Assembly (NCBI RefSeq): GCF_014699005.1
Contig: NZ_JACWZY010000030.1
Span: 1 to 64,000 of the forward strand
DNA: 64,000 nt
Origin: Spirosoma profusum
GTDB taxonomy: Bacteria; Bacteroidota; Bacteroidia; Cytophagales; Spirosomataceae
Direction of reading: 5' to 3'
The position numbers were made by a program, and so were the translations under genes. Shown here one piece after another: positions 1 to 64,000 of the stretch (position 1 is its first letter; each line of letters begins with the position of its first letter). Below the pieces are notes generated by a model. The model searched no databases. It was not told where the DNA came from and saw only the letters and a program-made list of their open reading frames with translations.

Positions 1-2
1 AG

Positions 3-68
3 GCGCTGCATTTTATGGCCTTCTTTATCATTTTCTTTCGCAAGATCCCTAAAAAGAAGAAACCCTAA
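3..68 (+). CDS. C-terminal end of a gene entering from upstream (membrane protein tail)
   Basis: An open frame runs from the window edge to TAA at 66-68 and reads ALHFMAFFIIFFRKIPKKKK-P. A hydrophobic stretch followed by a run of lysines is typical of a last membrane segment with a positively charged cytoplasmic tail. Only about 21 residues are visible, so no family can be named. The next gene starts 25 bases downstream on the same strand. Confidence 0.4.
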   Translation, partial: ALHFMAFFIIFFRKIPKKKKP

Positions 69-93
69 ACAGGTTCATTATCCATAATATAAG

Positions 94-567
94 ATGCAAC
101 AACCTGATTCGCTGAACCAGGTCGCGGAATTTCATCGCACCTTTCATGCCCCTGTTTTAGAAAGTCCTCAAATTCCGTCCGAAGCCCGTAGCCAGTTGCG
201 GGTAGCTCTGCTGGCCGAAGAACTTGACGAATTACGCGACGCCATCGCCGAAAATGACATTGTGGCCGTGGCCGATGCGCTCTGCGATCTGCAATACGTA
301 TTGTCGGGAGCAGTGCTCGAATTTGGACTTGGTCACCAGTTCAAAGCCCTGTTCGATGAAGTGCAGCGGTCGAATATGAGTAAGGCTTGTCTAACCGTAG
401 AGGAGGCCGAAGCGACTGTTGCAACGTATCAGTCGAAGGGTGTTCCGTGTCATTTTATCGAATCGGATGGGAAATACCTGGTTTTCCGTGATGCCGACCA
501 CAAAACGCTCAAGAGCGTCAATTACTCCCCAGCCGATTTAGTGGGCGTTCTGGAACGTAACGCATAA
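94..567 (+). CDS. MazG-like / all-alpha NTP pyrophosphohydrolase
   Basis: The 157-residue protein resembles the all-alpha NTP pyrophosphohydrolase superfamily (MazG, phosphoribosyl-ATP pyrophosphohydrolase). The metal-binding pattern is visible as EELDELRDAI around residue 42 and DALCDLQYV around residue 61. This supplies the E-E-x-x-E and D-x-x-x-D acidic residues that hold Mg2+ and the triphosphate. Members hydrolyse NTPs or related nucleotides to the monophosphate and PPi in the cytoplasm. Substrate cannot be told from sequence. It is followed after 30 bases by a GNAT gene and then pepT, all on the plus strand, so the three may be co-transcribed. Confidence 0.7.
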   Translation: MQQPDSLNQVAEFHRTFHAPVLESPQIPSEARSQLRVALLAEELDELRDAIAENDIVAVADALCDLQYVLSGAVLEFGLGHQFKALFDEVQRSNMSKACLTVEEAEATVATYQSKGVPCHFIESDGKYLVFRDADHKTLKSVNYSPADLVGVLERNA

Positions 568-597
568 TCGAATAAACCGACTACGTTATACGGTAAA

Positions 598-1050
598 ATG
601 GTTTTCAGAAAAGCGACCCGACAGGACGTAGCAACTATTGTGAAATTATTGGCTAATGATAAACTCGGCCAGCTTCGCGAACGCTACGTCGATCCTTTGC
701 CTGAAGCATATTACGATGCTTTTGACAAAATAAACGCAGACAGTAATCAGGAATTGATTGTTGTTGAAGACGAAAAAGGCGAGATGATCGGTACGTTGCA
801 GTTGAGTTTTATTCAGTATCTAACGTATCAGGGCGGCATCCGGGCGCAGATCGAAGCGGTTCGAATCCGAGAAGATCAGCGAGGGGAGGGAATTGGTCGG
901 CAAATGATGGAATGGGCAATCGCGCGAGCCAGGGAACGTAACGCCCATTTGCTCCAACTCACCACCGATAAACAACGCTCCGAAGCCCTCCGATTTTATG
1001 AAAAACTTGGTTTCAAAGCCTCGCATGAGGGGATGAAACTGTCGTTATGA
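598..1050 (+). CDS. GNAT-family N-acetyltransferase
   Basis: This is a 150-residue single-domain GNAT protein. The acetyl-CoA pyrophosphate-binding motif A is clear: VRIREDQRGEGIGRQMM around residues 88-104, matching Q/R-x-x-G-x-G/A. It is followed by a typical motif-B end, RFYEKLGFKASHEGMKLSL. Its length is normal for the family. The acceptor (amine, peptide or small molecule) cannot be inferred. The stop is 15 bases before the pepT start, so translational coupling with pepT is plausible. Confidence 0.85.
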   Translation: MVFRKATRQDVATIVKLLANDKLGQLRERYVDPLPEAYYDAFDKINADSNQELIVVEDEKGEMIGTLQLSFIQYLTYQGGIRAQIEAVRIREDQRGEGIGRQMMEWAIARARERNAHLLQLTTDKQRSEALRFYEKLGFKASHEGMKLSL

Positions 1051-1065
1051 AGTACAGTACAAGCC

Positions 1066-2313
1066 ATGCAAAACTATCAATTCACCGCCGTCGACCGATT
1101 TCTACGCTACGTTCAGGTAGATACGCAGTCGGATCCGCAATCGACAACCAATCCGAGTACCGAAAAACAGAAAGACCTCAGCCGGATGTTGGTTCAGGAA
1201 CTGCTTGACATAGGTGTTGCCGATGCTGAACTGGATGAATGGGGCTATGTTTACGCAACCATTCCGGCGAATACGGATAAAACGAACGTACCGGTTATCT
1301 GTTTTTGCTCGCACGTTGATACGTCCCCGGACGTAACGGGAGCGGGTGTAAAACCCATCATTCACCGGAACTGGAATGGTTCCGATATCATATTGCCCGA
1401 TGATTCAGCACAGGTGATACGTATCGCCGACCATCCCGATCTGAGCCATCAGCTTGGAAATGACATTATTACGGCCAGTGGTACTACGTTGCTCGGGGCC
1501 GATAATAAAGCGGGTGTTGCCGAAATTATGGATGCAGCTCACTACCTGATGACCCATCCAGACGTAAAGCATGGTCAAATTCGACTGCTGTTCACACCGG
1601 ACGAAGAGGTCGGACGTGGTACTGAAAAAGTGGATATGCAGAAACTGGGCGCCCATTTCGGATATACCATCGACGGAGAAGCGTTGGGTACACTTGAGGA
1701 CGAAACATTCTCAGCCGATGGCGTTTCTATCACAATTCAGGGCGTGAGTACGCATCCGGGTTTCGCCAAAGGAAAGCTGGAAAATGCGTTGAAAATTGCC
1801 GCAGATTTACTGGCTTCACTTCCCAAAGACACCCTTTCGCCCGAAACGACCGACGAGAAAGAAGGCTTCGTACACCCAACCCATCTGGAAGGAAATCAGG
1901 ATAAAGCCGTGCTGGACTTTATCATTCGCGACTTTTCGGAAGCTGGTTTGCACGAAAAAGAAACGTATCTGCAAAGCCAGCTCAATAACGTATTGGCACG
2001 TTACCCCGGCTCATCTGCCCAGTTTGTTGTCCGGGAACAATACCGGAATATGAAAGAGGTGCTTGACCATCATCCGGCCGTGGTTGACAATGCCCTTGAG
2101 GCCATCCGCAGAGCCGGTTTATCGGCTGAACAACGTAGCATTCGGGGTGGCACCGATGGGTCGAGACTGTCGTTTATGGGGTTGCCTTGCCCGAATATTT
2201 TTGCGGGTGAACACGCTTTTCATTCGCGATTAGAGTGGGTGTCGGTGCAGGATATGCAGAAAGCGGTTGAGGTCATTGTAAACGTAGCACAGGTCTGGGA
2301 AGAGCGAAGTTAG
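1066..2313 (+). CDS. pepT: peptidase T (tripeptide aminopeptidase)
   Basis: This 415-residue protein is an M20B metallopeptidase that removes the N-terminal residue from tripeptides in the cytoplasm. All di-zinc and catalytic landmarks are visible: SHVDTSPD (H83, D85), GADNKAG (D146), TPDEEVGRG (E180 catalytic, E181), DGEALG (D203) and the C-terminal EHAFHSRLEW near residue 386. The length matches PepT (about 410). It sits at the end of a run of three plus-strand genes. No frameshift or missing residue was noticed. Confidence 0.95.
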   Translation: MQNYQFTAVDRFLRYVQVDTQSDPQSTTNPSTEKQKDLSRMLVQELLDIGVADAELDEWGYVYATIPANTDKTNVPVICFCSHVDTSPDVTGAGVKPIIHRNWNGSDIILPDDSAQVIRIADHPDLSHQLGNDIITASGTTLLGADNKAGVAEIMDAAHYLMTHPDVKHGQIRLLFTPDEEVGRGTEKVDMQKLGAHFGYTIDGEALGTLEDETFSADGVSITIQGVSTHPGFAKGKLENALKIAADLLASLPKDTLSPETTDEKEGFVHPTHLEGNQDKAVLDFIIRDFSEAGLHEKETYLQSQLNNVLARYPGSSAQFVVREQYRNMKEVLDHHPAVVDNALEAIRRAGLSAEQRSIRGGTDGSRLSFMGLPCPNIFAGEHAFHSRLEWVSVQDMQKAVEVIVNVAQVWEERS

Positions 2314-2390
2314 AAGGTAAAATCCATACGCTTATTTTACAAAACAATGTCGGTGTCCAGTAGGTTGAGCAGCTACAAAACTCAACCAAT

Positions 2391-3359
2391 ATGGAAGACG
2401 AACTTGAACTGGATTTGCTGATTGATACGTCCACAAAATCACCTTATGACGTAACGGACGACGTAGCAGGCATAAAAACGTTATTTGTCAACGTTTTTTT
2501 TATCGGGACGCCCGGCCCCGGCAATGATTGGGTGTTGGTCGATGCTGGCTTCTTGGGCTATGCGGATGCTATAAAAAAACGCGCCGAAGAACTGTTTGGC
2601 CCTGGAACACAACCCAAAGCAATTATACTTACGCACGGCCACGCCGACCATGTAGGTACGCTCAAGACGCTTTTAAAGGATTGGGACGTACCGGTTTACG
2701 CGCATCGGTTGGAATTGCCTTATTTACAGGGGAAATCGAGCTACCCGCCACCTGATCCGGCTATTGGCGGAGGAGGTATGTCGTATATGTCGTGGGTGTT
2801 TCCCATCGGGCCAATGGATTTTGGCGACCGCGTTCAGGCTATTGCCGATAACGGTCAAATACCGGAATTGCCTGATTGGCGTGCCATTCATACACCTGGG
2901 CACTCACCCGGTCATATTTCACTGTTTCGGGATAAAGACCGGACGCTCATTGCCGGCGACGCGTTCGTAACGACCAATCAGAACGCCCTTACGGCGGTAG
3001 CCACTCAGCGCGAGGAATTCCACGGCCCGCCCGCTTATTTTACCTGCGATTGGGAAGCTGCCAAGCGATCCGTCCTGAAATTGAACAACTTAAATCCGCA
3101 TGTCGCTGGTACTGGGCACGGGATTTCCGTCCGGGGCTTAGAGTTAGCGGTAGGGCTGAACCGACTGGCGCACGAATTTGAAGAGCGGTCGATTCCCTCA
3201 GAAGGACGCTATGTAAAGCAACCGGCGCAAACCGACGAAAACGGGGTTGTGAACATGCCGTCAGCTATTTCTTTCCACGTAGCACGCACGTTGGGCTTTG
3301 GTTTGCTGGCCGGATTGGCGTTGTATGCAGGCTGGTCCATCTTCCGCAAAGTGCAGTAA
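2391..3359 (+). CDS. MBL-fold metallo-hydrolase with C-terminal membrane segment
   Basis: The 322-residue protein is a metallo-beta-lactamase-fold hydrolase. The zinc motif THGHADH (H82, H84, D86, H87), a second histidine in HTPGHSPGH (H171) and the bridging aspartate in IAGDAF (D190) are all present. Most of the chain is soluble, but residues about 300-317 are hydrophobic (FGLLAGLALYAGWSIF) and end in RKVQ, suggesting a tail anchor. Substrate is unknown; such enzymes include glyoxalase II-like thioesterases and lactonases. It lies 77 bases after pepT and converges with the lipoprotein gene at 3368-3880. Confidence 0.85.
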   Translation: MEDELELDLLIDTSTKSPYDVTDDVAGIKTLFVNVFFIGTPGPGNDWVLVDAGFLGYADAIKKRAEELFGPGTQPKAIILTHGHADHVGTLKTLLKDWDVPVYAHRLELPYLQGKSSYPPPDPAIGGGGMSYMSWVFPIGPMDFGDRVQAIADNGQIPELPDWRAIHTPGHSPGHISLFRDKDRTLIAGDAFVTTNQNALTAVATQREEFHGPPAYFTCDWEAAKRSVLKLNNLNPHVAGTGHGISVRGLELAVGLNRLAHEFEERSIPSEGRYVKQPAQTDENGVVNMPSAISFHVARTLGFGLLAGLALYAGWSIFRKVQ

Positions 3360-3367
3360 GTCAGCTT

Positions 3368-3880
3368 TTAATTCCAGTCGCGGGTATACACGTACCAGTG
3401 CGCATCCAGCTTTTTTACAGACAGGTATTCGTGATCCTGACGGAGCTGGAACGTAGTGGTACGTGTATAAAACAAGCCATGTAAATCTTTTTCGAACGTA
3501 ACACACTCGTCACATTCAGCGGCCCGGTCAATGCTGGTCAGGCTATTCATTTTCAGGAAATTACTGTAGCCGGCATAGGTTGCCAGACTGATTTTTTCGT
3601 GGGCCAGCACGGCTGATAAAGAAGGCTGATACACCTTACGCTTTTTCTGTATATCCCAGTTTTCCCAGGGAGCCGATGGCTGGCAGCGTCGCCAGCCATT
3701 TATCATTTCGCACGGGTTTCCGAGGGTCAGACCGCGAACGTGTTTTTCGTTGATGAGCTGGTTTGCAATACGTTCAAGATCAGCCGATTGGGCTTGGTAT
3801 AAGCTAGTAAGTTGCTCAGAGCTATCCGAGCAGGACGTAAATCCTATTAGAAGTAGACAAATTAGAAAGCGTAGTTTCAT
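3368..3880 (-). CDS. putative lipoprotein of unknown function
   Basis: I chose the ATG at 3880 because it gives a clean lipoprotein signal: MKLRFLICLLLIGFTSC, with Cys17 as lipidation site and SDSS following. An in-frame start at 3898 would add six residues. The mature part (about 153 aa) is soluble and contains a Cys-rich piece (AAECDECVTF). I recognise no domain. It is probably anchored in the outer membrane facing the periplasm. It ends 8 bases from the convergent MBL gene. Confidence 0.65.
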   Translation of the reverse strand: MKLRFLICLLLIGFTSCSDSSEQLTSLYQAQSADLERIANQLINEKHVRGLTLGNPCEMINGWRRCQPSAPWENWDIQKKRKVYQPSLSAVLAHEKISLATYAGYSNFLKMNSLTSIDRAAECDECVTFEKDLHGLFYTRTTTFQLRQDHEYLSVKKLDAHWYVYTRDWN

Positions 3881-3980
3881 AAACACCGACGACTTCATTA
3901 CGTAGGCTATAAAGTTGCAAAAGCCTCTGGTTGGAAACAATGTAGTGTTGGTGATCCAAAACAACGTAGCACCAAACGAT

Positions 3981-4012
3981 TTTGTGAACTGGTGTGTCGT
4001 TGCGTACTTTTG
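3981..4012 (+). promoter_or_regulatory. Bacteroidota-type promoter upstream of the RNase HI gene
   Basis: TTTG at 3981-3984 and TACTTTTG at 4005-4012 are separated by 20 bases. They match the Bacteroidota housekeeping consensus TTTG-N19-TAnnTTTG. The predicted start is about 25-30 bases before the ATG at 4044. Confidence 0.6.
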
Positions 4013-4043
4013 GGCGCTGGTTTTGCACTAGTTTGATACGTAT

Positions 4044-4682
4044 ATGGCTCAGAAAAAGCCTAAATTTTATGTTGTCTGGCAAGGGCGTAAACCCGGCGTT
4101 TACGACAGCTGGGATGAAGCTAAAGCCCAAACCGACGGTTTTGCCAAACCGCTTTTCAAATCGTTCGACAGCAAACCGGCTGCCCTAAAAGCATTTAAGG
4201 AAAAACCCCACCTGCACGTTGGACAAGCGCCAAAAACAACCGCCAAACAAGGGAAAATCGACGGTCTTGTTGGCCCACCCCGTCAGGATAGCTTAGTCGT
4301 AGATGCCGCCTGGAACACGGCTACGGGCGATATGGAGTATCAGGGCATCTATTTAGCCACGAAGCAGCGCCTATTTCTGATGGGTCCCTACGCCGATGGT
4401 ACCAACAACATCGGTGAATTTCTGGCGATTGTACACGCGCTGGCTTTACTTCATCAAAAAGGAAGCAACATTCCCGTCTATTCGGATTCGCGGACGGCCA
4501 TCGGTTGGGTTCAGAAGAAAAAGGCAAATACCAAACTTGAAGAAACCCCGCGCAACGCCCAGCTTTTCGACCTACTCGATCGGGCCGAAACCTGGCTCAA
4601 GACACACAAATTCGCCAATCCAGTGCTCAAGTGGGAAACCACCGTCTGGGGCGAAAACCCCGCCGATTTTGGGAGGAAGTGA
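4044..4682 (+). CDS. rnhA: ribonuclease HI with N-terminal hybrid-binding (viroplasmin-like) domain
   Basis: The 212-residue protein cleaves the RNA strand of RNA:DNA hybrids. Residues 5-55 (FYVVWQGRKPGVYDSWDEAK and on) form the small hybrid-binding domain found in RNase H1 of eukaryotes and some bacteria. Residues about 80-212 form the catalytic domain, with the acidic residues D87 (LVVDAAW), E125 (NNIGEFLAI), D148 (VYSDSRTAI) and D208 (NPADFGRK). DAAW replaces the more common DGA/DGS, which is usual in this branch. A good promoter lies just upstream (3981-4012). Confidence 0.9.
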   Translation: MAQKKPKFYVVWQGRKPGVYDSWDEAKAQTDGFAKPLFKSFDSKPAALKAFKEKPHLHVGQAPKTTAKQGKIDGLVGPPRQDSLVVDAAWNTATGDMEYQGIYLATKQRLFLMGPYADGTNNIGEFLAIVHALALLHQKGSNIPVYSDSRTAIGWVQKKKANTKLEETPRNAQLFDLLDRAETWLKTHKFANPVLKWETTVWGENPADFGRK

Positions 4683-4683
4683 G

Positions 4684-4791
4684 AACCGTGATTTAGCAGA
4701 TTTAAGGATTTTCTGGATTTTACGTCACTTCTTCGATACGCTTTATTAATAACAAAATCGTGAAAATCCCTAAATCTGCTAAATCCCGGTT
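4684..4791. repeat. inverted repeat overlapping the trmN6 start
   Basis: Arms 4684-4713 and 4762-4791 are complementary at 28 of 30 positions, separated by 48 bases. The arm core reads gatttagcagattta. The right arm covers the first codons of the next gene. Confidence 0.8.
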
Positions 4792-5503
4792 TAGATTCAA
4801 GCAATTCACCATCCATCAGGAACGTACCGCTATGAAAGTCTGTACCGACGCCTGCGTGCTGGGTGCGTATGCTGACGTAGGATTGGGGGGGCGGATACTG
4901 GATATCGGGACAGGTACGGGACTGCTGGCACTCATGACCGCGCAACGGAACGTAACAGCCTATATTGATGCGGTTGAAATTGATACGTCGGCAGTGGGGC
5001 AGGCACTGGACAACGTAGCAAACAGCCCCTTTGCCGAACGGGTGAACGTAGCACAGACACGAATTCAGGACTTTTCTACTACGTATCATTACGACCGTAT
5101 TCTAACTAATCCGCCTTTTTATACCAATCACCTTCGTTCGCCGGATGCGGCTGTGAACCGGGCACTCCACACGGACGAATTACCGTTTGGGGAATTGATT
5201 GAAGCAGTTAGTCGTTTATTAAAACCCGATGGACAGTGGTGGGTGCTTTTGCCGCCTTACGAAGCTGGAAAACTGGTCGAGCTGGCGAAAGATCGTGGCT
5301 TGTATCCGTTTCATCAGCTTTCGCTACGTCATCGGGCGCAGAAGCCCATTTTTCGGGTTGTAATAGGATTTTCGTTTCAAGAATCTGTTACGTTGGCCGA
5401 AACGACGCTGGATATTTACACATTTCAGGAACCCGATCGTTCTAAGGAAGTATATACGTTAGAATTTCAGACGTTGCTACGTGATTTTTACCTGATTTTC
5501 TGA
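4760..5503 (+). CDS. trmN6: tRNA1(Val) (adenine(37)-N6)-methyltransferase
   Basis: The 247-residue protein is a class I SAM methyltransferase of the YfiC/TrmN6 type, which makes m6A37 in tRNA1(Val). FKQFTIHQ followed by MKVCTDACVLGAYA aligns with the start of the family. Motif I is LDIGTGTGLLAL (48-59) and the N6-adenine motif is NPPF at 117-120. The start is GTG 4760. No ATG lies upstream of the conserved FKQF region, and the first about ten codons (KIPKSAKSRF) lie within an inverted-repeat arm. So the N-terminus seems to have been supplied or replaced by the repeat. Confidence 0.85.
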   Translation: MKIPKSAKSRFRFKQFTIHQERTAMKVCTDACVLGAYADVGLGGRILDIGTGTGLLALMTAQRNVTAYIDAVEIDTSAVGQALDNVANSPFAERVNVAQTRIQDFSTTYHYDRILTNPPFYTNHLRSPDAAVNRALHTDELPFGELIEAVSRLLKPDGQWWVLLPPYEAGKLVELAKDRGLYPFHQLSLRHRAQKPIFRVVIGFSFQESVTLAETTLDIYTFQEPDRSKEVYTLEFQTLLRDFYLIF

Positions 5504-5555
5504 AAACTCTGCGACCTTTGCGACAATCTTTGCGTGCTTTGCGTTTAGAAAATAT
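5504..5555 (+). repeat. short direct repeats of ctttgcg before the GT2 gene
   Basis: Three copies of tttgcg occur at about 9-14 base spacing (gacctttgcg, atctttgcg, gctttgcg) in the 52 bases between trmN6 and the glycosyltransferase. I recall similar text between genes of other Bacteroidota genomes (memory, not checked). It might also supply TTTG promoter elements. Confidence 0.45.
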
Positions 5556-6551
5556 ATGCCCGAATCGCTTCAACTGACCATTCTGATCCCCCTTTACAAC
5601 GAAGAAGAATCGTTGCCCGAATTGCACGACTGGATTGTGCGGGTTGTATCAGAACGTCAGTATACCTATGAAATCCTGTTTGTCGACGATGGTAGCACCG
5701 ACGACTCGTGGCTGATTATCGAGCAGTTGTCAAATCAGAATAGCCACGTACGCGGTATTCGTTTTAATCGCAATTATGGTAAAACGGCGGCTCTGCAAAC
5801 GGGTTTTCAGGCCGCTCGCGGACAGGTGGTCATCACGATGGATGCTGATTTGCAGGATAGTCCTGATGAAATACCGACGTTGTATGATATGATTACGCAG
5901 GAGAAGTTCGATCTTGTTTCGGGCTGGAAACAGAAGCGGTATGACCCCATCACGAAAACGCTGCCAACCAAATTGTTCAACGCCGTTTCGCGCTGGATTT
6001 CGGGCGTGCAGCTTCATGATTTCAACTGCGGCTTAAAAGCGTACCGGCAGAAAGTCGTGAAAACAATTGCCCCGACCCTCTACGGTGATATGCACCGCAA
6101 CCTGCCCATTGTAGCGAACTGGAACGGTTTTAAACGTATCGGCGAGAAAGTGGTTCAACACCGCGCCCGTAAGTATGGAACCACTAAATTTGGCCTGGAA
6201 CGCTTTGTAAACGGCTTTCTGGACGTACTGGTTATTGCGTTCGTACACCGGTTCAGCAAGCGGCCGATGCATTTTTTCGGTACGTTAGGTACGTTGTCGT
6301 TCTTTGTGGGGTCAGTAATGGCCGTTTGGCTCATCGTCGAAAAGCTGATCAATATTTCACGAGGAGTGCGGTTTCGGAACGTAACGGATAACCCCATGTT
6401 TTTCTTCGGCCTGGTCGCTATTATTCTGGGCGTGCAGTTGTTTCTGGCAGGTTTTTTAGGCGAAATGCTGGTACGTCAGAGTCTGAACCGGTCGGGCGAA
6501 CAGTTTGTGGCCGAACGAGTCGGTTTTACTGAACAGAAAGCATCCGTGTGA
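5556..6551 (+). CDS. GT2 glycosyltransferase with two C-terminal membrane helices (GtrB/DPM1-like)
   Basis: The 331-residue protein has an N-terminal GT-A domain: TILIPLYNEEES (8-19), FVDDGSTDD (42-50, D44/D45) and TMDADLQDSPDEIP (DxD near residue 95). Two hydrophobic helices follow at about 230-260 and 283-315. This layout is that of polyprenol-phosphate glycosyltransferases, which load a sugar onto undecaprenyl phosphate at the inner membrane for later transfer to lipid A, O-antigen or protein. The sugar is unknown. The gene is not in an obvious cell-wall operon, being flanked by trmN6 and ppa. Confidence 0.85.
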   Translation: MPESLQLTILIPLYNEEESLPELHDWIVRVVSERQYTYEILFVDDGSTDDSWLIIEQLSNQNSHVRGIRFNRNYGKTAALQTGFQAARGQVVITMDADLQDSPDEIPTLYDMITQEKFDLVSGWKQKRYDPITKTLPTKLFNAVSRWISGVQLHDFNCGLKAYRQKVVKTIAPTLYGDMHRNLPIVANWNGFKRIGEKVVQHRARKYGTTKFGLERFVNGFLDVLVIAFVHRFSKRPMHFFGTLGTLSFFVGSVMAVWLIVEKLINISRGVRFRNVTDNPMFFFGLVAIILGVQLFLAGFLGEMLVRQSLNRSGEQFVAERVGFTEQKASV

Positions 6552-6655
6552 AATGAATAATGATTAATGAATAATGAACAATACGGATTTAGCTAGTCCC
6601 TACTATTAATTATTCATTCCTTTGTAAATCAATTTGAAATACTTACACAAGATCA

Positions 6656-7258
6656 ATGAAGAGTAATTTTAAAGCGCATCCCTGGCATGGCATCCCTATC
6701 GGCGATTTAGCCCCCAAACAAGTTACCGTTTTTATCGAAATCGTGCCAACCGATACGGTTAAATACGAAATTGATAAAACAACGGGCTATCTAAAAATCG
6801 ACCGTCCACAGCAATATTCGAACGTACTGCCAGCGCTCTATGGGTTTATTCCACAGACGTACTGTGGCGACCAAATTGCCAGACTGGCTACTGAAAAATC
6901 GGGAAAAGTGGTGAGTATGGGCGACGGTGACCCCCTCGATATCTGCGTACTGACTGAACGGGAAATTACCCACGGCGACCTTATTCTACAGGCTATCCCA
7001 ATTGGGGGCTTTCGGATGATCGACAAAGGCGAAGCTGACGACAAAATTATTGCCGTGCTGAAAGGCGACGCCATGTACGGTCAATACACCGAACTGGCGC
7101 AACTTCCCGAAGCCGTTGTAAAGCGACTCCGACACTACTTCCTGACCTACAAAACGTTACCCGATGAACCTGTCGCTATGGAACTGGCCAACGTGTATGG
7201 ACAAGCTGAATCCTGGGAAGTAATTCAGACGTCGATCAACGATTATAAGTTGATGTAG
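6656..7258 (+). CDS. ppa: inorganic pyrophosphatase (family I)
   Basis: The 200-residue soluble protein hydrolyses PPi to two phosphates, pulling biosynthetic reactions forward. The family I signature DGDPLDICVL is at 90-99 (D90, D92 and D95 bind metal). YGFIPQTYCGD near residue 62 and KGDAMYGQY are further conserved pieces. Its length is slightly above the bacterial norm (about 175) owing to an N-terminal extension. The 104-base gap upstream holds AT-rich text made of repeated aatgaataatga-type words; CATTCCTTTG at 6614-6623 could be part of its promoter. Confidence 0.92.
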   Translation: MKSNFKAHPWHGIPIGDLAPKQVTVFIEIVPTDTVKYEIDKTTGYLKIDRPQQYSNVLPALYGFIPQTYCGDQIARLATEKSGKVVSMGDGDPLDICVLTEREITHGDLILQAIPIGGFRMIDKGEADDKIIAVLKGDAMYGQYTELAQLPEAVVKRLRHYFLTYKTLPDEPVAMELANVYGQAESWEVIQTSINDYKLM

Positions 7259-7267
7259 AGGTTGTAT

Positions 7268-7354
7268 TGTAGCCAGGACGTCCACGTCCGGGAGACGTCG
7301 GGCTACATCAGTTAGCCGCTTATGCGTCTCCCGGACGTGGACGTCCTGGCTACA
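7268..7354. repeat. perfect 30-bp inverted repeat between convergent genes
   Basis: Arms 7268-7297 and 7325-7354 are perfectly complementary over 30 bases with a 27-base spacer. Each arm contains gacgtccacgtccgggaga. It fills almost all of the gap between ppa and the convergent RCC1 gene, so it would form a strong hairpin in either 3' end. It may act as a bidirectional terminator or mRNA stabiliser. Confidence 0.85.
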
Positions 7355-7364
7355 TTATATCTGA

Positions 7365-10300
7365 CTATGGGCCCAATTTTAGCCGTCCGCCCGCTCCAAA
7401 AACCAATTTGCCACCTGCATCATACCGTACCGTAGCGCTTAGAGCCAGGTAATTAGCCGGAATGTTGATGATGTGCTTGATAGTGACCAGGTTACTTGAC
7501 AAAGGTATTGTGCCGCAGGTCCAGACTGTCGGATCGTTCCAGGCACCGGCTTTCACGGTTGCAAATACAGTACACGTTTCAACCAGGCAGACGTAGCTGC
7601 TGGAATTAGTTGTTGTGCCAGTGCCTAATTCTCCATTTCCATTTCTACCTGTTAAACAAATCGTTTGCTGATTTACGCCAATGATGGCCGAATGAAGGGC
7701 AAATGATCCTTGTGCCAGAATGGCGACGGGTGAAGTCGTTGAAATGGACACCGGACTAGTACGTTGGGTCGTGCTACCATCGCCAAGTTGCCCAAACGTA
7801 TTACTACCCCAGGCCCAGAGCGTACCGTTACTCTGCTGGCCAATTGAGTGTAACTGTCCTCCAGCAATGCTCACCCAGTTGGTAGCTGTTCCTGCCTGAA
7901 CCGGGCTATTACGTTGGGTAGTAGTGCCATCACCGAGCTGGCCGGACGTATTGCTGCCCCAGGCCCACAACGTACCGTCAGTTTTTAGTGCCAGACTATG
8001 GCTTTGCCCTGCCGCGATTTCAGTCCAGTTGTTGGCCGTACCAACCTGAACCGGACTGTTGCGTTGGGTGGTAGTTCCATCACCTAACTGGCCGGAGGTA
8101 TTACTGCCCCAAGCCCACAACGTACCATTATTTTTGAGGGCAAGTGTAAACGCTGATCCGGCCACGATGCCAATCCAATCATTGACTGTACCTACCTGAA
8201 CGGGACTGGTACGTTGGGTTGTCGTGCCATCGCCCAACTGGCCGGACGTATTGCTACCCCAGGCCCATAACGTACCATCATTTTTGAGGGCAAGCGTGTG
8301 CGTCTGACCGGCAGAAATACCTAGCCAATTAGCCGTTGTTCCGACTTGTGACGGACTGTTACGTTGCGTGGTAGTCCCGTCGCCGAGCTGGCCTGTTGCA
8401 TTATTTCCCCATGTCCAGAGTGTGCCGTCAGTTTTTATAGCAGCCGAACACTGATACCCTTTGGCAACGTTTCCCCACCCAACCAGCACGATACTCATGT
8501 TGTAAGGCGTGCTACGTACACCAGCACCACCGTCGCCCAATTGACTATAGGAGTTGTTTCCCCAGCTCCAAAGCGTACCATCACTTTTGAGCGCTATTGA
8601 AAAATCGGTCCCTAACGTAACGGCCGTCCAGTTCGTAGCCGATCCAATCTGGACAGGACTGTTCCGTTGGGTAGTTGTGCCATCACCTACCTGTCCATAG
8701 GTATTATAACCCCAGGCCCAGAGCGTACCATCGGTTTTCAGACCAAATGTATGGTATTGGGCATCGGCAACCTTTGACCAGTTCGTAGCCGTTCCGATTT
8801 GCGTTGGAACAGCTCTGCTGGCAGTAGTACCATCGCCCAGATGCCCGGTAGCATTCTCGCCCCAGGCCCAGAGCGTACCATCGGTTTTGATGGCATGATT
8901 ATGACTGCTACGTGCCGAAATAGATTTCCAGTTGGTGGCAGTTCCAATTTGAAGCGGAGCGTTTCGGTTATCGAACGTGCCATCGCCTAATTGACCATAG
9001 CCATTATAACCCCAGGCCCATAGTGTACCATCGTTTTTCAGCGCTATGGTATGCGTAAATCCGGCCGATACGGCTGTCCAGCTGGTAGCTGGTCCAACCT
9101 GTACCGGAGCCAGCCGAGACGTATTGGTGCCGTCGCCCAACTGCCCCGACCCATTGAGCCCCCAGGCCCACAACGTACCATTACTCCTGAGCGCCAGAAC
9201 GTGATTCGATCCGGCCGCAATGGCCGTCCAGTTTGTGGCCGAACCAATCTGAACAGGACTGATCCGTTGCGTGGTCGTTCCATCGCCCAGTTGCCCCTCG
9301 GAATTCGAACCCCAGGCCCACAACGTACCGTCGCTCTTGAGCGCAATGGTATGCGAATTTTCGGCGGCAACCCGGCTCCAGTTAGTCGCCGTGCCGATTT
9401 GTACAGGGGTTGTACGTTGAATGGTGGTGCCATCGCCCAGCTGACCCCTGTTATTGTAGCCCCATGCCCACAACGTACCGTCGCTCCGAATGGCTACCGT
9501 ATGAGCTGTTCCGGCGGCTGTAGCAACCCAGTTGGTAGCCGTACCGGTTTGTGCCGGAATGCTACGTTGCGCCGTGGTTCCGTCGCCCAACTGGGCCTGA
9601 GCATTATTGCCCCATGCCCAGACAGTTCCGTCTGTTTTGACGGCATGGCTGTGAGCGTACCCGGCTGCCAGATTAGCCCACTTGGTATCAGTGCCAATCT
9701 GAACCGGACTGAATCGATTCGTAAAACTGTCATCGCCCAGTTGTCCATAAAAGTTATAGCCCCATCCCCAGAGCGTACCATCGCTTTTTATGGCCAGATT
9801 ATGGTTTCCACCGGCAACAATATGTGTCCAGTTAGTGGATGTACCCACCTGAACCGGGCTGTTGCGTTGGGTTGTCGTGCCATCGCCCACTTGGCCAAAT
9901 CCATTATCGCCCCAGGCCCAAACTGTGCCATCGGTTTTAAGCGCCAGGGTATGACTACGGCCCGTAGAGATGGTGGCCCAGTTTGTAGCGCTACCAACCT
10001 GAACGGGTGCGTTGCGAGACGTAGTAGAACCATCGCCTAATTGCCCAAATCCATTGTAACCCCACACCCATAACGTACCGTCACTTTTGATGGCAACCGT
10101 ATGAGCTCCCCCTGTAGCAACGTTTACCCAGTTTGTAGCGCTACCAACCTGAACAGGTGCGTTACGAGACGTAGTGGTTCCGTCACCAATTTGCCCAGAC
10201 GTGTTGTAACCCCATGCCCAGAGCGTGCCATCACTCTTGATAGCAACCGAATAGGCGATACCCGCAGCAATACTGACCCAGTTGGTAGCGGTGCCTACCT

Positions 10301-10733
10301 GTGCGGGCGTGCGGTGAGCAACATTAGTCCCATCGCCTAATTGGCCGGACGTATTATCGCCCCAGGTCCAGAGTGTGCCATCATTCCTCAGGGCAACCGT
10401 ATGGGCACCACCCGAAACGGCATTTACCCAATTTGTTGCTGTACCGATCTGGACGGGCGTTCTTCGGTCGATAATAGTCCCATCGCCTAGCTGCCCCGAT
10501 GGATTGTAACCCCATGCCCAGAGTGTGCCATTTCGGATTTCGAAGGAGTTGTTGGCCTGAACGCATACCGTCACGCGTTGGTAGGTGCTTCGGTAGTTAT
10601 TAACTGTTCTGGCCGTGCCCCAGGTTTGCTGAGCATTGATGGATAGCCAGCTCGGCAATAAGATTGCGAGGATTGCCCAAAACCATGAACGGACGGGCAG
10701 TAGTGTATTCGGGTTAATACGTAGTGTTTGCAT
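7365..10733 (-). CDS. secreted RCC1-repeat beta-propeller protein
   Basis: I chose the ATG at 10733 (1122 aa) because it starts a signal peptide ([20 protein letters not shown]). A further 21 codons are open upstream. The mature protein is almost entirely tandem RCC1 repeats of about 51 residues, each reading roughly [19 protein letters not shown], then RxxPVQIGxATNW, then VAAGxxHTxALK. I count 19 full copies plus one degenerate copy. A C-terminal piece of about 65 residues ([12 protein letters not shown] onward) resembles a carbohydrate-binding or cell-surface module common in Bacteroidota. Seven repeats make one propeller, so this should fold as two to three propellers. Role is unknown; surface binding is likely. 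Repeats 15-18 are nearly identical at DNA level, suggesting recent expansion. Confidence 0.85.
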
Positions 10734-11076
10734 CGATAGTGAGGGACGTTTTTCTATCGGTAGCCCCCGATTATTTAGCCAGTCTGGGCTAATCACACGT
10801 AGTGGCCACCGAAAAATTTGTGATATGAGCAGGAAACAAAGCTGGATAAGGTTTCCAGAATCGTTTCGACAAATCTCCTGCTACGTGCCCACTGTATCAA
10901 TCCAGAGAAACCTGTAATCTGTCTATAGGTAAACCTGTATTTTACGGATGGACAATTTGGCAACGTAGCACCAGTTGTAGTTTTTCTAACCTTGACGTGC
11001 GTAAACCCGAAATCATGCAGGTAGTTGTAGGCCAGAATGCTCTTTAGCAATACGTATCATTTATACTATTGAAGTA
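10734..11076. other. intergenic region between divergent genes
   Basis: This 343-base stretch separates the RCC1 gene (minus) and the CE15-like esterase (plus). It should hold both promoters, but I found no good TAnnTTTG match. Several ACGTA/TACGT words occur (for example caacgtagcaccag near 10961). Short open frames here have no supporting features. Confidence 0.5.
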
Positions 11077-12369
11077 ATGAAAATAGCGCTGATAGTCAGT
11101 TGTTTGTTGATGGTATCCCTGACTGGTCGGGGCCAGCAGCAGGCAGCAAATCGCCCAACGTTAGTGGCTGGAATTCCGGTTAACTATGCGGAAGATTCTG
11201 TTGGTAATTACACGCTGCCCGATTTGCTGACCTGCGCCGATGGACAGCGTGTTACCGATGCCAAAACGTGGACGCAGAAACGGCGCCCAGAATTGCTGAA
11301 GCTGGTTGAAGACATCCAGTTCGGGAAAATGCCCCAGGGACCCAGGAAGATACGTTACAACGTATTTGATAAAGGAACGCCCGCCTTCAACAACAAGGCG
11401 ATACGGAAACAGGTCAGGATTTACCTGACAGACGACACAACCAGCCATCAGGTCAACGTAGTGATTTACCTGCCAGGCGCCCTGAAGCAACCTGCCCCCA
11501 TGTTGCTGTCAATTTCATTTGCGGCTTACAACCAGACTATCGCCGATAGCGGATTGTACGTCGGTAATATCTGGTCGCGGGAAGGAAAACTGGTACGTGC
11601 CGACAAGCCGACTCCGTTTGGTAAAATGAACGTAGAACAATTTATGGATGCCGGTATTGGCTACGCTACGTTGTATTACGGGGATATTGAACCCGATTTT
11701 AAGGACGGAATCAAGTATGGTATTCGCACTACGTATTTAAAAGCGGGTCAAACCGACGTAGCACCGGACGAATGGGGCGCCATCTCGGCATGGGCCTGGG
11801 GGATGAGTCGGGTGATGGATTACTTTGAGACTGATAAACAGATTGACGCTAAACGTATCGCCATACAAGGGGCGTCGCGTCTGGGTAAAACGGTCCTTTG
11901 GGCAGGTATCCATGATCCTCGATTTAAAGTTGTGGTAGCCAGCGTTTCGGGCGAGGGCGGAGCCGCTCTGAGCCGACGCAATTTTGGGGAGACAGTTGCT
12001 CACATTACAGATCCAACCCGATATCTTTATCAGTTTGCCCAGAATTATAACTCATACGCTAAACAGTTAGATCGTTTACCTTTTGATGGTCATGCGCTCG
12101 TAGCGTTGATGGCACCTCGGCCACTGCTTTTACAGACCGGCAGTACTGATTATTGGTCAGATCCAAAAGGAGAGTTTCTATCGGCGGTGGCTGCAACGCC
12201 GGTTTATGCACTTTTCGGAGAAAAAGGCCCGCAAACGAACACCTTGCCAGCGCCGGGCGATACGTCGCAATTACTGAATCATCTCGGTTATTTCATGCAC
12301 GAAGGTGGCCACGGAGTGCTACCTACCGATTGGCCACAAATCATTACGTACCTGAAGAAATACCTTTAG
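11077..12369 (+). CDS. CE15-like glucuronoyl esterase / alpha-beta hydrolase, secreted
   Basis: The 430-residue protein has a signal peptide (MKIALIVSCLLMVSLTGRGQ). The nucleophile motif is IQGASRLGK (S267 and oxyanion R268), corresponding to G-C-S-R-x-G-K of CE15 enzymes. SGEGGAALSRRNFGE (292-306) and a late HEGGHGV histidine (about 413) complete the picture. CE15 enzymes cleave ester bonds between glucuronoxylan and lignin alcohols in the periplasm or outside the cell. The usual Cys of the motif is Ala here. Specificity is inferred, not shown. Confidence 0.8.
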   Translation: MKIALIVSCLLMVSLTGRGQQQAANRPTLVAGIPVNYAEDSVGNYTLPDLLTCADGQRVTDAKTWTQKRRPELLKLVEDIQFGKMPQGPRKIRYNVFDKGTPAFNNKAIRKQVRIYLTDDTTSHQVNVVIYLPGALKQPAPMLLSISFAAYNQTIADSGLYVGNIWSREGKLVRADKPTPFGKMNVEQFMDAGIGYATLYYGDIEPDFKDGIKYGIRTTYLKAGQTDVAPDEWGAISAWAWGMSRVMDYFETDKQIDAKRIAIQGASRLGKTVLWAGIHDPRFKVVVASVSGEGGAALSRRNFGETVAHITDPTRYLYQFAQNYNSYAKQLDRLPFDGHALVALMAPRPLLLQTGSTDYWSDPKGEFLSAVAATPVYALFGEKGPQTNTLPAPGDTSQLLNHLGYFMHEGGHGVLPTDWPQIITYLKKYL

Positions 12370-12704
12370 TCAGATGGGGTTTGCTACGTTACATCGGCGC
12401 TATGCAAAATGGGCTAATGGCTTGTTTTGCCCTGCTGAGTACGAAGCGTCTTAAGTCTTCCTCCGTCAGCATGACAAAAGAGTACTTGATTTCTCCAATC
12501 TGCTAATTGAACAGCTACGTAAATAAAGGTGTTGTAAGTAAAGATACGGACCAGGTAAGTACAACCCTTTGCCCCTTACCCTATGCCCTATGCTTTTTCA
12601 CCACTTATCCGCCGGGAAGTACATTCGACATTTTTTCACAAATAAGCCTCAAGTAGGTTGTATTTTTACGTAATGTGTACGTAGCACACACTTAGTTTAC
12701 TATT
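12370..12704. other. intergenic region with a decayed repeat arm
   Basis: This 335-base gap lies between the esterase and sppA. At about 12450-12476 it contains gcgtcttaagtcttcctccg followed by tcagcatgacaaaag. That is a degraded single arm of the repeat found intact at 60785-60878. Low-complexity ccctatgccctatg text follows near 12580. TATTTTTA at 12661-12668 is a weak -7 candidate for sppA. Confidence 0.5.
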
Positions 12705-14474
12705 ATGCCACAATTTCTGAAATACGTATTGGCCACTATCGTAGGACTCCTGGTGTTCTCGTTTATTGGTTTCCTGCTGCTCATCGGTATCGGTGCGGCT
12801 TTATCGTCGAGTGACAGCAAAACTGTCGTAAGCTCGAAATCGGTGTTGAAACTTGATTTGAACGAACCGATTGAGGAACGCAATCGAAATAATCCCTTTG
12901 GTGATGTTAACCCGGTAGGGTCGGCGGGCGATGCTACCGGGTTGATTGAGCTTAAACAAGCCCTCAAAGACGCCAAACAAGACGATAATATTGAAGGTAT
13001 TTATCTTCAGACAGAAAGTCCAATGGCTGGCTGGGCTTCGCTCGAAGAGATACGTAACGCGCTGATTGATTTTAAACAGTCGAAGAAATTTGTCTATGCC
13101 TATGCCGAAGGCATGAACGAAAAAGGCTATTACCTCGCGTCGGTTGCCGATAAAATTTACCTCAATCCGGCTGGTGACCTCGAATGGAACGGCCTCAATG
13201 CCGAAATGACGTTTTTTAAAGGTACGCTCGATAAACTTGGTGTAAAACCCGAAATTTTCCGGGTGGGCGAATACAAAAGTGCTATCGAGCCTTTTGCCCG
13301 CGAGAACATGAGCGAACCGAACCGAATTCAGGTGTCGTCGTTTTTGAACTCGGTAAATAATCACATGCTGATACGTGTGGCGCAGAGTCGTAACCTTCAG
13401 GTTAATACGTTGAAGGATATGGCCGACAAACTCACCATTCAAACGGCCGAAGATGCACTCAAAGCGAAACTGATTACGAACATTGGTTATCAGGATGAAG
13501 TAGAGACGCTGATTCGGAAGCAGTTGGATCTGGATGAGAAGAAGAAAATCAACTACGTTACGTTGGGCAAGTACGAGGATTCTGAAAAAACGACCGACGA
13601 TGAAAGCGGCAGTGGATCGAATCGTATTGCAGTTATTGTGGCTTCCGGGGATATTCAGTCGGGAAAAAGTGGTGATGAAAGTATTGGTTCTGAGACTATT
13701 GTTGAGGAACTCCGCAAAGCCCGTTTAGATGACAAGGTGAAAGCCATCGTGCTACGTGTCAACTCAGGTGGCGGCAGTGCGCTGGCATCGGACATCATGT
13801 ACCGCGAAGTGGAACTGGCGAAAAAAGTAAAACCCGTTATTGGGTCTATGTCCGATTATGCCGCATCGGGTGGTTATTACATGCTTATGGGCTGTAACAA
13901 GATTGTGGCTCAGCCGAATACGATTACCGGTTCTATCGGTGTGTTCGGGATCATGTTCAACGCTGAAACGTTCCTGAAAGATAAACTCGGTATTACGCAC
14001 GACCGCGTTAAGACGAACGAAAATGCTGATTATCCATCGGTTACGCACGAAATGACGCCTTTCCAGAAGCAGATGCTGCAACGCTCAACCGAGCGTATCT
14101 ATAGCCAGTTTACCAGCAAGGCGGCTGCCGGACGTAAAATACCGGTCGACAGTATCCGGGCTATTGCAGGTGGTCGCGTATGGACGGGCGTACAGGGGAA
14201 AGCCATCGGCCTCGTTGATCAGCTAGGCGGCCTCGACGACGCCATCAAACTGGCGGCCCAATCAGCTAAACTGAAAGAAGGCGACTACAAACTGAAATAC
14301 CAGCCGCGTAAAAAAGAATTCTTTGAGCAATTGATGAACTCATTCAATGACAGCGAAGAAGCTAAAATCCAGGAACAGTTGGGCGAATTGTCTCCGTACG
14401 TGAAATACCTGAAGAAAATTAAAACGTTCGAAGGTATTCAGATGCGACTCCCATTCGAGGTAGATATTCGCTAA
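12705..14474 (+). CDS. sppA: signal peptide peptidase SppA, 67K type
   Basis: The 589-residue inner-membrane serine protease degrades cleaved signal peptides. One N-terminal transmembrane helix (about 8-31) is followed by two tandem S49 domains. The Ser/Lys dyad is split between them as usual: K191 in VGEYKSAIEPFAREN and S388 in DYAASGGYYM. LRVNSGGGSALASD near 350 is the other conserved block. Length fits the long (67K) form. A strong intrinsic terminator follows at 14496-14534. Confidence 0.93.
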   Translation: MPQFLKYVLATIVGLLVFSFIGFLLLIGIGAALSSSDSKTVVSSKSVLKLDLNEPIEERNRNNPFGDVNPVGSAGDATGLIELKQALKDAKQDDNIEGIYLQTESPMAGWASLEEIRNALIDFKQSKKFVYAYAEGMNEKGYYLASVADKIYLNPAGDLEWNGLNAEMTFFKGTLDKLGVKPEIFRVGEYKSAIEPFARENMSEPNRIQVSSFLNSVNNHMLIRVAQSRNLQVNTLKDMADKLTIQTAEDALKAKLITNIGYQDEVETLIRKQLDLDEKKKINYVTLGKYEDSEKTTDDESGSGSNRIAVIVASGDIQSGKSGDESIGSETIVEELRKARLDDKVKAIVLRVNSGGGSALASDIMYREVELAKKVKPVIGSMSDYAASGGYYMLMGCNKIVAQPNTITGSIGVFGIMFNAETFLKDKLGITHDRVKTNENADYPSVTHEMTPFQKQMLQRSTERIYSQFTSKAAAGRKIPVDSIRAIAGGRVWTGVQGKAIGLVDQLGGLDDAIKLAAQSAKLKEGDYKLKYQPRKKEFFEQLMNSFNDSEEAKIQEQLGELSPYVKYLKKIKTFEGIQMRLPFEVDIR

Positions 14475-14495
14475 ACGTAGCGCGGTGATACTCTC

Positions 14496-14534
14496 AGACC
14501 TAAAAGGTATGTAAACCTTTTAGGTCTTTTTTTT
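14496..14534 (+). terminator. intrinsic terminator after sppA
   Basis: The 12-base arms agacctaaaagg (14496-14507) and ccttttaggtct (14516-14527) are perfectly complementary, and a run of eight T follows. Confidence 0.85.
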
Positions 14535-14560
14535 ATCTTGCAGTTGGCAACCGAAACGTA

Positions 14561-15766
14561 ATGCAAACGCTACCACTTCGCCTTGATTTATTTACGATCC
14601 TGATTTTTCTGGGTGTAGCGCAGGGGCTATTTCTGGGTGTCTTTTTTCTGACCGGGCAACGTCGGGCGAGTCTGGCTAATCGCTGTCTGGGATGCTATTT
14701 GCTGAGTGTATCGGCCATTATGCTGGAAATTGGACTGGAATATTCCAACTACATGTTTCAGACGCTGGCCCTGGTCGATTATGGTGAGTTGTTCAATTTC
14801 GTACTGGGGCCACTCTTTTATTTCTTCGTTTTTGCGAAGCTGAATCGACGCTTACCACGGCATTGGGGCTGGCATCTGCTGCCGGGTGCCATTTGGGCCA
14901 TCAATGCCATGACGTGGATTTTTCAACCGATTGAGTTTAAGTATAATAGTTACCTGCACGCGTTTCACCCCGAATTGCCCTACGTAACAGCACAGGAATA
15001 CCTACCCGAAGATTTTACCAACTTACGCGGCTACATCAATCAAATGACATTGATTAGTTGCCTGGTATACACCGTGTTGAGCGTGTTAGAAGTGTGGGAT
15101 GCATTTCGAAAGGCCGATCTGCCACTTTTGGGCAAAGCGCCGGCTGCACTGGCTATGGCACGTAACGTAGCGGCATTTACGATGGTGTTCCCACTGTTGA
15201 TTGGCGTCATCAAAGCATCGTATCAGGAAGACATGGGCGATCATTTTCTGGCGGCTTATCTCACGGTGACTATATATGCCACTACGTTGCTGGTTATGCG
15301 TGGTTCCAACGTATTACAGGAGGAAGTAGAAGAAACGGCACCAGACGAGCAATCATCGGAGGAGCCACGCAAAAAATACGAGAAGTCGTCGCTGTCGGAC
15401 GAACAGGAAGAAGCACTGCTGGCTAGGCTGAATCAGGTGATGGATACCGAAAAACCGTATCTCGAAAGCGATCTCTCCCTACCTAAACTGGCGCAACGGC
15501 TCAATACGTCGCCCCATCATCTCTCGCAAATCCTGAATGATCGCCTGGGACAGAATTTTTTCGATTTGCTGGCGACACACCGCATTGCCGAAGCGCAGAT
15601 TATGCTGAATAACCCAGCCATTAAGCATCTTAAAATCGATGAGATTGCCGAGCGGGTAGGTTACAATTCGCCGTCTGCTTTTCATACTGCATTTAAGCGA
15701 ATCACCAACCTGACACCAGCGCAGTTCCGGGCCGATAGAATGGGTAGAAAACTCTACCGTCAATAA
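14561..15766 (+). CDS. AraC-family regulator with membrane-embedded N-terminus
   Basis: The 401-residue protein has an N-terminal half of about seven hydrophobic helices (residues 10-255) and a C-terminal AraC DNA-binding domain at about 300-392. The two helix-turn-helix units are SLPKLAQRLNTSPHHLSQIL and IDEIAERVGYNSPSAFHTAF. Such membrane AraC proteins are common in Bacteroidota and probably sense a signal at the membrane. The target is unknown. It precedes the PQQ dehydrogenase gene by 104 bases, which makes that gene a candidate target. Confidence 0.85.
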   Translation: MQTLPLRLDLFTILIFLGVAQGLFLGVFFLTGQRRASLANRCLGCYLLSVSAIMLEIGLEYSNYMFQTLALVDYGELFNFVLGPLFYFFVFAKLNRRLPRHWGWHLLPGAIWAINAMTWIFQPIEFKYNSYLHAFHPELPYVTAQEYLPEDFTNLRGYINQMTLISCLVYTVLSVLEVWDAFRKADLPLLGKAPAALAMARNVAAFTMVFPLLIGVIKASYQEDMGDHFLAAYLTVTIYATTLLVMRGSNVLQEEVEETAPDEQSSEEPRKKYEKSSLSDEQEEALLARLNQVMDTEKPYLESDLSLPKLAQRLNTSPHHLSQILNDRLGQNFFDLLATHRIAEAQIMLNNPAIKHLKIDEIAERVGYNSPSAFHTAFKRITNLTPAQFRADRMGRKLYRQ

Positions 15767-15870
15767 AATAACTTCGCGCCGAACGGGAAGAACTTCGTTT
15801 TTATCGGCAAATAGGGCGTACGTCTGCAAAAACCGGCAATTTTGGGGTATCGAATCAAAATACCTCACCA

Positions 15871-17862
15871 ATGTCTCTTTCGATCTTCACTTGTTTCATC
15901 GCCCCGCAACATCGATTTCTCAAAACGATTCTGTTGCTGGCGCTTTCATCAATTAGAATTGTTTTTGGTCAGTCAACGGCAAATGGACAGGCGTCTGGTT
16001 CAGTCGAATGGCCAGCGTATGGCAATGATGCAGGCGGGATGCGGTTTTCGCCCCTGAAGCAAATCAATACTACTAACGTAAAGCAGCTAACCGTCGCCTG
16101 GACGTTCCGCACGGGCGAGCTGGAGAACTATAAAGGTACGGGAGCCGCTGAAAAAGCCGCTTTCGAAGCAACGCCCGTGATGGTCGATGGTACGTTGTTT
16201 TTCAGTACGCCTACCTCCCGCGTTATAGCTATTGATGCCGCAACCGGTCAGAAAAAATGGGACTATGATCCCGATGTTTATCTACGCCAGGAATTGTCGG
16301 AAATTACCTCGCGGGGCGTGTCGGTTTGGCCGACGGCTACTGATAAAACAGCATCGGGAGGAACGGGCAAACGCATTTTTATTGCAACGCTCGACGGGCG
16401 ATTAATTGCGCTGGACGCCAAAACGGGCAAACCGATTTCATCGTTCGGAAAAGAGGGCAGCGTGGATTTACGGCAGGGCGTTGGGAACATCAGCGTTACG
16501 TCGCCACCGGCTGTTATTGGTAATACCATCGTCGTTGGCTCGTCGATGGGCGACAACTATCGGTTCAATTATGAACGTGGTGTTGTACGGGCCTACGACG
16601 TACTGACCGGAGCGCTACGTTGGAGTTGGGACCCCATTCCCCGGAAAAAAGGCGATGTAGGCTTCGATACGTGGAAAGGCGACGTAGCAACCCAGACCGG
16701 AGCTGCTAACGCCTGGTCGATCATCTCTGCCGATGCCGAACGCGATCTGGTTTTTATTCCAACCACCAGCCCCAGCCCTGATTATTACGGGGGAGAACGT
16801 CTTGGTCAAAATCTGTGTGCCAGTTCGATAGTGGCGTTACGTGCCTCGACGGGCAAAATCGTGTGGCATTTCCAGACAGTACATCACGATTTATGGGATT
16901 ACGATAATGCAGCTCAGCCACTGCTTTTCATGTTTACGCAGAATGGAAAACAGATTCCGGCGGTGGCTGTGGGTACAAAAATGGGCCACGTCTTTATTCT
17001 GAATCGCGAAACAGGCAAACCACTGTTGCCCGTCGAAGAGCGGCCTGTCCCAAAATCCAACGTACCAGGTGAAGAAACTTCTCCTACGCAACCATTTCCT
17101 GCTACGTTGCCGCTCCTTGGCTTGCAAAAACTGGAAGCCTGGGGATTGACACCTGATGATAAAGCCGCTGCCCAACGCAAAATTTCCGCGCTACGTTATG
17201 AGGGAGTTTTTACACCGCCATCGCTCGAAGGAAGTATCATTACGCCTGGTAATGTAGGTGGTATTCACTGGGGTGGAATGTGCTACGATCCGGAATCCGG
17301 ACTACTCATCACAAATGTAAACCGACTGGCGGCAGTGATTCGGCTCCTGGAGCGTGAGAAACTGGCTGCATCCGTTAAGAACGATCAGGAACTGCTACGG
17401 GCCGAAACAGGAATGCAGTTAGGTACACCCTATGTATTGAAACGCAGCTATATGTTTTCCAGAGACGAACGAGGTATTACCATGCAGACACCGCCCCCCT
17501 GGGGTACGCTGGTGGCTCTGAATTTGCAAAAAGGAGCAATGGCCTGGGAAGTACCCCTCGGTTTCATGATGGACCCGACTAAACATCCAGAAGCAAAACA
17601 ATGGGGTTCGCTGAACTTTGGTGGTGCCATTGTTACGTCGGGTGGGCTGGTGTTTGTGGCTGCCAGCCTCGACGGGCACCTGCGGGCGTTCAAAACGCAG
17701 GATGGCAGTTTGCAGTGGGAAGTGCCGCTGCCGGTCAGTGCTCAGGCCACACCAATGACGTATCAGGTCGATGGTAAACAATACGTAGTGATAGCCGCTG
17801 GGGGCCACGGCAAACTCGGCACAAAACTCGGTGACTACGTAGTGGCATATCGACTCCCTTAA
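15871..17862 (+). CDS. PQQ-dependent quinoprotein dehydrogenase (glucose/alcohol type)
   Basis: The 663-residue protein begins with a signal-like hydrophobic stretch (TILLLALSSIRIVFGQ) and is then a beta-propeller with PQQ-enzyme repeats (PTSRVIAIDAATGQKKW, VRAYDVLTGALRWSWDP, HVFILNRETGKP, HLRAFKTQDGSLQWEVPLP). It would oxidise a sugar or alcohol in the periplasm and pass electrons to the respiratory chain. No CxxCH haem motif and no five-helix membrane anchor were seen, so it is like the soluble part of membrane glucose dehydrogenase. No PQQ-synthesis gene lies in the window. Confidence 0.85.
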   Translation: MSLSIFTCFIAPQHRFLKTILLLALSSIRIVFGQSTANGQASGSVEWPAYGNDAGGMRFSPLKQINTTNVKQLTVAWTFRTGELENYKGTGAAEKAAFEATPVMVDGTLFFSTPTSRVIAIDAATGQKKWDYDPDVYLRQELSEITSRGVSVWPTATDKTASGGTGKRIFIATLDGRLIALDAKTGKPISSFGKEGSVDLRQGVGNISVTSPPAVIGNTIVVGSSMGDNYRFNYERGVVRAYDVLTGALRWSWDPIPRKKGDVGFDTWKGDVATQTGAANAWSIISADAERDLVFIPTTSPSPDYYGGERLGQNLCASSIVALRASTGKIVWHFQTVHHDLWDYDNAAQPLLFMFTQNGKQIPAVAVGTKMGHVFILNRETGKPLLPVEERPVPKSNVPGEETSPTQPFPATLPLLGLQKLEAWGLTPDDKAAAQRKISALRYEGVFTPPSLEGSIITPGNVGGIHWGGMCYDPESGLLITNVNRLAAVIRLLEREKLAASVKNDQELLRAETGMQLGTPYVLKRSYMFSRDERGITMQTPPPWGTLVALNLQKGAMAWEVPLGFMMDPTKHPEAKQWGSLNFGGAIVTSGGLVFVAASLDGHLRAFKTQDGSLQWEVPLPVSAQATPMTYQVDGKQYVVIAAGGHGKLGTKLGDYVVAYRLP

Positions 17863-17884
17863 TCCCATTACTTCCAATGAATAA

Positions 17885-17993
17885 ATGGCTGGCGCGTGGA
17901 GCTTCGACAGGCTCAGCCTGACAAATCAGCTTGAGTCACTGACTTCAAGTAGCCTGTCAGGCTGAGCCTGTCGAAGCTCCACGCGCCAGCCAT
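17885..17993. repeat. perfect 39-bp inverted repeat (gcttcgacaggctcagcctgac family)
   Basis: Arms 17885-17923 and 17955-17993 are perfectly complementary over 39 bases with a 31-base spacer. The inner part of the arm (gcttcgacaggctcagcctg) recurs in the element at 53242-53346, while the outer part differs. Confidence 0.9.
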
Positions 17994-18033
17994 GCGCCCG
18001 AAAATTATCATTTATAAATAACGACCTTTACTT

Positions 18034-19236
18034 ATGCAACCTCTGCATACATCTTCCGCTCAACACCCTTTGCCCCATACCCCAACTCCGCTGCCCCCTT
18101 CCCGGCGGTACGACCTCGATTGGCTGCGCGTTATTGCCATTCTGACATTGTTATTTTACCATACCGGCATGATCTACGTATCGTGGGGGTGGCATATCAA
18201 GAGTTCGGAACATAGCAAACTGATGGAAACGGTCATGATTTGGCTGCATTTCTGGCGGATGCCCTTGCTGTTTTTTATATCGGGAGCTGGTACGTTCTTC
18301 GCCCTGAAAAAACGCTCATTCGGGTCGTATGCGGGTGAACGCGTCCGGCGGCTGTTTATACCCTTGCTGTTTGGAATGTTCGTTATTGTGCCTCCACAGA
18401 TTTATATCGAGTGGTTATTTCGGGAGCGATTCAGCGGAAGCTATACAGATTTTTATCCAGAAGTTTTCAATTTTCAACCGTATCAGGATGGCGGAAAGGG
18501 CGGGGCTTTTAGCTGGCACCACCTCTGGTTTGTCTGTTACCTGTTTTTCTACTCGCTGCTCAGCATTCCGGTGTTTCGCTGGCTGAAAGGGGAGGCCGGG
18601 CAGCGATTCACAGATCGCATCGGTCGGCTAATTAACCGGCCGGGTGGTGCCTTATGGCTGGTCGGGTTTCTGATCCTGAACGACGTAGCGCTGGGTGGTT
18701 TCTTCCCAAACGAAACTCACGCACTGATTAACGATTGGGCTTATTTCATGAAAAACCTGATCCTGTTCTGGCTGGGTTACGTACTGATTAGCCGTCGTGA
18801 ATTCTGGCAAACCATCGCCGACCAGCGACGGTATTTTCTGGTTGCTACGTTGGTCTGTACTGTTATCCTTTACAGCGTCCGACTATTTGTTGGGTACGAC
18901 GCCATTCATGCTTCTAAACTGCTTACTACGTTGTTCAGCTTCAATAATCTTGGCCTGACTTGGTTTTCGGTGCTGATGACAATTGGGTACGGGTACCGTT
19001 ATCTCAACAAAAATCACCCAATTCTGCCCAAACTCAATGAAGCCGTTTATCCCTTTTACATTCTGCATCAAACCGTTATTGTACTGATCGGGTACTACGT
19101 TCTAACCCAAACAGAATTAGGCGTTTACGATGGATTTCTAACGGTCAGTCTGTCGTCGTTAGCGGTTTGTGTGACGGTTTATTTACTCCTGATACGTCCA
19201 TTTAAGCTGACGAGGGCGCTGTTTGGAATGAAATAA
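18034..19236 (+). CDS. acyltransferase 3 family membrane protein
   Basis: The 400-residue protein has about ten hydrophobic helices and the acyltransferase-3 start pattern RRYDLDWLRVIAI and LLFYHTGM (conserved R, D, R and catalytic His). These proteins O-acylate sugars of envelope glycans or other small acceptors at the inner membrane; the family includes OpgC-like and OafA-like members. The substrate is unknown. The first 25 residues are Pro/Ser/Thr rich and may be non-conserved. It lies downstream of the 39-bp hairpin. Confidence 0.8.
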   Translation: MQPLHTSSAQHPLPHTPTPLPPSRRYDLDWLRVIAILTLLFYHTGMIYVSWGWHIKSSEHSKLMETVMIWLHFWRMPLLFFISGAGTFFALKKRSFGSYAGERVRRLFIPLLFGMFVIVPPQIYIEWLFRERFSGSYTDFYPEVFNFQPYQDGGKGGAFSWHHLWFVCYLFFYSLLSIPVFRWLKGEAGQRFTDRIGRLINRPGGALWLVGFLILNDVALGGFFPNETHALINDWAYFMKNLILFWLGYVLISRREFWQTIADQRRYFLVATLVCTVILYSVRLFVGYDAIHASKLLTTLFSFNNLGLTWFSVLMTIGYGYRYLNKNHPILPKLNEAVYPFYILHQTVIVLIGYYVLTQTELGVYDGFLTVSLSSLAVCVTVYLLLIRPFKLTRALFGMK

Positions 19237-19239
19237 CGG

Positions 19240-19270
19240 TTGATTTACGTACTTTCATTTACGACTTTTG
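19240..19270 (+). promoter_or_regulatory. candidate promoter of bioB
   Basis: TTG at 19240-19242 and GACTTTTG at 19263-19270 are spaced by 20 bases, one base off the TAnnTTTG consensus. They lie about 25 bases before the bioB ATG at 19295. Confidence 0.35.
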
Positions 19271-19294
19271 ACCTGATAAATCGTAAATCAAACT

Positions 19295-20287
19295 ATGCGT
19301 ACCGACTGGACTCGCGCTGAAATCGCCGAAATTTATAATTCGCCCGTACTGGATTTAATTTATCGGGCGGCTACCGTTCATCGTCAGAACCACGACCCGC
19401 AGGAAGTTCAGGTTTGTACGCTGCTTTCGGTGAAGACGGGCGGCTGCCCTGAAGATTGTGCATACTGTCCGCAGGCTGCCCGCTACCATACCAACGTTAA
19501 GGTGCATAAACTGATGGAAGTGGATGAAGTGCTGACAGCCGCACAACGAGCTAAAGACACCGGCAGTACGCGGTTCTGCATGGGTGCGGCCTGGCGCGAG
19601 GTACGTGATAATCGGGATTTCGACAAAGTGCTGGAAATGGTGCAGGGCGTTAACGAAATGGGCCTTGAAGTATGCTGTACGCTAGGAATGCTCTCTGAAA
19701 GTCAGGCGCAGAAACTAAAAGATGCCGGTTTATACGCGTATAACCACAACCTTGATACCAGCGAAGAATACTACGGCGACATCATTACGACACGTACCTA
19801 CGACGACCGCCTTGATACGCTCGGTCACGCCCGTAAAGCCGGAATTTCGGTTTGTTCGGGCGGTATTATCGGCATGGGTGAGTCGGAGCAGGATCGGATT
19901 GGTATGTTGCATACGCTTGCTACGTTGCCCGAACATCCGGAATCGGTGCCCGTAAATGCGCTGGTGCCGGTAGAAGGGACACCTCTCGAAGATCAGCCGC
20001 GTGTCTCGATTTGGGAAATGCTACGTATGATTGCTACGGCACGTATCATTATGCCAAAAGCGATGGTACGTCTGTCGGCGGGCCGCGTTCGGATGAATAC
20101 CGAAGAGCAGGCGTTGTGTTTTCTGGCCGGGGCTAATTCCATTTTCGCGGGCGATAAACTCCTGACTACGCCCAACCCCGACGAAGATGCCGATCAGCAG
20201 CTTTTCCAGACCCTGAATATTCGTCCCCGCAAAGCTTTCAAAAACGGAGATCAGCCTGCTGTTGTGTTCGAGCAGATTCCGATGTAA
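19295..20287 (+). CDS. bioB: biotin synthase
   Basis: The 330-residue radical SAM enzyme inserts sulfur into dethiobiotin, the last step of biotin synthesis. The radical SAM cluster motif is CPEDCAYC (C51, C55, C58). The second cluster ligands and LSAGR block are also present ([12 protein letters not shown] near 260). Length is normal. It stands alone, with no other bio genes nearby. The biotin-carrier protein at 34106-34603 is a possible end user of the cofactor. Confidence 0.96.
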
Positions 20288-20305
20288 CGCGGCCGGACTA
20301 GATTA

Positions 20306-20393
20306 TATAAAGAGCGAAAGAATGAACGAGTGAAAGTGCGAACCTGCCGGATGGTATTCGCACTTTCACTCGTTCATTCTTTCGCTCTTTATA
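20306..20393. repeat. perfect 37-bp inverted repeat between convergent genes
   Basis: Arms 20306-20342 and 20357-20393 are perfectly complementary over 37 bases with a 14-base loop. The arm reads tataaagagcgaaagaatga and on. It lies between bioB and the convergent lipoprotein gene and could end transcripts from both. Confidence 0.9.
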
Positions 20394-20404
20394 AACGGTA
20401 AGGC

Positions 20405-21166
20405 TTACAATCGCTTAGTATATTCGTTCTCTGCGATTTTTTCGATCAGCACTTCCGAAAGCGTTTCGGCCTGATGTTTCTTTTCTACGGCTTTGCCCTT
20501 TGATTCAACGGTTACGTTGATGATATGGTTGTTATACAGTACATGCAATTGGCTTGTGCTGGCATCCCAGACGGCTTTGTCGCCTACGCCCGAAACGGGT
20601 TCGTAATTGCCGCTTTTTACAGCGTGTTGCGTGGGTGAAGGCATGGCAGCCGTTACGCCCGAATGCGTAGGATGACTGTCGACGGGTTTGTGTTCTGCTG
20701 AATCAGTTGCTGGCGTTTCAGAATTAGTACCTTCTGGTTCCGGGCCGCTGGTTGTAGCTTCGTTCGCTTCCTCGACAGGCTCTTCAACTACGGCCGTCGG
20801 TTTTCCCTGATATAGGTGGTCGAAGTTGTATTCTGCTACCTGAATCGATGAAAACGGTTTTGCGCCCCCAAATGACAGGATAACTTTGTTACCAGCCCAT
20901 TCGAAGGCGCAACCATCATGTTCATGACCTTCTTCCAGTTCGATTTCTTTAGACAGATTAAGGGTTTGACGAATCAACGCTTCCTCAAGAATGTGACAGG
21001 GAGCTTCGTAATTGAAGTCGTTTGTAAATGAGTGAACACCAGTCACCTGTTTTGCCAAAATAGGGCCGGCTTCCATCTGGAGAGCCGGGTCAGAAACGTC
21101 GGTGCTGGAGCTACTGCAAGCGAAACAAAGTACAGGAAAAGCCAGTAACAGCGATTTGATTTTCAT
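20405..21166 (-). CDS. putative lipoprotein, unknown function
   Basis: The 253-residue protein has a lipoprotein signal (SLLLAFPVLCFAC, Cys17). Residues about 30-125 form a compact region (CHILEEALIRQTLNLSKEIE, then CAFEWAGNKVILSFGG). An acidic Pro/Thr/Glu-rich linker follows (about 130-180), then a short end piece with KAVWDASTSQLHVLYN. I recognise no family. It may be an outer-membrane lipoprotein with a flexible linker. It is transcribed away from the OmpA-family gene's 3' end. Confidence 0.7.
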   Translation of the reverse strand: MKIKSLLLAFPVLCFACSSSSTDVSDPALQMEAGPILAKQVTGVHSFTNDFNYEAPCHILEEALIRQTLNLSKEIELEEGHEHDGCAFEWAGNKVILSFGGAKPFSSIQVAEYNFDHLYQGKPTAVVEEPVEEANEATTSGPEPEGTNSETPATDSAEHKPVDSHPTHSGVTAAMPSPTQHAVKSGNYEPVSGVGDKAVWDASTSQLHVLYNNHIINVTVESKGKAVEKKHQAETLSEVLIEKIAENEYTKRL

Positions 21167-21240
21167 AGTATGATCTGAGAAAAGCCAAAATTAGCGTTTT
21201 CTTCAATACCATCTTCCTCAGCCAGATGTTTTTGCGCGGG

Positions 21241-22632
21241 CTACAATTTTACAAATTCAACCCGTCGATTATTAGCTTTCCCCTCAATAGTTGTATTGGG
21301 ACCAGCTGGTTGCGATTCGCCTTTGCCGTCGGTTTCCATACGGCTGGCATTGATGCTGAACGTACTAGACAATTCCGCCTTCACCGCAGCCGCCCGTTTC
21401 TTCGATAGTGCCATATTCGATGCATCGTCGCCATCGGAGTCGGTATGGCCGATGATACGTACCTTCACGTCGGCATTTTCGTTCAATACGTTGGCGATGT
21501 CTTTCAGAGCGCCGTAGGATTCGGGTTTGATTTTATCGGAATTGGTATCGAACAGAATACCACGAGTAACAAATTTACCTTCAGTAATCAGTTTATTTCG
21601 CGTATCGGGCGCGCCAACGGCCAGCCGGATGTTATTAACGTAGTACCGGTCGTTTTCGGACTCCATATCGCCGGTTGCAAAAACTACTGAGTTATAGGCG
21701 ATTCCTGGCTGGAAAGCGCGGGGAATGTCCCAGATTTTCTCCTCGTTCACATAGACCCGCAATCGTTGCCGTTGACGCCATATCGATACGTTAACAATGT
21801 TGCGACCACTTGTTTTCGAGAAAAACTGACGCACATCCACATCACTTTGAATCATCTGAGTTCTATTCGAATAATTTTCGAACGTACTACGTCCCGAAGT
21901 AGTCGCTGCATTTTGGGGATGCAACGCTATTCGTACACCCTCTTTGCCATAATAATTTCGCGCCCATTCCATAAAATCCTTCTCAGGCTTTTCCAAAGCA
22001 ACTAGATTAACGTAGAACGGAGTCGAATAGAAGCTAAAATCAGGATTACAGGCTAATTCAAACTGCAACGTAGCGTTTTCGGGAAGGCTCTTAATGTATT
22101 CGGGTAAGAATTCTCCTTTTTTGGGGAGCATGAGCCAATGGCCCGTTTTGCCTTCTAACGTAACGACTTCTCCCGTGCCGCTGGAATTCCATTTGGCCGG
22201 AAAATCGCCGATGGCGTCCTGCATGAAATCTTCGGCTGCTACCACTTTTTCGCCCGGAACAAAGTCGAATTTGCTGTACGATTTCAACGTAGCAGGGGCA
22301 TCGTTGGTACTGGCGGCTTTCCCCGAACCACCCACTGAAGATGTACGATTGGGTTGTGAATTATCCGGATACGTACCGTCTGAATTGCCAGTATTGCCTC
22401 CTGTATTGCCTTGTTGGTCAGTAGGTTTAGGTTTTTCCTTTTTCTTGAAAATGCTCATGACACCTTCTTCTACCTTATCTAAACCTTTATTTATACCCTG
22501 GTCAATTTTGCTGTTGGCCCGGTATTCGACATTACGTTCCACAACACGGCCGGGGTCATTTACCCGAACCTGCGCCTGGAGAGTGGGGACGAAGAATAGA
22601 CTGATTAATAGGAGGGTGAATAACGTTTTCAT
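21241..22632 (-). CDS. OmpA-family protein
   Basis: The 463-residue protein has a signal peptide (LFTLLLISLFFVPTLQAQ) and a Gly/Asn/Ser-rich linker around residue 70-115. A central region of about 200 residues resembles a concanavalin-like or lectin-like fold. The C-terminal OmpA domain runs from about 345 to 463, with GHTDSDGDDASNMALSKKRA as the peptidoglycan-binding block. It should link the outer membrane to peptidoglycan. A function in stress or adhesion cannot be told. Confidence 0.85.
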   Translation of the reverse strand: MKTLFTLLLISLFFVPTLQAQVRVNDPGRVVERNVEYRANSKIDQGINKGLDKVEEGVMSIFKKKEKPKPTDQQGNTGGNTGNSDGTYPDNSQPNRTSSVGGSGKAASTNDAPATLKSYSKFDFVPGEKVVAAEDFMQDAIGDFPAKWNSSGTGEVVTLEGKTGHWLMLPKKGEFLPEYIKSLPENATLQFELACNPDFSFYSTPFYVNLVALEKPEKDFMEWARNYYGKEGVRIALHPQNAATTSGRSTFENYSNRTQMIQSDVDVRQFFSKTSGRNIVNVSIWRQRQRLRVYVNEEKIWDIPRAFQPGIAYNSVVFATGDMESENDRYYVNNIRLAVGAPDTRNKLITEGKFVTRGILFDTNSDKIKPESYGALKDIANVLNENADVKVRIIGHTDSDGDDASNMALSKKRAAAVKAELSSTFSINASRMETDGKGESQPAGPNTTIEGKANNRRVEFVKL

Positions 22633-22817
22633 ACGGAGTGGTTATTTCAGGATTGAGCAAAAAAGTAACGTATTTATGGATTAGTTTAGCTAATAGGCTG
22701 TGCTTAAACGTAGTAGATTGAGTTAGCTGCTTAAACAAAGATGGTTTTTTTTTCGGCAGCTGATCCAGTCTAATGAGTTAACGGTCATAAATGAGTGAGT
22801 GAACGGTATCCGTTACG

Positions 22818-22825
22818 TAGCTTTG
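22818..22825 (+). promoter_or_regulatory. -7 element of the lpxH promoter
   Basis: TAGCTTTG matches TAnnTTTG and ends 20 bases before the ATG at 22846. No clear -33 TTTG is present. Confidence 0.4.
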
Positions 22826-22845
22826 CCCCTGATTAAACTATAGGA

Positions 22846-23622
22846 ATGTCTGCCATCGAAACAATTTCGCTTGCTCCGGGCCAAAAGGCATATTTCGCTT
22901 CTGATTTTCATCTGGGAACGCCAACACCCGAACAGAGCCGCGTTCGCGAACAAAGCGTGGTGAACTGGCTCGATACGATTCGCTCTGATGCGGCCGTCAT
23001 TTTTCTGGTAGGTGATGTATTCGATTTCTGGTTCGAATACAAACGTAGCATTCCGAAAGGCTTTATTCGACTTCAGGGAAAACTGGCCGAATTGACGGAT
23101 GCTGGTTTGCGAATTGTCCTGTTTACGGGCAACCACGACATGTGGATGAACGATTATTTCACGCAGGAAATGGGAATTCCGGTCTACCGCGAACCTCGTC
23201 GATACGACATTGGCAACAAGCAATTTCTGATTGGACATGGCGACGGGCTCGGCCCCGGCGACTTTGTTTATAAACGCCTAAAAACGCTATTTGAAAGTAA
23301 TCTGGCCCGCCAGCTATTTCGCTGGGTACATCCTGACGTGGGAATTGGTCTGGCCCATGCCTGGTCGCGGAAGAGCCGAATCAGCAACCAGAAAAAAGGC
23401 GAAGAGCAGTTTAAAGGTGAAGATCGGGAGTGGCTTTGGCAATACTGCCGCGAAGTAGAAGCTACTACGCACCACGATTTTTACGTGTTCGGCCACCGGC
23501 ACCTCCCCCTCGATTTAGCCGTCACTGACCAAAGCCGCTACGTTAATCTGGGCGAATGGGTGTACGCCAAAACATATGCTGTTTTTGATGGCGAGAGACT
23601 GAAATTGGAGACGTGGAAATGA
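22846..23622 (+). CDS. lpxH: UDP-2,3-diacylglucosamine diphosphatase (LpxH-like)
   Basis: The 258-residue calcineurin-like phosphoesterase makes lipid X from UDP-2,3-diacylglucosamine in lipid A synthesis. All metal-binding blocks are visible: ASDFHLG (about 18-24), GDVFDFW, TGNHDMW, GHGDGLGPGD and FGHRHLP. Length and motif spacing fit Bacteroidota LpxH. It acts on the cytoplasmic face of the inner membrane. It could be a paralogue of different specificity, but the FDFWFEYK block favours LpxH. Confidence 0.85.
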   Translation: MSAIETISLAPGQKAYFASDFHLGTPTPEQSRVREQSVVNWLDTIRSDAAVIFLVGDVFDFWFEYKRSIPKGFIRLQGKLAELTDAGLRIVLFTGNHDMWMNDYFTQEMGIPVYREPRRYDIGNKQFLIGHGDGLGPGDFVYKRLKTLFESNLARQLFRWVHPDVGIGLAHAWSRKSRISNQKKGEEQFKGEDREWLWQYCREVEATTHHDFYVFGHRHLPLDLAVTDQSRYVNLGEWVYAKTYAVFDGERLKLETWK

Positions 23623-23673
23623 CGTAGTCGTGTTACTTTATTCTCCTAAATACGTCAATAGGTTGGTATCAGG

Positions 23674-24402
23674 TTAATTTGCTTCCTGTAGCATATCCTT
23701 ACGGGATACGTTTTCGCGAGGAGCCTTGTTGATTTCACTACGCCATTCTTTGTTCTTTAAATCGCCCCGCTTCACAGAACGTATAAAGTTTGCCCAGGCG
23801 AAGGGATTTGTGAAGGCGAAGGTAGGGGTAGCACTACGTCCAATTAGGGATTCCCGCCCAAAAAACTGCTGATTAACGAAGTTCTGGTGGTTAGCCGCAG
23901 CGCTCATGGGCATCGTAGCTGCCTGACGCATAATAGCTTCCGGGCTAGTGTTACGTGCTAAATTCTCGCGCTCTTTTTCGTCAGGAAGTTTCAGATTTAC
24001 AAAGGCTTCCTTGAAAAGTTCTTCGGTGGCGTACGGATAAACCTTTACTTCAGCCAGCGTTTTTACGTCTTCCTGCAACGCTACCACCGCCGAATACGTA
24101 AGGTCAGTTAAACGCCGGGGAATGATGTGATACTGCGTTTTAAAACCAACGTAGCTGAAAATGATACTATCGCCCGGAAAAACGGGTAAGGCAAAATAAC
24201 CGTTGGATGCGGCCAGCACACCCCGACCAGCTTTGGGAATGTATATATAAGCACCGGGAAGCGCTTCGTTGGTTTTCCCGCCAGTAATGAAGCCGGTGAA
24301 CGTTACCTGGCGTTCCTGGCCTTGCGCCCACGCGGTCGAGAATTGCCCCGCCAGCGCAAACAACACCAGTATGGACACCAATAACGTCAACGATTTCTTC
24401 AT
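23674..24402 (-). CDS. carboxypeptidase-like regulatory domain protein, secreted
   Basis: The 242-residue protein has a signal peptide (LVLFALAGQFSTAWAQ) and one CarboxypepD_reg-like domain at about 30-115: FTGFITGGKTNEALPGAYIY, then GYFALPVFPGDSIIFSYVGF. That domain is found at the N-terminus of SusC/TonB receptors but here stands without a barrel. The C-terminal 110 residues are polar and of unknown function. Similar short proteins are common in Cytophagales. Confidence 0.75.
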   Translation of the reverse strand: MKKSLTLLVSILVLFALAGQFSTAWAQGQERQVTFTGFITGGKTNEALPGAYIYIPKAGRGVLAASNGYFALPVFPGDSIIFSYVGFKTQYHIIPRRLTDLTYSAVVALQEDVKTLAEVKVYPYATEELFKEAFVNLKLPDEKERENLARNTSPEAIMRQAATMPMSAAANHQNFVNQQFFGRESLIGRSATPTFAFTNPFAWANFIRSVKRGDLKNKEWRSEINKAPRENVSRKDMLQEAN

Positions 24403-24525
24403 ATCACAGAAAAAGAATCTACAAAGTAAACGAGGAAAAGGCAGGATATGGTTTCGATTACCCGAATTTTAAGAAATTTAACAGAATTTAATAGCCTGTT
24501 GTTTTCACGGTCACATCCTATAAAA

Positions 24526-25359
24526 TTAAGCAAATAATTTCAGAAAGGTGATAATGAATGGGGCAGCCAGCAACAAACCATCGAACCGGTCCAGAAAGCC
24601 ACCATGCCCCGGAATGCTGCTGCCAGAGTCTTTGATGGCGATGCTACGTTTGAATAACGACTCTACTAAATCGCCGTACGTACCGGTTACGACAATGATA
24701 GCGCCCACACAATACCACTGCCAGGGACGAAGTTCATTATCAACATAGGCCAGTACACCCGCAATGATGGCAGCCGCAGCGGCTCCACCTAAAGCGCCTT
24801 CCCACGATTTCTTGGGCGATACCCGCTCGAATAGTTTTCGTCGGCCAAATTTCGTACCGGCAAAGTAAGCCCCAATATCGCTGGCCCACAGGAGCAGCAG
24901 ACAACCTGTAATCAACATGGGATGAAACGTACCACCACGTAGCGCCAGAATGATCAGCAGTGCAAATGGCATCGCTACGTAGATAATGCCCAGAAACGTA
25001 AAGCCGATGTTTGTAAAGGGCTTCATGTCCCGTTTTTTGTAGAGCTTAATCAGGAAAATCATCGACGAAGCCGGGCAGATCAGAAAGTAATTACCCATGC
25101 CGATTTGGTCGGTTTCGATGAAATAGGCCAGTATGCAAATGAGACAGCCGACCACTGTTCCATAGGCCGTCAGCGGTTCGAAACCATCCAGACCCAGCAG
25201 CCGGTAGAACTCACGTTGGGTAAGGGCACTGATGACGCAGAACAACAGAGCAAACGTCCAGTCCCTGTACCAGATCATGAATAGAATAAACGGAACCGCA
25301 ACCACCGCAGCAATTACTCGCTGCTGGAGGTTGGACAAACTAGCTAAACGTTGCTTCAT
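24526..25359 (-). CDS. cdsA: phosphatidate cytidylyltransferase
   Basis: The 277-residue integral membrane enzyme makes CDP-diacylglycerol from phosphatidate and CTP, the branch point of phospholipid synthesis. It has about eight membrane helices and the signature KDSGSSIPGHGGFLDRFDG near the C-terminus, plus KSWEGALGG near residue 185. The start overlaps the end of the DUF2007 gene by 20 bases, so translation is probably coupled. It is the last gene of a CPBP-DUF2007-cdsA operon. Confidence 0.93.
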   Translation of the reverse strand: MKQRLASLSNLQQRVIAAVVAVPFILFMIWYRDWTFALLFCVISALTQREFYRLLGLDGFEPLTAYGTVVGCLICILAYFIETDQIGMGNYFLICPASSMIFLIKLYKKRDMKPFTNIGFTFLGIIYVAMPFALLIILALRGGTFHPMLITGCLLLLWASDIGAYFAGTKFGRRKLFERVSPKKSWEGALGGAAAAAIIAGVLAYVDNELRPWQWYCVGAIIVVTGTYGDLVESLFKRSIAIKDSGSSIPGHGGFLDRFDGLLLAAPFIITFLKLFA

Positions 25360-25558
25360 TCTCTAAAATCACTTTGGCCAGCGTTGCGTCTTTGGCTGGT
25401 ACATGAACCTCACTTTTGCCCCACCCGATGCTCGGATAGCTGCTACTCTGCGAATTGACGACCACTGCCGGAATGTCATGTTCCAGCAATAGCGCTTTAG
25501 CCAGTTCGGCCCGGTGCGGAAGAGGTGTCGCGTAAATAGATTCCCATTGTTCTGCCAT
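25340..25558 (-). CDS. DUF2007-type putative signal-transducing protein
   Basis: I chose the ATG at 25558 (72 aa), where the conserved region starts (MAEQWESIYATPLPHRAELA). Twenty-one upstream codons are open but look non-conserved. The core includes LLEHDIPAVVVNSQ and the ending EVHVPAKDATLAKVILE, which matches small DUF2007 proteins of about 70 residues. These are often co-located with cdsA in Bacteroidota. Function is unknown; some relatives occur as regulatory domains. Confidence 0.75.
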   Translation of the reverse strand: MAEQWESIYATPLPHRAELAKALLLEHDIPAVVVNSQSSSYPSIGWGKSEVHVPAKDATLAKVILENEATFS

Positions 25559-25617
25559 AATTCTCAAAATTGTTCCATTTCCCAGGTTGCATCGATCTGC
25601 CTGAAACCTGGAACTGT

Positions 25618-26565
25618 TCACGCGTAATCTTTCTGATTGAGCCGTCTAAAATAAACGAGTAACCCGGCCGTGACAAGCCCTGCCACTAACGAACCCATTA
25701 TTGGAACCGATTCGGTGCTCTCAATGTCTACAGAGGTCATGCGTTGCTGGTGTAAATAAACCATCAGCACTGTAAAGCCATTGTTAACGAAATGGGCTAG
25801 TATGGGAACCCACACATTACCCGACCACAAGTATAAATAGCCAAACAAGGCGCCCAGAAACATGCGCGGAAAAAAGCCTAGAAACTGCACGTGAATGGCA
25901 CTGAACAAAGCTGCTGCCAGCCAGATGCCCACATGTACGTTCTTCGTCCAGTAAATGAGGTTACGCTGCAAAATGCCCCGGAATAAAACCTCTTCGCCAA
26001 TACCCGGTATGACGGCAATGACAAGCAGTGCGACTAGTAACTGACCTGTTGACTGGAACGTAGTGAGGTATTTCGTGATGCCTTCAAGCCCCTTTTCTTT
26101 ATCGCGAATCCACTGCTCAATCGGCGCGAGGGTTTCGGGAAGATGCAGGCTGCGGTTCCATTCGATAATCAAACCATCGAACGGCATAAAAGCGATGACA
26201 ATCAACGTAACAAGGCTGAAACCTACCACCGACGATAAAGGCCGGGCATTGAAGCTATCCCATTGTCGATGCTCGATAAAATACCAGTATGCCAGCGCGG
26301 GTAGCAGGAACGTACCGAGATGATTGATAGCCTGTAGGAGCATCAATACGTACCAACTGTCGGGAGAAGTGGCCGGATTTGTAGCCAGTTGCGTCAGGTA
26401 ATTTTGCGCTTCCTGTAGCCCCATACCTTTGCTGATGGCCAGAATCACAAACAGCACCAACGTACTGATTACACCACCCATCAACACAAAACCAATTAAT
26501 ACCATCAGTCCGCCAAGGGTAGGAGGGCGGCTGGTAGAATTTTGAGAGGGCGTATAGACTTGCAT
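25618..26565 (-). CDS. CPBP-family intramembrane metalloprotease
   Basis: The 315-residue protein has about eight helices. The ABI/CAAX protease motif is GEEVLFRGILQ (E191, E192, R196), with later membrane histidines in SAIHVQFLGFF (about 226) and ILAHFVNN (about 267). Such proteins cleave membrane substrates or process CAAX-like tails; no substrate is known here. It is the first gene of the cdsA operon, 59 bases before the DUF2007 start. Confidence 0.85.
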   Translation of the reverse strand: MQVYTPSQNSTSRPPTLGGLMVLIGFVLMGGVISTLVLFVILAISKGMGLQEAQNYLTQLATNPATSPDSWYVLMLLQAINHLGTFLLPALAYWYFIEHRQWDSFNARPLSSVVGFSLVTLIVIAFMPFDGLIIEWNRSLHLPETLAPIEQWIRDKEKGLEGITKYLTTFQSTGQLLVALLVIAVIPGIGEEVLFRGILQRNLIYWTKNVHVGIWLAAALFSAIHVQFLGFFPRMFLGALFGYLYLWSGNVWVPILAHFVNNGFTVLMVYLHQQRMTSVDIESTESVPIMGSLVAGLVTAGLLVYFRRLNQKDYA

Positions 26566-26696
26566 AATTTACCGTAAATATACGGATGAACTAGGGTTGA
26601 TTAGCGAAGTACGTACCAGGAATTACAACGTAGCATGCCGCTTAGCCGGGAACCAAACCAATCGGTAAATCGTAATTCGTACAATAAAGTTTATAA

Positions 26697-27707
26697 ATGC
26701 CTGCTCACTTGGTCACGATTGGTAACATACAACTCCCCGATTTTCCGTTATTACTGGCTCCAATGGAAGACGTCAGCGACCCGCCATTCCGGGCCGTTTG
26801 CAAAGCCAATGGAGCCGATTTGATGTATACGGAGTTCATCTCGTCGGAGGGTTTGATACGTGACGCGGCCAAAAGTGTGCAGAAACTGGATATTTTCGAA
26901 TACGAACGCCCGATTGGTATTCAACTGTTCGGTTCCGACGTAGAGACGATGGGCGAATGCGCCCGGATTGCCAGCCGGGTCGAGCCTGATTTGATCGACA
27001 TAAACTATGGTTGTCCGGTTAAGAACGTAGCATGTCGGGGCGCGGGTGCTGCTTTGTTGCAGGACGTTCCGAAGATGGTTCGCATGACCGAATCCGTCGT
27101 GAAAGCCACCCATCTGCCTGTAACTGTGAAAACTCGGCTTGGCTGGGATGATAATACCAAAAACATCGGTGAAGTCGCCGAACGATTGCAGGACATCGGT
27201 ATCAAAGCGCTGACTGTTCATGGCCGAACGCGGGTGCAGATGTACAAAGGCGACGCCGACTGGACGCTTATTGGCAAGATTAAAGAGAATCCACGTATCA
27301 CTATTCCTATTTTCGGAAACGGTGATATCGACTCGCCTGAAAAGGCACTTCTCTATAAAAATCGCTACGGTGTCGATGGCGTGATGATTGGTCGGGCGAG
27401 TATCGGCTATCCCTGGATTTTTAACGAGATCAAATATTTTTTACGTACCGGTCAGCAACTGACTCCGCCAACCATTGCCGACCGCGTAACGGTATGCCGT
27501 CAACACCTTGATTTTTCGATACGTTGGAAAGGCGAAATTGTGGGTCTGTTCGAGATGCGACGCCACTACGCTAATTATTTTAAGGGCCTTCCTGATTTCA
27601 AACCCTATCGGATGCGACTCGTTACGTCGGATTCGTACAACGAAGTGAGCGCTATTCTGAATGAAATTCAGGAGACTTATAGTATCATCTACGAAGTGGC
27701 GGCTTAA
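26697..27707 (+). CDS. dusB: tRNA-dihydrouridine synthase B
   Basis: The 336-residue flavoenzyme reduces uridine to dihydrouridine in the tRNA D-loop. Residues 18-31 (LLLAPMEDVSDPPF) form the first FMN strand, INYGCPVKNVACRGAGAALL (103-122) carries the catalytic Cys113, and GNGDIDSPEKA and DGVMIGRASIG complete the TIM barrel. A four-helix C-terminal domain follows. Length fits DusB. Confidence 0.93.
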   Translation: MPAHLVTIGNIQLPDFPLLLAPMEDVSDPPFRAVCKANGADLMYTEFISSEGLIRDAAKSVQKLDIFEYERPIGIQLFGSDVETMGECARIASRVEPDLIDINYGCPVKNVACRGAGAALLQDVPKMVRMTESVVKATHLPVTVKTRLGWDDNTKNIGEVAERLQDIGIKALTVHGRTRVQMYKGDADWTLIGKIKENPRITIPIFGNGDIDSPEKALLYKNRYGVDGVMIGRASIGYPWIFNEIKYFLRTGQQLTPPTIADRVTVCRQHLDFSIRWKGEIVGLFEMRRHYANYFKGLPDFKPYRMRLVTSDSYNEVSAILNEIQETYSIIYEVAA

Positions 27708-27717
27708 TTTATCGAGA

Positions 27718-27811
27718 TTTTTTGTCATCCTGACGAAGGAAGGATCTTAAGGTTTCCTAGCATTCTAGTAAGGACACTTTAAGATCCTTCCTTCGTCAGG
27801 ATGACAAAAAA
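27718..27811. repeat. perfect 33-bp inverted repeat after dusB
   Basis: Arms 27718-27750 and 27779-27811 are perfectly complementary. The arm core is gtcatcctgacgaaggaagg. The outer ends are T6/A6, so the hairpin ends in a U-run in either direction, as in a bidirectional terminator. It resembles the 60785-60878 element in sequence (tgtcatgctga.caggaagcatctt). Confidence 0.9.
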
Positions 27812-27886
27812 GACTCCCAGAATTGGCAATCCAGAAATATATTATTTGAGTAACTTTCTATTTTTCAGGTATTTTGGCATTCAGTA

Positions 27887-29302
27887 ATGCCATTGAAAAT
27901 GACTTGCACTACGAAGCACCTGAAAATCCTTATTTTTTTATTTATAGTACTGGTAACGGTTAAGGCTGCTGCTCAAACGAACGTATCATTTCCGCTACGT
28001 CTCAGCGACAACAAGCGATACCTGGTCGATAGCAACAACAAGCCGTTTCTCATTAAGGAATTTTCGGCCTGGGGACTGATTCAGGCACTTTCGGAAAACG
28101 ACGAAGCGGCCTTTCTGGATAGTCTTAAGCAAAAAGGGTTTAATACCGTACTTACGTCGGTGGTAAGTAATGCGCCTTCGCAAATGGGCGGGAATCCGCC
28201 GTATTGGCTGGGCGTATCACCGTTTAACGTAAAGTGGGATTTCTCGACGCCCAGCGAAACCTATTTTCAGCACGTTGACCGGTTTTTCAGCATGGCCGAA
28301 CAAAAAGGTTTTTTTGTGATGGCGCTACCGGTTTATCTCGGCTACCGAACCGACCCCTCGCAGGGCTGGTGGGATGAGATCAAAAGCTCGCCCAACGATA
28401 CGTTGAAAATGCGTAAGTATGGCGAGTTCATTGGCAAACGGTACAAAAACGCCCGGAATATCATGTGGGTTGCCGGTGGCGATAACAACGCCGACGGCGA
28501 TATGCTGGCTTATGAAATGAACTTGATCCGTGGGGTGAAATCGTTCGATACCAATCATTTATGGTCGGGCCACTTCGATATGAATCTCGGTGTTATCTGG
28601 TCGACTGATCACCCGGTTCTGGCAAAAATGATGGATATCGACGGGTTGTACGTCTGGAATGAAGCCATCATTATGGAACGGGGGCCGCAGTATAAAACAG
28701 AACTCGCTCAGTACAACAAGGGTAAAATGATTATCCAACTGGACCAGAGTTACGAACATGACAATCCGCATTACGCCGATAACGAAAATCACCAGTGGAT
28801 ACGTCGGAAAATGTACGATGGTTTACTGGATGGCTGTAAAGGAACGTCGTTCAGTTCGGGCGAAATTGATAATTACAATTACTCCTTCAAAAACTGGAAA
28901 CCTTTGATGAGCACTACGGGTATGAAACAGGTATCGTACTGTTTCAGCCTGTTCGATTCGCGGGCCTGGGAAAAACTGGTGCCCGACCAAACCAACGACG
29001 TCATTTTATCGGGCCGTGGTATGTTTGGTGAACTGGATTACGTCTGTGCAGCCAAAGCGTCTGATAACAGCAGTTACATCATGTATATTCCGAAAGGGAA
29101 TCGGACGATTTACCTGAACATGCAGCAAATGACTGGTAAACCGATGCGCATGCACTGGTTCAATCCGCGAACAGGAACTTCATTACGTATCGGTGTCGCT
29201 GAAACGAGGCCAAAATTCGGCGTTACTCCGCCATCTGAAGAGGACTGGGTTCTCGTATTTGATGATCACGAACTGAAGCTACCAACGCCAGGTAGCAAAT
29301 AG
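27887..29302 (+). CDS. secreted DUF4038/apiosidase-like glycoside hydrolase
   Basis: The 471-residue protein has a signal peptide (ILIFLFIVLVTVKAAAQ). A DUF4038 TIM-barrel domain (about 35-370) follows, with RYLVDSNNKPFLIKEFSAWG, the aspartate/asparagine block MWVAGGDNNADGD near 195, and YVWNEAIIMERGP. The C-terminal about 85 residues (MYIPKGNRTIYLNMQQMTG, MHWFNPRTGTSLRI) match the collagen-binding-like domain usually attached. GH140 members are apiosidases acting on rhamnogalacturonan II, but most relatives are uncharacterised. It is likely exported to the periplasm or surface. Confidence 0.8.
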   Translation: MPLKMTCTTKHLKILIFLFIVLVTVKAAAQTNVSFPLRLSDNKRYLVDSNNKPFLIKEFSAWGLIQALSENDEAAFLDSLKQKGFNTVLTSVVSNAPSQMGGNPPYWLGVSPFNVKWDFSTPSETYFQHVDRFFSMAEQKGFFVMALPVYLGYRTDPSQGWWDEIKSSPNDTLKMRKYGEFIGKRYKNARNIMWVAGGDNNADGDMLAYEMNLIRGVKSFDTNHLWSGHFDMNLGVIWSTDHPVLAKMMDIDGLYVWNEAIIMERGPQYKTELAQYNKGKMIIQLDQSYEHDNPHYADNENHQWIRRKMYDGLLDGCKGTSFSSGEIDNYNYSFKNWKPLMSTTGMKQVSYCFSLFDSRAWEKLVPDQTNDVILSGRGMFGELDYVCAAKASDNSSYIMYIPKGNRTIYLNMQQMTGKPMRMHWFNPRTGTSLRIGVAETRPKFGVTPPSEEDWVLVFDDHELKLPTPGSK

Positions 29303-29334
29303 TAGTCTGGCGGGGATGGTTACTATTTTTCGGA

Positions 29335-30390
29335 CTAAAAAAAGTCGAGTTGAGGCCAGAGTTCGCAATTTGACTGGAGCCAATCATACGTCAGTTCTGC
29401 CTGTTCCTTCCAGACCGTCCCTCCATTGGCACTACTGTACCACTCGCTGCGGGACAACGTACCACGTTCATAAAACGTAGCACGTAGAAACAGTCGCTGC
29501 CCCCCAGCCTGAAAAAGCTGTACGCTGCAATCTGTTTGATTGCTGGATAAGTTATTATAAATGAGTGAGTTTTCGAACGGACTGGAAAAGATAAGTGATT
29601 TCTGTCTGGTACGTATATTAATGCAATAAACGTATCGTCGGCCATCTTGAATTCCACTCAGTAGTCGTAGTGGAAGATGATCGGTGGGGGAATTTAACAG
29701 CCATTCTTCATCCGTTTTTGTTGGTAATTGAAATGGGTTTGTATCGAGCAAACTTTCCGATTGGCAGCTGGTCCAGTAGAAGCGATGTTCCTTAAAATCG
29801 TCGTAAAACTGAGTAAGTATCTGCTGTAGTTCAGGCACTTGGTCAAAAACTTGCTGAATTGCGCTATCGGCTTTTGTTCGTACAGACGTACCGTCGTAAC
29901 CTCTATCTTCCATGTTAAACGCATCGCTGTAGCGTTGGAGAGATTGCCTTAGAATTTCCAGCCAGCGGTTGGGATGACTGCCAACCCAGTCGACCCGTTT
30001 TGGTGGTTCCTCAAACAAAGGTAACGTATCAGGCCAAACCACTTCCTCTATTCCTTTCAGCCAGCTAATCAATTCTGGAGTAGCGCTAAAATTGTAACCA
30101 GCAAAATGTAGATTCAGATACGTTAGTGACTTTAATTGAGTGAATGAATCGGGCAACGTACTGAGCTGATTTTCTGATAAATCTAGATGAGTTAACAGCG
30201 TTAAATTTCTGATTGCGTGAGGTACATGACTAAGGTGGCCGTGCGAAAGATTCAGTTTTGTTAGCCAGCTCATCTGGCAGATTTGATCGAGAAACTCACC
30301 AGCGGAAACATAAGAAAAGTCCAGAACGGGTAAATGCTGTGCGTTTGTCTGTTCAAGAAGCTGAAGAATTTGTTTACGTTTACGCGGCAT
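29335..30390 (-). CDS. leucine-rich-repeat protein
   Basis: The 351-residue protein has three to four leucine-rich repeats in the first 110 residues: MSWLTKLNLSHGHLSHVP, LTHLDLSENQLSTLP and LTYLNLHFAGYNFS. The remaining 240 residues show no recognised domain. There is no signal peptide, so it is probably cytoplasmic. LRRs usually bind proteins. The next gene is divergent; the gap (30391-30573) is AT-rich with three ACGTA/TACGT words. Confidence 0.75.
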   Translation of the reverse strand: MPRKRKQILQLLEQTNAQHLPVLDFSYVSAGEFLDQICQMSWLTKLNLSHGHLSHVPHAIRNLTLLTHLDLSENQLSTLPDSFTQLKSLTYLNLHFAGYNFSATPELISWLKGIEEVVWPDTLPLFEEPPKRVDWVGSHPNRWLEILRQSLQRYSDAFNMEDRGYDGTSVRTKADSAIQQVFDQVPELQQILTQFYDDFKEHRFYWTSCQSESLLDTNPFQLPTKTDEEWLLNSPTDHLPLRLLSGIQDGRRYVYCINIRTRQKSLIFSSPFENSLIYNNLSSNQTDCSVQLFQAGGQRLFLRATFYERGTLSRSEWYSSANGGTVWKEQAELTYDWLQSNCELWPQLDFF

Positions 30391-30573
30391 TGGACTTGCG
30401 TGCTGAAATAAATATTTGGCAAAGTTATCTGGTCACTACTCATCGGACTAATTTTAGCAACTGCACTGATTGTACGGTTAATAGTTAACATAGAATTCAG
30501 AACGTAGTAAATTGTTTGACGTAGCGTAATTATAAAAAAATATGCTACGTTTATTGCTAACTTACTGTCATTT

Positions 30574-31380
30574 ATGTCAGAATGTACTTCGCGATTTAGT
30601 GAGAAGACTAAAACAATTTTCGAAGCAAAAGAACAGATATTTTGCCGAAGTAAACAGCTATTAAAGTTTAACTATAAATTAGATTCTCTTAGAGAATTTG
30701 ATTGGGGAATTATTGCTTATTTTCAAAAAGGGAATGAAACGTATCAGTTTTTTCTTTTTCTTGAACAATATAAAAACACGGCCCTTCTCGAAGAGAACCT
30801 AATCCATACAGTATTGATCACCGATGATTGTCGGCTAGATGATTATCTGGCAAAAAACAATATCAACTATGTAGCAGTAACATTATCACTTTTTCGAGAG
30901 TACGAGCTCATTTCTGCGTTTTATGGCGCCCAGAAAGCTCAGAGAAGTGGCGTCTATCTCATGAATCACATTGATGAAGGGCTCTTTATATTGGAGAAAA
31001 TACAGGCGAGTGACGTAGCAAAAAAAGCGTATTGTTTACATCCGATCATTCAAAGTGATGAAGCTTTACAGGTTATTTACACTTTACTGAAAGGGATTGA
31101 TACTCAGGTAATAATTGCGCTAACAGAATATCGTTCTGTAGCCAATGAATATTTGTCGAAACGAAAAATAAAATCGATTGATGAAATTAGGTTGTCGCCA
31201 CTAAAAGATGTAAATGATATGCTGATTGCTGATAAAATTCAGAATAAAAAAGACTTTGAATTGTATCACAAAAAAACGCATCCGAGATCAGCAGAACTAA
31301 CGGAATATTTTGACAACTGGCTACGTAGATTAGGTGTTGCTGAAGAATTTTATACTACTTGTGCAACGTATTGTCAATAA
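30574..31380 (+). CDS. conserved hypothetical protein, HD-like/DUF6817-type (tentative)
   Basis: The 268-residue soluble protein is markedly more AT-rich than its neighbours. The middle reads GVYLMNHIDEGLFILEKI, followed by AYCLHPIIQSDEAL. The end reads ALTEYRSVANEYL, SPLKDVNDMLIADKIQNKKD and THPRSAELTEYFDNWLRRLG. This pattern, from memory, resembles HD-like domains of DUF6817 proteins, but an intact HD motif is not evident. Function is unknown. Its base composition may reflect transfer from outside or relaxed selection. Confidence 0.6.
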   Translation: MSECTSRFSEKTKTIFEAKEQIFCRSKQLLKFNYKLDSLREFDWGIIAYFQKGNETYQFFLFLEQYKNTALLEENLIHTVLITDDCRLDDYLAKNNINYVAVTLSLFREYELISAFYGAQKAQRSGVYLMNHIDEGLFILEKIQASDVAKKAYCLHPIIQSDEALQVIYTLLKGIDTQVIIALTEYRSVANEYLSKRKIKSIDEIRLSPLKDVNDMLIADKIQNKKDFELYHKKTHPRSAELTEYFDNWLRRLGVAEEFYTTCATYCQ

Positions 31381-31581
31381 AATCTTCCTGTGAATTACGT
31401 TGATGAGACAAGTAAGGTGGTTTGAAAAGTTGCCAACGAACGTAGCAAAACTATTGATTTTAAGGACTGACAGCTCATCGTTGATGTTTTCCAACGTATC
31501 GACTTACTATGTTAGCTGCGATTTCGTTCCGGAAATCATAGGCATTTCGTATTTTGCCCTTTCTCCCATTTCATTTCACGT

Positions 31582-32490
31582 ATGACTACCGAAGAACCCG
31601 TTGTGATTGAGCGACAGCGCCCAGTGCTGGCGTGGGTGCTGTTGTGTTGCCTGGCCCTCGTTTGGGGAAGTTCATTTATTCTCATCAAACGTAGTCTGAA
31701 CGTTTTTCCCCCTGATCAGGTAGCTGGCGGACGACTGGTGTTTGCACTTCTCTTTTTTTCTCCTTTTTTATTGAAACAAGGCCAGCAATTGGATATTCGG
31801 GTTGCGGTTCGTCACCGCTGGGTAGCCTTGCTGGCGTCGGGTGTGATTGGGTTTGTGATTCCGGCGTTCATTTTTGCCGAAGCCGGGGCGCATCTGAACA
31901 GTTCGCTGGCGGGGGCGCTGAATTCGCTGAGTCCGCTGTTTACATTGGTTCTGGGTGGTCTTTTCTTTGGACAAACCCTAAGAATTCGGCAGGTAACAGG
32001 CATTTTACTCGGTCTGTCGGGATCGCTGTTGCTTGTATTTTTCAGTGCGACGGGTTCTTTTCAGATAAACATGTACGCGCTGATGGTCGTGCTGGCGACG
32101 CTTTGTTACGGCCTGAATACCAATCTGATAGGGCGTTACCTGAGCCATCTGCCCGCGCTGGTGTCAACGGCCTGGCTGTTTGCTTTTGCTGGTCCAATTG
32201 CGCTGCTTACACTCATGCCGACGGATTTTCTGAACCGCGTTCTTGATGTAAAAAATAGCTGGTCGATTGCGGCATTAGCTACGTTGGGTGTATTCGGATC
32301 GGGACTGATGTCTATTTTCTTTAACCGTGTGATGCAATTAGCGTCGCCCCTGTTTGCGGCTTCCGTTACGTATCTGATACCAATTGTGGCGTTGATGTGG
32401 GGTTTTCTGGATGGCGAAACCATCTACGCCGTTCAATTTGCGGGCATGGGAATTTGTCTGATGGGGGTTTGGCTGGTGAACAAATCGTAA
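31582..32490 (+). CDS. EamA/DMT-family transporter
   Basis: The 302-residue protein has ten hydrophobic helices in two EamA repeats of five. The first starts VLLCCLALVWGSSFILIKRS (17-36) and the second around residue 155. The family exports amino acids, nucleosides or other metabolites across the inner membrane; the substrate is not predictable. It ends 42 bases before the GH32 gene. Confidence 0.88.
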   Translation: MTTEEPVVIERQRPVLAWVLLCCLALVWGSSFILIKRSLNVFPPDQVAGGRLVFALLFFSPFLLKQGQQLDIRVAVRHRWVALLASGVIGFVIPAFIFAEAGAHLNSSLAGALNSLSPLFTLVLGGLFFGQTLRIRQVTGILLGLSGSLLLVFFSATGSFQINMYALMVVLATLCYGLNTNLIGRYLSHLPALVSTAWLFAFAGPIALLTLMPTDFLNRVLDVKNSWSIAALATLGVFGSGLMSIFFNRVMQLASPLFAASVTYLIPIVALMWGFLDGETIYAVQFAGMGICLMGVWLVNKS

Positions 32491-32532
32491 AGATTCGTGT
32501 ATTTTACGTCACCGATGATTGAATGACGTATC

Positions 32533-34050
32533 ATGAAAAGATTACTCTTAACGTTAACCCTGCTGACGGCTATTCTGTTGTATTCGTTTGGACAGACTGC
32601 CAGGTCGGATGCACATCGACCCCAGTTTCATTTTTCGCCGAATGCCCACTGGATGAACGATCCGAACGGGATGGTTTACTACAAAGGCACGTATCACTTA
32701 TTGTTTCAATATTTTCCTGGCGACACTAAATGGGGACCCATGCACTGGGGACACGCCACCAGCAAAGACATGGTACGTTGGCAGGAGCAGCCCATTGCGC
32801 TTTATCCCGATAGTCTTGGCTGGATTTTTTCGGGCAGCGCCGTAGTCGACGCCAATAATACCAGCGGTTTTGGCAAAAATGGACAGGTGCCTCTGGTGGC
32901 TATTTTTACGCACCATAATTCTAAACTGGAGAAGCTGAAATCCACTAAGTTTCAGTACCAAAGTATCGCGTATAGCCTTGACGAAGGAAAAACGTGGACA
33001 AAATACAAAGGCAATCCTGTGTTAGCCAATCCCGGTATCGTCGATTTTCGCGACCCGAAAGTTCGTTGGTTCGAGCCGCAGAAAAAGTGGATTATGACCC
33101 TGGCTACGAAAGACCGCGTTACGTTCTATTCGTCAGCCAACCTCAAAAACTGGAAGAAAGAAAGCGAATTTGGGCGTACTATTGGTGCGCACGGTGGCGT
33201 ATGGGAATGCCCTGATTTGTTCCCACTGACCCATAACGGTAAACAGTCGTGGGTGCTATTGGTGAGCATCAATCCGGGTGGGCCAAACGGGGGGTCGGCG
33301 ACGCAATATTTTGTGGGCGATTTCGACGGAAAACAGTTCAAACCGTACTCCACAAAAACGAAATGGATGGATTATGGAACCGATAATTACGCCGGTGTTA
33401 CGTTCGCCAATACGGGTAATCGGGTTGTGTTAATGGGCTGGATGAGCAATTGGCAGTACGCCCAGCAAGTGCCAACTGTTGTATGGCGCAGCGCCAACAC
33501 CGTACCCCGCGAACTCGGACTTACTGATGTTAAAGGTGATTTATTTCTAACGTCGATGCCTGTTAAGGAACTCAATACGCTGGACGAGAAACCCACTACG
33601 TTAACCAACCTGAACGTAACGGGTCAATACGATCTGACCGCCAAAATCGGCAGGAAGCACGATACGTTCAAACTCTCGTTATCCGCGCCCGTGAACGATT
33701 TTTCGCTAGTTCTAGCCAACGATCAGGGTAACGAACTGGTAATTGGCTACGACAAAAAAGATAATGCGTATTACATCGACCGGACCAGATCGGGCAAAAA
33801 GGATTTTGAGAAAGGTTTCGCCAAACGTATCACCGCTCCGCGCCTGTCGACCGATAAAACATTGTCTGTTACGTTGTTAGTCGACGTAGCGTCTATAGAG
33901 TTGTTTGCTGACAAAGGCTTGAACATCATGACAAGCATCTTTTTTCCGAATCAGAACCTGAACAAACAGTTTATTAAGTCGGCTACGGGAACTACCATTC
34001 CAACGTTGACTTATTCGGGTTTGCGTTCGTCGTTGACGAGTGGAAAATAA
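32533..34050 (+). CDS. secreted GH32 fructan/sucrose hydrolase
   Basis: The 505-residue protein has a signal peptide (MKRLLLTLTLLTAILLYSFG). The five-bladed GH32 propeller follows with all three acids: WMNDPNG (nucleophile D43), FRDPK (D174) and WECPDLF (acid/base E225). The C-terminal beta-sandwich is at about 350-495 (LSVTLLVDVASIELFADKG). It resembles levanases and exo-inulinases acting on beta-fructosides in the periplasm or outside the cell. No SusC/D pair is adjacent. Confidence 0.92.
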   Translation: MKRLLLTLTLLTAILLYSFGQTARSDAHRPQFHFSPNAHWMNDPNGMVYYKGTYHLLFQYFPGDTKWGPMHWGHATSKDMVRWQEQPIALYPDSLGWIFSGSAVVDANNTSGFGKNGQVPLVAIFTHHNSKLEKLKSTKFQYQSIAYSLDEGKTWTKYKGNPVLANPGIVDFRDPKVRWFEPQKKWIMTLATKDRVTFYSSANLKNWKKESEFGRTIGAHGGVWECPDLFPLTHNGKQSWVLLVSINPGGPNGGSATQYFVGDFDGKQFKPYSTKTKWMDYGTDNYAGVTFANTGNRVVLMGWMSNWQYAQQVPTVVWRSANTVPRELGLTDVKGDLFLTSMPVKELNTLDEKPTTLTNLNVTGQYDLTAKIGRKHDTFKLSLSAPVNDFSLVLANDQGNELVIGYDKKDNAYYIDRTRSGKKDFEKGFAKRITAPRLSTDKTLSVTLLVDVASIELFADKGLNIMTSIFFPNQNLNKQFIKSATGTTIPTLTYSGLRSSLTSGK

Positions 34051-34105
34051 GCGCGAAAATCGAAAGGAATTTGTAAACCGCATCCCGAAAATCCTAAATC
34101 TGAAT

Positions 34106-34603
34106 ATGTACACAACAACTTTAAACGACCAGCCACGTATCATTGATTTTACGCCAGACGGCCCTACGCTCAACGGTACGTTGTTCGATTGGGATTTGGT
34201 GAAACTTTCGGAACGTACCTTTCATATCCTTTACCAGCATCGTTCGTATTCGGTCGAAGTACTGGAACTGAACGTAGCGGAGAAAGCGGTTCGTTTGAAA
34301 ATAAACGGCCATTTGCACCAGATTCAAGTAAAAGACCGCTTTGATTTACTGCTCGAAAAGATGGGCATGAGTAATGCCGTCAGTACTCGAATCAACGACC
34401 TAAAAGCGCCGATGCCAGGCCTGATTGTGGGTATTAGTATTCAGGAAGGCGATACGGTCAGCAAAGGCGACAGCTTGTTGATTCTGGAAGCGATGAAAAT
34501 GGAGAACCTACTGAAATCGCCCGGCGACGGTACTATAAAAAGCATTCGAGTGGGCAAAGGCGACCGCGTCGAAAAAGGGCAGGTACTGGTAGAATTTGCC
34601 TGA
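34106..34603 (+). CDS. biotin carboxyl carrier-type protein
   Basis: I chose the ATG at 34106 (165 aa). An upstream in-frame start at 34040 would overlap the GH32 gene and add a non-conserved Arg/Lys-rich leader. The biotinyl domain is at about 95-165. Its acceptor motif EAMKMEN has K131 as the biotin site, and APMPGLIVGISIQEGD starts the fold. It would carry CO2 for an acetyl-CoA- or propionyl-CoA-type carboxylase. The carboxylase and carboxyltransferase subunits are not in this window. Confidence 0.85.
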   Translation: MYTTTLNDQPRIIDFTPDGPTLNGTLFDWDLVKLSERTFHILYQHRSYSVEVLELNVAEKAVRLKINGHLHQIQVKDRFDLLLEKMGMSNAVSTRINDLKAPMPGLIVGISIQEGDTVSKGDSLLILEAMKMENLLKSPGDGTIKSIRVGKGDRVEKGQVLVEFA

Positions 34604-34636
34604 CGAATGGTTTAGTAAGCAACTGCCCTCACTGCC

Positions 34637-35602
34637 ATGCATACACCCCTTTCCCGACGCCAGTTTCTGGAACAAACGGCGAAGACTGCCGCTGTGTTAC
34701 CATTGCTGTCTGCTACGTTCCCTACGCAATCAGATCCTGCCGACGTAGCAGTGCCTGATATTCACATTTTCTCGAAACATCTTCAGTTTCTGAATTATGC
34801 CGACATGGCCGATGCCGCAGCCAATATGGGTTTCGCCGGTGTTGATCTGACTGTGCGTCCGGGCGGACACGTAGTGCCCGAGCGGGTGGAAGATGATTTG
34901 CCGAAAGCTGTTGACGCGCTACGAAAAGTTAATCTTGCCCCTAATCTGATGACTACGGCGGTAGGTGATGCTACCAATCCTATCGATAATAAATTGCTGA
35001 AAACAGCCGCCAAACTGGGTTTTAAAACCTATCGAATGGTCTGGTATCAGTATGACCAGAAAACGCCAATTCCGGATTCGATACGTTCATTTGGGGGAAA
35101 AATACAGGCGCTTGCTGCTTTGAATAAAAATCTCCAGTTAACTGGCTGTTACCAGAATCACGCTGGTTTGTTAATAGGGTCGTCGGTTTGGGAAATCTGG
35201 GAACTTCTCAAAACAGCCGATTCCAGCTATATGGGCGTTCAGTACGACATTCGGCACGCCACAGTAGAAGGTGGTCAATCCTGGCCGAATGGACTTCGGC
35301 TGGTATTGCCGCAACTCAAAGCCATTACGCTTAAAGATTTTCATTGGGGAAAAGCGGCTGGTAACGCATCGGGCAAATGGGTGGTGCAGGACGTACCAAT
35401 GGGTCAGGGGATGATTGACTTTAAAACGTATTTCGCTACGTTGAAACAGCATAATATTCGTGTACCCATTACGTTGCACATCGAGTATCCGATGGGTGGA
35501 GCTGAACATGGCGCTGCCAAACTCTCTATTCCTCAGAATGAGCTGTTTGCCGCTATGAAACGCGATATGAATTTGATAAAAGAGCTTTGGAAAGCTGCCT
35601 GA
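34637..35602 (+). CDS. sugar phosphate isomerase/epimerase-like TIM-barrel protein, exported
   Basis: The 321-residue protein starts with a twin-arginine-like signal (SRRQFLEQTAKTAAVLPLLS). The rest is an AP-endonuclease-2/xylose-isomerase-like TIM barrel: FAGVDLTVRPGGHVVPE, VQYDIRHATVEGG, ITLKDFHWGK and ITLHIEYPMGG. The conserved His/Asp/Glu metal ligands are visible in these blocks. Such proteins act on sugar or inositol derivatives; the substrate is unknown. Tat export would mean a cofactor- or metal-loaded periplasmic enzyme. Confidence 0.8.
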   Translation: MHTPLSRRQFLEQTAKTAAVLPLLSATFPTQSDPADVAVPDIHIFSKHLQFLNYADMADAAANMGFAGVDLTVRPGGHVVPERVEDDLPKAVDALRKVNLAPNLMTTAVGDATNPIDNKLLKTAAKLGFKTYRMVWYQYDQKTPIPDSIRSFGGKIQALAALNKNLQLTGCYQNHAGLLIGSSVWEIWELLKTADSSYMGVQYDIRHATVEGGQSWPNGLRLVLPQLKAITLKDFHWGKAAGNASGKWVVQDVPMGQGMIDFKTYFATLKQHNIRVPITLHIEYPMGGAEHGAAKLSIPQNELFAAMKRDMNLIKELWKAA

Positions 35603-35696
35603 AATGAGCTAGAAACAGAACCACAGAGGTAATACTGACTTAACATACTTTATTGCTTTGCTATCGTTCGGCTTTCCTCCTTCCTCGGTTTTTCCC

Positions 35697-35704
35697 TATC
35701 TTTG
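35697..35704 (+). promoter_or_regulatory. -7 element of the pyrH promoter
   Basis: TATCTTTG matches TAnnTTTG and ends 18 bases before the ATG at 35723. No -33 TTTG at proper spacing was found. The predicted leader would be very short. Confidence 0.4.
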
Positions 35705-35722
35705 CCCGCAAAATTTCCCTTC

Positions 35723-36451
35723 ATGACATCACAGACAAAGTATAAACGTATCCTGCTCAAACTGAGTGGGGAGGCTCTTGCTGGGCCTAGTGGTTACAAT
35801 ATCGATCCGGCTGTGCTCGAGCAATACAGCAAGGAAATCAGACAGGTGGTGGATTTGGGGGTGCAGGTTGCCATCGTTATTGGCGGAGGAAATATCTTCC
35901 GCGGGGTTTCGGGCGAGCGGTCGGGTATCGACCGCGTGCAGGGTGATTACATGGGCATGCTCGCTACCGTTATCAACGCTATGGCTATTCAGAGTTCGCT
36001 CGAAAAGTACGGTATGTATACCCGCGTGATGTCGGCTATTAAAATGGAGCAGGTTTGTGAACCCTACGTCCGTCGGCGGGCGGTACGTCACCTCGAAAAA
36101 GATCGGGTCGTTATCTTCGGAGCCGGTACCGGTAATCCTTACTTCACAACCGATTCAACGGCAGCACTACGCGCCATCGAGATCGAAGCCGACGTAGTAC
36201 TGAAGGGAACCAAAGTCGATGGGGTATACACGGCCGATCCGATGAAAGACAAAACGGCCACCCGATACAAGACGATTACGTTCGAAGACGTTTATGAAAA
36301 GAAACTGAGCGTAATGGATTTGACTGCCTTTACGTTATGTCAGGAAAATAATCTGCCGATTATTGTTTTTAATATGAACAAACAGGGTAGCCTTTTGAAG
36401 TTGATTCAGGGCGATGACGATCAGGGGACGCTGATTACTAGTAAGTTATAG
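35723..36451 (+). CDS. pyrH: UMP kinase
   Basis: The 242-residue enzyme phosphorylates UMP to UDP, and is hexameric and cytoplasmic. I chose ATG 35723 over the in-frame TTG at 35702, because the TTG lies inside the promoter element. Conserved blocks are [42 protein letters not shown] and VDGVYTADP. The next gene is frr. The pyrH-frr pairing is conserved in many bacteria, where both follow tsf. Confidence 0.95.
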
Positions 36452-36548
36452 AGCTTTAGCGTTGGCTGATGCCATCATAAAATTTACAACCCTACAACTT
36501 TATAGCTTTCCGACCCTATAACCATATAACTGTCTAACTTACCTCAAG

Positions 36549-37109
36549 ATGGAAGAAATCGAGTTATTTCTCGACGATGCAAAAGACACGATGGAAAAGG
36601 CGCTTAAGCATTTAGCCATCGAACTTACAAAAATTCGGGCCGGCCGGGCTAGTGCCACAATGCTCGACGGCATCCAGGTTGAATATTACGGGATGCTTTC
36701 ACCGCTGAACACGGTCGCTTCGGTGAATACACCTGACGCCCGCACCATAGCCATCAAGCCATTTGAGAAAAAGCTTATTGGTGAAGTTGAAAAAGCCATA
36801 CGTAACTCAAACCTTGGTCTTTCGCCGACTAACGATGGCGAACTTATTCGGCTGAATATTCCGCCCCTGACCGAAGAGCGTCGTCGCGATCTTGTTAAAA
36901 AAGTAAAACAGGAAGTAGAAACGGCCAAAGTCAACGTTCGGAATATCCGAAAAGATACCAACGACGATATTCGGAAACTGGTGAAAGATGGCGTATCGGA
37001 AGACGCCGTAAAAATGGGTGAAGAGCGCGTTCAAAAACTGACTGATGCCTTTATTGCCCGCATCGACGATACGTTCGCGGCAAAAGAAAAAGATATTCTG
37101 GCCGTATAA
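36549..37109 (+). CDS. frr: ribosome recycling factor
   Basis: The 186-residue protein splits post-termination ribosomes with EF-G. The family features are IRAGRASATMLDGIQVEYYG (30-49), the Arg-rich EERRRDLVKKVKQEVE and the C-terminal helix ending DTFAAKEKDILAV. Length is standard. The 97-base gap after pyrH contains the Bacteroidota-type low-complexity text cctacaactttatagc... ataaccatataactgtc. A terminator follows at 37129-37167. Confidence 0.96.
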   Translation: MEEIELFLDDAKDTMEKALKHLAIELTKIRAGRASATMLDGIQVEYYGMLSPLNTVASVNTPDARTIAIKPFEKKLIGEVEKAIRNSNLGLSPTNDGELIRLNIPPLTEERRRDLVKKVKQEVETAKVNVRNIRKDTNDDIRKLVKDGVSEDAVKMGEERVQKLTDAFIARIDDTFAAKEKDILAV

Positions 37110-37128
37110 ATTAGTCAGTTCAGATACA

Positions 37129-37167
37129 GAAAGCGGATATACCACTACGTATGTCCGCTTTCTTTTT
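37129..37167 (+). terminator. intrinsic terminator after frr
   Basis: Arms gaaagcggatat (37129-37140) and atgtccgctttc (37151-37162) pair at 11 of 12 positions plus a G-T wobble. Five T follow. Confidence 0.8.
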
Positions 37168-37251
37168 GATTAAAAATTAAACTACTACGTAGCTTTTGGA
37201 GCCGAATTGTTTTCAGTTGACTCAGCATTAAATTTCTGAGAGCTGCTGGCG

Positions 37252-37506
37252 TTACGTAGTTTGCCGGATCGCCGATTTTAGGTAATCGAGGGCGATTCTA
37301 CTGATAACTTCCTCATCTATTTCTACCACTCGCTCGCCCCGATGTTCATAGGGCAAAACCTGATTGGTCAGCGCATCATAAATGCCGTAAGGCAGCAAAT
37401 CGTATTCTTCGTAACCCCAGAATAAAAAATCGATGGCGTCGGCAGATTTATTAAATCCGACAGCATAACCGATTTCGTGCTGAGCAAAGACAACAATATA
37501 GCGCAT
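37252..37506 (-). CDS. small acidic hypothetical protein
   Basis: The 84-residue soluble protein (RYIVVFAQHEIGYAVGFNKS, IDFLFWGYEEYD, then a helix EIDEEVISRIALDYLKSAI) has a coherent amphipathic composition and no shadowing gene on the other strand. I do not recognise the family. It is convergent with frr and upstream of the EPS GT2 gene on the opposite strand. Confidence 0.55.
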   Translation of the reverse strand: MRYIVVFAQHEIGYAVGFNKSADAIDFLFWGYEEYDLLPYGIYDALTNQVLPYEHRGERVVEIDEEVISRIALDYLKSAIRQTT

Positions 37507-37697
37507 GTCATATATACGCAGATATTGAGCTTAGGGTTGCGTCGATAGGTGTGACTTGGTTGCTAAATCTGGGTCAAATAGAAAGACGCTTCTGGCAAAA
37601 TGACGCCATACAGCGCGCTGGAGGACTGATATTCACACGGTAAAGCTAAAATAAACCGGTCTGTTACGTCTGCTAAATTCCTGTTGCTCTCAATTTT

Positions 37698-38891
37698 ATG
37701 ATTGTTTTCTACGTCTTCTATCTGGTTTTTTTAGGATACATTCTGCTAAACGTATTGTATTGGGCGGTGTTTGCCGTGGCAGGTCGATTAGGGCGGGCCG
37801 ACGATACTGATACGTTGCCCGAACCTTCATCATTTAGAAAAATTGGCGTGCTGATTCCAGCTTATAAAGAAGACGCCGTTATTATTGATTCAGTAACAGA
37901 TAATTTGAAGCAGCAATATCCAGCCGACCGCTTCGACCTGATTGTTATTGCCGATTCTTTTCAGGCCGATACGCTCGCCAAATTAGCGACCTTACCAATT
38001 AAGGTTTTGGAGGTATCGTTCGAAGTATCGACGGTTGCGAAAGCCATTAATTCAGCTTTATCGAGGTTACCGCTTGAGGAATACGATATCCTTGTTGTTT
38101 CGGACGCCGACAATCATATGGCACCAGATTTTCTGAGTCGTATCAACAACGCGTTTGCGCAGGGCTGGAAAGCCATTCAGGGGCATCGGGTTGCCAAAAA
38201 TATTAATACAAGCGTTGCCATTCTGGACGCCGTCAGTGAAGAAATCAATAATCACATTTTCCGGAAAGGTAGCCGGGTTTTGGGACTATCATCGGCAACG
38301 ATTGGGTCTGGTATGGCGTTTGAACCTTCGCTGATGAAATCGGCGATGGCAACCCAACGTACCATGGGTGGCTACGATAAAGAGCTGGAAACTAACGTAG
38401 TGCTTAGCGGCCATAAAATTGGTTACCTGGAGCAGGCTTATATTTACGACGAAAAAGTAGCGCATCGGGCGGTGTTTCAGAATCAGCGTACGCGCTGGAT
38501 TGCCGCTCAGTGGCAGTTTGTTACGTTGTATCTCGGGCGAGGTATCCGTGAAATTTTCAGTGGACGATTTGCAAGCGGTTTCAAGGTGATTCAGGCGATT
38601 GTATTGCCGAAAATTTTGCTGCTGGGTTTGTTACTGCTAGGTTTATTCATTGGCATGTTTACCGGCATCTCGATACTTTGGCTACTACCGCTGGCTTTTG
38701 CGTTAGTACTCGGTTTGAGCCTAGTCATTTCGGTACCTGCTTATTTGTGGAAGCGGATCAGTGTCCGCGAATTTCTCCTGATTCCGATGGTACTGTTTAG
38801 TTTTGTTCGTGCCCTGCTGAATATGCGCAAGGCGTTCAAACGGTTCATGCACACTCCTCATACTGGAAGCCCTAATCCGCAGGGGTCATAA
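37698..38891 (+). CDS. membrane-bound processive-type GT2 glycosyltransferase
   Basis: The 397-residue protein has an N-terminal helix (1-25), a GT-A domain and two C-terminal helices (about 300-355). Motifs for an NDP-sugar polymerising enzyme are visible: IPAYKEDAVI, DAD (SDADNHM near 137), ELETN and QNQRTRW (QxxRW). It is similar to cellulose/chitin/hyaluronan-type synthases. It opens the exopolysaccharide island and probably builds the glycan backbone, but the sugar is not predictable. Confidence 0.85.
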   Translation: MIVFYVFYLVFLGYILLNVLYWAVFAVAGRLGRADDTDTLPEPSSFRKIGVLIPAYKEDAVIIDSVTDNLKQQYPADRFDLIVIADSFQADTLAKLATLPIKVLEVSFEVSTVAKAINSALSRLPLEEYDILVVSDADNHMAPDFLSRINNAFAQGWKAIQGHRVAKNINTSVAILDAVSEEINNHIFRKGSRVLGLSSATIGSGMAFEPSLMKSAMATQRTMGGYDKELETNVVLSGHKIGYLEQAYIYDEKVAHRAVFQNQRTRWIAAQWQFVTLYLGRGIREIFSGRFASGFKVIQAIVLPKILLLGLLLLGLFIGMFTGISILWLLPLAFALVLGLSLVISVPAYLWKRISVREFLLIPMVLFSFVRALLNMRKAFKRFMHTPHTGSPNPQGS

Positions 38892-38917
38892 AGAGTTATC
38901 AATCAATACGCAAGTAG

Positions 38918-38980
38918 TCCGTCGCGTGAGCCGTATATAACATTTCCGTGAGGTATGTTATATACGGCTCACGCGACGGA
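38918..38980. repeat. perfect 26-bp inverted repeat
   Basis: Arms 38918-38943 and 38955-38980 are perfectly complementary with an 11-base loop. The arm reads tccgtcgcgtgagccgtata and on. It lies 3' of the GT2 gene. Confidence 0.85.
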
Positions 38981-39121
38981 TCGTTTTTGGCAATACTTTC
39001 TAATCATATTCTAATAATCAAATCCGATTGTAGTTGTGACAAAACGAGTAAGCTTGAGTCAAAAGTTTATAAACAACGAAATGATTTGAGGGGAAGGTTT
39101 TGGTCGTGTTGTAAATAGCAG

Positions 39122-39151
39122 TTTGTCTTATTCTGTAAATCAGTAACTTCG
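39122..39151 (+). promoter_or_regulatory. promoter of the EPS/NRPS operon
   Basis: TTTG at 39122-39125 and TAACTTCG at 39144-39151 are separated by 18 bases, close to TTTG-N19-TAnnTTTG. They lie 50 bases before the tolC-like gene and could drive the whole 39.2-53.2 kb run. Confidence 0.45.
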
Positions 39152-39199
39152 CACACAACTGCTTTCGTATGAATAGAGGCTCTGGCAAACTTATCAAGA

Positions 39200-40027
39200 A
39201 TGAATTCGAGTTTTAATAAATTTCAAAGTATCGTTTTTTGTCGGTTTAATTGCCTGCTGTTAGCTGGCTTTTTGTCATTTACGGTATGTCAGGGGCAGCA
39301 AAACCGAGGGGCACGTGGACTTGTCTCGTTTGGGGCTGCATCTGGTCTCGCTGAAGATACACTTTACCTAGATATCAATCAGGACATTGCGGTTCAATTG
39401 TTACCGTTCGATGAGATTGTGAAAGTTGCGGTAGCACACTCACCATTTATTAAATACCAGAATGAAGTTGTTAATGGACTGGATGCTGCTCATTCGGTGG
39501 CGAAAGTACAGATCTTGCAGAATCTATCCGGGTTTGCTAACTATTCGACGGGTGACCAATCGATCATAGGGACTTCAAACCGAATCCAAGGACAGGATGT
39601 CCTCGGGCAGGTTGCCAATGGGTATCGTGTAGGAGTTGATCTACGTTTGCCGATTTACGAACTATTCGGACGAAAACATCAAATACGAATAGCACAGTCA
39701 AATTATAAAGCGGCTGTTCTTCAGAAAGAAACCATTGAGCTTCAACTAAGACGAGATCTGATTGCCGTTTATCAGGATATGATTACGGCGCAGCAACTGC
39801 TGAAAATACGGCTAATGGACGAACAGGCTTCACTGACCGCCTTGCGAGTAGCCGAGGCCGAGTTACAAAAAGGAACTGTTACCGCCGATGCTGTCTCAGT
39901 TATAACCAGTCGCTATGTGCAGGCTAAAACATCTTCCGAGCAGTCGAAAGGTGATTTTCTAAAGAATGTTCATTATTTTGAAGCCTTAACAGGATCGCCC
40001 ATCCAACGACTGAAACGTAATAACTAA
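39200..40027 (+). CDS. half-length TolC-like outer-membrane efflux protein
   Basis: The 275-residue protein has a signal peptide (CLLLAGFLSFTVCQGQ) and one TolC-type repeat: GYRVGVDLRLPIYELFGRKH, then long helices QIRIAQSNYKAAVLQKETIE and MDEQASLTALRVAEAELQKG. Full TolC proteins have about 450 residues and two such repeats, so this is half size. A trimer or hexamer could still form a channel. It is directly followed (5 bases) by the Wzc/GumC-like gene, consistent with a role in glycan export. Confidence 0.75.
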   Translation: MNSSFNKFQSIVFCRFNCLLLAGFLSFTVCQGQQNRGARGLVSFGAASGLAEDTLYLDINQDIAVQLLPFDEIVKVAVAHSPFIKYQNEVVNGLDAAHSVAKVQILQNLSGFANYSTGDQSIIGTSNRIQGQDVLGQVANGYRVGVDLRLPIYELFGRKHQIRIAQSNYKAAVLQKETIELQLRRDLIAVYQDMITAQQLLKIRLMDEQASLTALRVAEAELQKGTVTADAVSVITSRYVQAKTSSEQSKGDFLKNVHYFEALTGSPIQRLKRNN

Positions 40028-40032
40028 CCGGT

Positions 40033-42225
40033 ATGACTATTGAGGTATTTTTTCGCCTGCTGAAACAGCACCTGCTCTGGTTTATTCTGCTGCCCATCGT
40101 GGCGGCTGCGGCTGCTTTTTTTGCTACCCGAAACGAGCCCAAGGTCTACAAATCGCAGGCTACGTTGTATACCGGATTGGTGTCGGGCTATTCGTTGTTG
40201 TCGGATAAACAGAGCATGTTTAACGACCGGTCGGCTAGTGCGATTGATAACATATTGACTACGCTTAGTTCGCGGGAAACCGTTCTGCAAATTGGTATCG
40301 GTCTGCTAACTGATCACATGCGTTTGCGGCAACCTGATACGTTGGTGCTTGGGCCAAAGGGTTATCAGGAATTGCATCAGGCCATAACGGGGGGCTGGGA
40401 GAACCTGTTCTTTATTGCCGCCGATTCGAGCCTGCTTCGTCATACGATTGATAGCCTGGCCAAAGTACCCAACGACAACCCGGTAAAGGCACTGCTGCTC
40501 ACCTCCAATTCCTATTATTCGGTGCAGAATCTAGCTGAAGATATAAAAGCAACTCCGCGTAAGAACACGAACGATATCCTGCTAATGGAATATGAAGCAG
40601 ACGATCCGGCCGTTGCACAGAGTACACTACGTTATGCCATCGAGATTTTAAACAAACGCTATTCAACCCTAAAAACATCCGAAACAAATTCAGTTATAGG
40701 CTATTACGAGTCGAAACTGGAAAAAGCTAAAAATAAACTGGCTCAGGCAGAGGAGAGCCTGCGGGCATTCAGTACGGAGCATCAGGTTCTTGATTACGAT
40801 GAAGAAGCCCGTAACATGGCGTCGGCGCGGGAGTCGATGGGCCGCGAATACAATCAGGAATTATTACGTAAGGATGCTGCCAAAGCTGCTCTGGACGCAC
40901 TGAGTAAGCGGTCGGGTCAGCAAAGTACGGTTCGCATGGCGAACAACGACCTGAATGAAAAGCAGAAAAAACTGACGGAAGCCGAAAATAAACTGGCTAA
41001 TGCGCGTGCGTATGGTCAGCCAAAACAGACAATTGCGCAATTACAGGCCGCTGTTAATCAGGCGTCGGAAGAGTTGAAAATCAGCGCGCAAAAATACGAT
41101 GCCGTAGCGAATACATCTGATGCTGTTCCGAACCAGACCGTGGCTAACGACAAGTTGAACAAATCGCTGGAATTCGAAGAATCGTCGGCTCGGCTGGAAT
41201 TGTACAAGAAACAGATGGATGATTATCAGGCCAAAGCCGACCAGTACGGTCCGTTGGGTACGAGGCTCCGTCAGTTGAAGCGGGATCAGGAAATTGCTGA
41301 AAAAGAGTATCTGGATTTGTTGAACAACGTAGAACAATCGCGGACGCGCCGTCAGGACGTGTCGATTGGCGGTACGCTCGAAATTCTGGATGCTCCTGAT
41401 TTTCCGCTCCTGCCTAAACCGTCGAAGCGTTTTCAGATGATTGCGATTGGCTTTGGTGTAGGGATATTTATCGCCTTACTGCTCACTGCGTTACGTTTCT
41501 GGCTGGATAAACGTATCAATTCGCCGGAGCAGGCCGAGACGATGATTGGTATGCCCGTTACTGCTCTATTTCCAACGGTACGTAAACCGATGGTGTTCAC
41601 AAAAGCTACCCGTGCGGCTCGGAGCATGTTCGAACAATTGTTTAACGCCATCAACATTGAAGTTACCCAGAATACGACCAAGCCGTATCCGCCTATCATT
41701 ACATTGTTCAGCATTCGGTCGAAACAGGGGAAATCCTGGGTATCTAATGGACTTATTGAGCTCTACGAAAAAGCAGATCAGCAGGTAGCGTATTGTTATC
41801 CGCGCGTAACCGGGAAAGAACAAATGGAACGCCGTCATGGAGTTACGCTGTTTCCGTACACCGTTCGTCCCGACTTCATGAACGTAACGGGCATCGATTA
41901 CCTCATCGATTACAGTCATGGGTTCGAAGTCTCCCAATTCGACCGGATTATTCTGGAAATTCCGGCTCTGATTAATAACCAGATTCCTGTTTACCTGCTC
42001 AAAAGCAGCGCTTTATCTTTATTTGTAATAGACGCTAACAGTCCCTGGGCACGAGCCGAAAAGCAATTGCTGAGTATGTACGTGCGTGTTACCAATCAAC
42101 CCATATTGACGGTACTAAACCGGGTTGAAGGAAACTACGTTGATGTTCCCCGTCGGGCTGATGCCATGCCAACGGCTACCCAACAGGAGCGCACCTTGCA
42201 ATCGCAACGTAACGTAATAGAGTGA
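40033..42225 (+). CDS. Wzc/GumC-like chain-length protein with degenerate tyrosine-kinase domain
   Basis: The 730-residue protein has one N-terminal helix (about 12-30), a Wzz domain, a long coiled coil (about 200-430), a second helix (about 467-493) and a cytoplasmic ATPase-like domain. That last domain keeps only a vestige of Walker A (RSKQGKSWVS). The Walker A' motif and the C-terminal tyrosine cluster of BY-kinases are missing. It probably regulates polymer length and export without kinase activity. It lies between the half-TolC and the NRPS genes. Confidence 0.8.
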   Translation: MTIEVFFRLLKQHLLWFILLPIVAAAAAFFATRNEPKVYKSQATLYTGLVSGYSLLSDKQSMFNDRSASAIDNILTTLSSRETVLQIGIGLLTDHMRLRQPDTLVLGPKGYQELHQAITGGWENLFFIAADSSLLRHTIDSLAKVPNDNPVKALLLTSNSYYSVQNLAEDIKATPRKNTNDILLMEYEADDPAVAQSTLRYAIEILNKRYSTLKTSETNSVIGYYESKLEKAKNKLAQAEESLRAFSTEHQVLDYDEEARNMASARESMGREYNQELLRKDAAKAALDALSKRSGQQSTVRMANNDLNEKQKKLTEAENKLANARAYGQPKQTIAQLQAAVNQASEELKISAQKYDAVANTSDAVPNQTVANDKLNKSLEFEESSARLELYKKQMDDYQAKADQYGPLGTRLRQLKRDQEIAEKEYLDLLNNVEQSRTRRQDVSIGGTLEILDAPDFPLLPKPSKRFQMIAIGFGVGIFIALLLTALRFWLDKRINSPEQAETMIGMPVTALFPTVRKPMVFTKATRAARSMFEQLFNAINIEVTQNTTKPYPPIITLFSIRSKQGKSWVSNGLIELYEKADQQVAYCYPRVTGKEQMERRHGVTLFPYTVRPDFMNVTGIDYLIDYSHGFEVSQFDRIILEIPALINNQIPVYLLKSSALSLFVIDANSPWARAEKQLLSMYVRVTNQPILTVLNRVEGNYVDVPRRADAMPTATQQERTLQSQRNVIE

Positions 42226-42329
42226 CGAACAGCCAGTAGCCTTCTTAGGTGCGATAATTTGGCCTGCTCTGGGCGGGTTGACTATTTCATGGTCTTAGTT
42301 GAGTTGTTGAACCTCAGTTAATTACCCTT

Positions 42330-45300
42330 ATGCAGGTCAATAATGACATAGGATTGATGAGTTCCACACCATCGTATATTCACGAATGGGTGGAGCGAAT
42401 TGCCTTTGCTTACCCGTCGAATATCGCCGTTGTATCTGGCGCCCGTTCGCTACGTTATGATGCGCTCAATCGACAGGCCGACGAACTCTGCCAGGCCATC
42501 CTACATACGGCTCCCGAGGCTAAAGTCATTGGCGTGAGCACTACCCGCAGCCTGGAAATGGTTGTTGGTGTACTAGCCATTCTGAAAGCGGGTAAAGCGT
42601 ACCTTCCCCTCGACCCAGCTTACCCGGCTTCCCGACTGGAACAAATTATTGCCGATTCGGGCCTGACAACTTGCCTGGCTACTACGCAGGACGAACAACT
42701 CTTTGCCGATCTGGGAGTTAACGTAGTGGTTTCAGACCGTACGCTTCAGTATACTGAAAAAATCACTACGTCCCCAAATGGCCTTGCCTATGTCCTCTAC
42801 ACGTCCGGTTCAACGGGTAAGCCCAAGGGCGTTTGCATGGGACATAGCCCGCTACTGAATCTGTTGCAGTGGCAGGAAAAACACTCACTGGCAAATACAG
42901 AAACGCGCACGCTGCAACTGGCTCCGCTGAGTTTCGACGTATCGTTTCAGGAGATTTTTGCTACGTTATGTACGGGTGGTACGTTGCTGCTCATCGACGA
43001 AACGCTACGTCTCGATCTGACGGCACTGCTACGTTTCATCGATGAGCAAGCTATCAATCGCTTATTTCTACCATTTGTTGCGCTCCAATATCTGGCCGAA
43101 GCGGCTGTGAGTACGCAACGTTTTCCGGCAGCTTTGCAGGAAATCATGACGGCGGGTGAGCAACTGAAAATCACCCCGCAGCTTGTTGAATTCTTCTCGA
43201 ATCTGTCGGATTGCAAGCTGTTCAATCAGTACGGTCCCACTGAATGCCACGTTGTTACGCAGTTGAAATTAGAGGGACAGCCAAGTAGTTGGCCCGCCTT
43301 GCCGACCATCGGCATGCCCATCGACAACGTAGCGATTTATATCGTAGACGAAAAGTTGGCACTCCTGCCTGATGGACAAGTAGGAGAGTTGTGTTTTGGT
43401 GGAGATTGTCTGGCAGAAGGCTATCTGAATAACTCCACGCTGACGGCCGAAAAATTTATTCAATTATCGATTCCTGGCCAGGAATCGATACGTATCTACC
43501 GCACTGGTGATCTGGGTCGTCAGCTGACGGATGGGAATATAGAATTTCTGGGACGTCGCGATGATCAGGTGAAAATTCGGGGACACCGGGTTGAATTGGG
43601 TGAGATCGAAGTCGTTATCAATCACACTACTGGAATTAAACAGGCTGTTGTGGTGGCGCGTGAGGGCGTTGATGGGACAAAACAACTGGTGGCCTACCTC
43701 GTCTCGGCAACGCACCAGACTGATACGTCGGCACTTCGGCAGGCATTGGAAGCGCGTTTGCCTGAATACATGATGCCTTCGGCGTTTGTGTGGCTGGATG
43801 AATTGCCGAAAACCACCAGCGGCAAGGTTGATAAAAAGCGCTTGCCAGAACCTGAACGGAAACGTCCTGAACTGGAAGTTGCCTTCCGTAAACCCAAAAC
43901 TCAGCTGGAAAAAACGGTGGCCCAGTTATGGTGTACTGTTCTTCAACTTGATAAAATTGGTCTGGATGATAACTTTTTTGAGTTAGGCGGAAACTCCTTG
44001 CTTGCGCAGAAAACCGTAGCTGGGTTAGCCGGTCAACAGTACGTATTGCCGGTAACGAAACTCTATCAGTTTCCGACGGTATCGGGTGTAGTACGTTACC
44101 TGCAACCAGCGAATGAACAGCCTACCCGCGACGTAACGCCTTCGCCGGTGCTACGTTCCGAAACCGCGCAGGGCGACATTGCTGTGATTGGTATGGCTGG
44201 TCGTTTTCCCGGTGCCAGCACGATAGACGCGCTGTGGGACGTACTGAAACAAGGTAAGGAGACAACCCGGTTTTTCACGGAAAATGAGCTGGATGAGGGC
44301 GTTCCGGCAGCTCTCAAAAATGATCCGGCCTACGTAAAAGCGCGAGGTATCATTGATAACGCCGACCAGTTCGATGCATCGTTTTTCGGTCTGTCGCCCA
44401 AAGTGGCGCAACTAATGGACCCGCAGCAGCGCGTTTTTCTGGAAATTGCCTGGGAAGCGCTTGAACAAACCGGTTATCTGCCGCAACAGTACAAAGGACG
44501 AGTTGGGGTATTTGCGGGTTGCGGTAACAATACGTATTACCTGAACAACGTACTGAATAACACCGAATTGGTGAATCAGGTTGGGGCGTTTCAGGTGATG
44601 ACGCTGAACGAGAAAGATTACATCGCATCGCGTACGGCATATCAGTTGAATCTTACCGGGCCGGCGGTCAGTGTTTATTCGGCCTGTTCTACGTCGTTGC
44701 TGGCGATTACGCAGGCGGTTCAGAGTATTCGAGATGGTCAGTGCGAGGTAGCGCTGGCGGGAGGAGCGAGTATTACGACGCCGATACGTAGCGGACATCT
44801 GTATCAGGAAGGTGGTATGTTTAGTGAGGATGGCCACTGCCGCTCGTTCGATGCCGATGCACAGGGAACCGTTTTCAGTGATGGCGCTGGCGTGGTTTTA
44901 CTGAAAAACCTGGAAGCTGCACAACGCGATGGCGATACAATTTTCGCCGTCATTAAAGGGATTGGCGTCAATAACGATGGTGCTGGAAAGGGCAGTTTCA
45001 CCGCGCCAAGTGCTGAGGGACAGGCCGGAGCGATTGCCATGGCGATTGCCGATGCCGGTATTTCGCCAGCAACCATTAGCTACATTGAAGCCCACGGGAC
45101 GGCCACTCCGCTCGGCGACCCTATCGAAATCGACGGACTGGTGCAGGCTTTTGGCGAACAGACTGAAAAACAGTTCTGCGCGATTGGCTCCATCAAAAGC
45201 AATATGGGTCACCTGACGCAGGCTGCGGGCGTAGCGGGTTTCATCAAAACGACGTTAGCGCTGTATCACAAACAATTGCCCGCATCGCTTCATTACAGGC

Positions 45301-48300
45301 AGGCGAATCCGGCCATCGATTTCGCCAACAGTCCGTTTTTTGTCAATACGCAACTTACCGACTGGACGCTACGTAGTGGTCAGGAGAAAACGCTACGTCG
45401 GGCGGGCGTCAGTTCGTTTGGGGTAGGTGGGACTAATGTTCACGTAGTGCTCGAAGAGTTTGCCAGCAACGTAGCGTCGTCCGCTGCAAATTCAGAGGCA
45501 CCACAACTTGTTACGTGGTCGGCGAAGTCGGCGAAAAGTGCCGATGCTTATGCTCGTCAACTTGCTGAAACGCTACGTGCCAACCCGTCGCAGAACGTAG
45601 CAGACGTAGCATTTACCCTGCAAACAACTCGTTCCGATTTTAACCATCGTCGATTCGTTGTTGCAGCCAGCGCAACCGAATTAAGCGATAAATTGCTGAC
45701 GCAGGATGGCCCTGCTGCAGTTCGGTCAAGTCAGGTATCAGCCCAACCGGATGAGGTTGTGTTTATGTTTCCTGGACAGGGTGCCCAATATCTGAACATG
45801 GGGCGCGGCTTGTATGAACATGAACAGGTATTCCGGGCGGCTGTCGATACGTGCGCCGAATTACTGAAAGGCCATCTGGATAAAGACATTCGTCAGGTGA
45901 TGTACTCGGATACGCCTGATTCCGAGTCCGAACAGCTCCTGAAAAATACCCGCTATACCCAACCTGCTTTGTTCGTTACGGAATACGCGCTGGCTACGTT
46001 GTGGATGAGCTGGGGAGTTGAACCAACCATTTTCTGCGGACATAGTATTGGCGAATTTGTGGCTGCGCATCTGGCGGGTGTTTTTTCGCTCGCTGATGCG
46101 CTAACACTGATTGTTGCTCGTGGCCGCATGGTGAGCGGGTTACCACGCGGCAGTATGCTTTCGGTACGTATGGAAGCTCAGAAAGTTGAGGCCATGCTAC
46201 CTGAATCACTGTCGATGGCAGCCATTAATAGCCAGCGGCTTTGTGTGGTGGCCGGTCCCGATGAACACATTGCCGATTTTGCACGCCTGCTCGACGAACG
46301 GGACGTAGCGAATCAGCCATTGGTGACCAGTCACGCCTTCCATTCGTCTATGATGGACCCCATCGTTGATACGTTTACTGACGTAGTGGCTAACGTTTCG
46401 CTGGGACGCCCACAGAAACCAGTTGTATCGACTGTAACGGGCGACTGGCTAACGGATGCTCAGGCCACAGACCCACTTTACTGGGCAACGCACTTACGTT
46501 CGACGGTACGTTTTGCGGATGCCCTAAACACTATTTTTACGCTAGAAAATCCTCTGTTGCTGGAAGCTGGTCCGGGTCAGGTGACGGCTACGTTAGCTCG
46601 TCAACAGGCTGGTAAAAAGGTTGTTACGGTACTGGGTGGGCTGGTTAATCAACCGGATTGGACGGCTGCCCGGCAATCGATGCTCACTACGTTGGGCCAG
46701 CTTTATCTAGGTGGCCTTACTCCCAATTGGAAGGCGTTTTATGCCGGACAAGATCGCCATAAAATAAGCCTGCCTACCTATGCTTTCGATAGAAAATTCT
46801 GCTGGGTAAATCCCGCCAACGTAATACCTGCTACGTCGGTAGGTAGCCTGCCGGAATCAACTGCGGTTAACGTAGTAGAAAAAGATGCAAATCAGTCTGA
46901 AGTAGTACCGGACACCCACTTCATGGCTGCGGGTATGCCAACCCCGTTATCCATTATGAGAAAAGATACCTTACTTAATCGAATTAACTACCTGCTTGAA
47001 GAAGCATCTGGCATTGAGATGCAGGACGTACCAGCCGATAAAAGTTTTCTGGAAATCGGTCTGGACTCATTACTATTGACTCAGGTAGCATTAACCTTGA
47101 AAAAAGAATTCGGCCTGCCGATTACGTTCCGGCAGTTGACGAACGACTATACGTCAACGTCATTACTGGCTGATTATCTGGATAAAATGCTTCCCGCAGA
47201 AGCTAGCCAGCCTACGGTAACGGCAACTCCGGCGGTGGTACCTGTTATGCCCGCTTTACCAGTAGCATTGAATACTACGTCAGCAGGTGGAGATTCGGCG
47301 TTGAGCCTGATTGCTGAACAACTTCAGTTGCTGGCTCGGCAAGTGGCTCTGTTACAGGGAACAACCCCGCAACCAGCTTCTGTGCAGACTCCGGTTGCAG
47401 CACCAGTTGTACCTGTCAACGTTGTTACGTCTCCCAAACTAGCTTTAAAGCCAGCGAGTGATACGGCTGATTTAAGTGCCGAAGAGAAAGCTGAGTTGAA
47501 AAAGCCTTTTGGCGCCACGGCACGTATCGAGCGACAAGCCTCGGGTTTGCCCGTTAAGCAACAGGAATTTATCGACCAACTGACTGAGCGGTATAATCAG
47601 AAAACGGCGAGTAGCAAAGCTTACGCTCAGAAACACCGTTCGCAGATGGCCGATCCGCGGGTGGTATCAGGATTCCGGCCGCAGACTAAAGAACTGGTTT
47701 ATCCATTGGTAGTCAATCGTTCCAAAGGCAGCCGACTGTGGGACATTGATGGAAATGAGTACATCGACGCCCTGAACGGCTTCGGTTCGAATATGTTCGG
47801 CTATCAACCTGATTGGGTAAAGGAAGCCTTACACATGCAAATCGAGCATGGTTACGAAGTGGGGCCACAGCATGAATTGGCGGGTGAGGTGAGCGAACTA
47901 ATCTGCGAGTTAACCGGTGCCGATCGAGCTGCGCTCTGCAACACAGGTTCAGAAGCTGTGCTGGGCGCCATGCGTATTGCCCGAACCGTCACCGGACGTT
48001 CGCTGATCGTGGCATTTTCGGGTTCCTACCACGGCATCGTCGATGAAGTGCTGGTACGTGGAACCAAAAAACTGAAATCATTTCCGGCGGCTCCGGGTAT
48101 CATGCCCGAAGCCGTTCAGAACATGCTGATTCTGGACTACGGAACCGATGAAAGTCTTGCCATCATTCGGGAGCGGGCGCACGAGCTGGCTGCGGTGCTG
48201 GTTGAGCCTGTTCAGAGCCGCCGACCCGAGTTTGTACCCATTGAATTTCTAAAGCAACTGCGAGCCATTACGTTGGAGTCGGGAACGGCGCTGATTTTCG

Positions 48301-49049
48301 ATGAAGTGATTACCGGTTTCCGCGCACATCCGGGCGGCACACAGGCCCTATTTGGTGTCAAAGCCGATCTTGGAACCTACGGAAAAGTCGTCAGTGCGGG
48401 TATTCCGATTGGCGTCATCGCGGGTAAACGGCGGTTTATGGATGCGCTTGATGGCGGCTTCTGGCAATATGGTGATACGTCGGTGCCGGAAATAGGTGTT
48501 ACGTACTTTGCTGGTACGTTCGTGCGGCACCCACTGGCGCTGGCAGCCGCTAAAGCATCGCTGACTTACTTGAAAGAAGCAGGTGCTGAATTACAACAAC
48601 AGCTCACGAAAAAAACGAAACGGCTGGCCGATGCGCTTAATGCCAAATTGGAAAGACATGAACTTCCTCTGTTTGTAGCCCAGTTTGGCTCATTGTGGAA
48701 AATAAAGTTTAAAGAAGATGTGGTTTGTGGTGAGTTGTTGTTTACTTTAATGCGTGAAAAGGGAATACATATCTGGGATGGCTTCCCGTGTTTTCTGACG
48801 ACGATACATACGAACGCAGAAATCGACTTAATTATTCTGCACTTCAGCAACAGCATTAACGAGCTAATAGACGCTGGGTTCTTCAAAGGAAATTCAGCAA
48901 ATACGAATGGAGAAAAAGCAAATGGCTCAACTTTTGTAGATAATGTACCACCGGTTTCAGGAGCCAGATTAGGACGCGATCGAGCTGGAAACCCAGCCTG
49001 GTTTGTTCCCAATCCCGATCAGCCCGGAAAGTACCTACAGGTTGACTAA
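42330..49049 (+). CDS. hybrid NRPS-PKS with aminotransferase (A-PCP-KS-AT-ACP-AMT)
   Basis: The 2239-residue protein is a loading NRPS module fused to one PKS module. A domain, about 20-510: YTSGSTGKPKG near 155, NQYGPTE near 298, GKVDKKRLP near 500. PCP: S556 in ELGGNS. KS, about 615-1050: C786, H922, H961. AT, about 1140-1460: S1239 in GHSIGE, and HAFH at 1335-1338, the malonyl-CoA-type signature. ACP: S1580 in GLDS. Pro/Val-rich linker, about 1640-1730. Class III PLP aminotransferase, about 1735-2190: D1991 in DEVITGF, K2019. A short tail GNPAWFVPNPDQPGKY is like those preceding C domains. No KR, DH, ER or MT was seen, so the beta-ketone goes straight to transamination, as in iturin/mycosubtilin synthases. 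The A-domain specificity residues, read by hand against GrsA, are about D-V-Q-F-M-A-Q-V-V, near the proline code (weak inference). Confidence 0.9.
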   Translation: MQVNNDIGLMSSTPSYIHEWVERIAFAYPSNIAVVSGARSLRYDALNRQADELCQAILHTAPEAKVIGVSTTRSLEMVVGVLAILKAGKAYLPLDPAYPASRLEQIIADSGLTTCLATTQDEQLFADLGVNVVVSDRTLQYTEKITTSPNGLAYVLYTSGSTGKPKGVCMGHSPLLNLLQWQEKHSLANTETRTLQLAPLSFDVSFQEIFATLCTGGTLLLIDETLRLDLTALLRFIDEQAINRLFLPFVALQYLAEAAVSTQRFPAALQEIMTAGEQLKITPQLVEFFSNLSDCKLFNQYGPTECHVVTQLKLEGQPSSWPALPTIGMPIDNVAIYIVDEKLALLPDGQVGELCFGGDCLAEGYLNNSTLTAEKFIQLSIPGQESIRIYRTGDLGRQLTDGNIEFLGRRDDQVKIRGHRVELGEIEVVINHTTGIKQAVVVAREGVDGTKQLVAYLVSATHQTDTSALRQALEARLPEYMMPSAFVWLDELPKTTSGKVDKKRLPEPERKRPELEVAFRKPKTQLEKTVAQLWCTVLQLDKIGLDDNFFELGGNSLLAQKTVAGLAGQQYVLPVTKLYQFPTVSGVVRYLQPANEQPTRDVTPSPVLRSETAQGDIAVIGMAGRFPGASTIDALWDVLKQGKETTRFFTENELDEGVPAALKNDPAYVKARGIIDNADQFDASFFGLSPKVAQLMDPQQRVFLEIAWEALEQTGYLPQQYKGRVGVFAGCGNNTYYLNNVLNNTELVNQVGAFQVMTLNEKDYIASRTAYQLNLTGPAVSVYSACSTSLLAITQAVQSIRDGQCEVALAGGASITTPIRSGHLYQEGGMFSEDGHCRSFDADAQGTVFSDGAGVVLLKNLEAAQRDGDTIFAVIKGIGVNNDGAGKGSFTAPSAEGQAGAIAMAIADAGISPATISYIEAHGTATPLGDPIEIDGLVQAFGEQTEKQFCAIGSIKSNMGHLTQAAGVAGFIKTTLALYHKQLPASLHYRQANPAIDFANSPFFVNTQLTDWTLRSGQEKTLRRAGVSSFGVGGTNVHVVLEEFASNVASSAANSEAPQLVTWSAKSAKSADAYARQLAETLRANPSQNVADVAFTLQTTRSDFNHRRFVVAASATELSDKLLTQDGPAAVRSSQVSAQPDEVVFMFPGQGAQYLNMGRGLYEHEQVFRAAVDTCAELLKGHLDKDIRQVMYSDTPDSESEQLLKNTRYTQPALFVTEYALATLWMSWGVEPTIFCGHSIGEFVAAHLAGVFSLADALTLIVARGRMVSGLPRGSMLSVRMEAQKVEAMLPESLSMAAINSQRLCVVAGPDEHIADFARLLDERDVANQPLVTSHAFHSSMMDPIVDTFTDVVANVSLGRPQKPVVSTVTGDWLTDAQATDPLYWATHLRSTVRFADALNTIFTLENPLLLEAGPGQVTATLARQQAGKKVVTVLGGLVNQPDWTAARQSMLTTLGQLYLGGLTPNWKAFYAGQDRHKISLPTYAFDRKFCWVNPANVIPATSVGSLPESTAVNVVEKDANQSEVVPDTHFMAAGMPTPLSIMRKDTLLNRINYLLEEASGIEMQDVPADKSFLEIGLDSLLLTQVALTLKKEFGLPITFRQLTNDYTSTSLLADYLDKMLPAEASQPTVTATPAVVPVMPALPVALNTTSAGGDSALSLIAEQLQLLARQVALLQGTTPQPASVQTPVAAPVVPVNVVTSPKLALKPASDTADLSAEEKAELKKPFGATARIERQASGLPVKQQEFIDQLTERYNQKTASSKAYAQKHRSQMADPRVVSGFRPQTKELVYPLVVNRSKGSRLWDIDGNEYIDALNGFGSNMFGYQPDWVKEALHMQIEHGYEVGPQHELAGEVSELICELTGADRAALCNTGSEAVLGAMRIARTVTGRSLIVAFSGSYHGIVDEVLVRGTKKLKSFPAAPGIMPEAVQNMLILDYGTDESLAIIRERAHELAAVLVEPVQSRRPEFVPIEFLKQLRAITLESGTALIFDEVITGFRAHPGGTQALFGVKADLGTYGKVVSAGIPIGVIAGKRRFMDALDGGFWQYGDTSVPEIGVTYFAGTFVRHPLALAAAKASLTYLKEAGAELQQQLTKKTKRLADALNAKLERHELPLFVAQFGSLWKIKFKEDVVCGELLFTLMREKGIHIWDGFPCFLTTIHTNAEIDLIILHFSNSINELIDAGFFKGNSANTNGEKANGSTFVDNVPPVSGARLGRDRAGNPAWFVPNPDQPGKYLQVD

Positions 49050-49061
49050 AGCAGATTACGA

Positions 49062-52000
49062 ATGGTGAAAGATAGTACGAACGTAAATCTTGTTGCTGTT
49101 GATTTTGATCCGTTTGCCGGCCCTGAAATTGTCCGCTTGGCACCGTCGACCGAGCCGCAAATTGAAATATGGACAACCTGTCTGTTTGGGGGCGACGACG
49201 CAAACCGGGCGTTTAATGAATCCGTTTCACTACGATTTAACGGTTCGTTAGACCGTCAGGCTTTTGCGCATGCCTGGCAAGCTGTGCTGCAACGTCACGA
49301 AGCACTCCATTCGGCGTTTAGTGCCGATGGAAAACAGATGTGCGTGTTTGATGCCCTCGATGTAGATCTGCTTTATTCCGATTACTCCACAAAAACCAGC
49401 GCAGAACAAGTCCGACTCATTCAGGAATATGTTCAGCAGGACACCTTGTATCTGTTCGATCTGGTCAATGGCCCGCTCATAAAAGGGTGCCTGATTAAAT
49501 TATCGGACACAGTTCACCATTTTACGCTCACAGGTCATCACATTGTCTGCGATGGCTGGTCGTTGGGTATCCTTTTGCAGGATCTGAGTAAGCTCTATTC
49601 GGCCAGCGTTCAACAAAGTGTTCCAAACTTGCCCGAAGCACCGCGCTATAGCGATTACGCGGCTGAACAACAGGCGTTTATGGCTAGTGCTGAACATCGG
49701 CAAGTTGAGAAATTCTGGCTTGATCAGTATCGGGGAAGTGTACCGGTGCTGGATTTACCGACTGATTTTGCGCGCCCGGCGTTACGTACTTACGACAGCG
49801 GACGTAGCGATTACCCACTTGAGGCTTCGCTGGCACTGGCGGTCAAGCAAATGGGTTTGAAAGCGGGCTGTAGCTTTGTTACGACGCTGCTGGCGGCCTT
49901 TGAGGTTTTTTTATGCCGACTTACTGGCCAGAGCGATATTGTAGTGGGGCTTCCTACCGCCGGTCAGTCGGCCACGGGCTATTTAAATTTGGTGGGACAT
50001 TGTGTAAATTTGTTACCGCTACGTAGTTTCCCGCAGCCAGAGCAAAGTTTCCTTCAGTTTTTAAAAGCCCGGAAAGAAGCTGTACTGGATGCATACGAAT
50101 ATCAACGTCTGACGTTTAGCAGTCTGCTCAACAAATTGGCCATCGCCCGTGATCCATCGCGGGTGCCGCTGGTTCCCGTTATTTTTAACGTAGATATGGG
50201 GCTGGACGATGATGTTGATTTCTTCGGACTTACATATAAACTTATCAGTAATCCACGCCAGTTCGGTGCTGTCGATCTTTTTGTCAATATTAGTGGTAAC
50301 GTACCGACAAATGGTTCCGGCGAACCCATGATTATTGAATGGGCGTATAACACTCAGCTATTTAAAGAAGAATCCATTGACCGGATGATGACCGAATTCA
50401 CCCATATTCTGAATGAATTGGTCGGTAACCCGGACGTACTGATTGAGCAGATTCAATTGACCAATCAGCACGAACAGCTTAAAAAGTTAGCCGCCTGGAA
50501 TAATACCAAAGCGGCTTATCCGAAAAATAGCGCGTTACCTGAATTACTGACAAAGGCCGCGAAAGAATATCCCGACAGAACTGCGCTGATTTTCACCAAT
50601 CCGAATACACAACGTCCCACATTAACGTATCGTGAACTGGACGAACTGGCCAATCAGGTGGCGCATGTCATTCAGCAGCATGGCGTTGGCGCAGGTACCG
50701 AACGGCGCGTGGTTGGCGTTATTCTGGATCGCTCGCCCGAAATGCTCATTACGTTGCTGGCGGTCATGAAAGCGGGGGCCGCCTACGTACCGATTGACCC
50801 GGAATATCCTCACGACCGAATTGCGTTTATGCTGGCCGATTCGTTAGCGAGTATGCTCATTACGTCGACCAAATACCACGTAGGAGGTGGTGCTACGTAT
50901 CAGGCGGGTGGTCGATTAACGAATCAGACGACGGTTCTGCTCATCGACGACGTATTAAAATCGCTCGATGGCTTCTCCAAAGAGCTTCCCGAACGTAACG
51001 TTTCGCCAACCGATCTGGCGTATATTCTGTATACATCCGGCTCAACAGGCCAACCTAAGGGCGTATTGATTGAACACCGCAATCTTGTGAATCTGCTGTA
51101 TAGTATGATTCCCTGGCCCGGTATCACCAAAGACGATAGACTGCTGGCGGTCACAACCATTTCGTTCGACATTGCCGGTCTGGAATTATACCTGCCGCTG
51201 CTGGTCGGTGCTACGTTGGTGCTGGCCGATTCGGAAACGACCAAGGATGGCCGGGCTTTGCTTTCCGTCTCGGAAGAACAGCAGATTTCCATCATCCAGG
51301 CGACACCAGCAACTTACAAAATGATGCTGGCAGCCGGTTGGGAAGAGCCATTACCGCTGAAAATCCTTTGCTGCGGAGAGCCACTATCGAAAGATCTGGC
51401 GCAGAAAATCACGGCCCGCTGCGACTCTCTCTGGAATATGTATGGCCCAACCGAAACCACCATCTATTCGACAGGAAAGCAGATTCTGGCCACCGACGAA
51501 ATCATTACAATCGGTCGGCCTATTCAAAATACGCAGGTTTACATTCTCGACGAACAACTGAATCCGTTGCCGGAAGGAGTCGTTGGCGAGATCTATCTGG
51601 CTGGTGATGGCGTGGCGCGGGGCTATCTTAACCGCCCTGAACTGACACAGGAGAAATTTGTGCCGAACCCTTTCGATACGTCGAAAAAGACCAAAATGTA
51701 TCGTACGGGCGACCTCGGTAAATTTATGGGCGACGGCGAAATCCATTGCCTGGGACGTATCGACCAGCAGGTGAAAATTCGCGGGTACCGGGTCGAACTG
51801 GGCGAAGTTGAGCACGCGCTGGTGACTCAGCCGGGGGTTAAAGACGTAGTAGTGATGGCTCGTGAAGATCGCCCCGGCGATCAGCGGCTGGTTGCCTACG
51901 TAGTGACTGACCCTTTCCTGACGGCCGATGCCTTTTTAGCACGAGTACCAACCTGGCGTATCAAGCTTCAGGACGTATTACCGACGTACATGGTGCCGTC

Positions 52001-53162
52001 GGATTTTGTCAGTCTGGAGCAGTTACCCGTTACGCCCAACGGTAAAATAGACCGGAAGGCGCTGCCTAAACCAGCCTCGTTGTTGTCCGAAAAAGGAGAA
52101 CTGGCCGCGCCGGTTACGGATACAGAAAAACTGATTGCCGGTATCTGGGCCGAAGGGCTTGGAATGGAAAAAGTAGGTATCGACAGCGACTTCTTCGAGT
52201 TGGGTGGGCACTCCATGATTGCTGTTCAGGTGATGACGCAGCTTGAAAAAGAGACTGGCCGGCGTCTACCTTTGTCTACGCTGCTCACTTATCCAACCAT
52301 TCGGAAACTAGCCCAGCTTGTTCAGACTGAGGAGCAACCTGCTACGTGGAAATCGCTGGTGCCTATACGACCGCAAGGCAACAAAGTTCCTATTTATATT
52401 ATTCATGGAATTGGCCTAAATCTATTGAATTTCAGTGGTTTAGTTAATTACATGGACCCAGAACAGCCCATTTATGGGTTGCAGGCGCGCGGACTGGATG
52501 GGAAAGAAGAACCGCTCGACAACATGGAGGCCATTGCATCGGCATATCTGGAAGAGGTGATGCAGCAGAATCCCGATGGCCCTTACGCCATTGCGGGTTA
52601 CTCATTTGGAGGATACGTAGCACTCGAAATGGCCCGCCAGATCAAAGAAATGGGCAAGGACGTGAAACTGCTGGCTATGTTCGACACGAACGCACAGGAG
52701 TCGGACAGCCGTCAGGATATGATTAGCTGGATACGACGGAAAATATTCCGACAGTTTCCAAAAATGCTATGGGTTACAAAGTCGTTGCTACGTCATCCGA
52801 TGCTCACCATTCGGTATCAGCAGCAATACGTTGAGCGGCAGGTGAAAGCTCTTTTGCTGGCTACTGGTCTTCAGAAACCACCGGTGGTCGAGAAAGAGTT
52901 CGACCAATTGAACGCCATTATGGAGAAGCACGAGACTGCTTTCTATAATTACAAAATGCGTCCCTACGCCGGTATCGTCGATCTGTTTAAAGCGCAAATG
53001 CGCGTTTATTTCGTAGATGATAATAAGTTCCTGGGCTGGAAAAAATACGCCCTGAAAGGCGTTCGTGTTCATAGCGTTCCCGGCGACCACGAAATGATGC
53101 TCCTTCCCCCCAACGACAAGGTATTTGCCGAAGCTCTGCAGAAAGCGCTGGATAACAGTTAG
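49062..53162 (+). CDS. terminating NRPS (C-A-PCP-TE)
   Basis: The 1366-residue protein starts 12 bases after the hybrid gene. Condensation domain, about 30-450: HHIVCDG motif with H159, H160 and D164. Adenylation domain, about 490-1005: TSGSTGQPKG near 657, NMYGPTE near 792, NGKIDRKALP near 995. PCP: S1051 in ELGGHS. Type I thioesterase, about 1100-1366: S1181 in GYSFGG, H1343 in GDHEMM. The C domain would join the beta-amino intermediate from the first protein to an activated amino acid, and the TE would release it by hydrolysis or cyclisation. The A-domain code, read by hand, is about D-I-L-Q-L-C-M-I-Y, nearest the published glycine code (weak). No epimerase or methyltransferase domain was seen. 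Confidence 0.92.
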   Translation: MVKDSTNVNLVAVDFDPFAGPEIVRLAPSTEPQIEIWTTCLFGGDDANRAFNESVSLRFNGSLDRQAFAHAWQAVLQRHEALHSAFSADGKQMCVFDALDVDLLYSDYSTKTSAEQVRLIQEYVQQDTLYLFDLVNGPLIKGCLIKLSDTVHHFTLTGHHIVCDGWSLGILLQDLSKLYSASVQQSVPNLPEAPRYSDYAAEQQAFMASAEHRQVEKFWLDQYRGSVPVLDLPTDFARPALRTYDSGRSDYPLEASLALAVKQMGLKAGCSFVTTLLAAFEVFLCRLTGQSDIVVGLPTAGQSATGYLNLVGHCVNLLPLRSFPQPEQSFLQFLKARKEAVLDAYEYQRLTFSSLLNKLAIARDPSRVPLVPVIFNVDMGLDDDVDFFGLTYKLISNPRQFGAVDLFVNISGNVPTNGSGEPMIIEWAYNTQLFKEESIDRMMTEFTHILNELVGNPDVLIEQIQLTNQHEQLKKLAAWNNTKAAYPKNSALPELLTKAAKEYPDRTALIFTNPNTQRPTLTYRELDELANQVAHVIQQHGVGAGTERRVVGVILDRSPEMLITLLAVMKAGAAYVPIDPEYPHDRIAFMLADSLASMLITSTKYHVGGGATYQAGGRLTNQTTVLLIDDVLKSLDGFSKELPERNVSPTDLAYILYTSGSTGQPKGVLIEHRNLVNLLYSMIPWPGITKDDRLLAVTTISFDIAGLELYLPLLVGATLVLADSETTKDGRALLSVSEEQQISIIQATPATYKMMLAAGWEEPLPLKILCCGEPLSKDLAQKITARCDSLWNMYGPTETTIYSTGKQILATDEIITIGRPIQNTQVYILDEQLNPLPEGVVGEIYLAGDGVARGYLNRPELTQEKFVPNPFDTSKKTKMYRTGDLGKFMGDGEIHCLGRIDQQVKIRGYRVELGEVEHALVTQPGVKDVVVMAREDRPGDQRLVAYVVTDPFLTADAFLARVPTWRIKLQDVLPTYMVPSDFVSLEQLPVTPNGKIDRKALPKPASLLSEKGELAAPVTDTEKLIAGIWAEGLGMEKVGIDSDFFELGGHSMIAVQVMTQLEKETGRRLPLSTLLTYPTIRKLAQLVQTEEQPATWKSLVPIRPQGNKVPIYIIHGIGLNLLNFSGLVNYMDPEQPIYGLQARGLDGKEEPLDNMEAIASAYLEEVMQQNPDGPYAIAGYSFGGYVALEMARQIKEMGKDVKLLAMFDTNAQESDSRQDMISWIRRKIFRQFPKMLWVTKSLLRHPMLTIRYQQQYVERQVKALLLATGLQKPPVVEKEFDQLNAIMEKHETAFYNYKMRPYAGIVDLFKAQMRVYFVDDNKFLGWKKYALKGVRVHSVPGDHEMMLLPPNDKVFAEALQKALDNS

Positions 53163-53241
53163 CTACTAAAGTAGATCTGTCTATTTCTATGTAACGTGAG
53201 TTATAGATATTCGATAAATTAACTGCCTTACTTCCAGTACG

Positions 53242-53346
53242 TTGCTTACGCGAGGGGCTTCGACAGGCTCAGCCTGACAGTCAACTTAAAGTCCTTAATC
53301 GAATTGACTGTCAGGTTGAGCCTGTCGAAGCCCCTCGCGTAAGCAA
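53242..53346. repeat. 43-bp inverted repeat (gcttcgacaggctcagcctgac family)
   Basis: Arms 53242-53284 and 53304-53346 pair at 42 of 43 positions plus one G-T wobble, with a 19-base loop. The inner arm matches the element at 17885-17993; the outer arm (ttgcttacgcgagg) does not. It lies between the NRPS gene and the convergent SHOCT gene. Confidence 0.9.
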
Positions 53347-53379
53347 TATATAGACTTATCCATAATTCACACTACGTCC

Positions 53380-53419
53380 TAAACTTAAAAAGGGAGGCTA
53401 GCTTCCCTTTTTAAGTTTA
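53380..53419. terminator. bidirectional intrinsic terminator
   Basis: Arms 53380-53395 and 53404-53419 are perfectly complementary over 16 bases (taaacttaaaaaggga) with an eight-base loop, A-rich on one side and T-rich on the other. It overlaps the stop codon of the SHOCT gene and could end both convergent transcripts. Confidence 0.75.
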
Positions 53420-54013
53420 GTTATTCAAGAGTTTCTTCTTCTGCGCTTCGAATTCTTCCTTGCTAAGCGCACCTGCATCCATTAGCTGCTTTAATTTAAG
53501 TATTTCATCAGCCACGCTCACGCTACCCGTAGCTGTTTTGGCAGAAGACGCAGTTGTTCGATGACTTGGCGGAGGTAACACCTCACCTGCTTCAATGGCA
53601 TTGTCAAGTTCTGCGTAATACCGAACCAGCATACCCACGCCTATTTCAGCGCACATTTTAAATCCCTGACGCTTAGTGCCATTCTGGATTAAATCTTTCA
53701 CAATACCCCGTTTGCCAGCGTAATCAGATGGTAGGTAGCGATATACCAATCGGCCATTCACATAGGTACTCGGCGTTTCATATACGAAGCCAAACTGCTT
53801 ATTCGGCTGAGACGCTTTGCCAAAATAAAGTGTGTCTCCGACTTTGATTACCCAGCCCGGTATTGACGTTTTGTAGCCATTTACGAGCCGATCCGAATCT
53901 AATCGCTGTTCCCGTGCTTCATCGGCTGTTACCGGGCCGCTCTGGGCTGTACTATTTAATGCATTAAAAACGAAAAAACATACTACTAATAAAGAGAGAA
54001 AACGTCTTGTCAT
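53417..54013 (-). CDS. secreted SHOCT-domain protein
   Basis: The 198-residue protein has a signal peptide (FLSLLVVCFFVFNALNSTAQ), an unrecognised middle (VIKVGDTLYFGKASQPNKQF, FVYETPSTYVNGRL) and a C-terminal SHOCT motif of about 30 residues (LKQLMDAGALSKEEFEAQKK). SHOCT is a short oligomerisation element found at protein ends. Function is unknown. It lies between the NRPS genes and the flippase. Confidence 0.75.
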   Translation of the reverse strand: MTRRFLSLLVVCFFVFNALNSTAQSGPVTADEAREQRLDSDRLVNGYKTSIPGWVIKVGDTLYFGKASQPNKQFGFVYETPSTYVNGRLVYRYLPSDYAGKRGIVKDLIQNGTKRQGFKMCAEIGVGMLVRYYAELDNAIEAGEVLPPPSHRTTASSAKTATGSVSVADEILKLKQLMDAGALSKEEFEAQKKKLLNN

Positions 54014-54126
54014 TCCTGTAAATAGAGTTGAAAATGGGTTAGAAAATAGGTTTTAGTAATCAGTAAATCGATAGACGAAAACATGTACATCTAAATGCTG
54101 TAAAGATAAATAGGATAAGCTTATAA

Positions 54127-54172
54127 CACGTCGGGCCGCCTGAAATCAATTGATTTCGGACGGCCCGACGTG
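54127..54172. repeat. palindrome of 23-bp arms
   Basis: 54127-54149 pairs with 54150-54172 at 21 of 23 positions with no loop. The arm starts cacgtcgggccg and the centre is gaaatcaattgatttc. Confidence 0.7.
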
Positions 54173-54181
54173 TATTATATA

Positions 54182-54254
54182 GAAGCTGTTCAAACTTTTG
54201 AGACTAGTGTCAGCATGACAAAAACGGCTCTACCATAAAAGTTTAAACAGGTTC
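54182..54254. mobile_element. MITE-like element, short copy
   Basis: Terminal inverted repeats of 17 bases (54182-54198 and 54238-54254) pair at 15 of 17 positions; consensus gaacctgtttaaacttt. The interior holds gtcagcatgacaaaaac. It looks like a 73-bp internally deleted relative of the 162-bp element at 60756-60917. No target-site duplication was verified. Confidence 0.5.
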
Positions 54255-54302
54255 AAAGTGAACGTAGTAAATGATAAACCGCTGAGAGAAGCTTATCGAG
54301 GT

Positions 54303-55796
54303 TTATAACGCCTGTCGATACGCTTTCAACTCGGACAACGAAAGTTTATAAAGCAGCGTAAGAACAGCATACGTAGCGCCCCCGAGGCAGATTTCTATGA
54401 TGGTATTGAACGTACCGGTATTGCCAACAAGTGATTTATAAGCCCAAACAACACCAATCATAATTAGGCAGAAGAGGAACGGTTTGGCAAAGTTTTTCAG
54501 GAAATTGCCCATAAACTCGCCGATCAATGAATGGGCAATCGCAAAATTGGCCACCATATTCAGGAACGTTGACAGCATGAATGCCACCGCAATACCCGTA
54601 ACGCCCCACCACGTACCAAAAAAATAGACCATCGGAATTTTTACGACCAGCGTTCCCAGGTTCAGGTAGAACAACAGACTAGGTTTCCCTTTCGTAAAGG
54701 CAAGTGTATACAGCGGGTGACTCAGACAAGCGAAAAGTCCGACAAAGACAAAAAACTGGATAAGTTCGATTGTCTTTTCCCAACCAGGTCCGTAAATCAT
54801 CGGAACAACGCTGTCGGCCGTAATGAAAAGTCCGGCTAGCAGCGGCATGTTGCAATAGCTGATGAAATCCAGAATTTTCAGGTACGACTTTTTCAGTTCG
54901 GCATTGCTGTCTTTCATCTTTGCCAGAATAGGGTAAGCCACCTGTAAAATAATTGGGTTGAGTTTGGTGATTGGGAAAACCGAGAGTTGGTACGCAATGG
55001 TATAATAACCCAACATTTTGACACCCAGCATCCCCCCAATAAAAATGTTGTCGGAATTGAACTGAATAAAGCTTAAAATTCCCTCTCCCATATTGTAGAT
55101 CCCAAACCGGAGGTGGTCCTGGGCGGCTTTCAGTTTAAAGAAGAAAGCTGGTCTGAACAGTGAAAAACCAAAGGCAATTTGCAGCGTCGACTTCACCGAC
55201 TGGGTAACCAACGTACCGATGATGAGCGATAATTCGTGATAACCACTGTAGGCTAATACGACAGTTGTGATCGTTCCAATAACGCTGGCCCCAATGTCGA
55301 TACAGGCTACCGAGCGGAACCGCAACTCCTTTTCGAGCAGAAACATGTATAACTGCCCAAAATAACCCACTACAAAATAATAGGAAGATATATTCAGTAC
55401 GTGTGCTAGCTTCGGTTCGTGGTAGAAGGACACGATGAAGGGCGAACTAAGGTGCATCAATACGTATAAAGCAACCCCAATCAGCAGATTTAGGTAGTAG
55501 AGTGTCGATAGTACGTTACGGTCGCTTTCCTGCCTGTAAATGATGGAATTCGAAAAACCCAGATTCGAGAAAAGCTGGAAAAACGAGATGATCAGGTTAC
55601 TGATACTCACTATACCAAAATCGGAAGGGTCCAGAATGCGGGCTAGTACGGCAACCTGTAGAAATTGAAATAAGGTCGAAATAACCGTGGAAAGTGTGAT
55701 CCACTTCCCGCCGTTCATTGCTTTCTGGGTGTTACTCATTTCAGTACTAGGTTGACGAACTTTTTTAGCTGGACTTTTATACGTAATGCCTACCAA
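54303..55796 (-). CDS. MOP-superfamily polysaccharide flippase (Wzx/WzxC-like)
   Basis: The 497-residue protein has about 14 hydrophobic helices and family blocks ARILDPSDFGIVSISNLIIS (near 52) and YTIAYQLSVFPITKLNPIIL. It belongs to the polysaccharide transporter group that flips undecaprenyl-linked repeat units across the inner membrane. Its place next to GT and Wzc-like genes supports a role in the same glycan pathway. Two in-frame Met occur early; I kept the longer form (start 55796), but the start may be at 55739 (MSNTQKAMNGGKWIT). Confidence 0.88.
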   Translation of the reverse strand: MVGITYKSPAKKVRQPSTEMSNTQKAMNGGKWITLSTVISTLFQFLQVAVLARILDPSDFGIVSISNLIISFFQLFSNLGFSNSIIYRQESDRNVLSTLYYLNLLIGVALYVLMHLSSPFIVSFYHEPKLAHVLNISSYYFVVGYFGQLYMFLLEKELRFRSVACIDIGASVIGTITTVVLAYSGYHELSLIIGTLVTQSVKSTLQIAFGFSLFRPAFFFKLKAAQDHLRFGIYNMGEGILSFIQFNSDNIFIGGMLGVKMLGYYTIAYQLSVFPITKLNPIILQVAYPILAKMKDSNAELKKSYLKILDFISYCNMPLLAGLFITADSVVPMIYGPGWEKTIELIQFFVFVGLFACLSHPLYTLAFTKGKPSLLFYLNLGTLVVKIPMVYFFGTWWGVTGIAVAFMLSTFLNMVANFAIAHSLIGEFMGNFLKNFAKPFLFCLIMIGVVWAYKSLVGNTGTFNTIIEICLGGATYAVLTLLYKLSLSELKAYRQAL

Positions 55797-55840
55797 TGTT
55801 TTGTCGATTTAAGGATTATTTTCGGATAATAAAAAGCCAG

Positions 55841-56848
55841 TTAACGTATCAATCGCACTCTCCCCGTCCGAACGTAATCATTTTCAGTACCAACCGACCG
55901 GGCTGACTTATACGAAAGTACCCAGGCATAGTCACCAGTGGCACAAGGACTTCCATTAAACGTACCGTCCCATTTATTTTCCGGGTCAGTGCTTGCGAAT
56001 ATAAGGCTGCCCCACCGGTTATAAATTTTCAAGCTGAACGATGCTACGTCCTGAAAAAATACAGTCAAGGCATCATTTACACCATCGTTATTTGGCGTAA
56101 AGACATCCGGTACGTACACCGGATCGGGCATACAGGAACTGCATTGTCTAAGCTGAATATCATCAATTGCCAGATCGTTGCCGCAGCCGCCTTCCTGATT
56201 CAAGAGTTTAATAACTACGCGTTCATCGGTTAAAGGAGCTGTGAAAACAGTTGCATACTGATTCCAGACGGGCGTTGGTGTTTCGATAATGGTCCCTAAA
56301 TCAATTGACTTTAATATTGTTCCATCTTCCGTTTCGACGCGGATGGTCAGGTTAGGTAACACAGAATTTTGACACACGCCGGGCTTGATTAAGTTTACAG
56401 CCCAGAGCGATAATTCATAACTTGTACCCGGACACAAACCAGCTGCAATCGGTTGTTTATAAAATTCCCCTGCTTCAAATGCCCCATTTACAATCATCAG
56501 CTTACCAGTTACATCGCCAGGCGTATGATCTTCGGATAAAGCATGCCAGAATGAACTGAAACACGTACCGTCGACTGCGTTTGAAATGGTATATTGACCG
56601 TCTTCCGGACAAGCGGACGCTATGTAGGAATAAGCCGTTAAGCCGGTCAGGGATACATTTTGTTGCATCGACCCAAAAGACTGATTTATAATTAAGTCAC
56701 TGGAAGGGGCATTACAACGTTGAGAAAAAACAGGGAGGTTACAGCTTATAAGCAACCAGATAACCACGCTTGTTGCTACCCGGATTCGACCCGACAATGT
56801 AAGGCTATTGATGGTAAAATTATGGGCAGCGTAACGCATAATAAGCAT
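55841..56848 (-). CDS. secreted protein with gliding/type IX sorting C-terminal domain
   Basis: The 335-residue protein has a signal region (VIWLLISCNLPVFSQ). A lectin- or adhesin-like middle at about 50-235 follows, with SLWAVNLIKPGVCQ and DLAIDDIQLRQCSSC. The C-terminal CHU_C/TIGR04131 gliding-associated domain is at about 245-335: PDVFTPNNDGVNDALTVFF, LKIYNRWGSLIF and WDGTFNGSPCATGDYAWVL. That domain directs export by the type IX system in gliding Bacteroidota. An alternative start is at 56839. Confidence 0.88.
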   Translation of the reverse strand: MLIMRYAAHNFTINSLTLSGRIRVATSVVIWLLISCNLPVFSQRCNAPSSDLIINQSFGSMQQNVSLTGLTAYSYIASACPEDGQYTISNAVDGTCFSSFWHALSEDHTPGDVTGKLMIVNGAFEAGEFYKQPIAAGLCPGTSYELSLWAVNLIKPGVCQNSVLPNLTIRVETEDGTILKSIDLGTIIETPTPVWNQYATVFTAPLTDERVVIKLLNQEGGCGNDLAIDDIQLRQCSSCMPDPVYVPDVFTPNNDGVNDALTVFFQDVASFSLKIYNRWGSLIFASTDPENKWDGTFNGSPCATGDYAWVLSYKSARSVGTENDYVRTGRVRLIR

Positions 56849-56964
56849 TTAGACGACTGGCTCAATGGGCGGTCACCAGTTGCTTTATGGAATTGTCTAA
56901 TTATCAATCAATTATATAGAGAGTATATATTAAATTAATAGTTTTTTAATATGTGTAAATAAAA

Positions 56965-57711
56965 ATGTACTATTCAACAGTATCCTGCGCATCGATCGAA
57001 CATGTTACGTGGCTTACCGAAACGGAATGCCACTTTGATGACGACGTAGCGGTATTTAGGTTTCGCTTGCCCGATACGTTCAGTACGTGGGCATGGGAAG
57101 CTGTTCTGTCTCCAGATGAGCGGGTAAAGGCAGAACGCTATTACCGACTACAGGACAGGCAGCGATTCAGCTACGCCAGAGGATTACTCAGGATTCTGGC
57201 CGGAAAATATACCGATCAATCCCCAAACAGCATCCAGTTTACACTTAGCTCCATGAAAAAACCAGAATTAAGTGGAGCAACGGGTTGGCATATTAACGTA
57301 TCGCACGCGGGCCAGTGGGTGTTGCTGGCTTTTGCCCGTGAGCCTGTCGGGGTCGATATTGAGCAGGTAAACGATACGTTTTCCTGGCAAGATATTGTTC
57401 AGCAGAGTTTTAGTCGACAGGAGCAGGAGCAACTGGCGGAGACACCGGATGCCCGACATCAGTTTTATGAATTATGGACGCGAAAGGAAGCCCTTCTCAA
57501 AGCTACTGGTAAAGGTCTTGACGACGATTTTGCAAAAATTCCCTCATTGAAAGGCATCCATTCCGTACGAAATGACGTATTGGGAGAAACCGATTCGTGG
57601 TCAGTACTGAGCTTTCCGACGGTAAATGATTATCTATCAGCGGTGGCTTATCGACCGAGATTAAAATTCCCTAAATTTTTTTCTATCGATAGTGGCTATT
57701 TAGAGCATTAA
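56965..57711 (+). CDS. Sfp-type 4'-phosphopantetheinyl transferase
   Basis: The 248-residue protein transfers phosphopantetheine from CoA to the serine of carrier domains. Signatures are VGVDIEQ (D131, E133) and ELWTRKEALLKATGKGL (W171, K174, E175, K179), the Mg2+/CoA site. The pseudo-dimeric length (about 230-250) is that of Sfp enzymes for NRPS/PKS. It is the natural activator of the PCP and ACP domains at 42.3-53.2 kb, and lies in the same island. The divergent gap upstream (56849-56964) is AT-rich and probably holds both promoters. Confidence 0.9.
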   Translation: MYYSTVSCASIEHVTWLTETECHFDDDVAVFRFRLPDTFSTWAWEAVLSPDERVKAERYYRLQDRQRFSYARGLLRILAGKYTDQSPNSIQFTLSSMKKPELSGATGWHINVSHAGQWVLLAFAREPVGVDIEQVNDTFSWQDIVQQSFSRQEQEQLAETPDARHQFYELWTRKEALLKATGKGLDDDFAKIPSLKGIHSVRNDVLGETDSWSVLSFPTVNDYLSAVAYRPRLKFPKFFSIDSGYLEH

Positions 57712-57773
57712 ACGTCAAAATAGAGAAATGTGTACAGTTCTTATGATATATTACTTGTTTTCATAATTTGTAA

Positions 57774-58781
57774 ATGGTAAACTTAAAGCAAGTTCATATC
57801 GCCCCATTGAACAGACCCATTGACGTTATGCAGCAGTTCGTGCTGAAAGCTCTTTACGTGTTGGTAACAGTAAAATACCCCAGGCTTCGCCCCGATTTAC
57901 GGTATTTCATTCGTGACAACTATTATTCCCGGTTAAATCAGTTTCAATTCTGGGCCAAAGATTATGTTACCAAAAGCCCGTATAAGGTCGTTGATTTTCA
58001 CGGTGAATTCGATCAGGAATTGCGTTACGTAATGCCGTTTGCATATTGGCATTTTCTGAACGGTACGTTGAAAAAAACAGTGTCGAGTTCGAATACGAAA
58101 CCGTTTTATTTTTTCAGCGAAAATCATGAAGAGAAGTATAATAAACGGGTTTGGGAAAGCGGATACGGTTATTATGAAGTACCCAACATGACGCACAGTC
58201 CGTCGTTCAGTTTCTCGAAATGGAAACGGGTTCCGTTGAAGGCGCATTACAAAAACGATGTATTTGTTTACGATAAACCGATTCTGATAATCGCCAATAA
58301 ATACAATATTGAATGGGACAAACCGCCCATAAACTTTCTGGACGTAGCGGCTCTGGATCGAATTATTTCGACGTATAAATCGCGGTACCAGATCATCTAT
58401 AACCGACCTTTATCAACCCAGATTGTGGTCGATAATAGTGAAATTATGGATTTGAATGAGCATGAATGGATGCGGCAAAATCATCCGGAAGTGCTGCTAA
58501 TGAATGACTTATATGGGGTGCATAAAGATAAAGTTTCGAACTTTAATCATCTCCAGTTGATGGTATACGCCAACTGCAACCGGTTTATTTCGATGCATGG
58601 CGGAACGGCGGCTCTAGCCAGCTATTTTGAAGGCATAAATATCATTCTGTCGCATCCGGGTGGGGGTATGGAGCACCATTTTAACGAATACGCCACTATT
58701 TTTCCGGCACTGTCGGGTGCGAAAATCCTTCACGCCAAAAACAGACAGGAAGTATTTGATTATCTGGACACTAATTATTGA
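57774..58781 (+). CDS. hypothetical protein, possibly GT-B/GT61-like
   Basis: The 335-residue soluble protein is not a family I recognise with certainty. It has no signal peptide or helix. VYDKPILIIANKYNIEW (about 163) and the C-terminal CNRFISMHGGTAALASYF and PGGGMEHHFNEY recall the nucleotide-sugar side of GT-B or GT61-like glycosyltransferases, in which His/Gly-rich loops of this kind occur. The EPS context supports a sugar-transfer role (inference). Confidence 0.5.
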   Translation: MVNLKQVHIAPLNRPIDVMQQFVLKALYVLVTVKYPRLRPDLRYFIRDNYYSRLNQFQFWAKDYVTKSPYKVVDFHGEFDQELRYVMPFAYWHFLNGTLKKTVSSSNTKPFYFFSENHEEKYNKRVWESGYGYYEVPNMTHSPSFSFSKWKRVPLKAHYKNDVFVYDKPILIIANKYNIEWDKPPINFLDVAALDRIISTYKSRYQIIYNRPLSTQIVVDNSEIMDLNEHEWMRQNHPEVLLMNDLYGVHKDKVSNFNHLQLMVYANCNRFISMHGGTAALASYFEGINIILSHPGGGMEHHFNEYATIFPALSGAKILHAKNRQEVFDYLDTNY

Positions 58782-58881
58782 TTGAAAGCCAGTCGGGTTG
58801 CATCGGTTTTGTCTAAACAAACGTATTGTTAGATAACGGAACAGCTAAGGGACGTAACACACTGATTGACTCACCCAAAAG

Positions 58882-59520
58882 ATGTCGCTAAAAAAATACA
58901 TTGACGACCGACCAGCCCTCAAGCAGTTCGTACACCGGCTGCTGATTCCCTCGGGTCAGGCCCGCCCGCGCCGATGGGTGAATTGGTTCGTAAATCCGTT
59001 TGTGCATCAGCGCCATCGTACGTCAATTGTTCGGTCGAGTGTTCGGATGGACGTACTGCCCTTCAACCCGTTCATGTTGGGTGCTCAAAGCATAATTGAT
59101 GATTTTAGTGTAGTCAACAATGGCGTTGGTAGTGTTGAGATTGGAAGCAATACGTTGGTGGGCATCGGGAACGTAGTAATTGGCCCGGTTACTATTGGTA
59201 ACAACGTAATAACCGCGCAACACGTCGTATTATCCGGCCTGAACCACGTCTACGAAGACGTACATAAACCCATTCGCGATCAAGCCGTTACCCGACATCG
59301 AATTATCATTGAGGACGATTGCTGGATTGGTGCTAACGTAACGATAACGGCTGGTATTACTATTGGTCGCCATGCAGTGGTAGCCGGAGGCAGCGTAGTC
59401 ACGCGCGACGTACCAGCTTATACAATAGTAGGAGGTAACCCTGCCCGAATCCTGAAATATTATGATGCGCAGGTGGGAGAGTGGGTAAGCGCCAAAAAAT
59501 CAGCCGATTTACCTGTGTAA
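58882..59520 (+). CDS. hexapeptide-repeat O-acetyltransferase
   Basis: The 212-residue protein has a left-handed beta-helix with repeats from about residue 70 to 195: IGSNTLVGIGNVVIGPVTIG, DDCWIGANVTITAGITIG and HAVVAGGSVVTRDVPAYTIV. The ending GGNPARIL is typical of the WcaF/NeuD/Lac-type acetyltransferases. The N-terminal 70 residues are an accessory region. It probably O-acetylates an EPS sugar. A terminator follows at 59571. Confidence 0.85.
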   Translation: MSLKKYIDDRPALKQFVHRLLIPSGQARPRRWVNWFVNPFVHQRHRTSIVRSSVRMDVLPFNPFMLGAQSIIDDFSVVNNGVGSVEIGSNTLVGIGNVVIGPVTIGNNVITAQHVVLSGLNHVYEDVHKPIRDQAVTRHRIIIEDDCWIGANVTITAGITIGRHAVVAGGSVVTRDVPAYTIVGGNPARILKYYDAQVGEWVSAKKSADLPV

Positions 59521-59852
59521 AAGAACAGGGGAATTGTAAGCCTAAAACTATAAAACTGATGAAAATTGGAAAGTCAGATGACTTATTGTCGTCTGGCTTT
59601 TTGGTTTGTAGCTAGTAGATGCTGAATTGGAGGAAAATTCTCTATCAGAAGAATCCTAAATCTTATTTTTGTACTATAAAAATTGCGTTTTCATACTTCT
59701 GTGCTTAGAATAATGTAATATCAGGTTTTCACCGTTGATCGTTGTTTTTTGTTGCTTCATCCCTCAAATCCGGCGTTTGGTACTAATTCGGTAGGTGGAT
59801 TCACGAGTTACCCTCATATTTGTATCATCAATCACAAACAACAACTACACTA
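59521..59852. other. AT-rich intergenic region before a small ORF
   Basis: This 332-base stretch holds the terminator at 59571-59602 and otherwise AT-rich text. CATATTTG at 59815-59822 could be a -7 element for the small ORF at 59853; no matching -33 was found. Confidence 0.4.
59571..59602 (+). terminator. intrinsic terminator after the acetyltransferase
   Basis: Arms aagtcagatgac (59571-59582) and gtcgtctggctt (59588-59599) pair with two G-T wobbles, followed by T5. Confidence 0.7.
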
Positions 59853-59966
59853 ATGAAAACGAACCTTTTGCACATCAACCGCCCTCCCCGGCCCCGAATT
59901 ATTGAAGTAGGTGGCCCTTTAGTTGGCCTTCGTGGTCGGACTATTTACCGGATGCGGGCTCGCTAA
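59853..59966 (+). CDS. 37-aa Pro/Arg-rich small peptide (candidate)
   Basis: ATG at 59853 opens 37 codons ending TAA at 59964-59966. The peptide starts MKTNLLHINRPPRPRIIEVG and ends GRTIYRMRAR. It is strongly basic and has a PPRPR segment, a GGPLVGLRGR segment and no acidic patches except one Glu. A good terminator lies 21 bases after the stop (59988-60015) and a weak -7 element precedes it, so it could be an independent short transcript. It could be a leader peptide, antimicrobial-like peptide or RiPP precursor; no family is recognised. Confidence 0.45.
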   Translation: MKTNLLHINRPPRPRIIEVGGPLVGLRGRTIYRMRAR

Positions 59967-59987
59967 GCGACCTGATCCCCAAGCGGT

Positions 59988-60015
59988 AAGCTCCCGGAAA
60001 GTGGGAGCTTTTTTT
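59988..60015 (+). terminator. intrinsic terminator after the 37-aa ORF
   Basis: Arms aagctccc (59988-59995) and gggagctt (60003-60010) are perfectly complementary, and the T-run ends at 60015. Confidence 0.85.
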
Positions 60016-60101
60016 GCTTTATAGTCAAGTAAACACTGGGTATTTCTTATCGTCCTAAAGCTTATTAACAATAGCTACTTATATATCAAATTCGCTTTTC
60101 T

Positions 60102-60746
60102 ATGATCAAACAATACTTGCTAACATCCTTTCTACTTCTCTTTATTTCCTCCTTCTCATTTTGTCAAGACTCTATCCAGGTTAAATCTAATAAATCAGTA
60201 GTGCCTTTCTATAAATGGGAAGTAGGGATAGATTTACTTCCCCTTGTTGATAAGGCTAAAGATGCATACGGATACGTTCTCAAACGTAACTATGAATTAG
60301 CTAGTGGCCGAAAAGCGTTACGACTTAAAGTATGGCCTCGCTTTTTAGTCAATCCCGGAACAGGAGTAGGAGGAGCAGTAGGAACGGGAGAAGAAAAGCA
60401 AACCAGTATCAACCTGGCATTGGGGTATGAGCGCCAAAAGTTGTACGGCCATTTCGCGGTTTTATATGGTCTTGAGCCTTATTTCCACTACAGTTTAATT
60501 CGAGTACTAGTAATTCCTAGCGGTTTAGAAGCAATTAGACAAGAAGAGACGAGACTAGGGGTGGCTGGTTTTATTGGTGGCCGCTATTACGTAGGGAGCC
60601 ACCTCAGTTTTACACTGGAAAGCCATTTGGTTTATCAGTATCGCGACTTTAGTGGTAACCAACAAAATGTTGCCAGCTATTTTCAACGCACTCACCAGTT
60701 GTTCATTGAACCGATTCACGCCCTTTACGTCAGCTATCAATTCTAG
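60102..60746 (+). CDS. putative outer-membrane beta-barrel protein
   Basis: The 214-residue protein has a signal peptide (LLTSFLLLFISSFSFCQ). The mature part alternates polar and hydrophobic residues in strand-like runs (INLALGYERQKLYGHFAVLY, LSFTLESHLVYQYRDF) and ends in LYVSYQF with a terminal Phe, the usual outer-membrane barrel signature. No family is recognised. It lies between the small peptide gene and a MITE-like element, and its base composition is more AT-rich than its neighbours. Confidence 0.65.
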   Translation: MIKQYLLTSFLLLFISSFSFCQDSIQVKSNKSVVPFYKWEVGIDLLPLVDKAKDAYGYVLKRNYELASGRKALRLKVWPRFLVNPGTGVGGAVGTGEEKQTSINLALGYERQKLYGHFAVLYGLEPYFHYSLIRVLVIPSGLEAIRQEETRLGVAGFIGGRYYVGSHLSFTLESHLVYQYRDFSGNQQNVASYFQRTHQLFIEPIHALYVSYQF

Positions 60747-61062
60747 CTACTTTTTGAACCTATTTAAACTTTAATTCGAGTGCGGTTTTTGTCATGCTGA
60801 CTCAGGAAGCATCTTAAACTTTCCTCATTAGTACTTTAGGATGCCTCAAGATGCTTCCTGCGTCAGCATGACAAAAACACTCATTTTAGAATTGCGTCTG
60901 AAAGTTTAAACAGGCTCTTTATTTTTATTACAGGGTCAATCTATATGGAATTAACTTTTTATCGAATAATATAATTCGTAGTTAGTCAACATGTAAGGAT
61001 AATGTACAAGCCACTAATTACTCAGTCAGTTGTATTTTTGCCCGTGCTACGTAGCAGATTAC
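60747..61062. other. intergenic region between convergent genes
   Basis: This 316-base gap is largely occupied by the MITE-like element. The rest (60918-61062) is AT-rich with no recognised signal other than tgctacgtagca near 61046, an ACGTA-type palindrome. Confidence 0.5.
60756..60917. mobile_element. MITE-like element, long copy with nested hairpin
   Basis: Outer 17-base inverted ends (60756-60772, 60901-60917) pair at 15 of 17 positions. Inside, arms 60785-60815 and 60848-60878 pair at 30 of 31 (gtttttgtcatgctga core). There is no coding potential. It shares its ends and interior with the short copy at 54182-54254 and partly with the arm at about 12450. Confidence 0.6.
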
Positions 61063-62277
61063 TTATATCCCCTGAATAACCGCTTCAAACTCTTCAGCCC
61101 GCTTTTCCCAGGAATTGGCTTTTGCCATCGCAATACGTTCGTCAATTCGGGACGTAGCGTTATCCGATAAAGCGTAACGTAGTGCTTTGGCGAAATCTTC
61201 CGGGTTATTCGCCAGTTCGACAACGCCGTCAAAATCATCCAGAATCGAAAAAGGCGTAGACACAACGGAGAGGCCAGCCGCCAGATATTCGTTGATTTTC
61301 AGGGGATAAATTGTGTAAGTATGCTCGTTGCACACGAACGGAATCATGGCTGCCGTCATTCGGGCAAGTAAGGCGGGTAATTGTGGGGGTTGGTGTGGCG
61401 GAATAAACTCTACATTCGGATAAGCGGACAGGACTTCCTTCAGTGCTACCGATTTTACTTCACCAACAAATTGAAATACTACGTCGGGCATGGTTCGTAC
61501 ACAATACTCGACTAGTTCAAGGTCAATTCGGTTGTCGGCGGTTCCCAGATAGCCTACAATGGGTTTCGTTGGCTGTTCCTGTTGCGCCAGGAAATGCGCT
61601 TGGTTAAACAAGTCGAAATTAACGCCATTTTTTACACAGAATGCATTCGGCTGAAGCTCAGATTTCGTCCGACGTAGCGTTTCGGACGTAGTAACCACAG
61701 CATCAACGCGAGGTAAATAAAGCGATTCGTAACGCCGTCCATGACGACTGATCCAGCTTGCGGCCGTTATCTCATCGAAACAGTAATAAATGGTTGCGCT
61801 CTCGCCCAGTTTTCCGAGCATAGGCAGTCCAAAAACGGGATTAAAGGCATTAATAACCAGCGGTTTCTTCATGCCAAGTTTTGCCATCACCCGCCGGAGT
61901 CCGGCTGTTAGTCTATTGACGTTCAGACGTAGTAGAGCATCGTGGGGCTTAACCGGCAGGAAATTTACGGGTAGCATGAGCGGTGGTGCCCAAACATAGG
62001 CTTCAATGCCGTCTTCGAGTGTTTTTTTAGTTAGTGGATCACTCAAACGTATCGGTGCTCGTAATGCCATTGGTTGGCGCCCCAAAAGCCCCATCGCCCA
62101 ATCTTTAAGCGTATACTGATAATCGACGTAAAGCACTTTGTGACGGGCCGCCAGTTCGGACATCAACTGCACCACAGCCTTCTGATAATCACCTTCCCAG
62201 GTGGTCTGACCAACACAAATAATACTGTCGAAGTCCTTCATAGAAAAAGGTAAACGGCGTTTATCGTCAGAACTCAT
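61063..62277 (-). CDS. glycosyltransferase (GT4/GT-B-type)
   Basis: The 404-residue protein lacks a signal peptide and has a GT-B fold. The N-terminal half opens with FDSIICVGQTTWEGDYQKAV, and the C-terminal nucleotide-sugar half has KPIVGYLGTADNRIDLELVE and YPLKINEYLAAGLSVVSTP (E-x7-E-like region). It would transfer a sugar in EPS assembly. The ATG at 62277 overlaps the stop of the upstream glycosyltransferase (62274) by 4 bases, an ATGA coupling that supports this start over Met13. Confidence 0.85.
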   Translation of the reverse strand: MSSDDKRRLPFSMKDFDSIICVGQTTWEGDYQKAVVQLMSELAARHKVLYVDYQYTLKDWAMGLLGRQPMALRAPIRLSDPLTKKTLEDGIEAYVWAPPLMLPVNFLPVKPHDALLRLNVNRLTAGLRRVMAKLGMKKPLVINAFNPVFGLPMLGKLGESATIYYCFDEITAASWISRHGRRYESLYLPRVDAVVTTSETLRRTKSELQPNAFCVKNGVNFDLFNQAHFLAQQEQPTKPIVGYLGTADNRIDLELVEYCVRTMPDVVFQFVGEVKSVALKEVLSAYPNVEFIPPHQPPQLPALLARMTAAMIPFVCNEHTYTIYPLKINEYLAAGLSVVSTPFSILDDFDGVVELANNPEDFAKALRYALSDNATSRIDERIAMAKANSWEKRAEEFEAVIQGI

Positions 62278-63416
62278 GAGCGTCGGGAGGCATCCAACGA
62301 CATTGTATATACGTCGATTAGGTGACTGGCCGTTGCGTGCCAGGAAAATAATTCGGCTCGTTTCAGCCCTTTTTCGCGTAAATCGGTCCGTAGCGCATTG
62401 TCGATTAATAAACGTAACAGCTTACGAGCCATGTCTTCGGATGAAGTTGGGTCGGCCAAAAGGGCCGCATCACCCGCTACTTCCGGCATCGACGACGTAG
62501 TGGATGTTAAAACGGGCGTACCGCAGGCCATGGCTTCCAGAATGGGCAACCCAAAACTTTCTCGTAGCGACGGACACAGAAAAACAGTGGCGGCATTATA
62601 CACTAACGGCAATACGTTGTTGGGAATATAGCCGCACAAACGAATGTCGCTGGCCAGCGATTGACCACCAATTTCGTTCAGTAACGTATCGAGCGACGCT
62701 TGAGGTAGATTGGAAATAACGATTGGCAGCGAAAGTTGCCCCTGTTGTTTAAGCCATAACAGCGACTTTAGCACCCCACCTACGTTTTTCTTCGGGTCAG
62801 TATTACCCAGGAAAAAGATAAACGACTCGGGCAGGTTGTATTTTTTTCGAACCTCAGCAAGTTTCTCGGCATCATCAATCACCCTGAATTGCCTGCTAAC
62901 GGCGTTCCAGATGGCTACGACCTGCGCCGGATTCAGGTGCATATGGTCGATGATACGTTGCCGTTCGAAGTTGGAGACCGTAATGATGCGGTCACTGGAT
63001 TTCACCACACGTGGTACGTTCCAGCGTCGATACTGATTGCCGAATCGCTGGTACCAGCTACCACGTAGCAGTGGCTGATTTTCCAGGAAAATAATGTCAT
63101 GAAGCGTCAGTACCAGGGGCACCGAGCAACGTAATGGAGCCGTGTTGGCTGTGCAGTGCAATAAATCGACGCCGTATTGCTTCACCGCTTTCGGAAGTAC
63201 GTATTGCTCCCAGACCGGATAAGGTCCGCCATCCAGTTCGACAAACTGAATGTTCGGTACGTCGGGAAGTCCATCGCGGTTCGAATCGGGTTTCACAAAA
63301 ACCACAAATTCATGTTGTGGAAAATCGGCCAGCGCCCGGATCGTTTCCAAAGCGACAATATCCATACCGTGCCGGTGGGGCCTCAGGAGCCGTTGTGCCT
63401 CAATTCCGATTCTCAT
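62274..63416 (-). CDS. GT4-family glycosyltransferase
   Basis: The 380-residue protein is a typical GT-B GT4 enzyme: RIGIEAQRLLRPHRHGMDIV at the start, KYNLPESFIFFLGNTDPKKN near 190, and PSLRESFGLPILEAMACGTP (about 288) as the sugar-nucleotide site. It has mannosyl/glucosyl transferase-like features but unknown specificity. It overlaps both neighbours by 4 bases (ATGA type), so three genes form a tight operon on the minus strand. Confidence 0.9.
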   Translation of the reverse strand: MRIGIEAQRLLRPHRHGMDIVALETIRALADFPQHEFVVFVKPDSNRDGLPDVPNIQFVELDGGPYPVWEQYVLPKAVKQYGVDLLHCTANTAPLRCSVPLVLTLHDIIFLENQPLLRGSWYQRFGNQYRRWNVPRVVKSSDRIITVSNFERQRIIDHMHLNPAQVVAIWNAVSRQFRVIDDAEKLAEVRKKYNLPESFIFFLGNTDPKKNVGGVLKSLLWLKQQGQLSLPIVISNLPQASLDTLLNEIGGQSLASDIRLCGYIPNNVLPLVYNAATVFLCPSLRESFGLPILEAMACGTPVLTSTTSSMPEVAGDAALLADPTSSEDMARKLLRLLIDNALRTDLREKGLKRAELFSWHATASHLIDVYTMSLDASRRS

Positions 63417-64000
63417 GCTGTTTGCTTTTGAGTGTCCCAGCGTTCGCAGGTGCTGAACAACACAGACGTAATGAAGAGCAACGTACTGGTCGGATATTGC
63501 CCTAAAATTGGGTTTGTATAACTCACGACACAGATGCCAATAAATTCAGCCAGTAAGGCCAGCATGATACTAATTGTCCATGGATCGTTTAACTGCCAGA
63601 TTTTATAGGTTCCCAACAGTATGATACTGGCGAGGTAAATCAGGTAAAGCGTGAGGCCAACTATGCCCGTTTCAATCCAGATTTGAACGTACCAGCTATC
63701 GGTCGGAATTTGGGAGGCAAAGTGATTCGGCGAAAAACGCTGACCAGCACCCGACGACGTTCCAATACCCGCCCCAAAGGGTTTATCTTTCAGGTAGTTT
63801 CGTAATTTCTGCTGATTATCGAGACGTACCTGGAACGAAGCATCCTGCGTAGGACGTAGCGCCGTGCGAATCCGGTATATCTGGTAATTGGAATCGCCGA
63901 TATGCGTAAACATGAGGATTGCCAGCACGGGTATGGCGATCGCAACTCCCCGTAAAATATGTACGGGATTACGTTTCAGAAACAGATAGGCCGGATAACC
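63413..64000 (-). CDS. O-antigen ligase/polymerase-like membrane protein, N-terminus beyond window
   Basis: The frame is open to the window edge, so only the C-terminal about 195 residues are seen. Hydrophobic helices (GIVGLTLYLIYLASIILLGT, TISIMLALLAEFIGICVV) and a large loop with GAGIGTSSGAGQRF and NHFASQIPTDSWYVQIWIET match the Wzy_C/O-antigen-ligase family (conserved H...E loop). It would polymerise or ligate the lipid-linked glycan in the periplasm. It is coupled to the GT4 gene by a 4-base overlap. Confidence 0.8.
   Translation of the reverse strand, partial: GYPAYLFLKRNPVHILRGVAIAIPVLAILMFTHIGDSNYQIYRIRTALRPTQDASFQVRLDNQQKLRNYLKDKPFGAGIGTSSGAGQRFSPNHFASQIPTDSWYVQIWIETGIVGLTLYLIYLASIILLGTYKIWQLNDPWTISIMLALLAEFIGICVVSYTNPILGQYPTSTLLFITSVLFSTCERWDTQKQTA

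Follow-up and report, generated by a model that had tools for sequence, protein, structure and literature searches.

The dolaproine unit of dolastatin 10 consists of proline and one PKS unit and carries a methoxy group at its beta-carbon. A class-III aminotransferase that follows an unreduced PKS step and feeds an NRPS module is found in MycA of the mycosubtilin and iturin lines (solved structures 6kfu, 6kfm and 6kfr), and PuwE of the puwainaphycin synthetase of Cylindrospermum has the same order of PKS module, aminotransferase and NRPS module, according to the accessible part of PMC4219810. The nearest precedent found for an aminotransferase acting after an amino acid is the OA858_07105 system of Pseudanabaena galeata CCNP1313, for which a valine unit, malonyl extension, a GSA-type aminotransferase, NRPS modules and a thioesterase have been predicted (PMC11356792, accessible part); the likeness to the locus described here was drawn from the published description only. 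The initial annotation of this locus regarded an aminotransferase directly after an amino acid starter as unusual, a view that has to be qualified by this prediction.

The window analysed was the whole stretch of 64,000 nucleotides at positions 1 to 64,000 of the Spirosoma profusum contig NZ_JACWZY010000030.1. Two ORFs in it, both on the forward strand and separated by 12 bp, encode a hybrid NRPS-PKS-aminotransferase of 2239 aa (P1, 42330–49049) and an NRPS termination module of 1366 aa (P2, 49062–53162). Pfam matches in P1, all above the curated cut-offs, were AMP-binding, two PP-binding stretches, ketoacyl synthase, acyltransferase and class-III aminotransferase, giving the intact order A-PCP-KS-AT-ACP-AMT. 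The starter adenylation domain A1 (42393–43826; AMP-binding, AMP-binding_C and TIGR01733) is followed by PCP1 (43914–44102, residues 529–591, with GGNS at 553), a KS with C-terminal extension (44175–45662, residues 616–1111, with ACSTS at 785), an AT (45759–46712, residues 1144–1461) with GHSIGE at 1237 and the malonyl-type motif HAFHS at 1335, an ACP with approximate limits around GLDS at 1577 (46962–47159) and the AMT (47604–48860) with its lysine at 2019. In P2, matches to Condensation, AMP-binding, PP-binding and Thioesterase, likewise above the curated cut-offs, gave the intact order C (49158–50477, with HHIVCDG at 159), A2 (50550–52046), PCP2 (52131–52322, with LGGHS at 1047) and TE (52392–53102, with GYSFGG at 1179). 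YGPTE was found in A1 and A2 alike. NRPS and type I PKS modules, carriers and a TE are combined in one line, as in a hybrid NRPS-PKS. The coordinates and domain order of the initial annotation were reproduced exactly, and its claim of complete catalytic residues held in that motifs were found in every domain checked, and neither the AMT nor either A domain looked inactive. Its PKS without reductive domains was also recovered, with no KR, DH or ER family among the Pfam matches of P1 and P2.

The best solved match of the AMT was mycosubtilin MycA (PDB 6kfu, E 4.9e-123), followed by glutamate-semialdehyde aminomutase as the runner-up kind (1.7e-49); with the lysine in place, the iturin-type assignment made from the sequence was borne out. 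Class-III aminotransferases are a broad family. A MycA-type AMT could point to an ordinary beta-amino lipopeptide line with a fatty or aryl acid as the starter on A1. This is extremely unlikely: the domain scores 376.7 bits with the amino-acid adenylation model AA-adenyl-dom (TIGR01733; cut-off 317.4), its code retains the aspartate, and starter domains of relatives carry canonical amino-acid codes. A fatty-acyl starter was rejected because of the adenylation match and the codes of the relatives, which support the amino acid loading on which the initial annotation had made its diamino product conditional. Of the features of an iturin-type line, the aminotransferase is present; the fatty-acyl ligase starter is replaced by the amino-acid adenylation domain, and two A domains, one C domain and one TE by Pfam do not make up a multimodular cyclic lipopeptide line.

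The hand-read codes of both adenylation domains, DVQFMAQVV for A1 and DILQLCMIY for A2, were recovered by computation and compared with reference codes. The A1 code agrees at seven of nine positions with the proline code DVQFIAHVV and differs at residues 299 (M) and 322 (Q). In a phylogenetic tree, A1 grouped with canonical proline-coded domains with a clade support of 0.992, and members of this clade match the proline code at all nine positions (L179 and P2 of L129). A1 would load an alpha-amino acid, probably proline. It is possible, if somewhat doubtful, that A1 instead takes another hydrophobic or cyclic amino acid, giving a different product on the same chassis; the two deviating residues and the presence in the clade of unassigned codes such as DAQFIGVVW and DAMNIAMVC are in its favour, and the fully proline-coded clade members argue against it. 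The A2 code, which departs from that of glycine in two residues, looks like a drifted glycine code; relatives carry DILQLGMIW. The initial annotation saw only a loose resemblance to proline and glycine codes; A1 proved to be nearer proline than this, and A2 is glycine-like with drift. A single-sequence structure prediction of A1 had a mean pLDDT of 33.7 and gave no support to any reading.

The best reading of the line follows the logic first proposed from the sequence, of an amino acid starter, unreduced malonyl extension, beta-transamination, a second amino acid and TE release. We put the probability that P1 and P2 build a vicinal (3,4-) diamino acid from an alpha-amino acid and couple this product to a second amino acid at roughly 60 %. 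With the carriers armed by the phosphopantetheinyl transferase (PPTase), A1 would place the amino acid, probably proline, on PCP1 and the KS and AT would add one malonyl unit. As there is no reductive domain, the beta-ketone is expected to stay and to be transaminated on the ACP by the AMT before condensation, which with proline would give 3-amino-3-(pyrrolidin-2-yl)propanoyl-ACP. In P2, the C domain would then couple the diamino unit to a glycine-like residue from A2, and the TE may free a small dipeptide-like acid or a lactam. A resemblance between the product and negamycin was considered and abandoned.

The line is a widespread Bacteroidota operon, a point absent from the initial annotation, with P1 and P2 adjacent in 73 and fused in 2 of the 80 named loci and a PPTase directly after P2 in 45 of them. 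In the two fused copies (L052 and L053) the tail of P1 is kept and leads into the head of P2. The same architecture in relatives from many species indicates that it did not arise by chance. Motif patterns, which miss some relatives, were found for the AT HAFHS in all 147 P1 and for the C domain in all 129 P2 proteins, for the AMT YGK in 145 of 147 P1 (the lysine is kept in the other two as well) and for the KS cysteine in 139 of 147, with all four inspected of the eight misses keeping the cysteine. The remaining P1 patterns were found in 130 (first carrier), 97 (ACP GLDS), 118 and 62 (KS histidines) of the 147, and in P2 the TE serine and histidine patterns in 115 and 122 of the 129. Starters of other relatives carry Thr, Asp, Val or Asn-like codes on the same KS-AT-AMT chassis. 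In the groups with other codes the mean identity was 33–38 % for A1, 61–80 % for the KS and 71–87 % for the AMT. The AT was less even, with group means of 50–76 %; this, the pattern misses, the deviations of both A-domain codes and the breadth of the class-III family count against the proposed reading.

The conserved pairing also bears on whether P1 might offload its product by itself, as a 4-aminopyrrolidinone-type lactam (with proline, 1-aminopyrrolizidinone) closed by attack of the starter amine on the thioester, while P2 acts on a different substrate. A five-membered lactam should form easily, and at ten loci (L040, L054–L059, L072, L076 and L080) a Thr-coded P1 stands without P2 beside it. 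We consider this very unlikely in view of the adjacency and fusion counts, and the Thr-coded P1 of Pedobacter in L165 and L166 does adjoin P2.

NRPS-PKS hybrids made up 12 % of clusters in one Pedobacter survey (PMC12181424) and hybrid clusters 17 % in another (PMC10609062), and the accessible parts of both contained no product assigned to such a hybrid. Searches of the open-access literature for these A-domain codes, Pedobacter NRPS-PKS with an AMT, Mucilaginibacter, vicinal diamines, dolaproine with an AMT and capsule with NRPS returned no paper, and by title and abstract opening none of the papers found on Spirosoma NRPS/PKS gene clusters dealt with P1-P2.

In Spirosoma, P1-P2 lies within a Wzx/Wzy-type exopolysaccharide cluster, a setting absent from the initial annotation. 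The order OEP-GNVR-P1-P2 was present in 28 of 36 genomes, and the other eight had no GNVR relative above 47 %. Upstream in the window are a GT2 glycosyltransferase (37698–38891), a short protein with a single OEP stretch (39200–40027) and a GNVR/Wzz-like chain-length protein (40033–42225; GNVR score 23.4, below the Pfam cut-off of 27.7), all on the forward strand. Downstream are a Wzx-type flippase (Polysacc_synt, 54303–55796, reverse), an Sfp-type PPTase (Pfam ACPS, 56965–57711, forward), a hexapeptide-repeat transferase (58882–59520, forward), two GT4 glycosyltransferases (61063–63416, reverse) and a Wzy/O-antigen ligase-like protein partly inside the window (63413–63928, reverse). All the components of such a cluster are represented, namely a flippase, a polymerase/ligase, glycosyltransferases, an initiating sugar transferase and proteins of the chain-length and outer-membrane types, by Pfam in the window and by phmmer to seeds for GT2s and the sugar transferase beyond it (L081), with GNVR and OEP as partial matches. 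Scans for promoters and terminators gave about as many hits as shuffled sequence (25 vs 25.5, and 26 vs 21.9, sd 4.7) and were uninformative on co-transcription.

The beta-amino dipeptide might be attached to the exopolysaccharide by the TE or a cluster acyltransferase in Spirosoma and its relatives, giving a cationic slime. Besides the Spirosoma order, two Fibrella genomes have P2 after GT2-OEP-GNVR (in one stretch, L187, P1 diverges nearby), and Mucilaginibacter has another arrangement with a sugar transferase, OEP and a Wzz-like protein. Polysaccharide genes occurred at 55 of 80 named loci vs 1 of 20 control stretches, and an unseeded Pfam scan agreed, although these counts are weakened by seeds taken partly from the same loci, shared ancestry of the Spirosoma loci and 16 of the 20 controls being from the window's own family. 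Such genes were missing at 11 of 13 further loci (including all six of family f11), three of five Hymenobacter and two of eight Larkinella loci that have P1-P2. Linkage is not attachment and no dedicated transferase was identified, so that we regard coupling to the polysaccharide as unlikely.

Taken at its widest, the proposal is of a Bacteroidota-wide line with an exchangeable starter A domain on a fixed KS-AT-ACP-AMT chassis that makes vicinal diamino (amino-homologated) acids, and whose product in Spirosoma, Rudanella, Fibrella and Mucilaginibacter is attached to secreted polysaccharide or incorporated in it; as a whole we hold this to be improbable. Should the logic proposed for P1-P2 be correct, the line would be an enzymatic route by which ordinary amino acids become vicinal diamino acids in nature, and a natural record of the starter A domains tolerated by the chassis that would be useful for engineering. 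The line is common in environmental Bacteroidota, and its recurrent placement among polysaccharide genes poses the question of whether nonribosomal amino acids are attached to slime or released with it.

Among known systems, dolaproine likewise involves the extension of proline by a PKS predicted for P1, with a methoxy group in place of the predicted amine. The MycA line starts from a fatty acid via a fatty-acyl ligase, whereas P1 starts from an amino-acid adenylation domain and P1-P2 comprises no more than two building-block modules, with a TE at its end. The PuwE line differs in its fatty-acyl starter, monooxygenase and long cyclic lipopeptide product. The OA858_07105 system is cyanobacterial, starts with a C domain and comprises three proteins with further modules. 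A line similar to P1-P2 in its proposed logic of amino acid, malonate and aminotransferase has already been predicted in print for that cyanobacterium (accessible part of PMC11356792).

The two open reading frames described in the initial annotation were recovered at the coordinates claimed, P1 at 42330–49049 and P2 at 49062–53162 on the forward strand, separated by 12 bp. Matches to Pfam and NCBIfam families agreed with the proposed domain orders, A-PCP-KS-AT-ACP-AMT for P1 and C-A-PCP-TE for P2; the motifs of the catalytic residues were found, and no reductive family was among the matches. The hand-read specificity codes of the starter adenylation domain of P1 (A1, DVQFMAQVV) and the adenylation domain of P2 (A2, DILQLCMIY) were also reproduced. 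The lysine pattern of the class-III aminotransferase (AMT) was found in 145 of 147 P1 proteins and the lysine was retained in the remaining two; the other P1 and P2 motif patterns were less complete in relatives. The best-supported logic for P1–P2 is conversion of an amino acid to a vicinal diamino acid, to which we assign a probability of about 0.6.

Identity was 70–86 % across the named loci, which comprise the best 80 of 560 relatives. Among these 80, P2 lay immediately 3' of P1 in 73, the two were fused in two (L125 and L131), an adjacent P2 was absent from three (L107, L119 and L167) and the sequence ended before a whole P2 in two (L145 and L171); an Sfp-type phosphopantetheinyl transferase (PPTase) was immediately 3' of P2 in 45. 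The order of the line is fixed by the Spirosoma fusions L052 and L053, in which the P1 tail motif is retained and followed by the P2 head. The source genome also carries a second, Thr-coded P1 without adjacent P2, preceded by a GNAT acetyltransferase (L040; contig 11, 221058–222311), and a solitary P2-like protein (L060; contig 10, 35317–36627). Genome G010 has a Thr-coded P1, and a P2-like condensation domain was not found there. P1 and/or GNVR homologues were broken into several frames in Spirosoma telluris (L024/L093), L041, L048 and L051, by either decay or sequencing error. Between P2 and the SHOCT gene lie a 43-nt inverted repeat, 98 % complementary (53242–53346), and a terminator-like 21-nt inverted repeat (53379–53420).

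DVQFMAQVV was present in 35 of the 74 starter domains counted in the best 80 of 560. In a midpoint-rooted FastTree phylogeny of 251 distinct A-domain segments, all 79 DVQ-coded domains, including the window A1, fell within one clade of 102 (support 0.992). This clade holds L179 A1 and L129 P2 (DVQFIAHVV) and L180 A1 (DVQYIAHVA), which match what we take to be the proline code, and 23 domains with non-DVQ codes lacking a substrate assignment, such as DAQFIGVVW and DAMNIAMVC. Other starters carry DFWNIGMVH, DLTKIGHIG, DATKVGEVG and DAFWLGGTF, presumably specifying Thr, Asp, an Asn-like residue and Val, or the unassigned DPEHVAKIS and DAEQCGKVN. By leaf order in the tree, Asp- and Val-coded starters neighbour P2 domains that share their code. 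Mean A1 identity to the window was 61–70 % for DVQFMAQV[VI] and 34–38 % in groups with Thr, Asp, Asn-like, Val or unassigned codes; over all code groups it was 61–80 % for KS, 50–76 % for AT (minimum in the Asp group, 50 %) and 71–87 % for AMT, these means counting both copies where one genome stands under a named and an unnamed locus, with 17 proteins having no code. The simplest reading of these sequence comparisons is a starter domain swapped on a retained KS-AT-ACP-AMT chassis.

For A2, the 74 codes counted in the best 80 of 560 included DILQLGMIW (17), DILQIGVVW (8), DILQIGVIW (7) and DILQLCMIY (7), which we read as glycine-like; a minority were Asp, Val, DVQ or unassigned. The 1754 aa P2 of L064 has a methyltransferase inserted in the C-terminal part of A2, assumed to be shared by other P2 proteins of similar length; the window P2 lacks this insertion.

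The window spans bases 1–64000 of contig 23 in the source genome, which at 8.73 Mb has two condensation domains in total. At E <= 1e-60, 30 of the 36 genomes surveyed in the genus had a match to the AMT domain; the figures were 56 of 222 for the family at E <= 1e-90 and 28 of 395 for a sample of the class at E <= 1e-180. The best 80 of 560 relatives included Spirosoma, Larkinella, Fibrella, Fibrisoma, Rudanella, Hymenobacter, Puia, Pedobacter, Mucilaginibacter, Parapedobacter, Ferruginibacter, Flavobacterium, Gelidibacter and Flavipsychrobacter, and Bacteroidota with less exact names.

In the window, a GT2 gene and genes for a short OEP protein and for a GNVR/Wzz-like protein precede P1. Genes for a flippase, a CHU_C protein and the PPTase follow P2, as do those for a hexapeptide transferase, two GT4 enzymes and part of a Wzy; phmmer to seeds placed two more GT2 and one sugar transferase outside the window. 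Of 36 Spirosoma genomes, 28 had the order OEP-GNVR-P1-P2, a count made up of the window and 27 other loci, three of which have split genes; no GNVR relative above 47 % was found in the remaining eight genomes, two of which are just 71 and 82 % complete. Fibrella L187 and L188 keep P2 inside the EPS operon, with P1 nearby and divergent in L187. In six loci, five from Mucilaginibacter and one unclassified, genes for a sugar transferase, an OEP protein and a Wzz-like AAA protein lie 3' of the PPTase. Using phmmer seeds drawn partly from the loci scored, polysaccharide genes were found in 55 of the best 80 of 560, two of 13 further loci and one of 20 control stretches, 16 of which came from the window's own family. 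An unseeded family scan of 105 neighbours at 18 loci gave GT2 (10), flippase (6), OEP (6), Cupin_8 (5) and sugar transferase (3), none of which appeared in controls among the 25 families shown; 107 control proteins from the 20 stretches gave GT4 (4). The link to polysaccharide genes is real as location and putative as function; P1–P2 does not depend on these genes, because some lineages without them have P1–P2.

Short proteins that contain just one OEP stretch (window 39200–40027; L113:79-717; L141:18284-18967) recur beside P1–P2, in differing clusters. Cupin_8 hydroxylase-like genes lie close to P1–P2 in L113, L131 and L021, with an additional amidase and Polysacc_synt flippase in L113; these are possible tailoring and export genes. 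L109, in a record named Flavobacterium sp. SUN052, has a Spirosoma-type GT2-OEP-GNVR-P1-P2 block at 56–62 % identity, representing either transfer or a contaminated assembly.

No product of the P1–P2 system was described in the portions of the literature searched, including PMC4219810, PMC11356792, PMC9248904, PMC10609062 and PMC12181424. A more distant AMT (48 %) lies within ~4240-aa frames of two Spirosoma genomes (G034:C20:10228-11496 and G017:C1:585327-586601), apparently another, larger hybrid synthetase. Among solved structures, the best AMT matches were the MycA AMT entries, followed by glutamate-semialdehyde aminomutase (1.7e-49). P1–P2 is an intact, widespread hybrid line that brings known domains together in an unusual combination.
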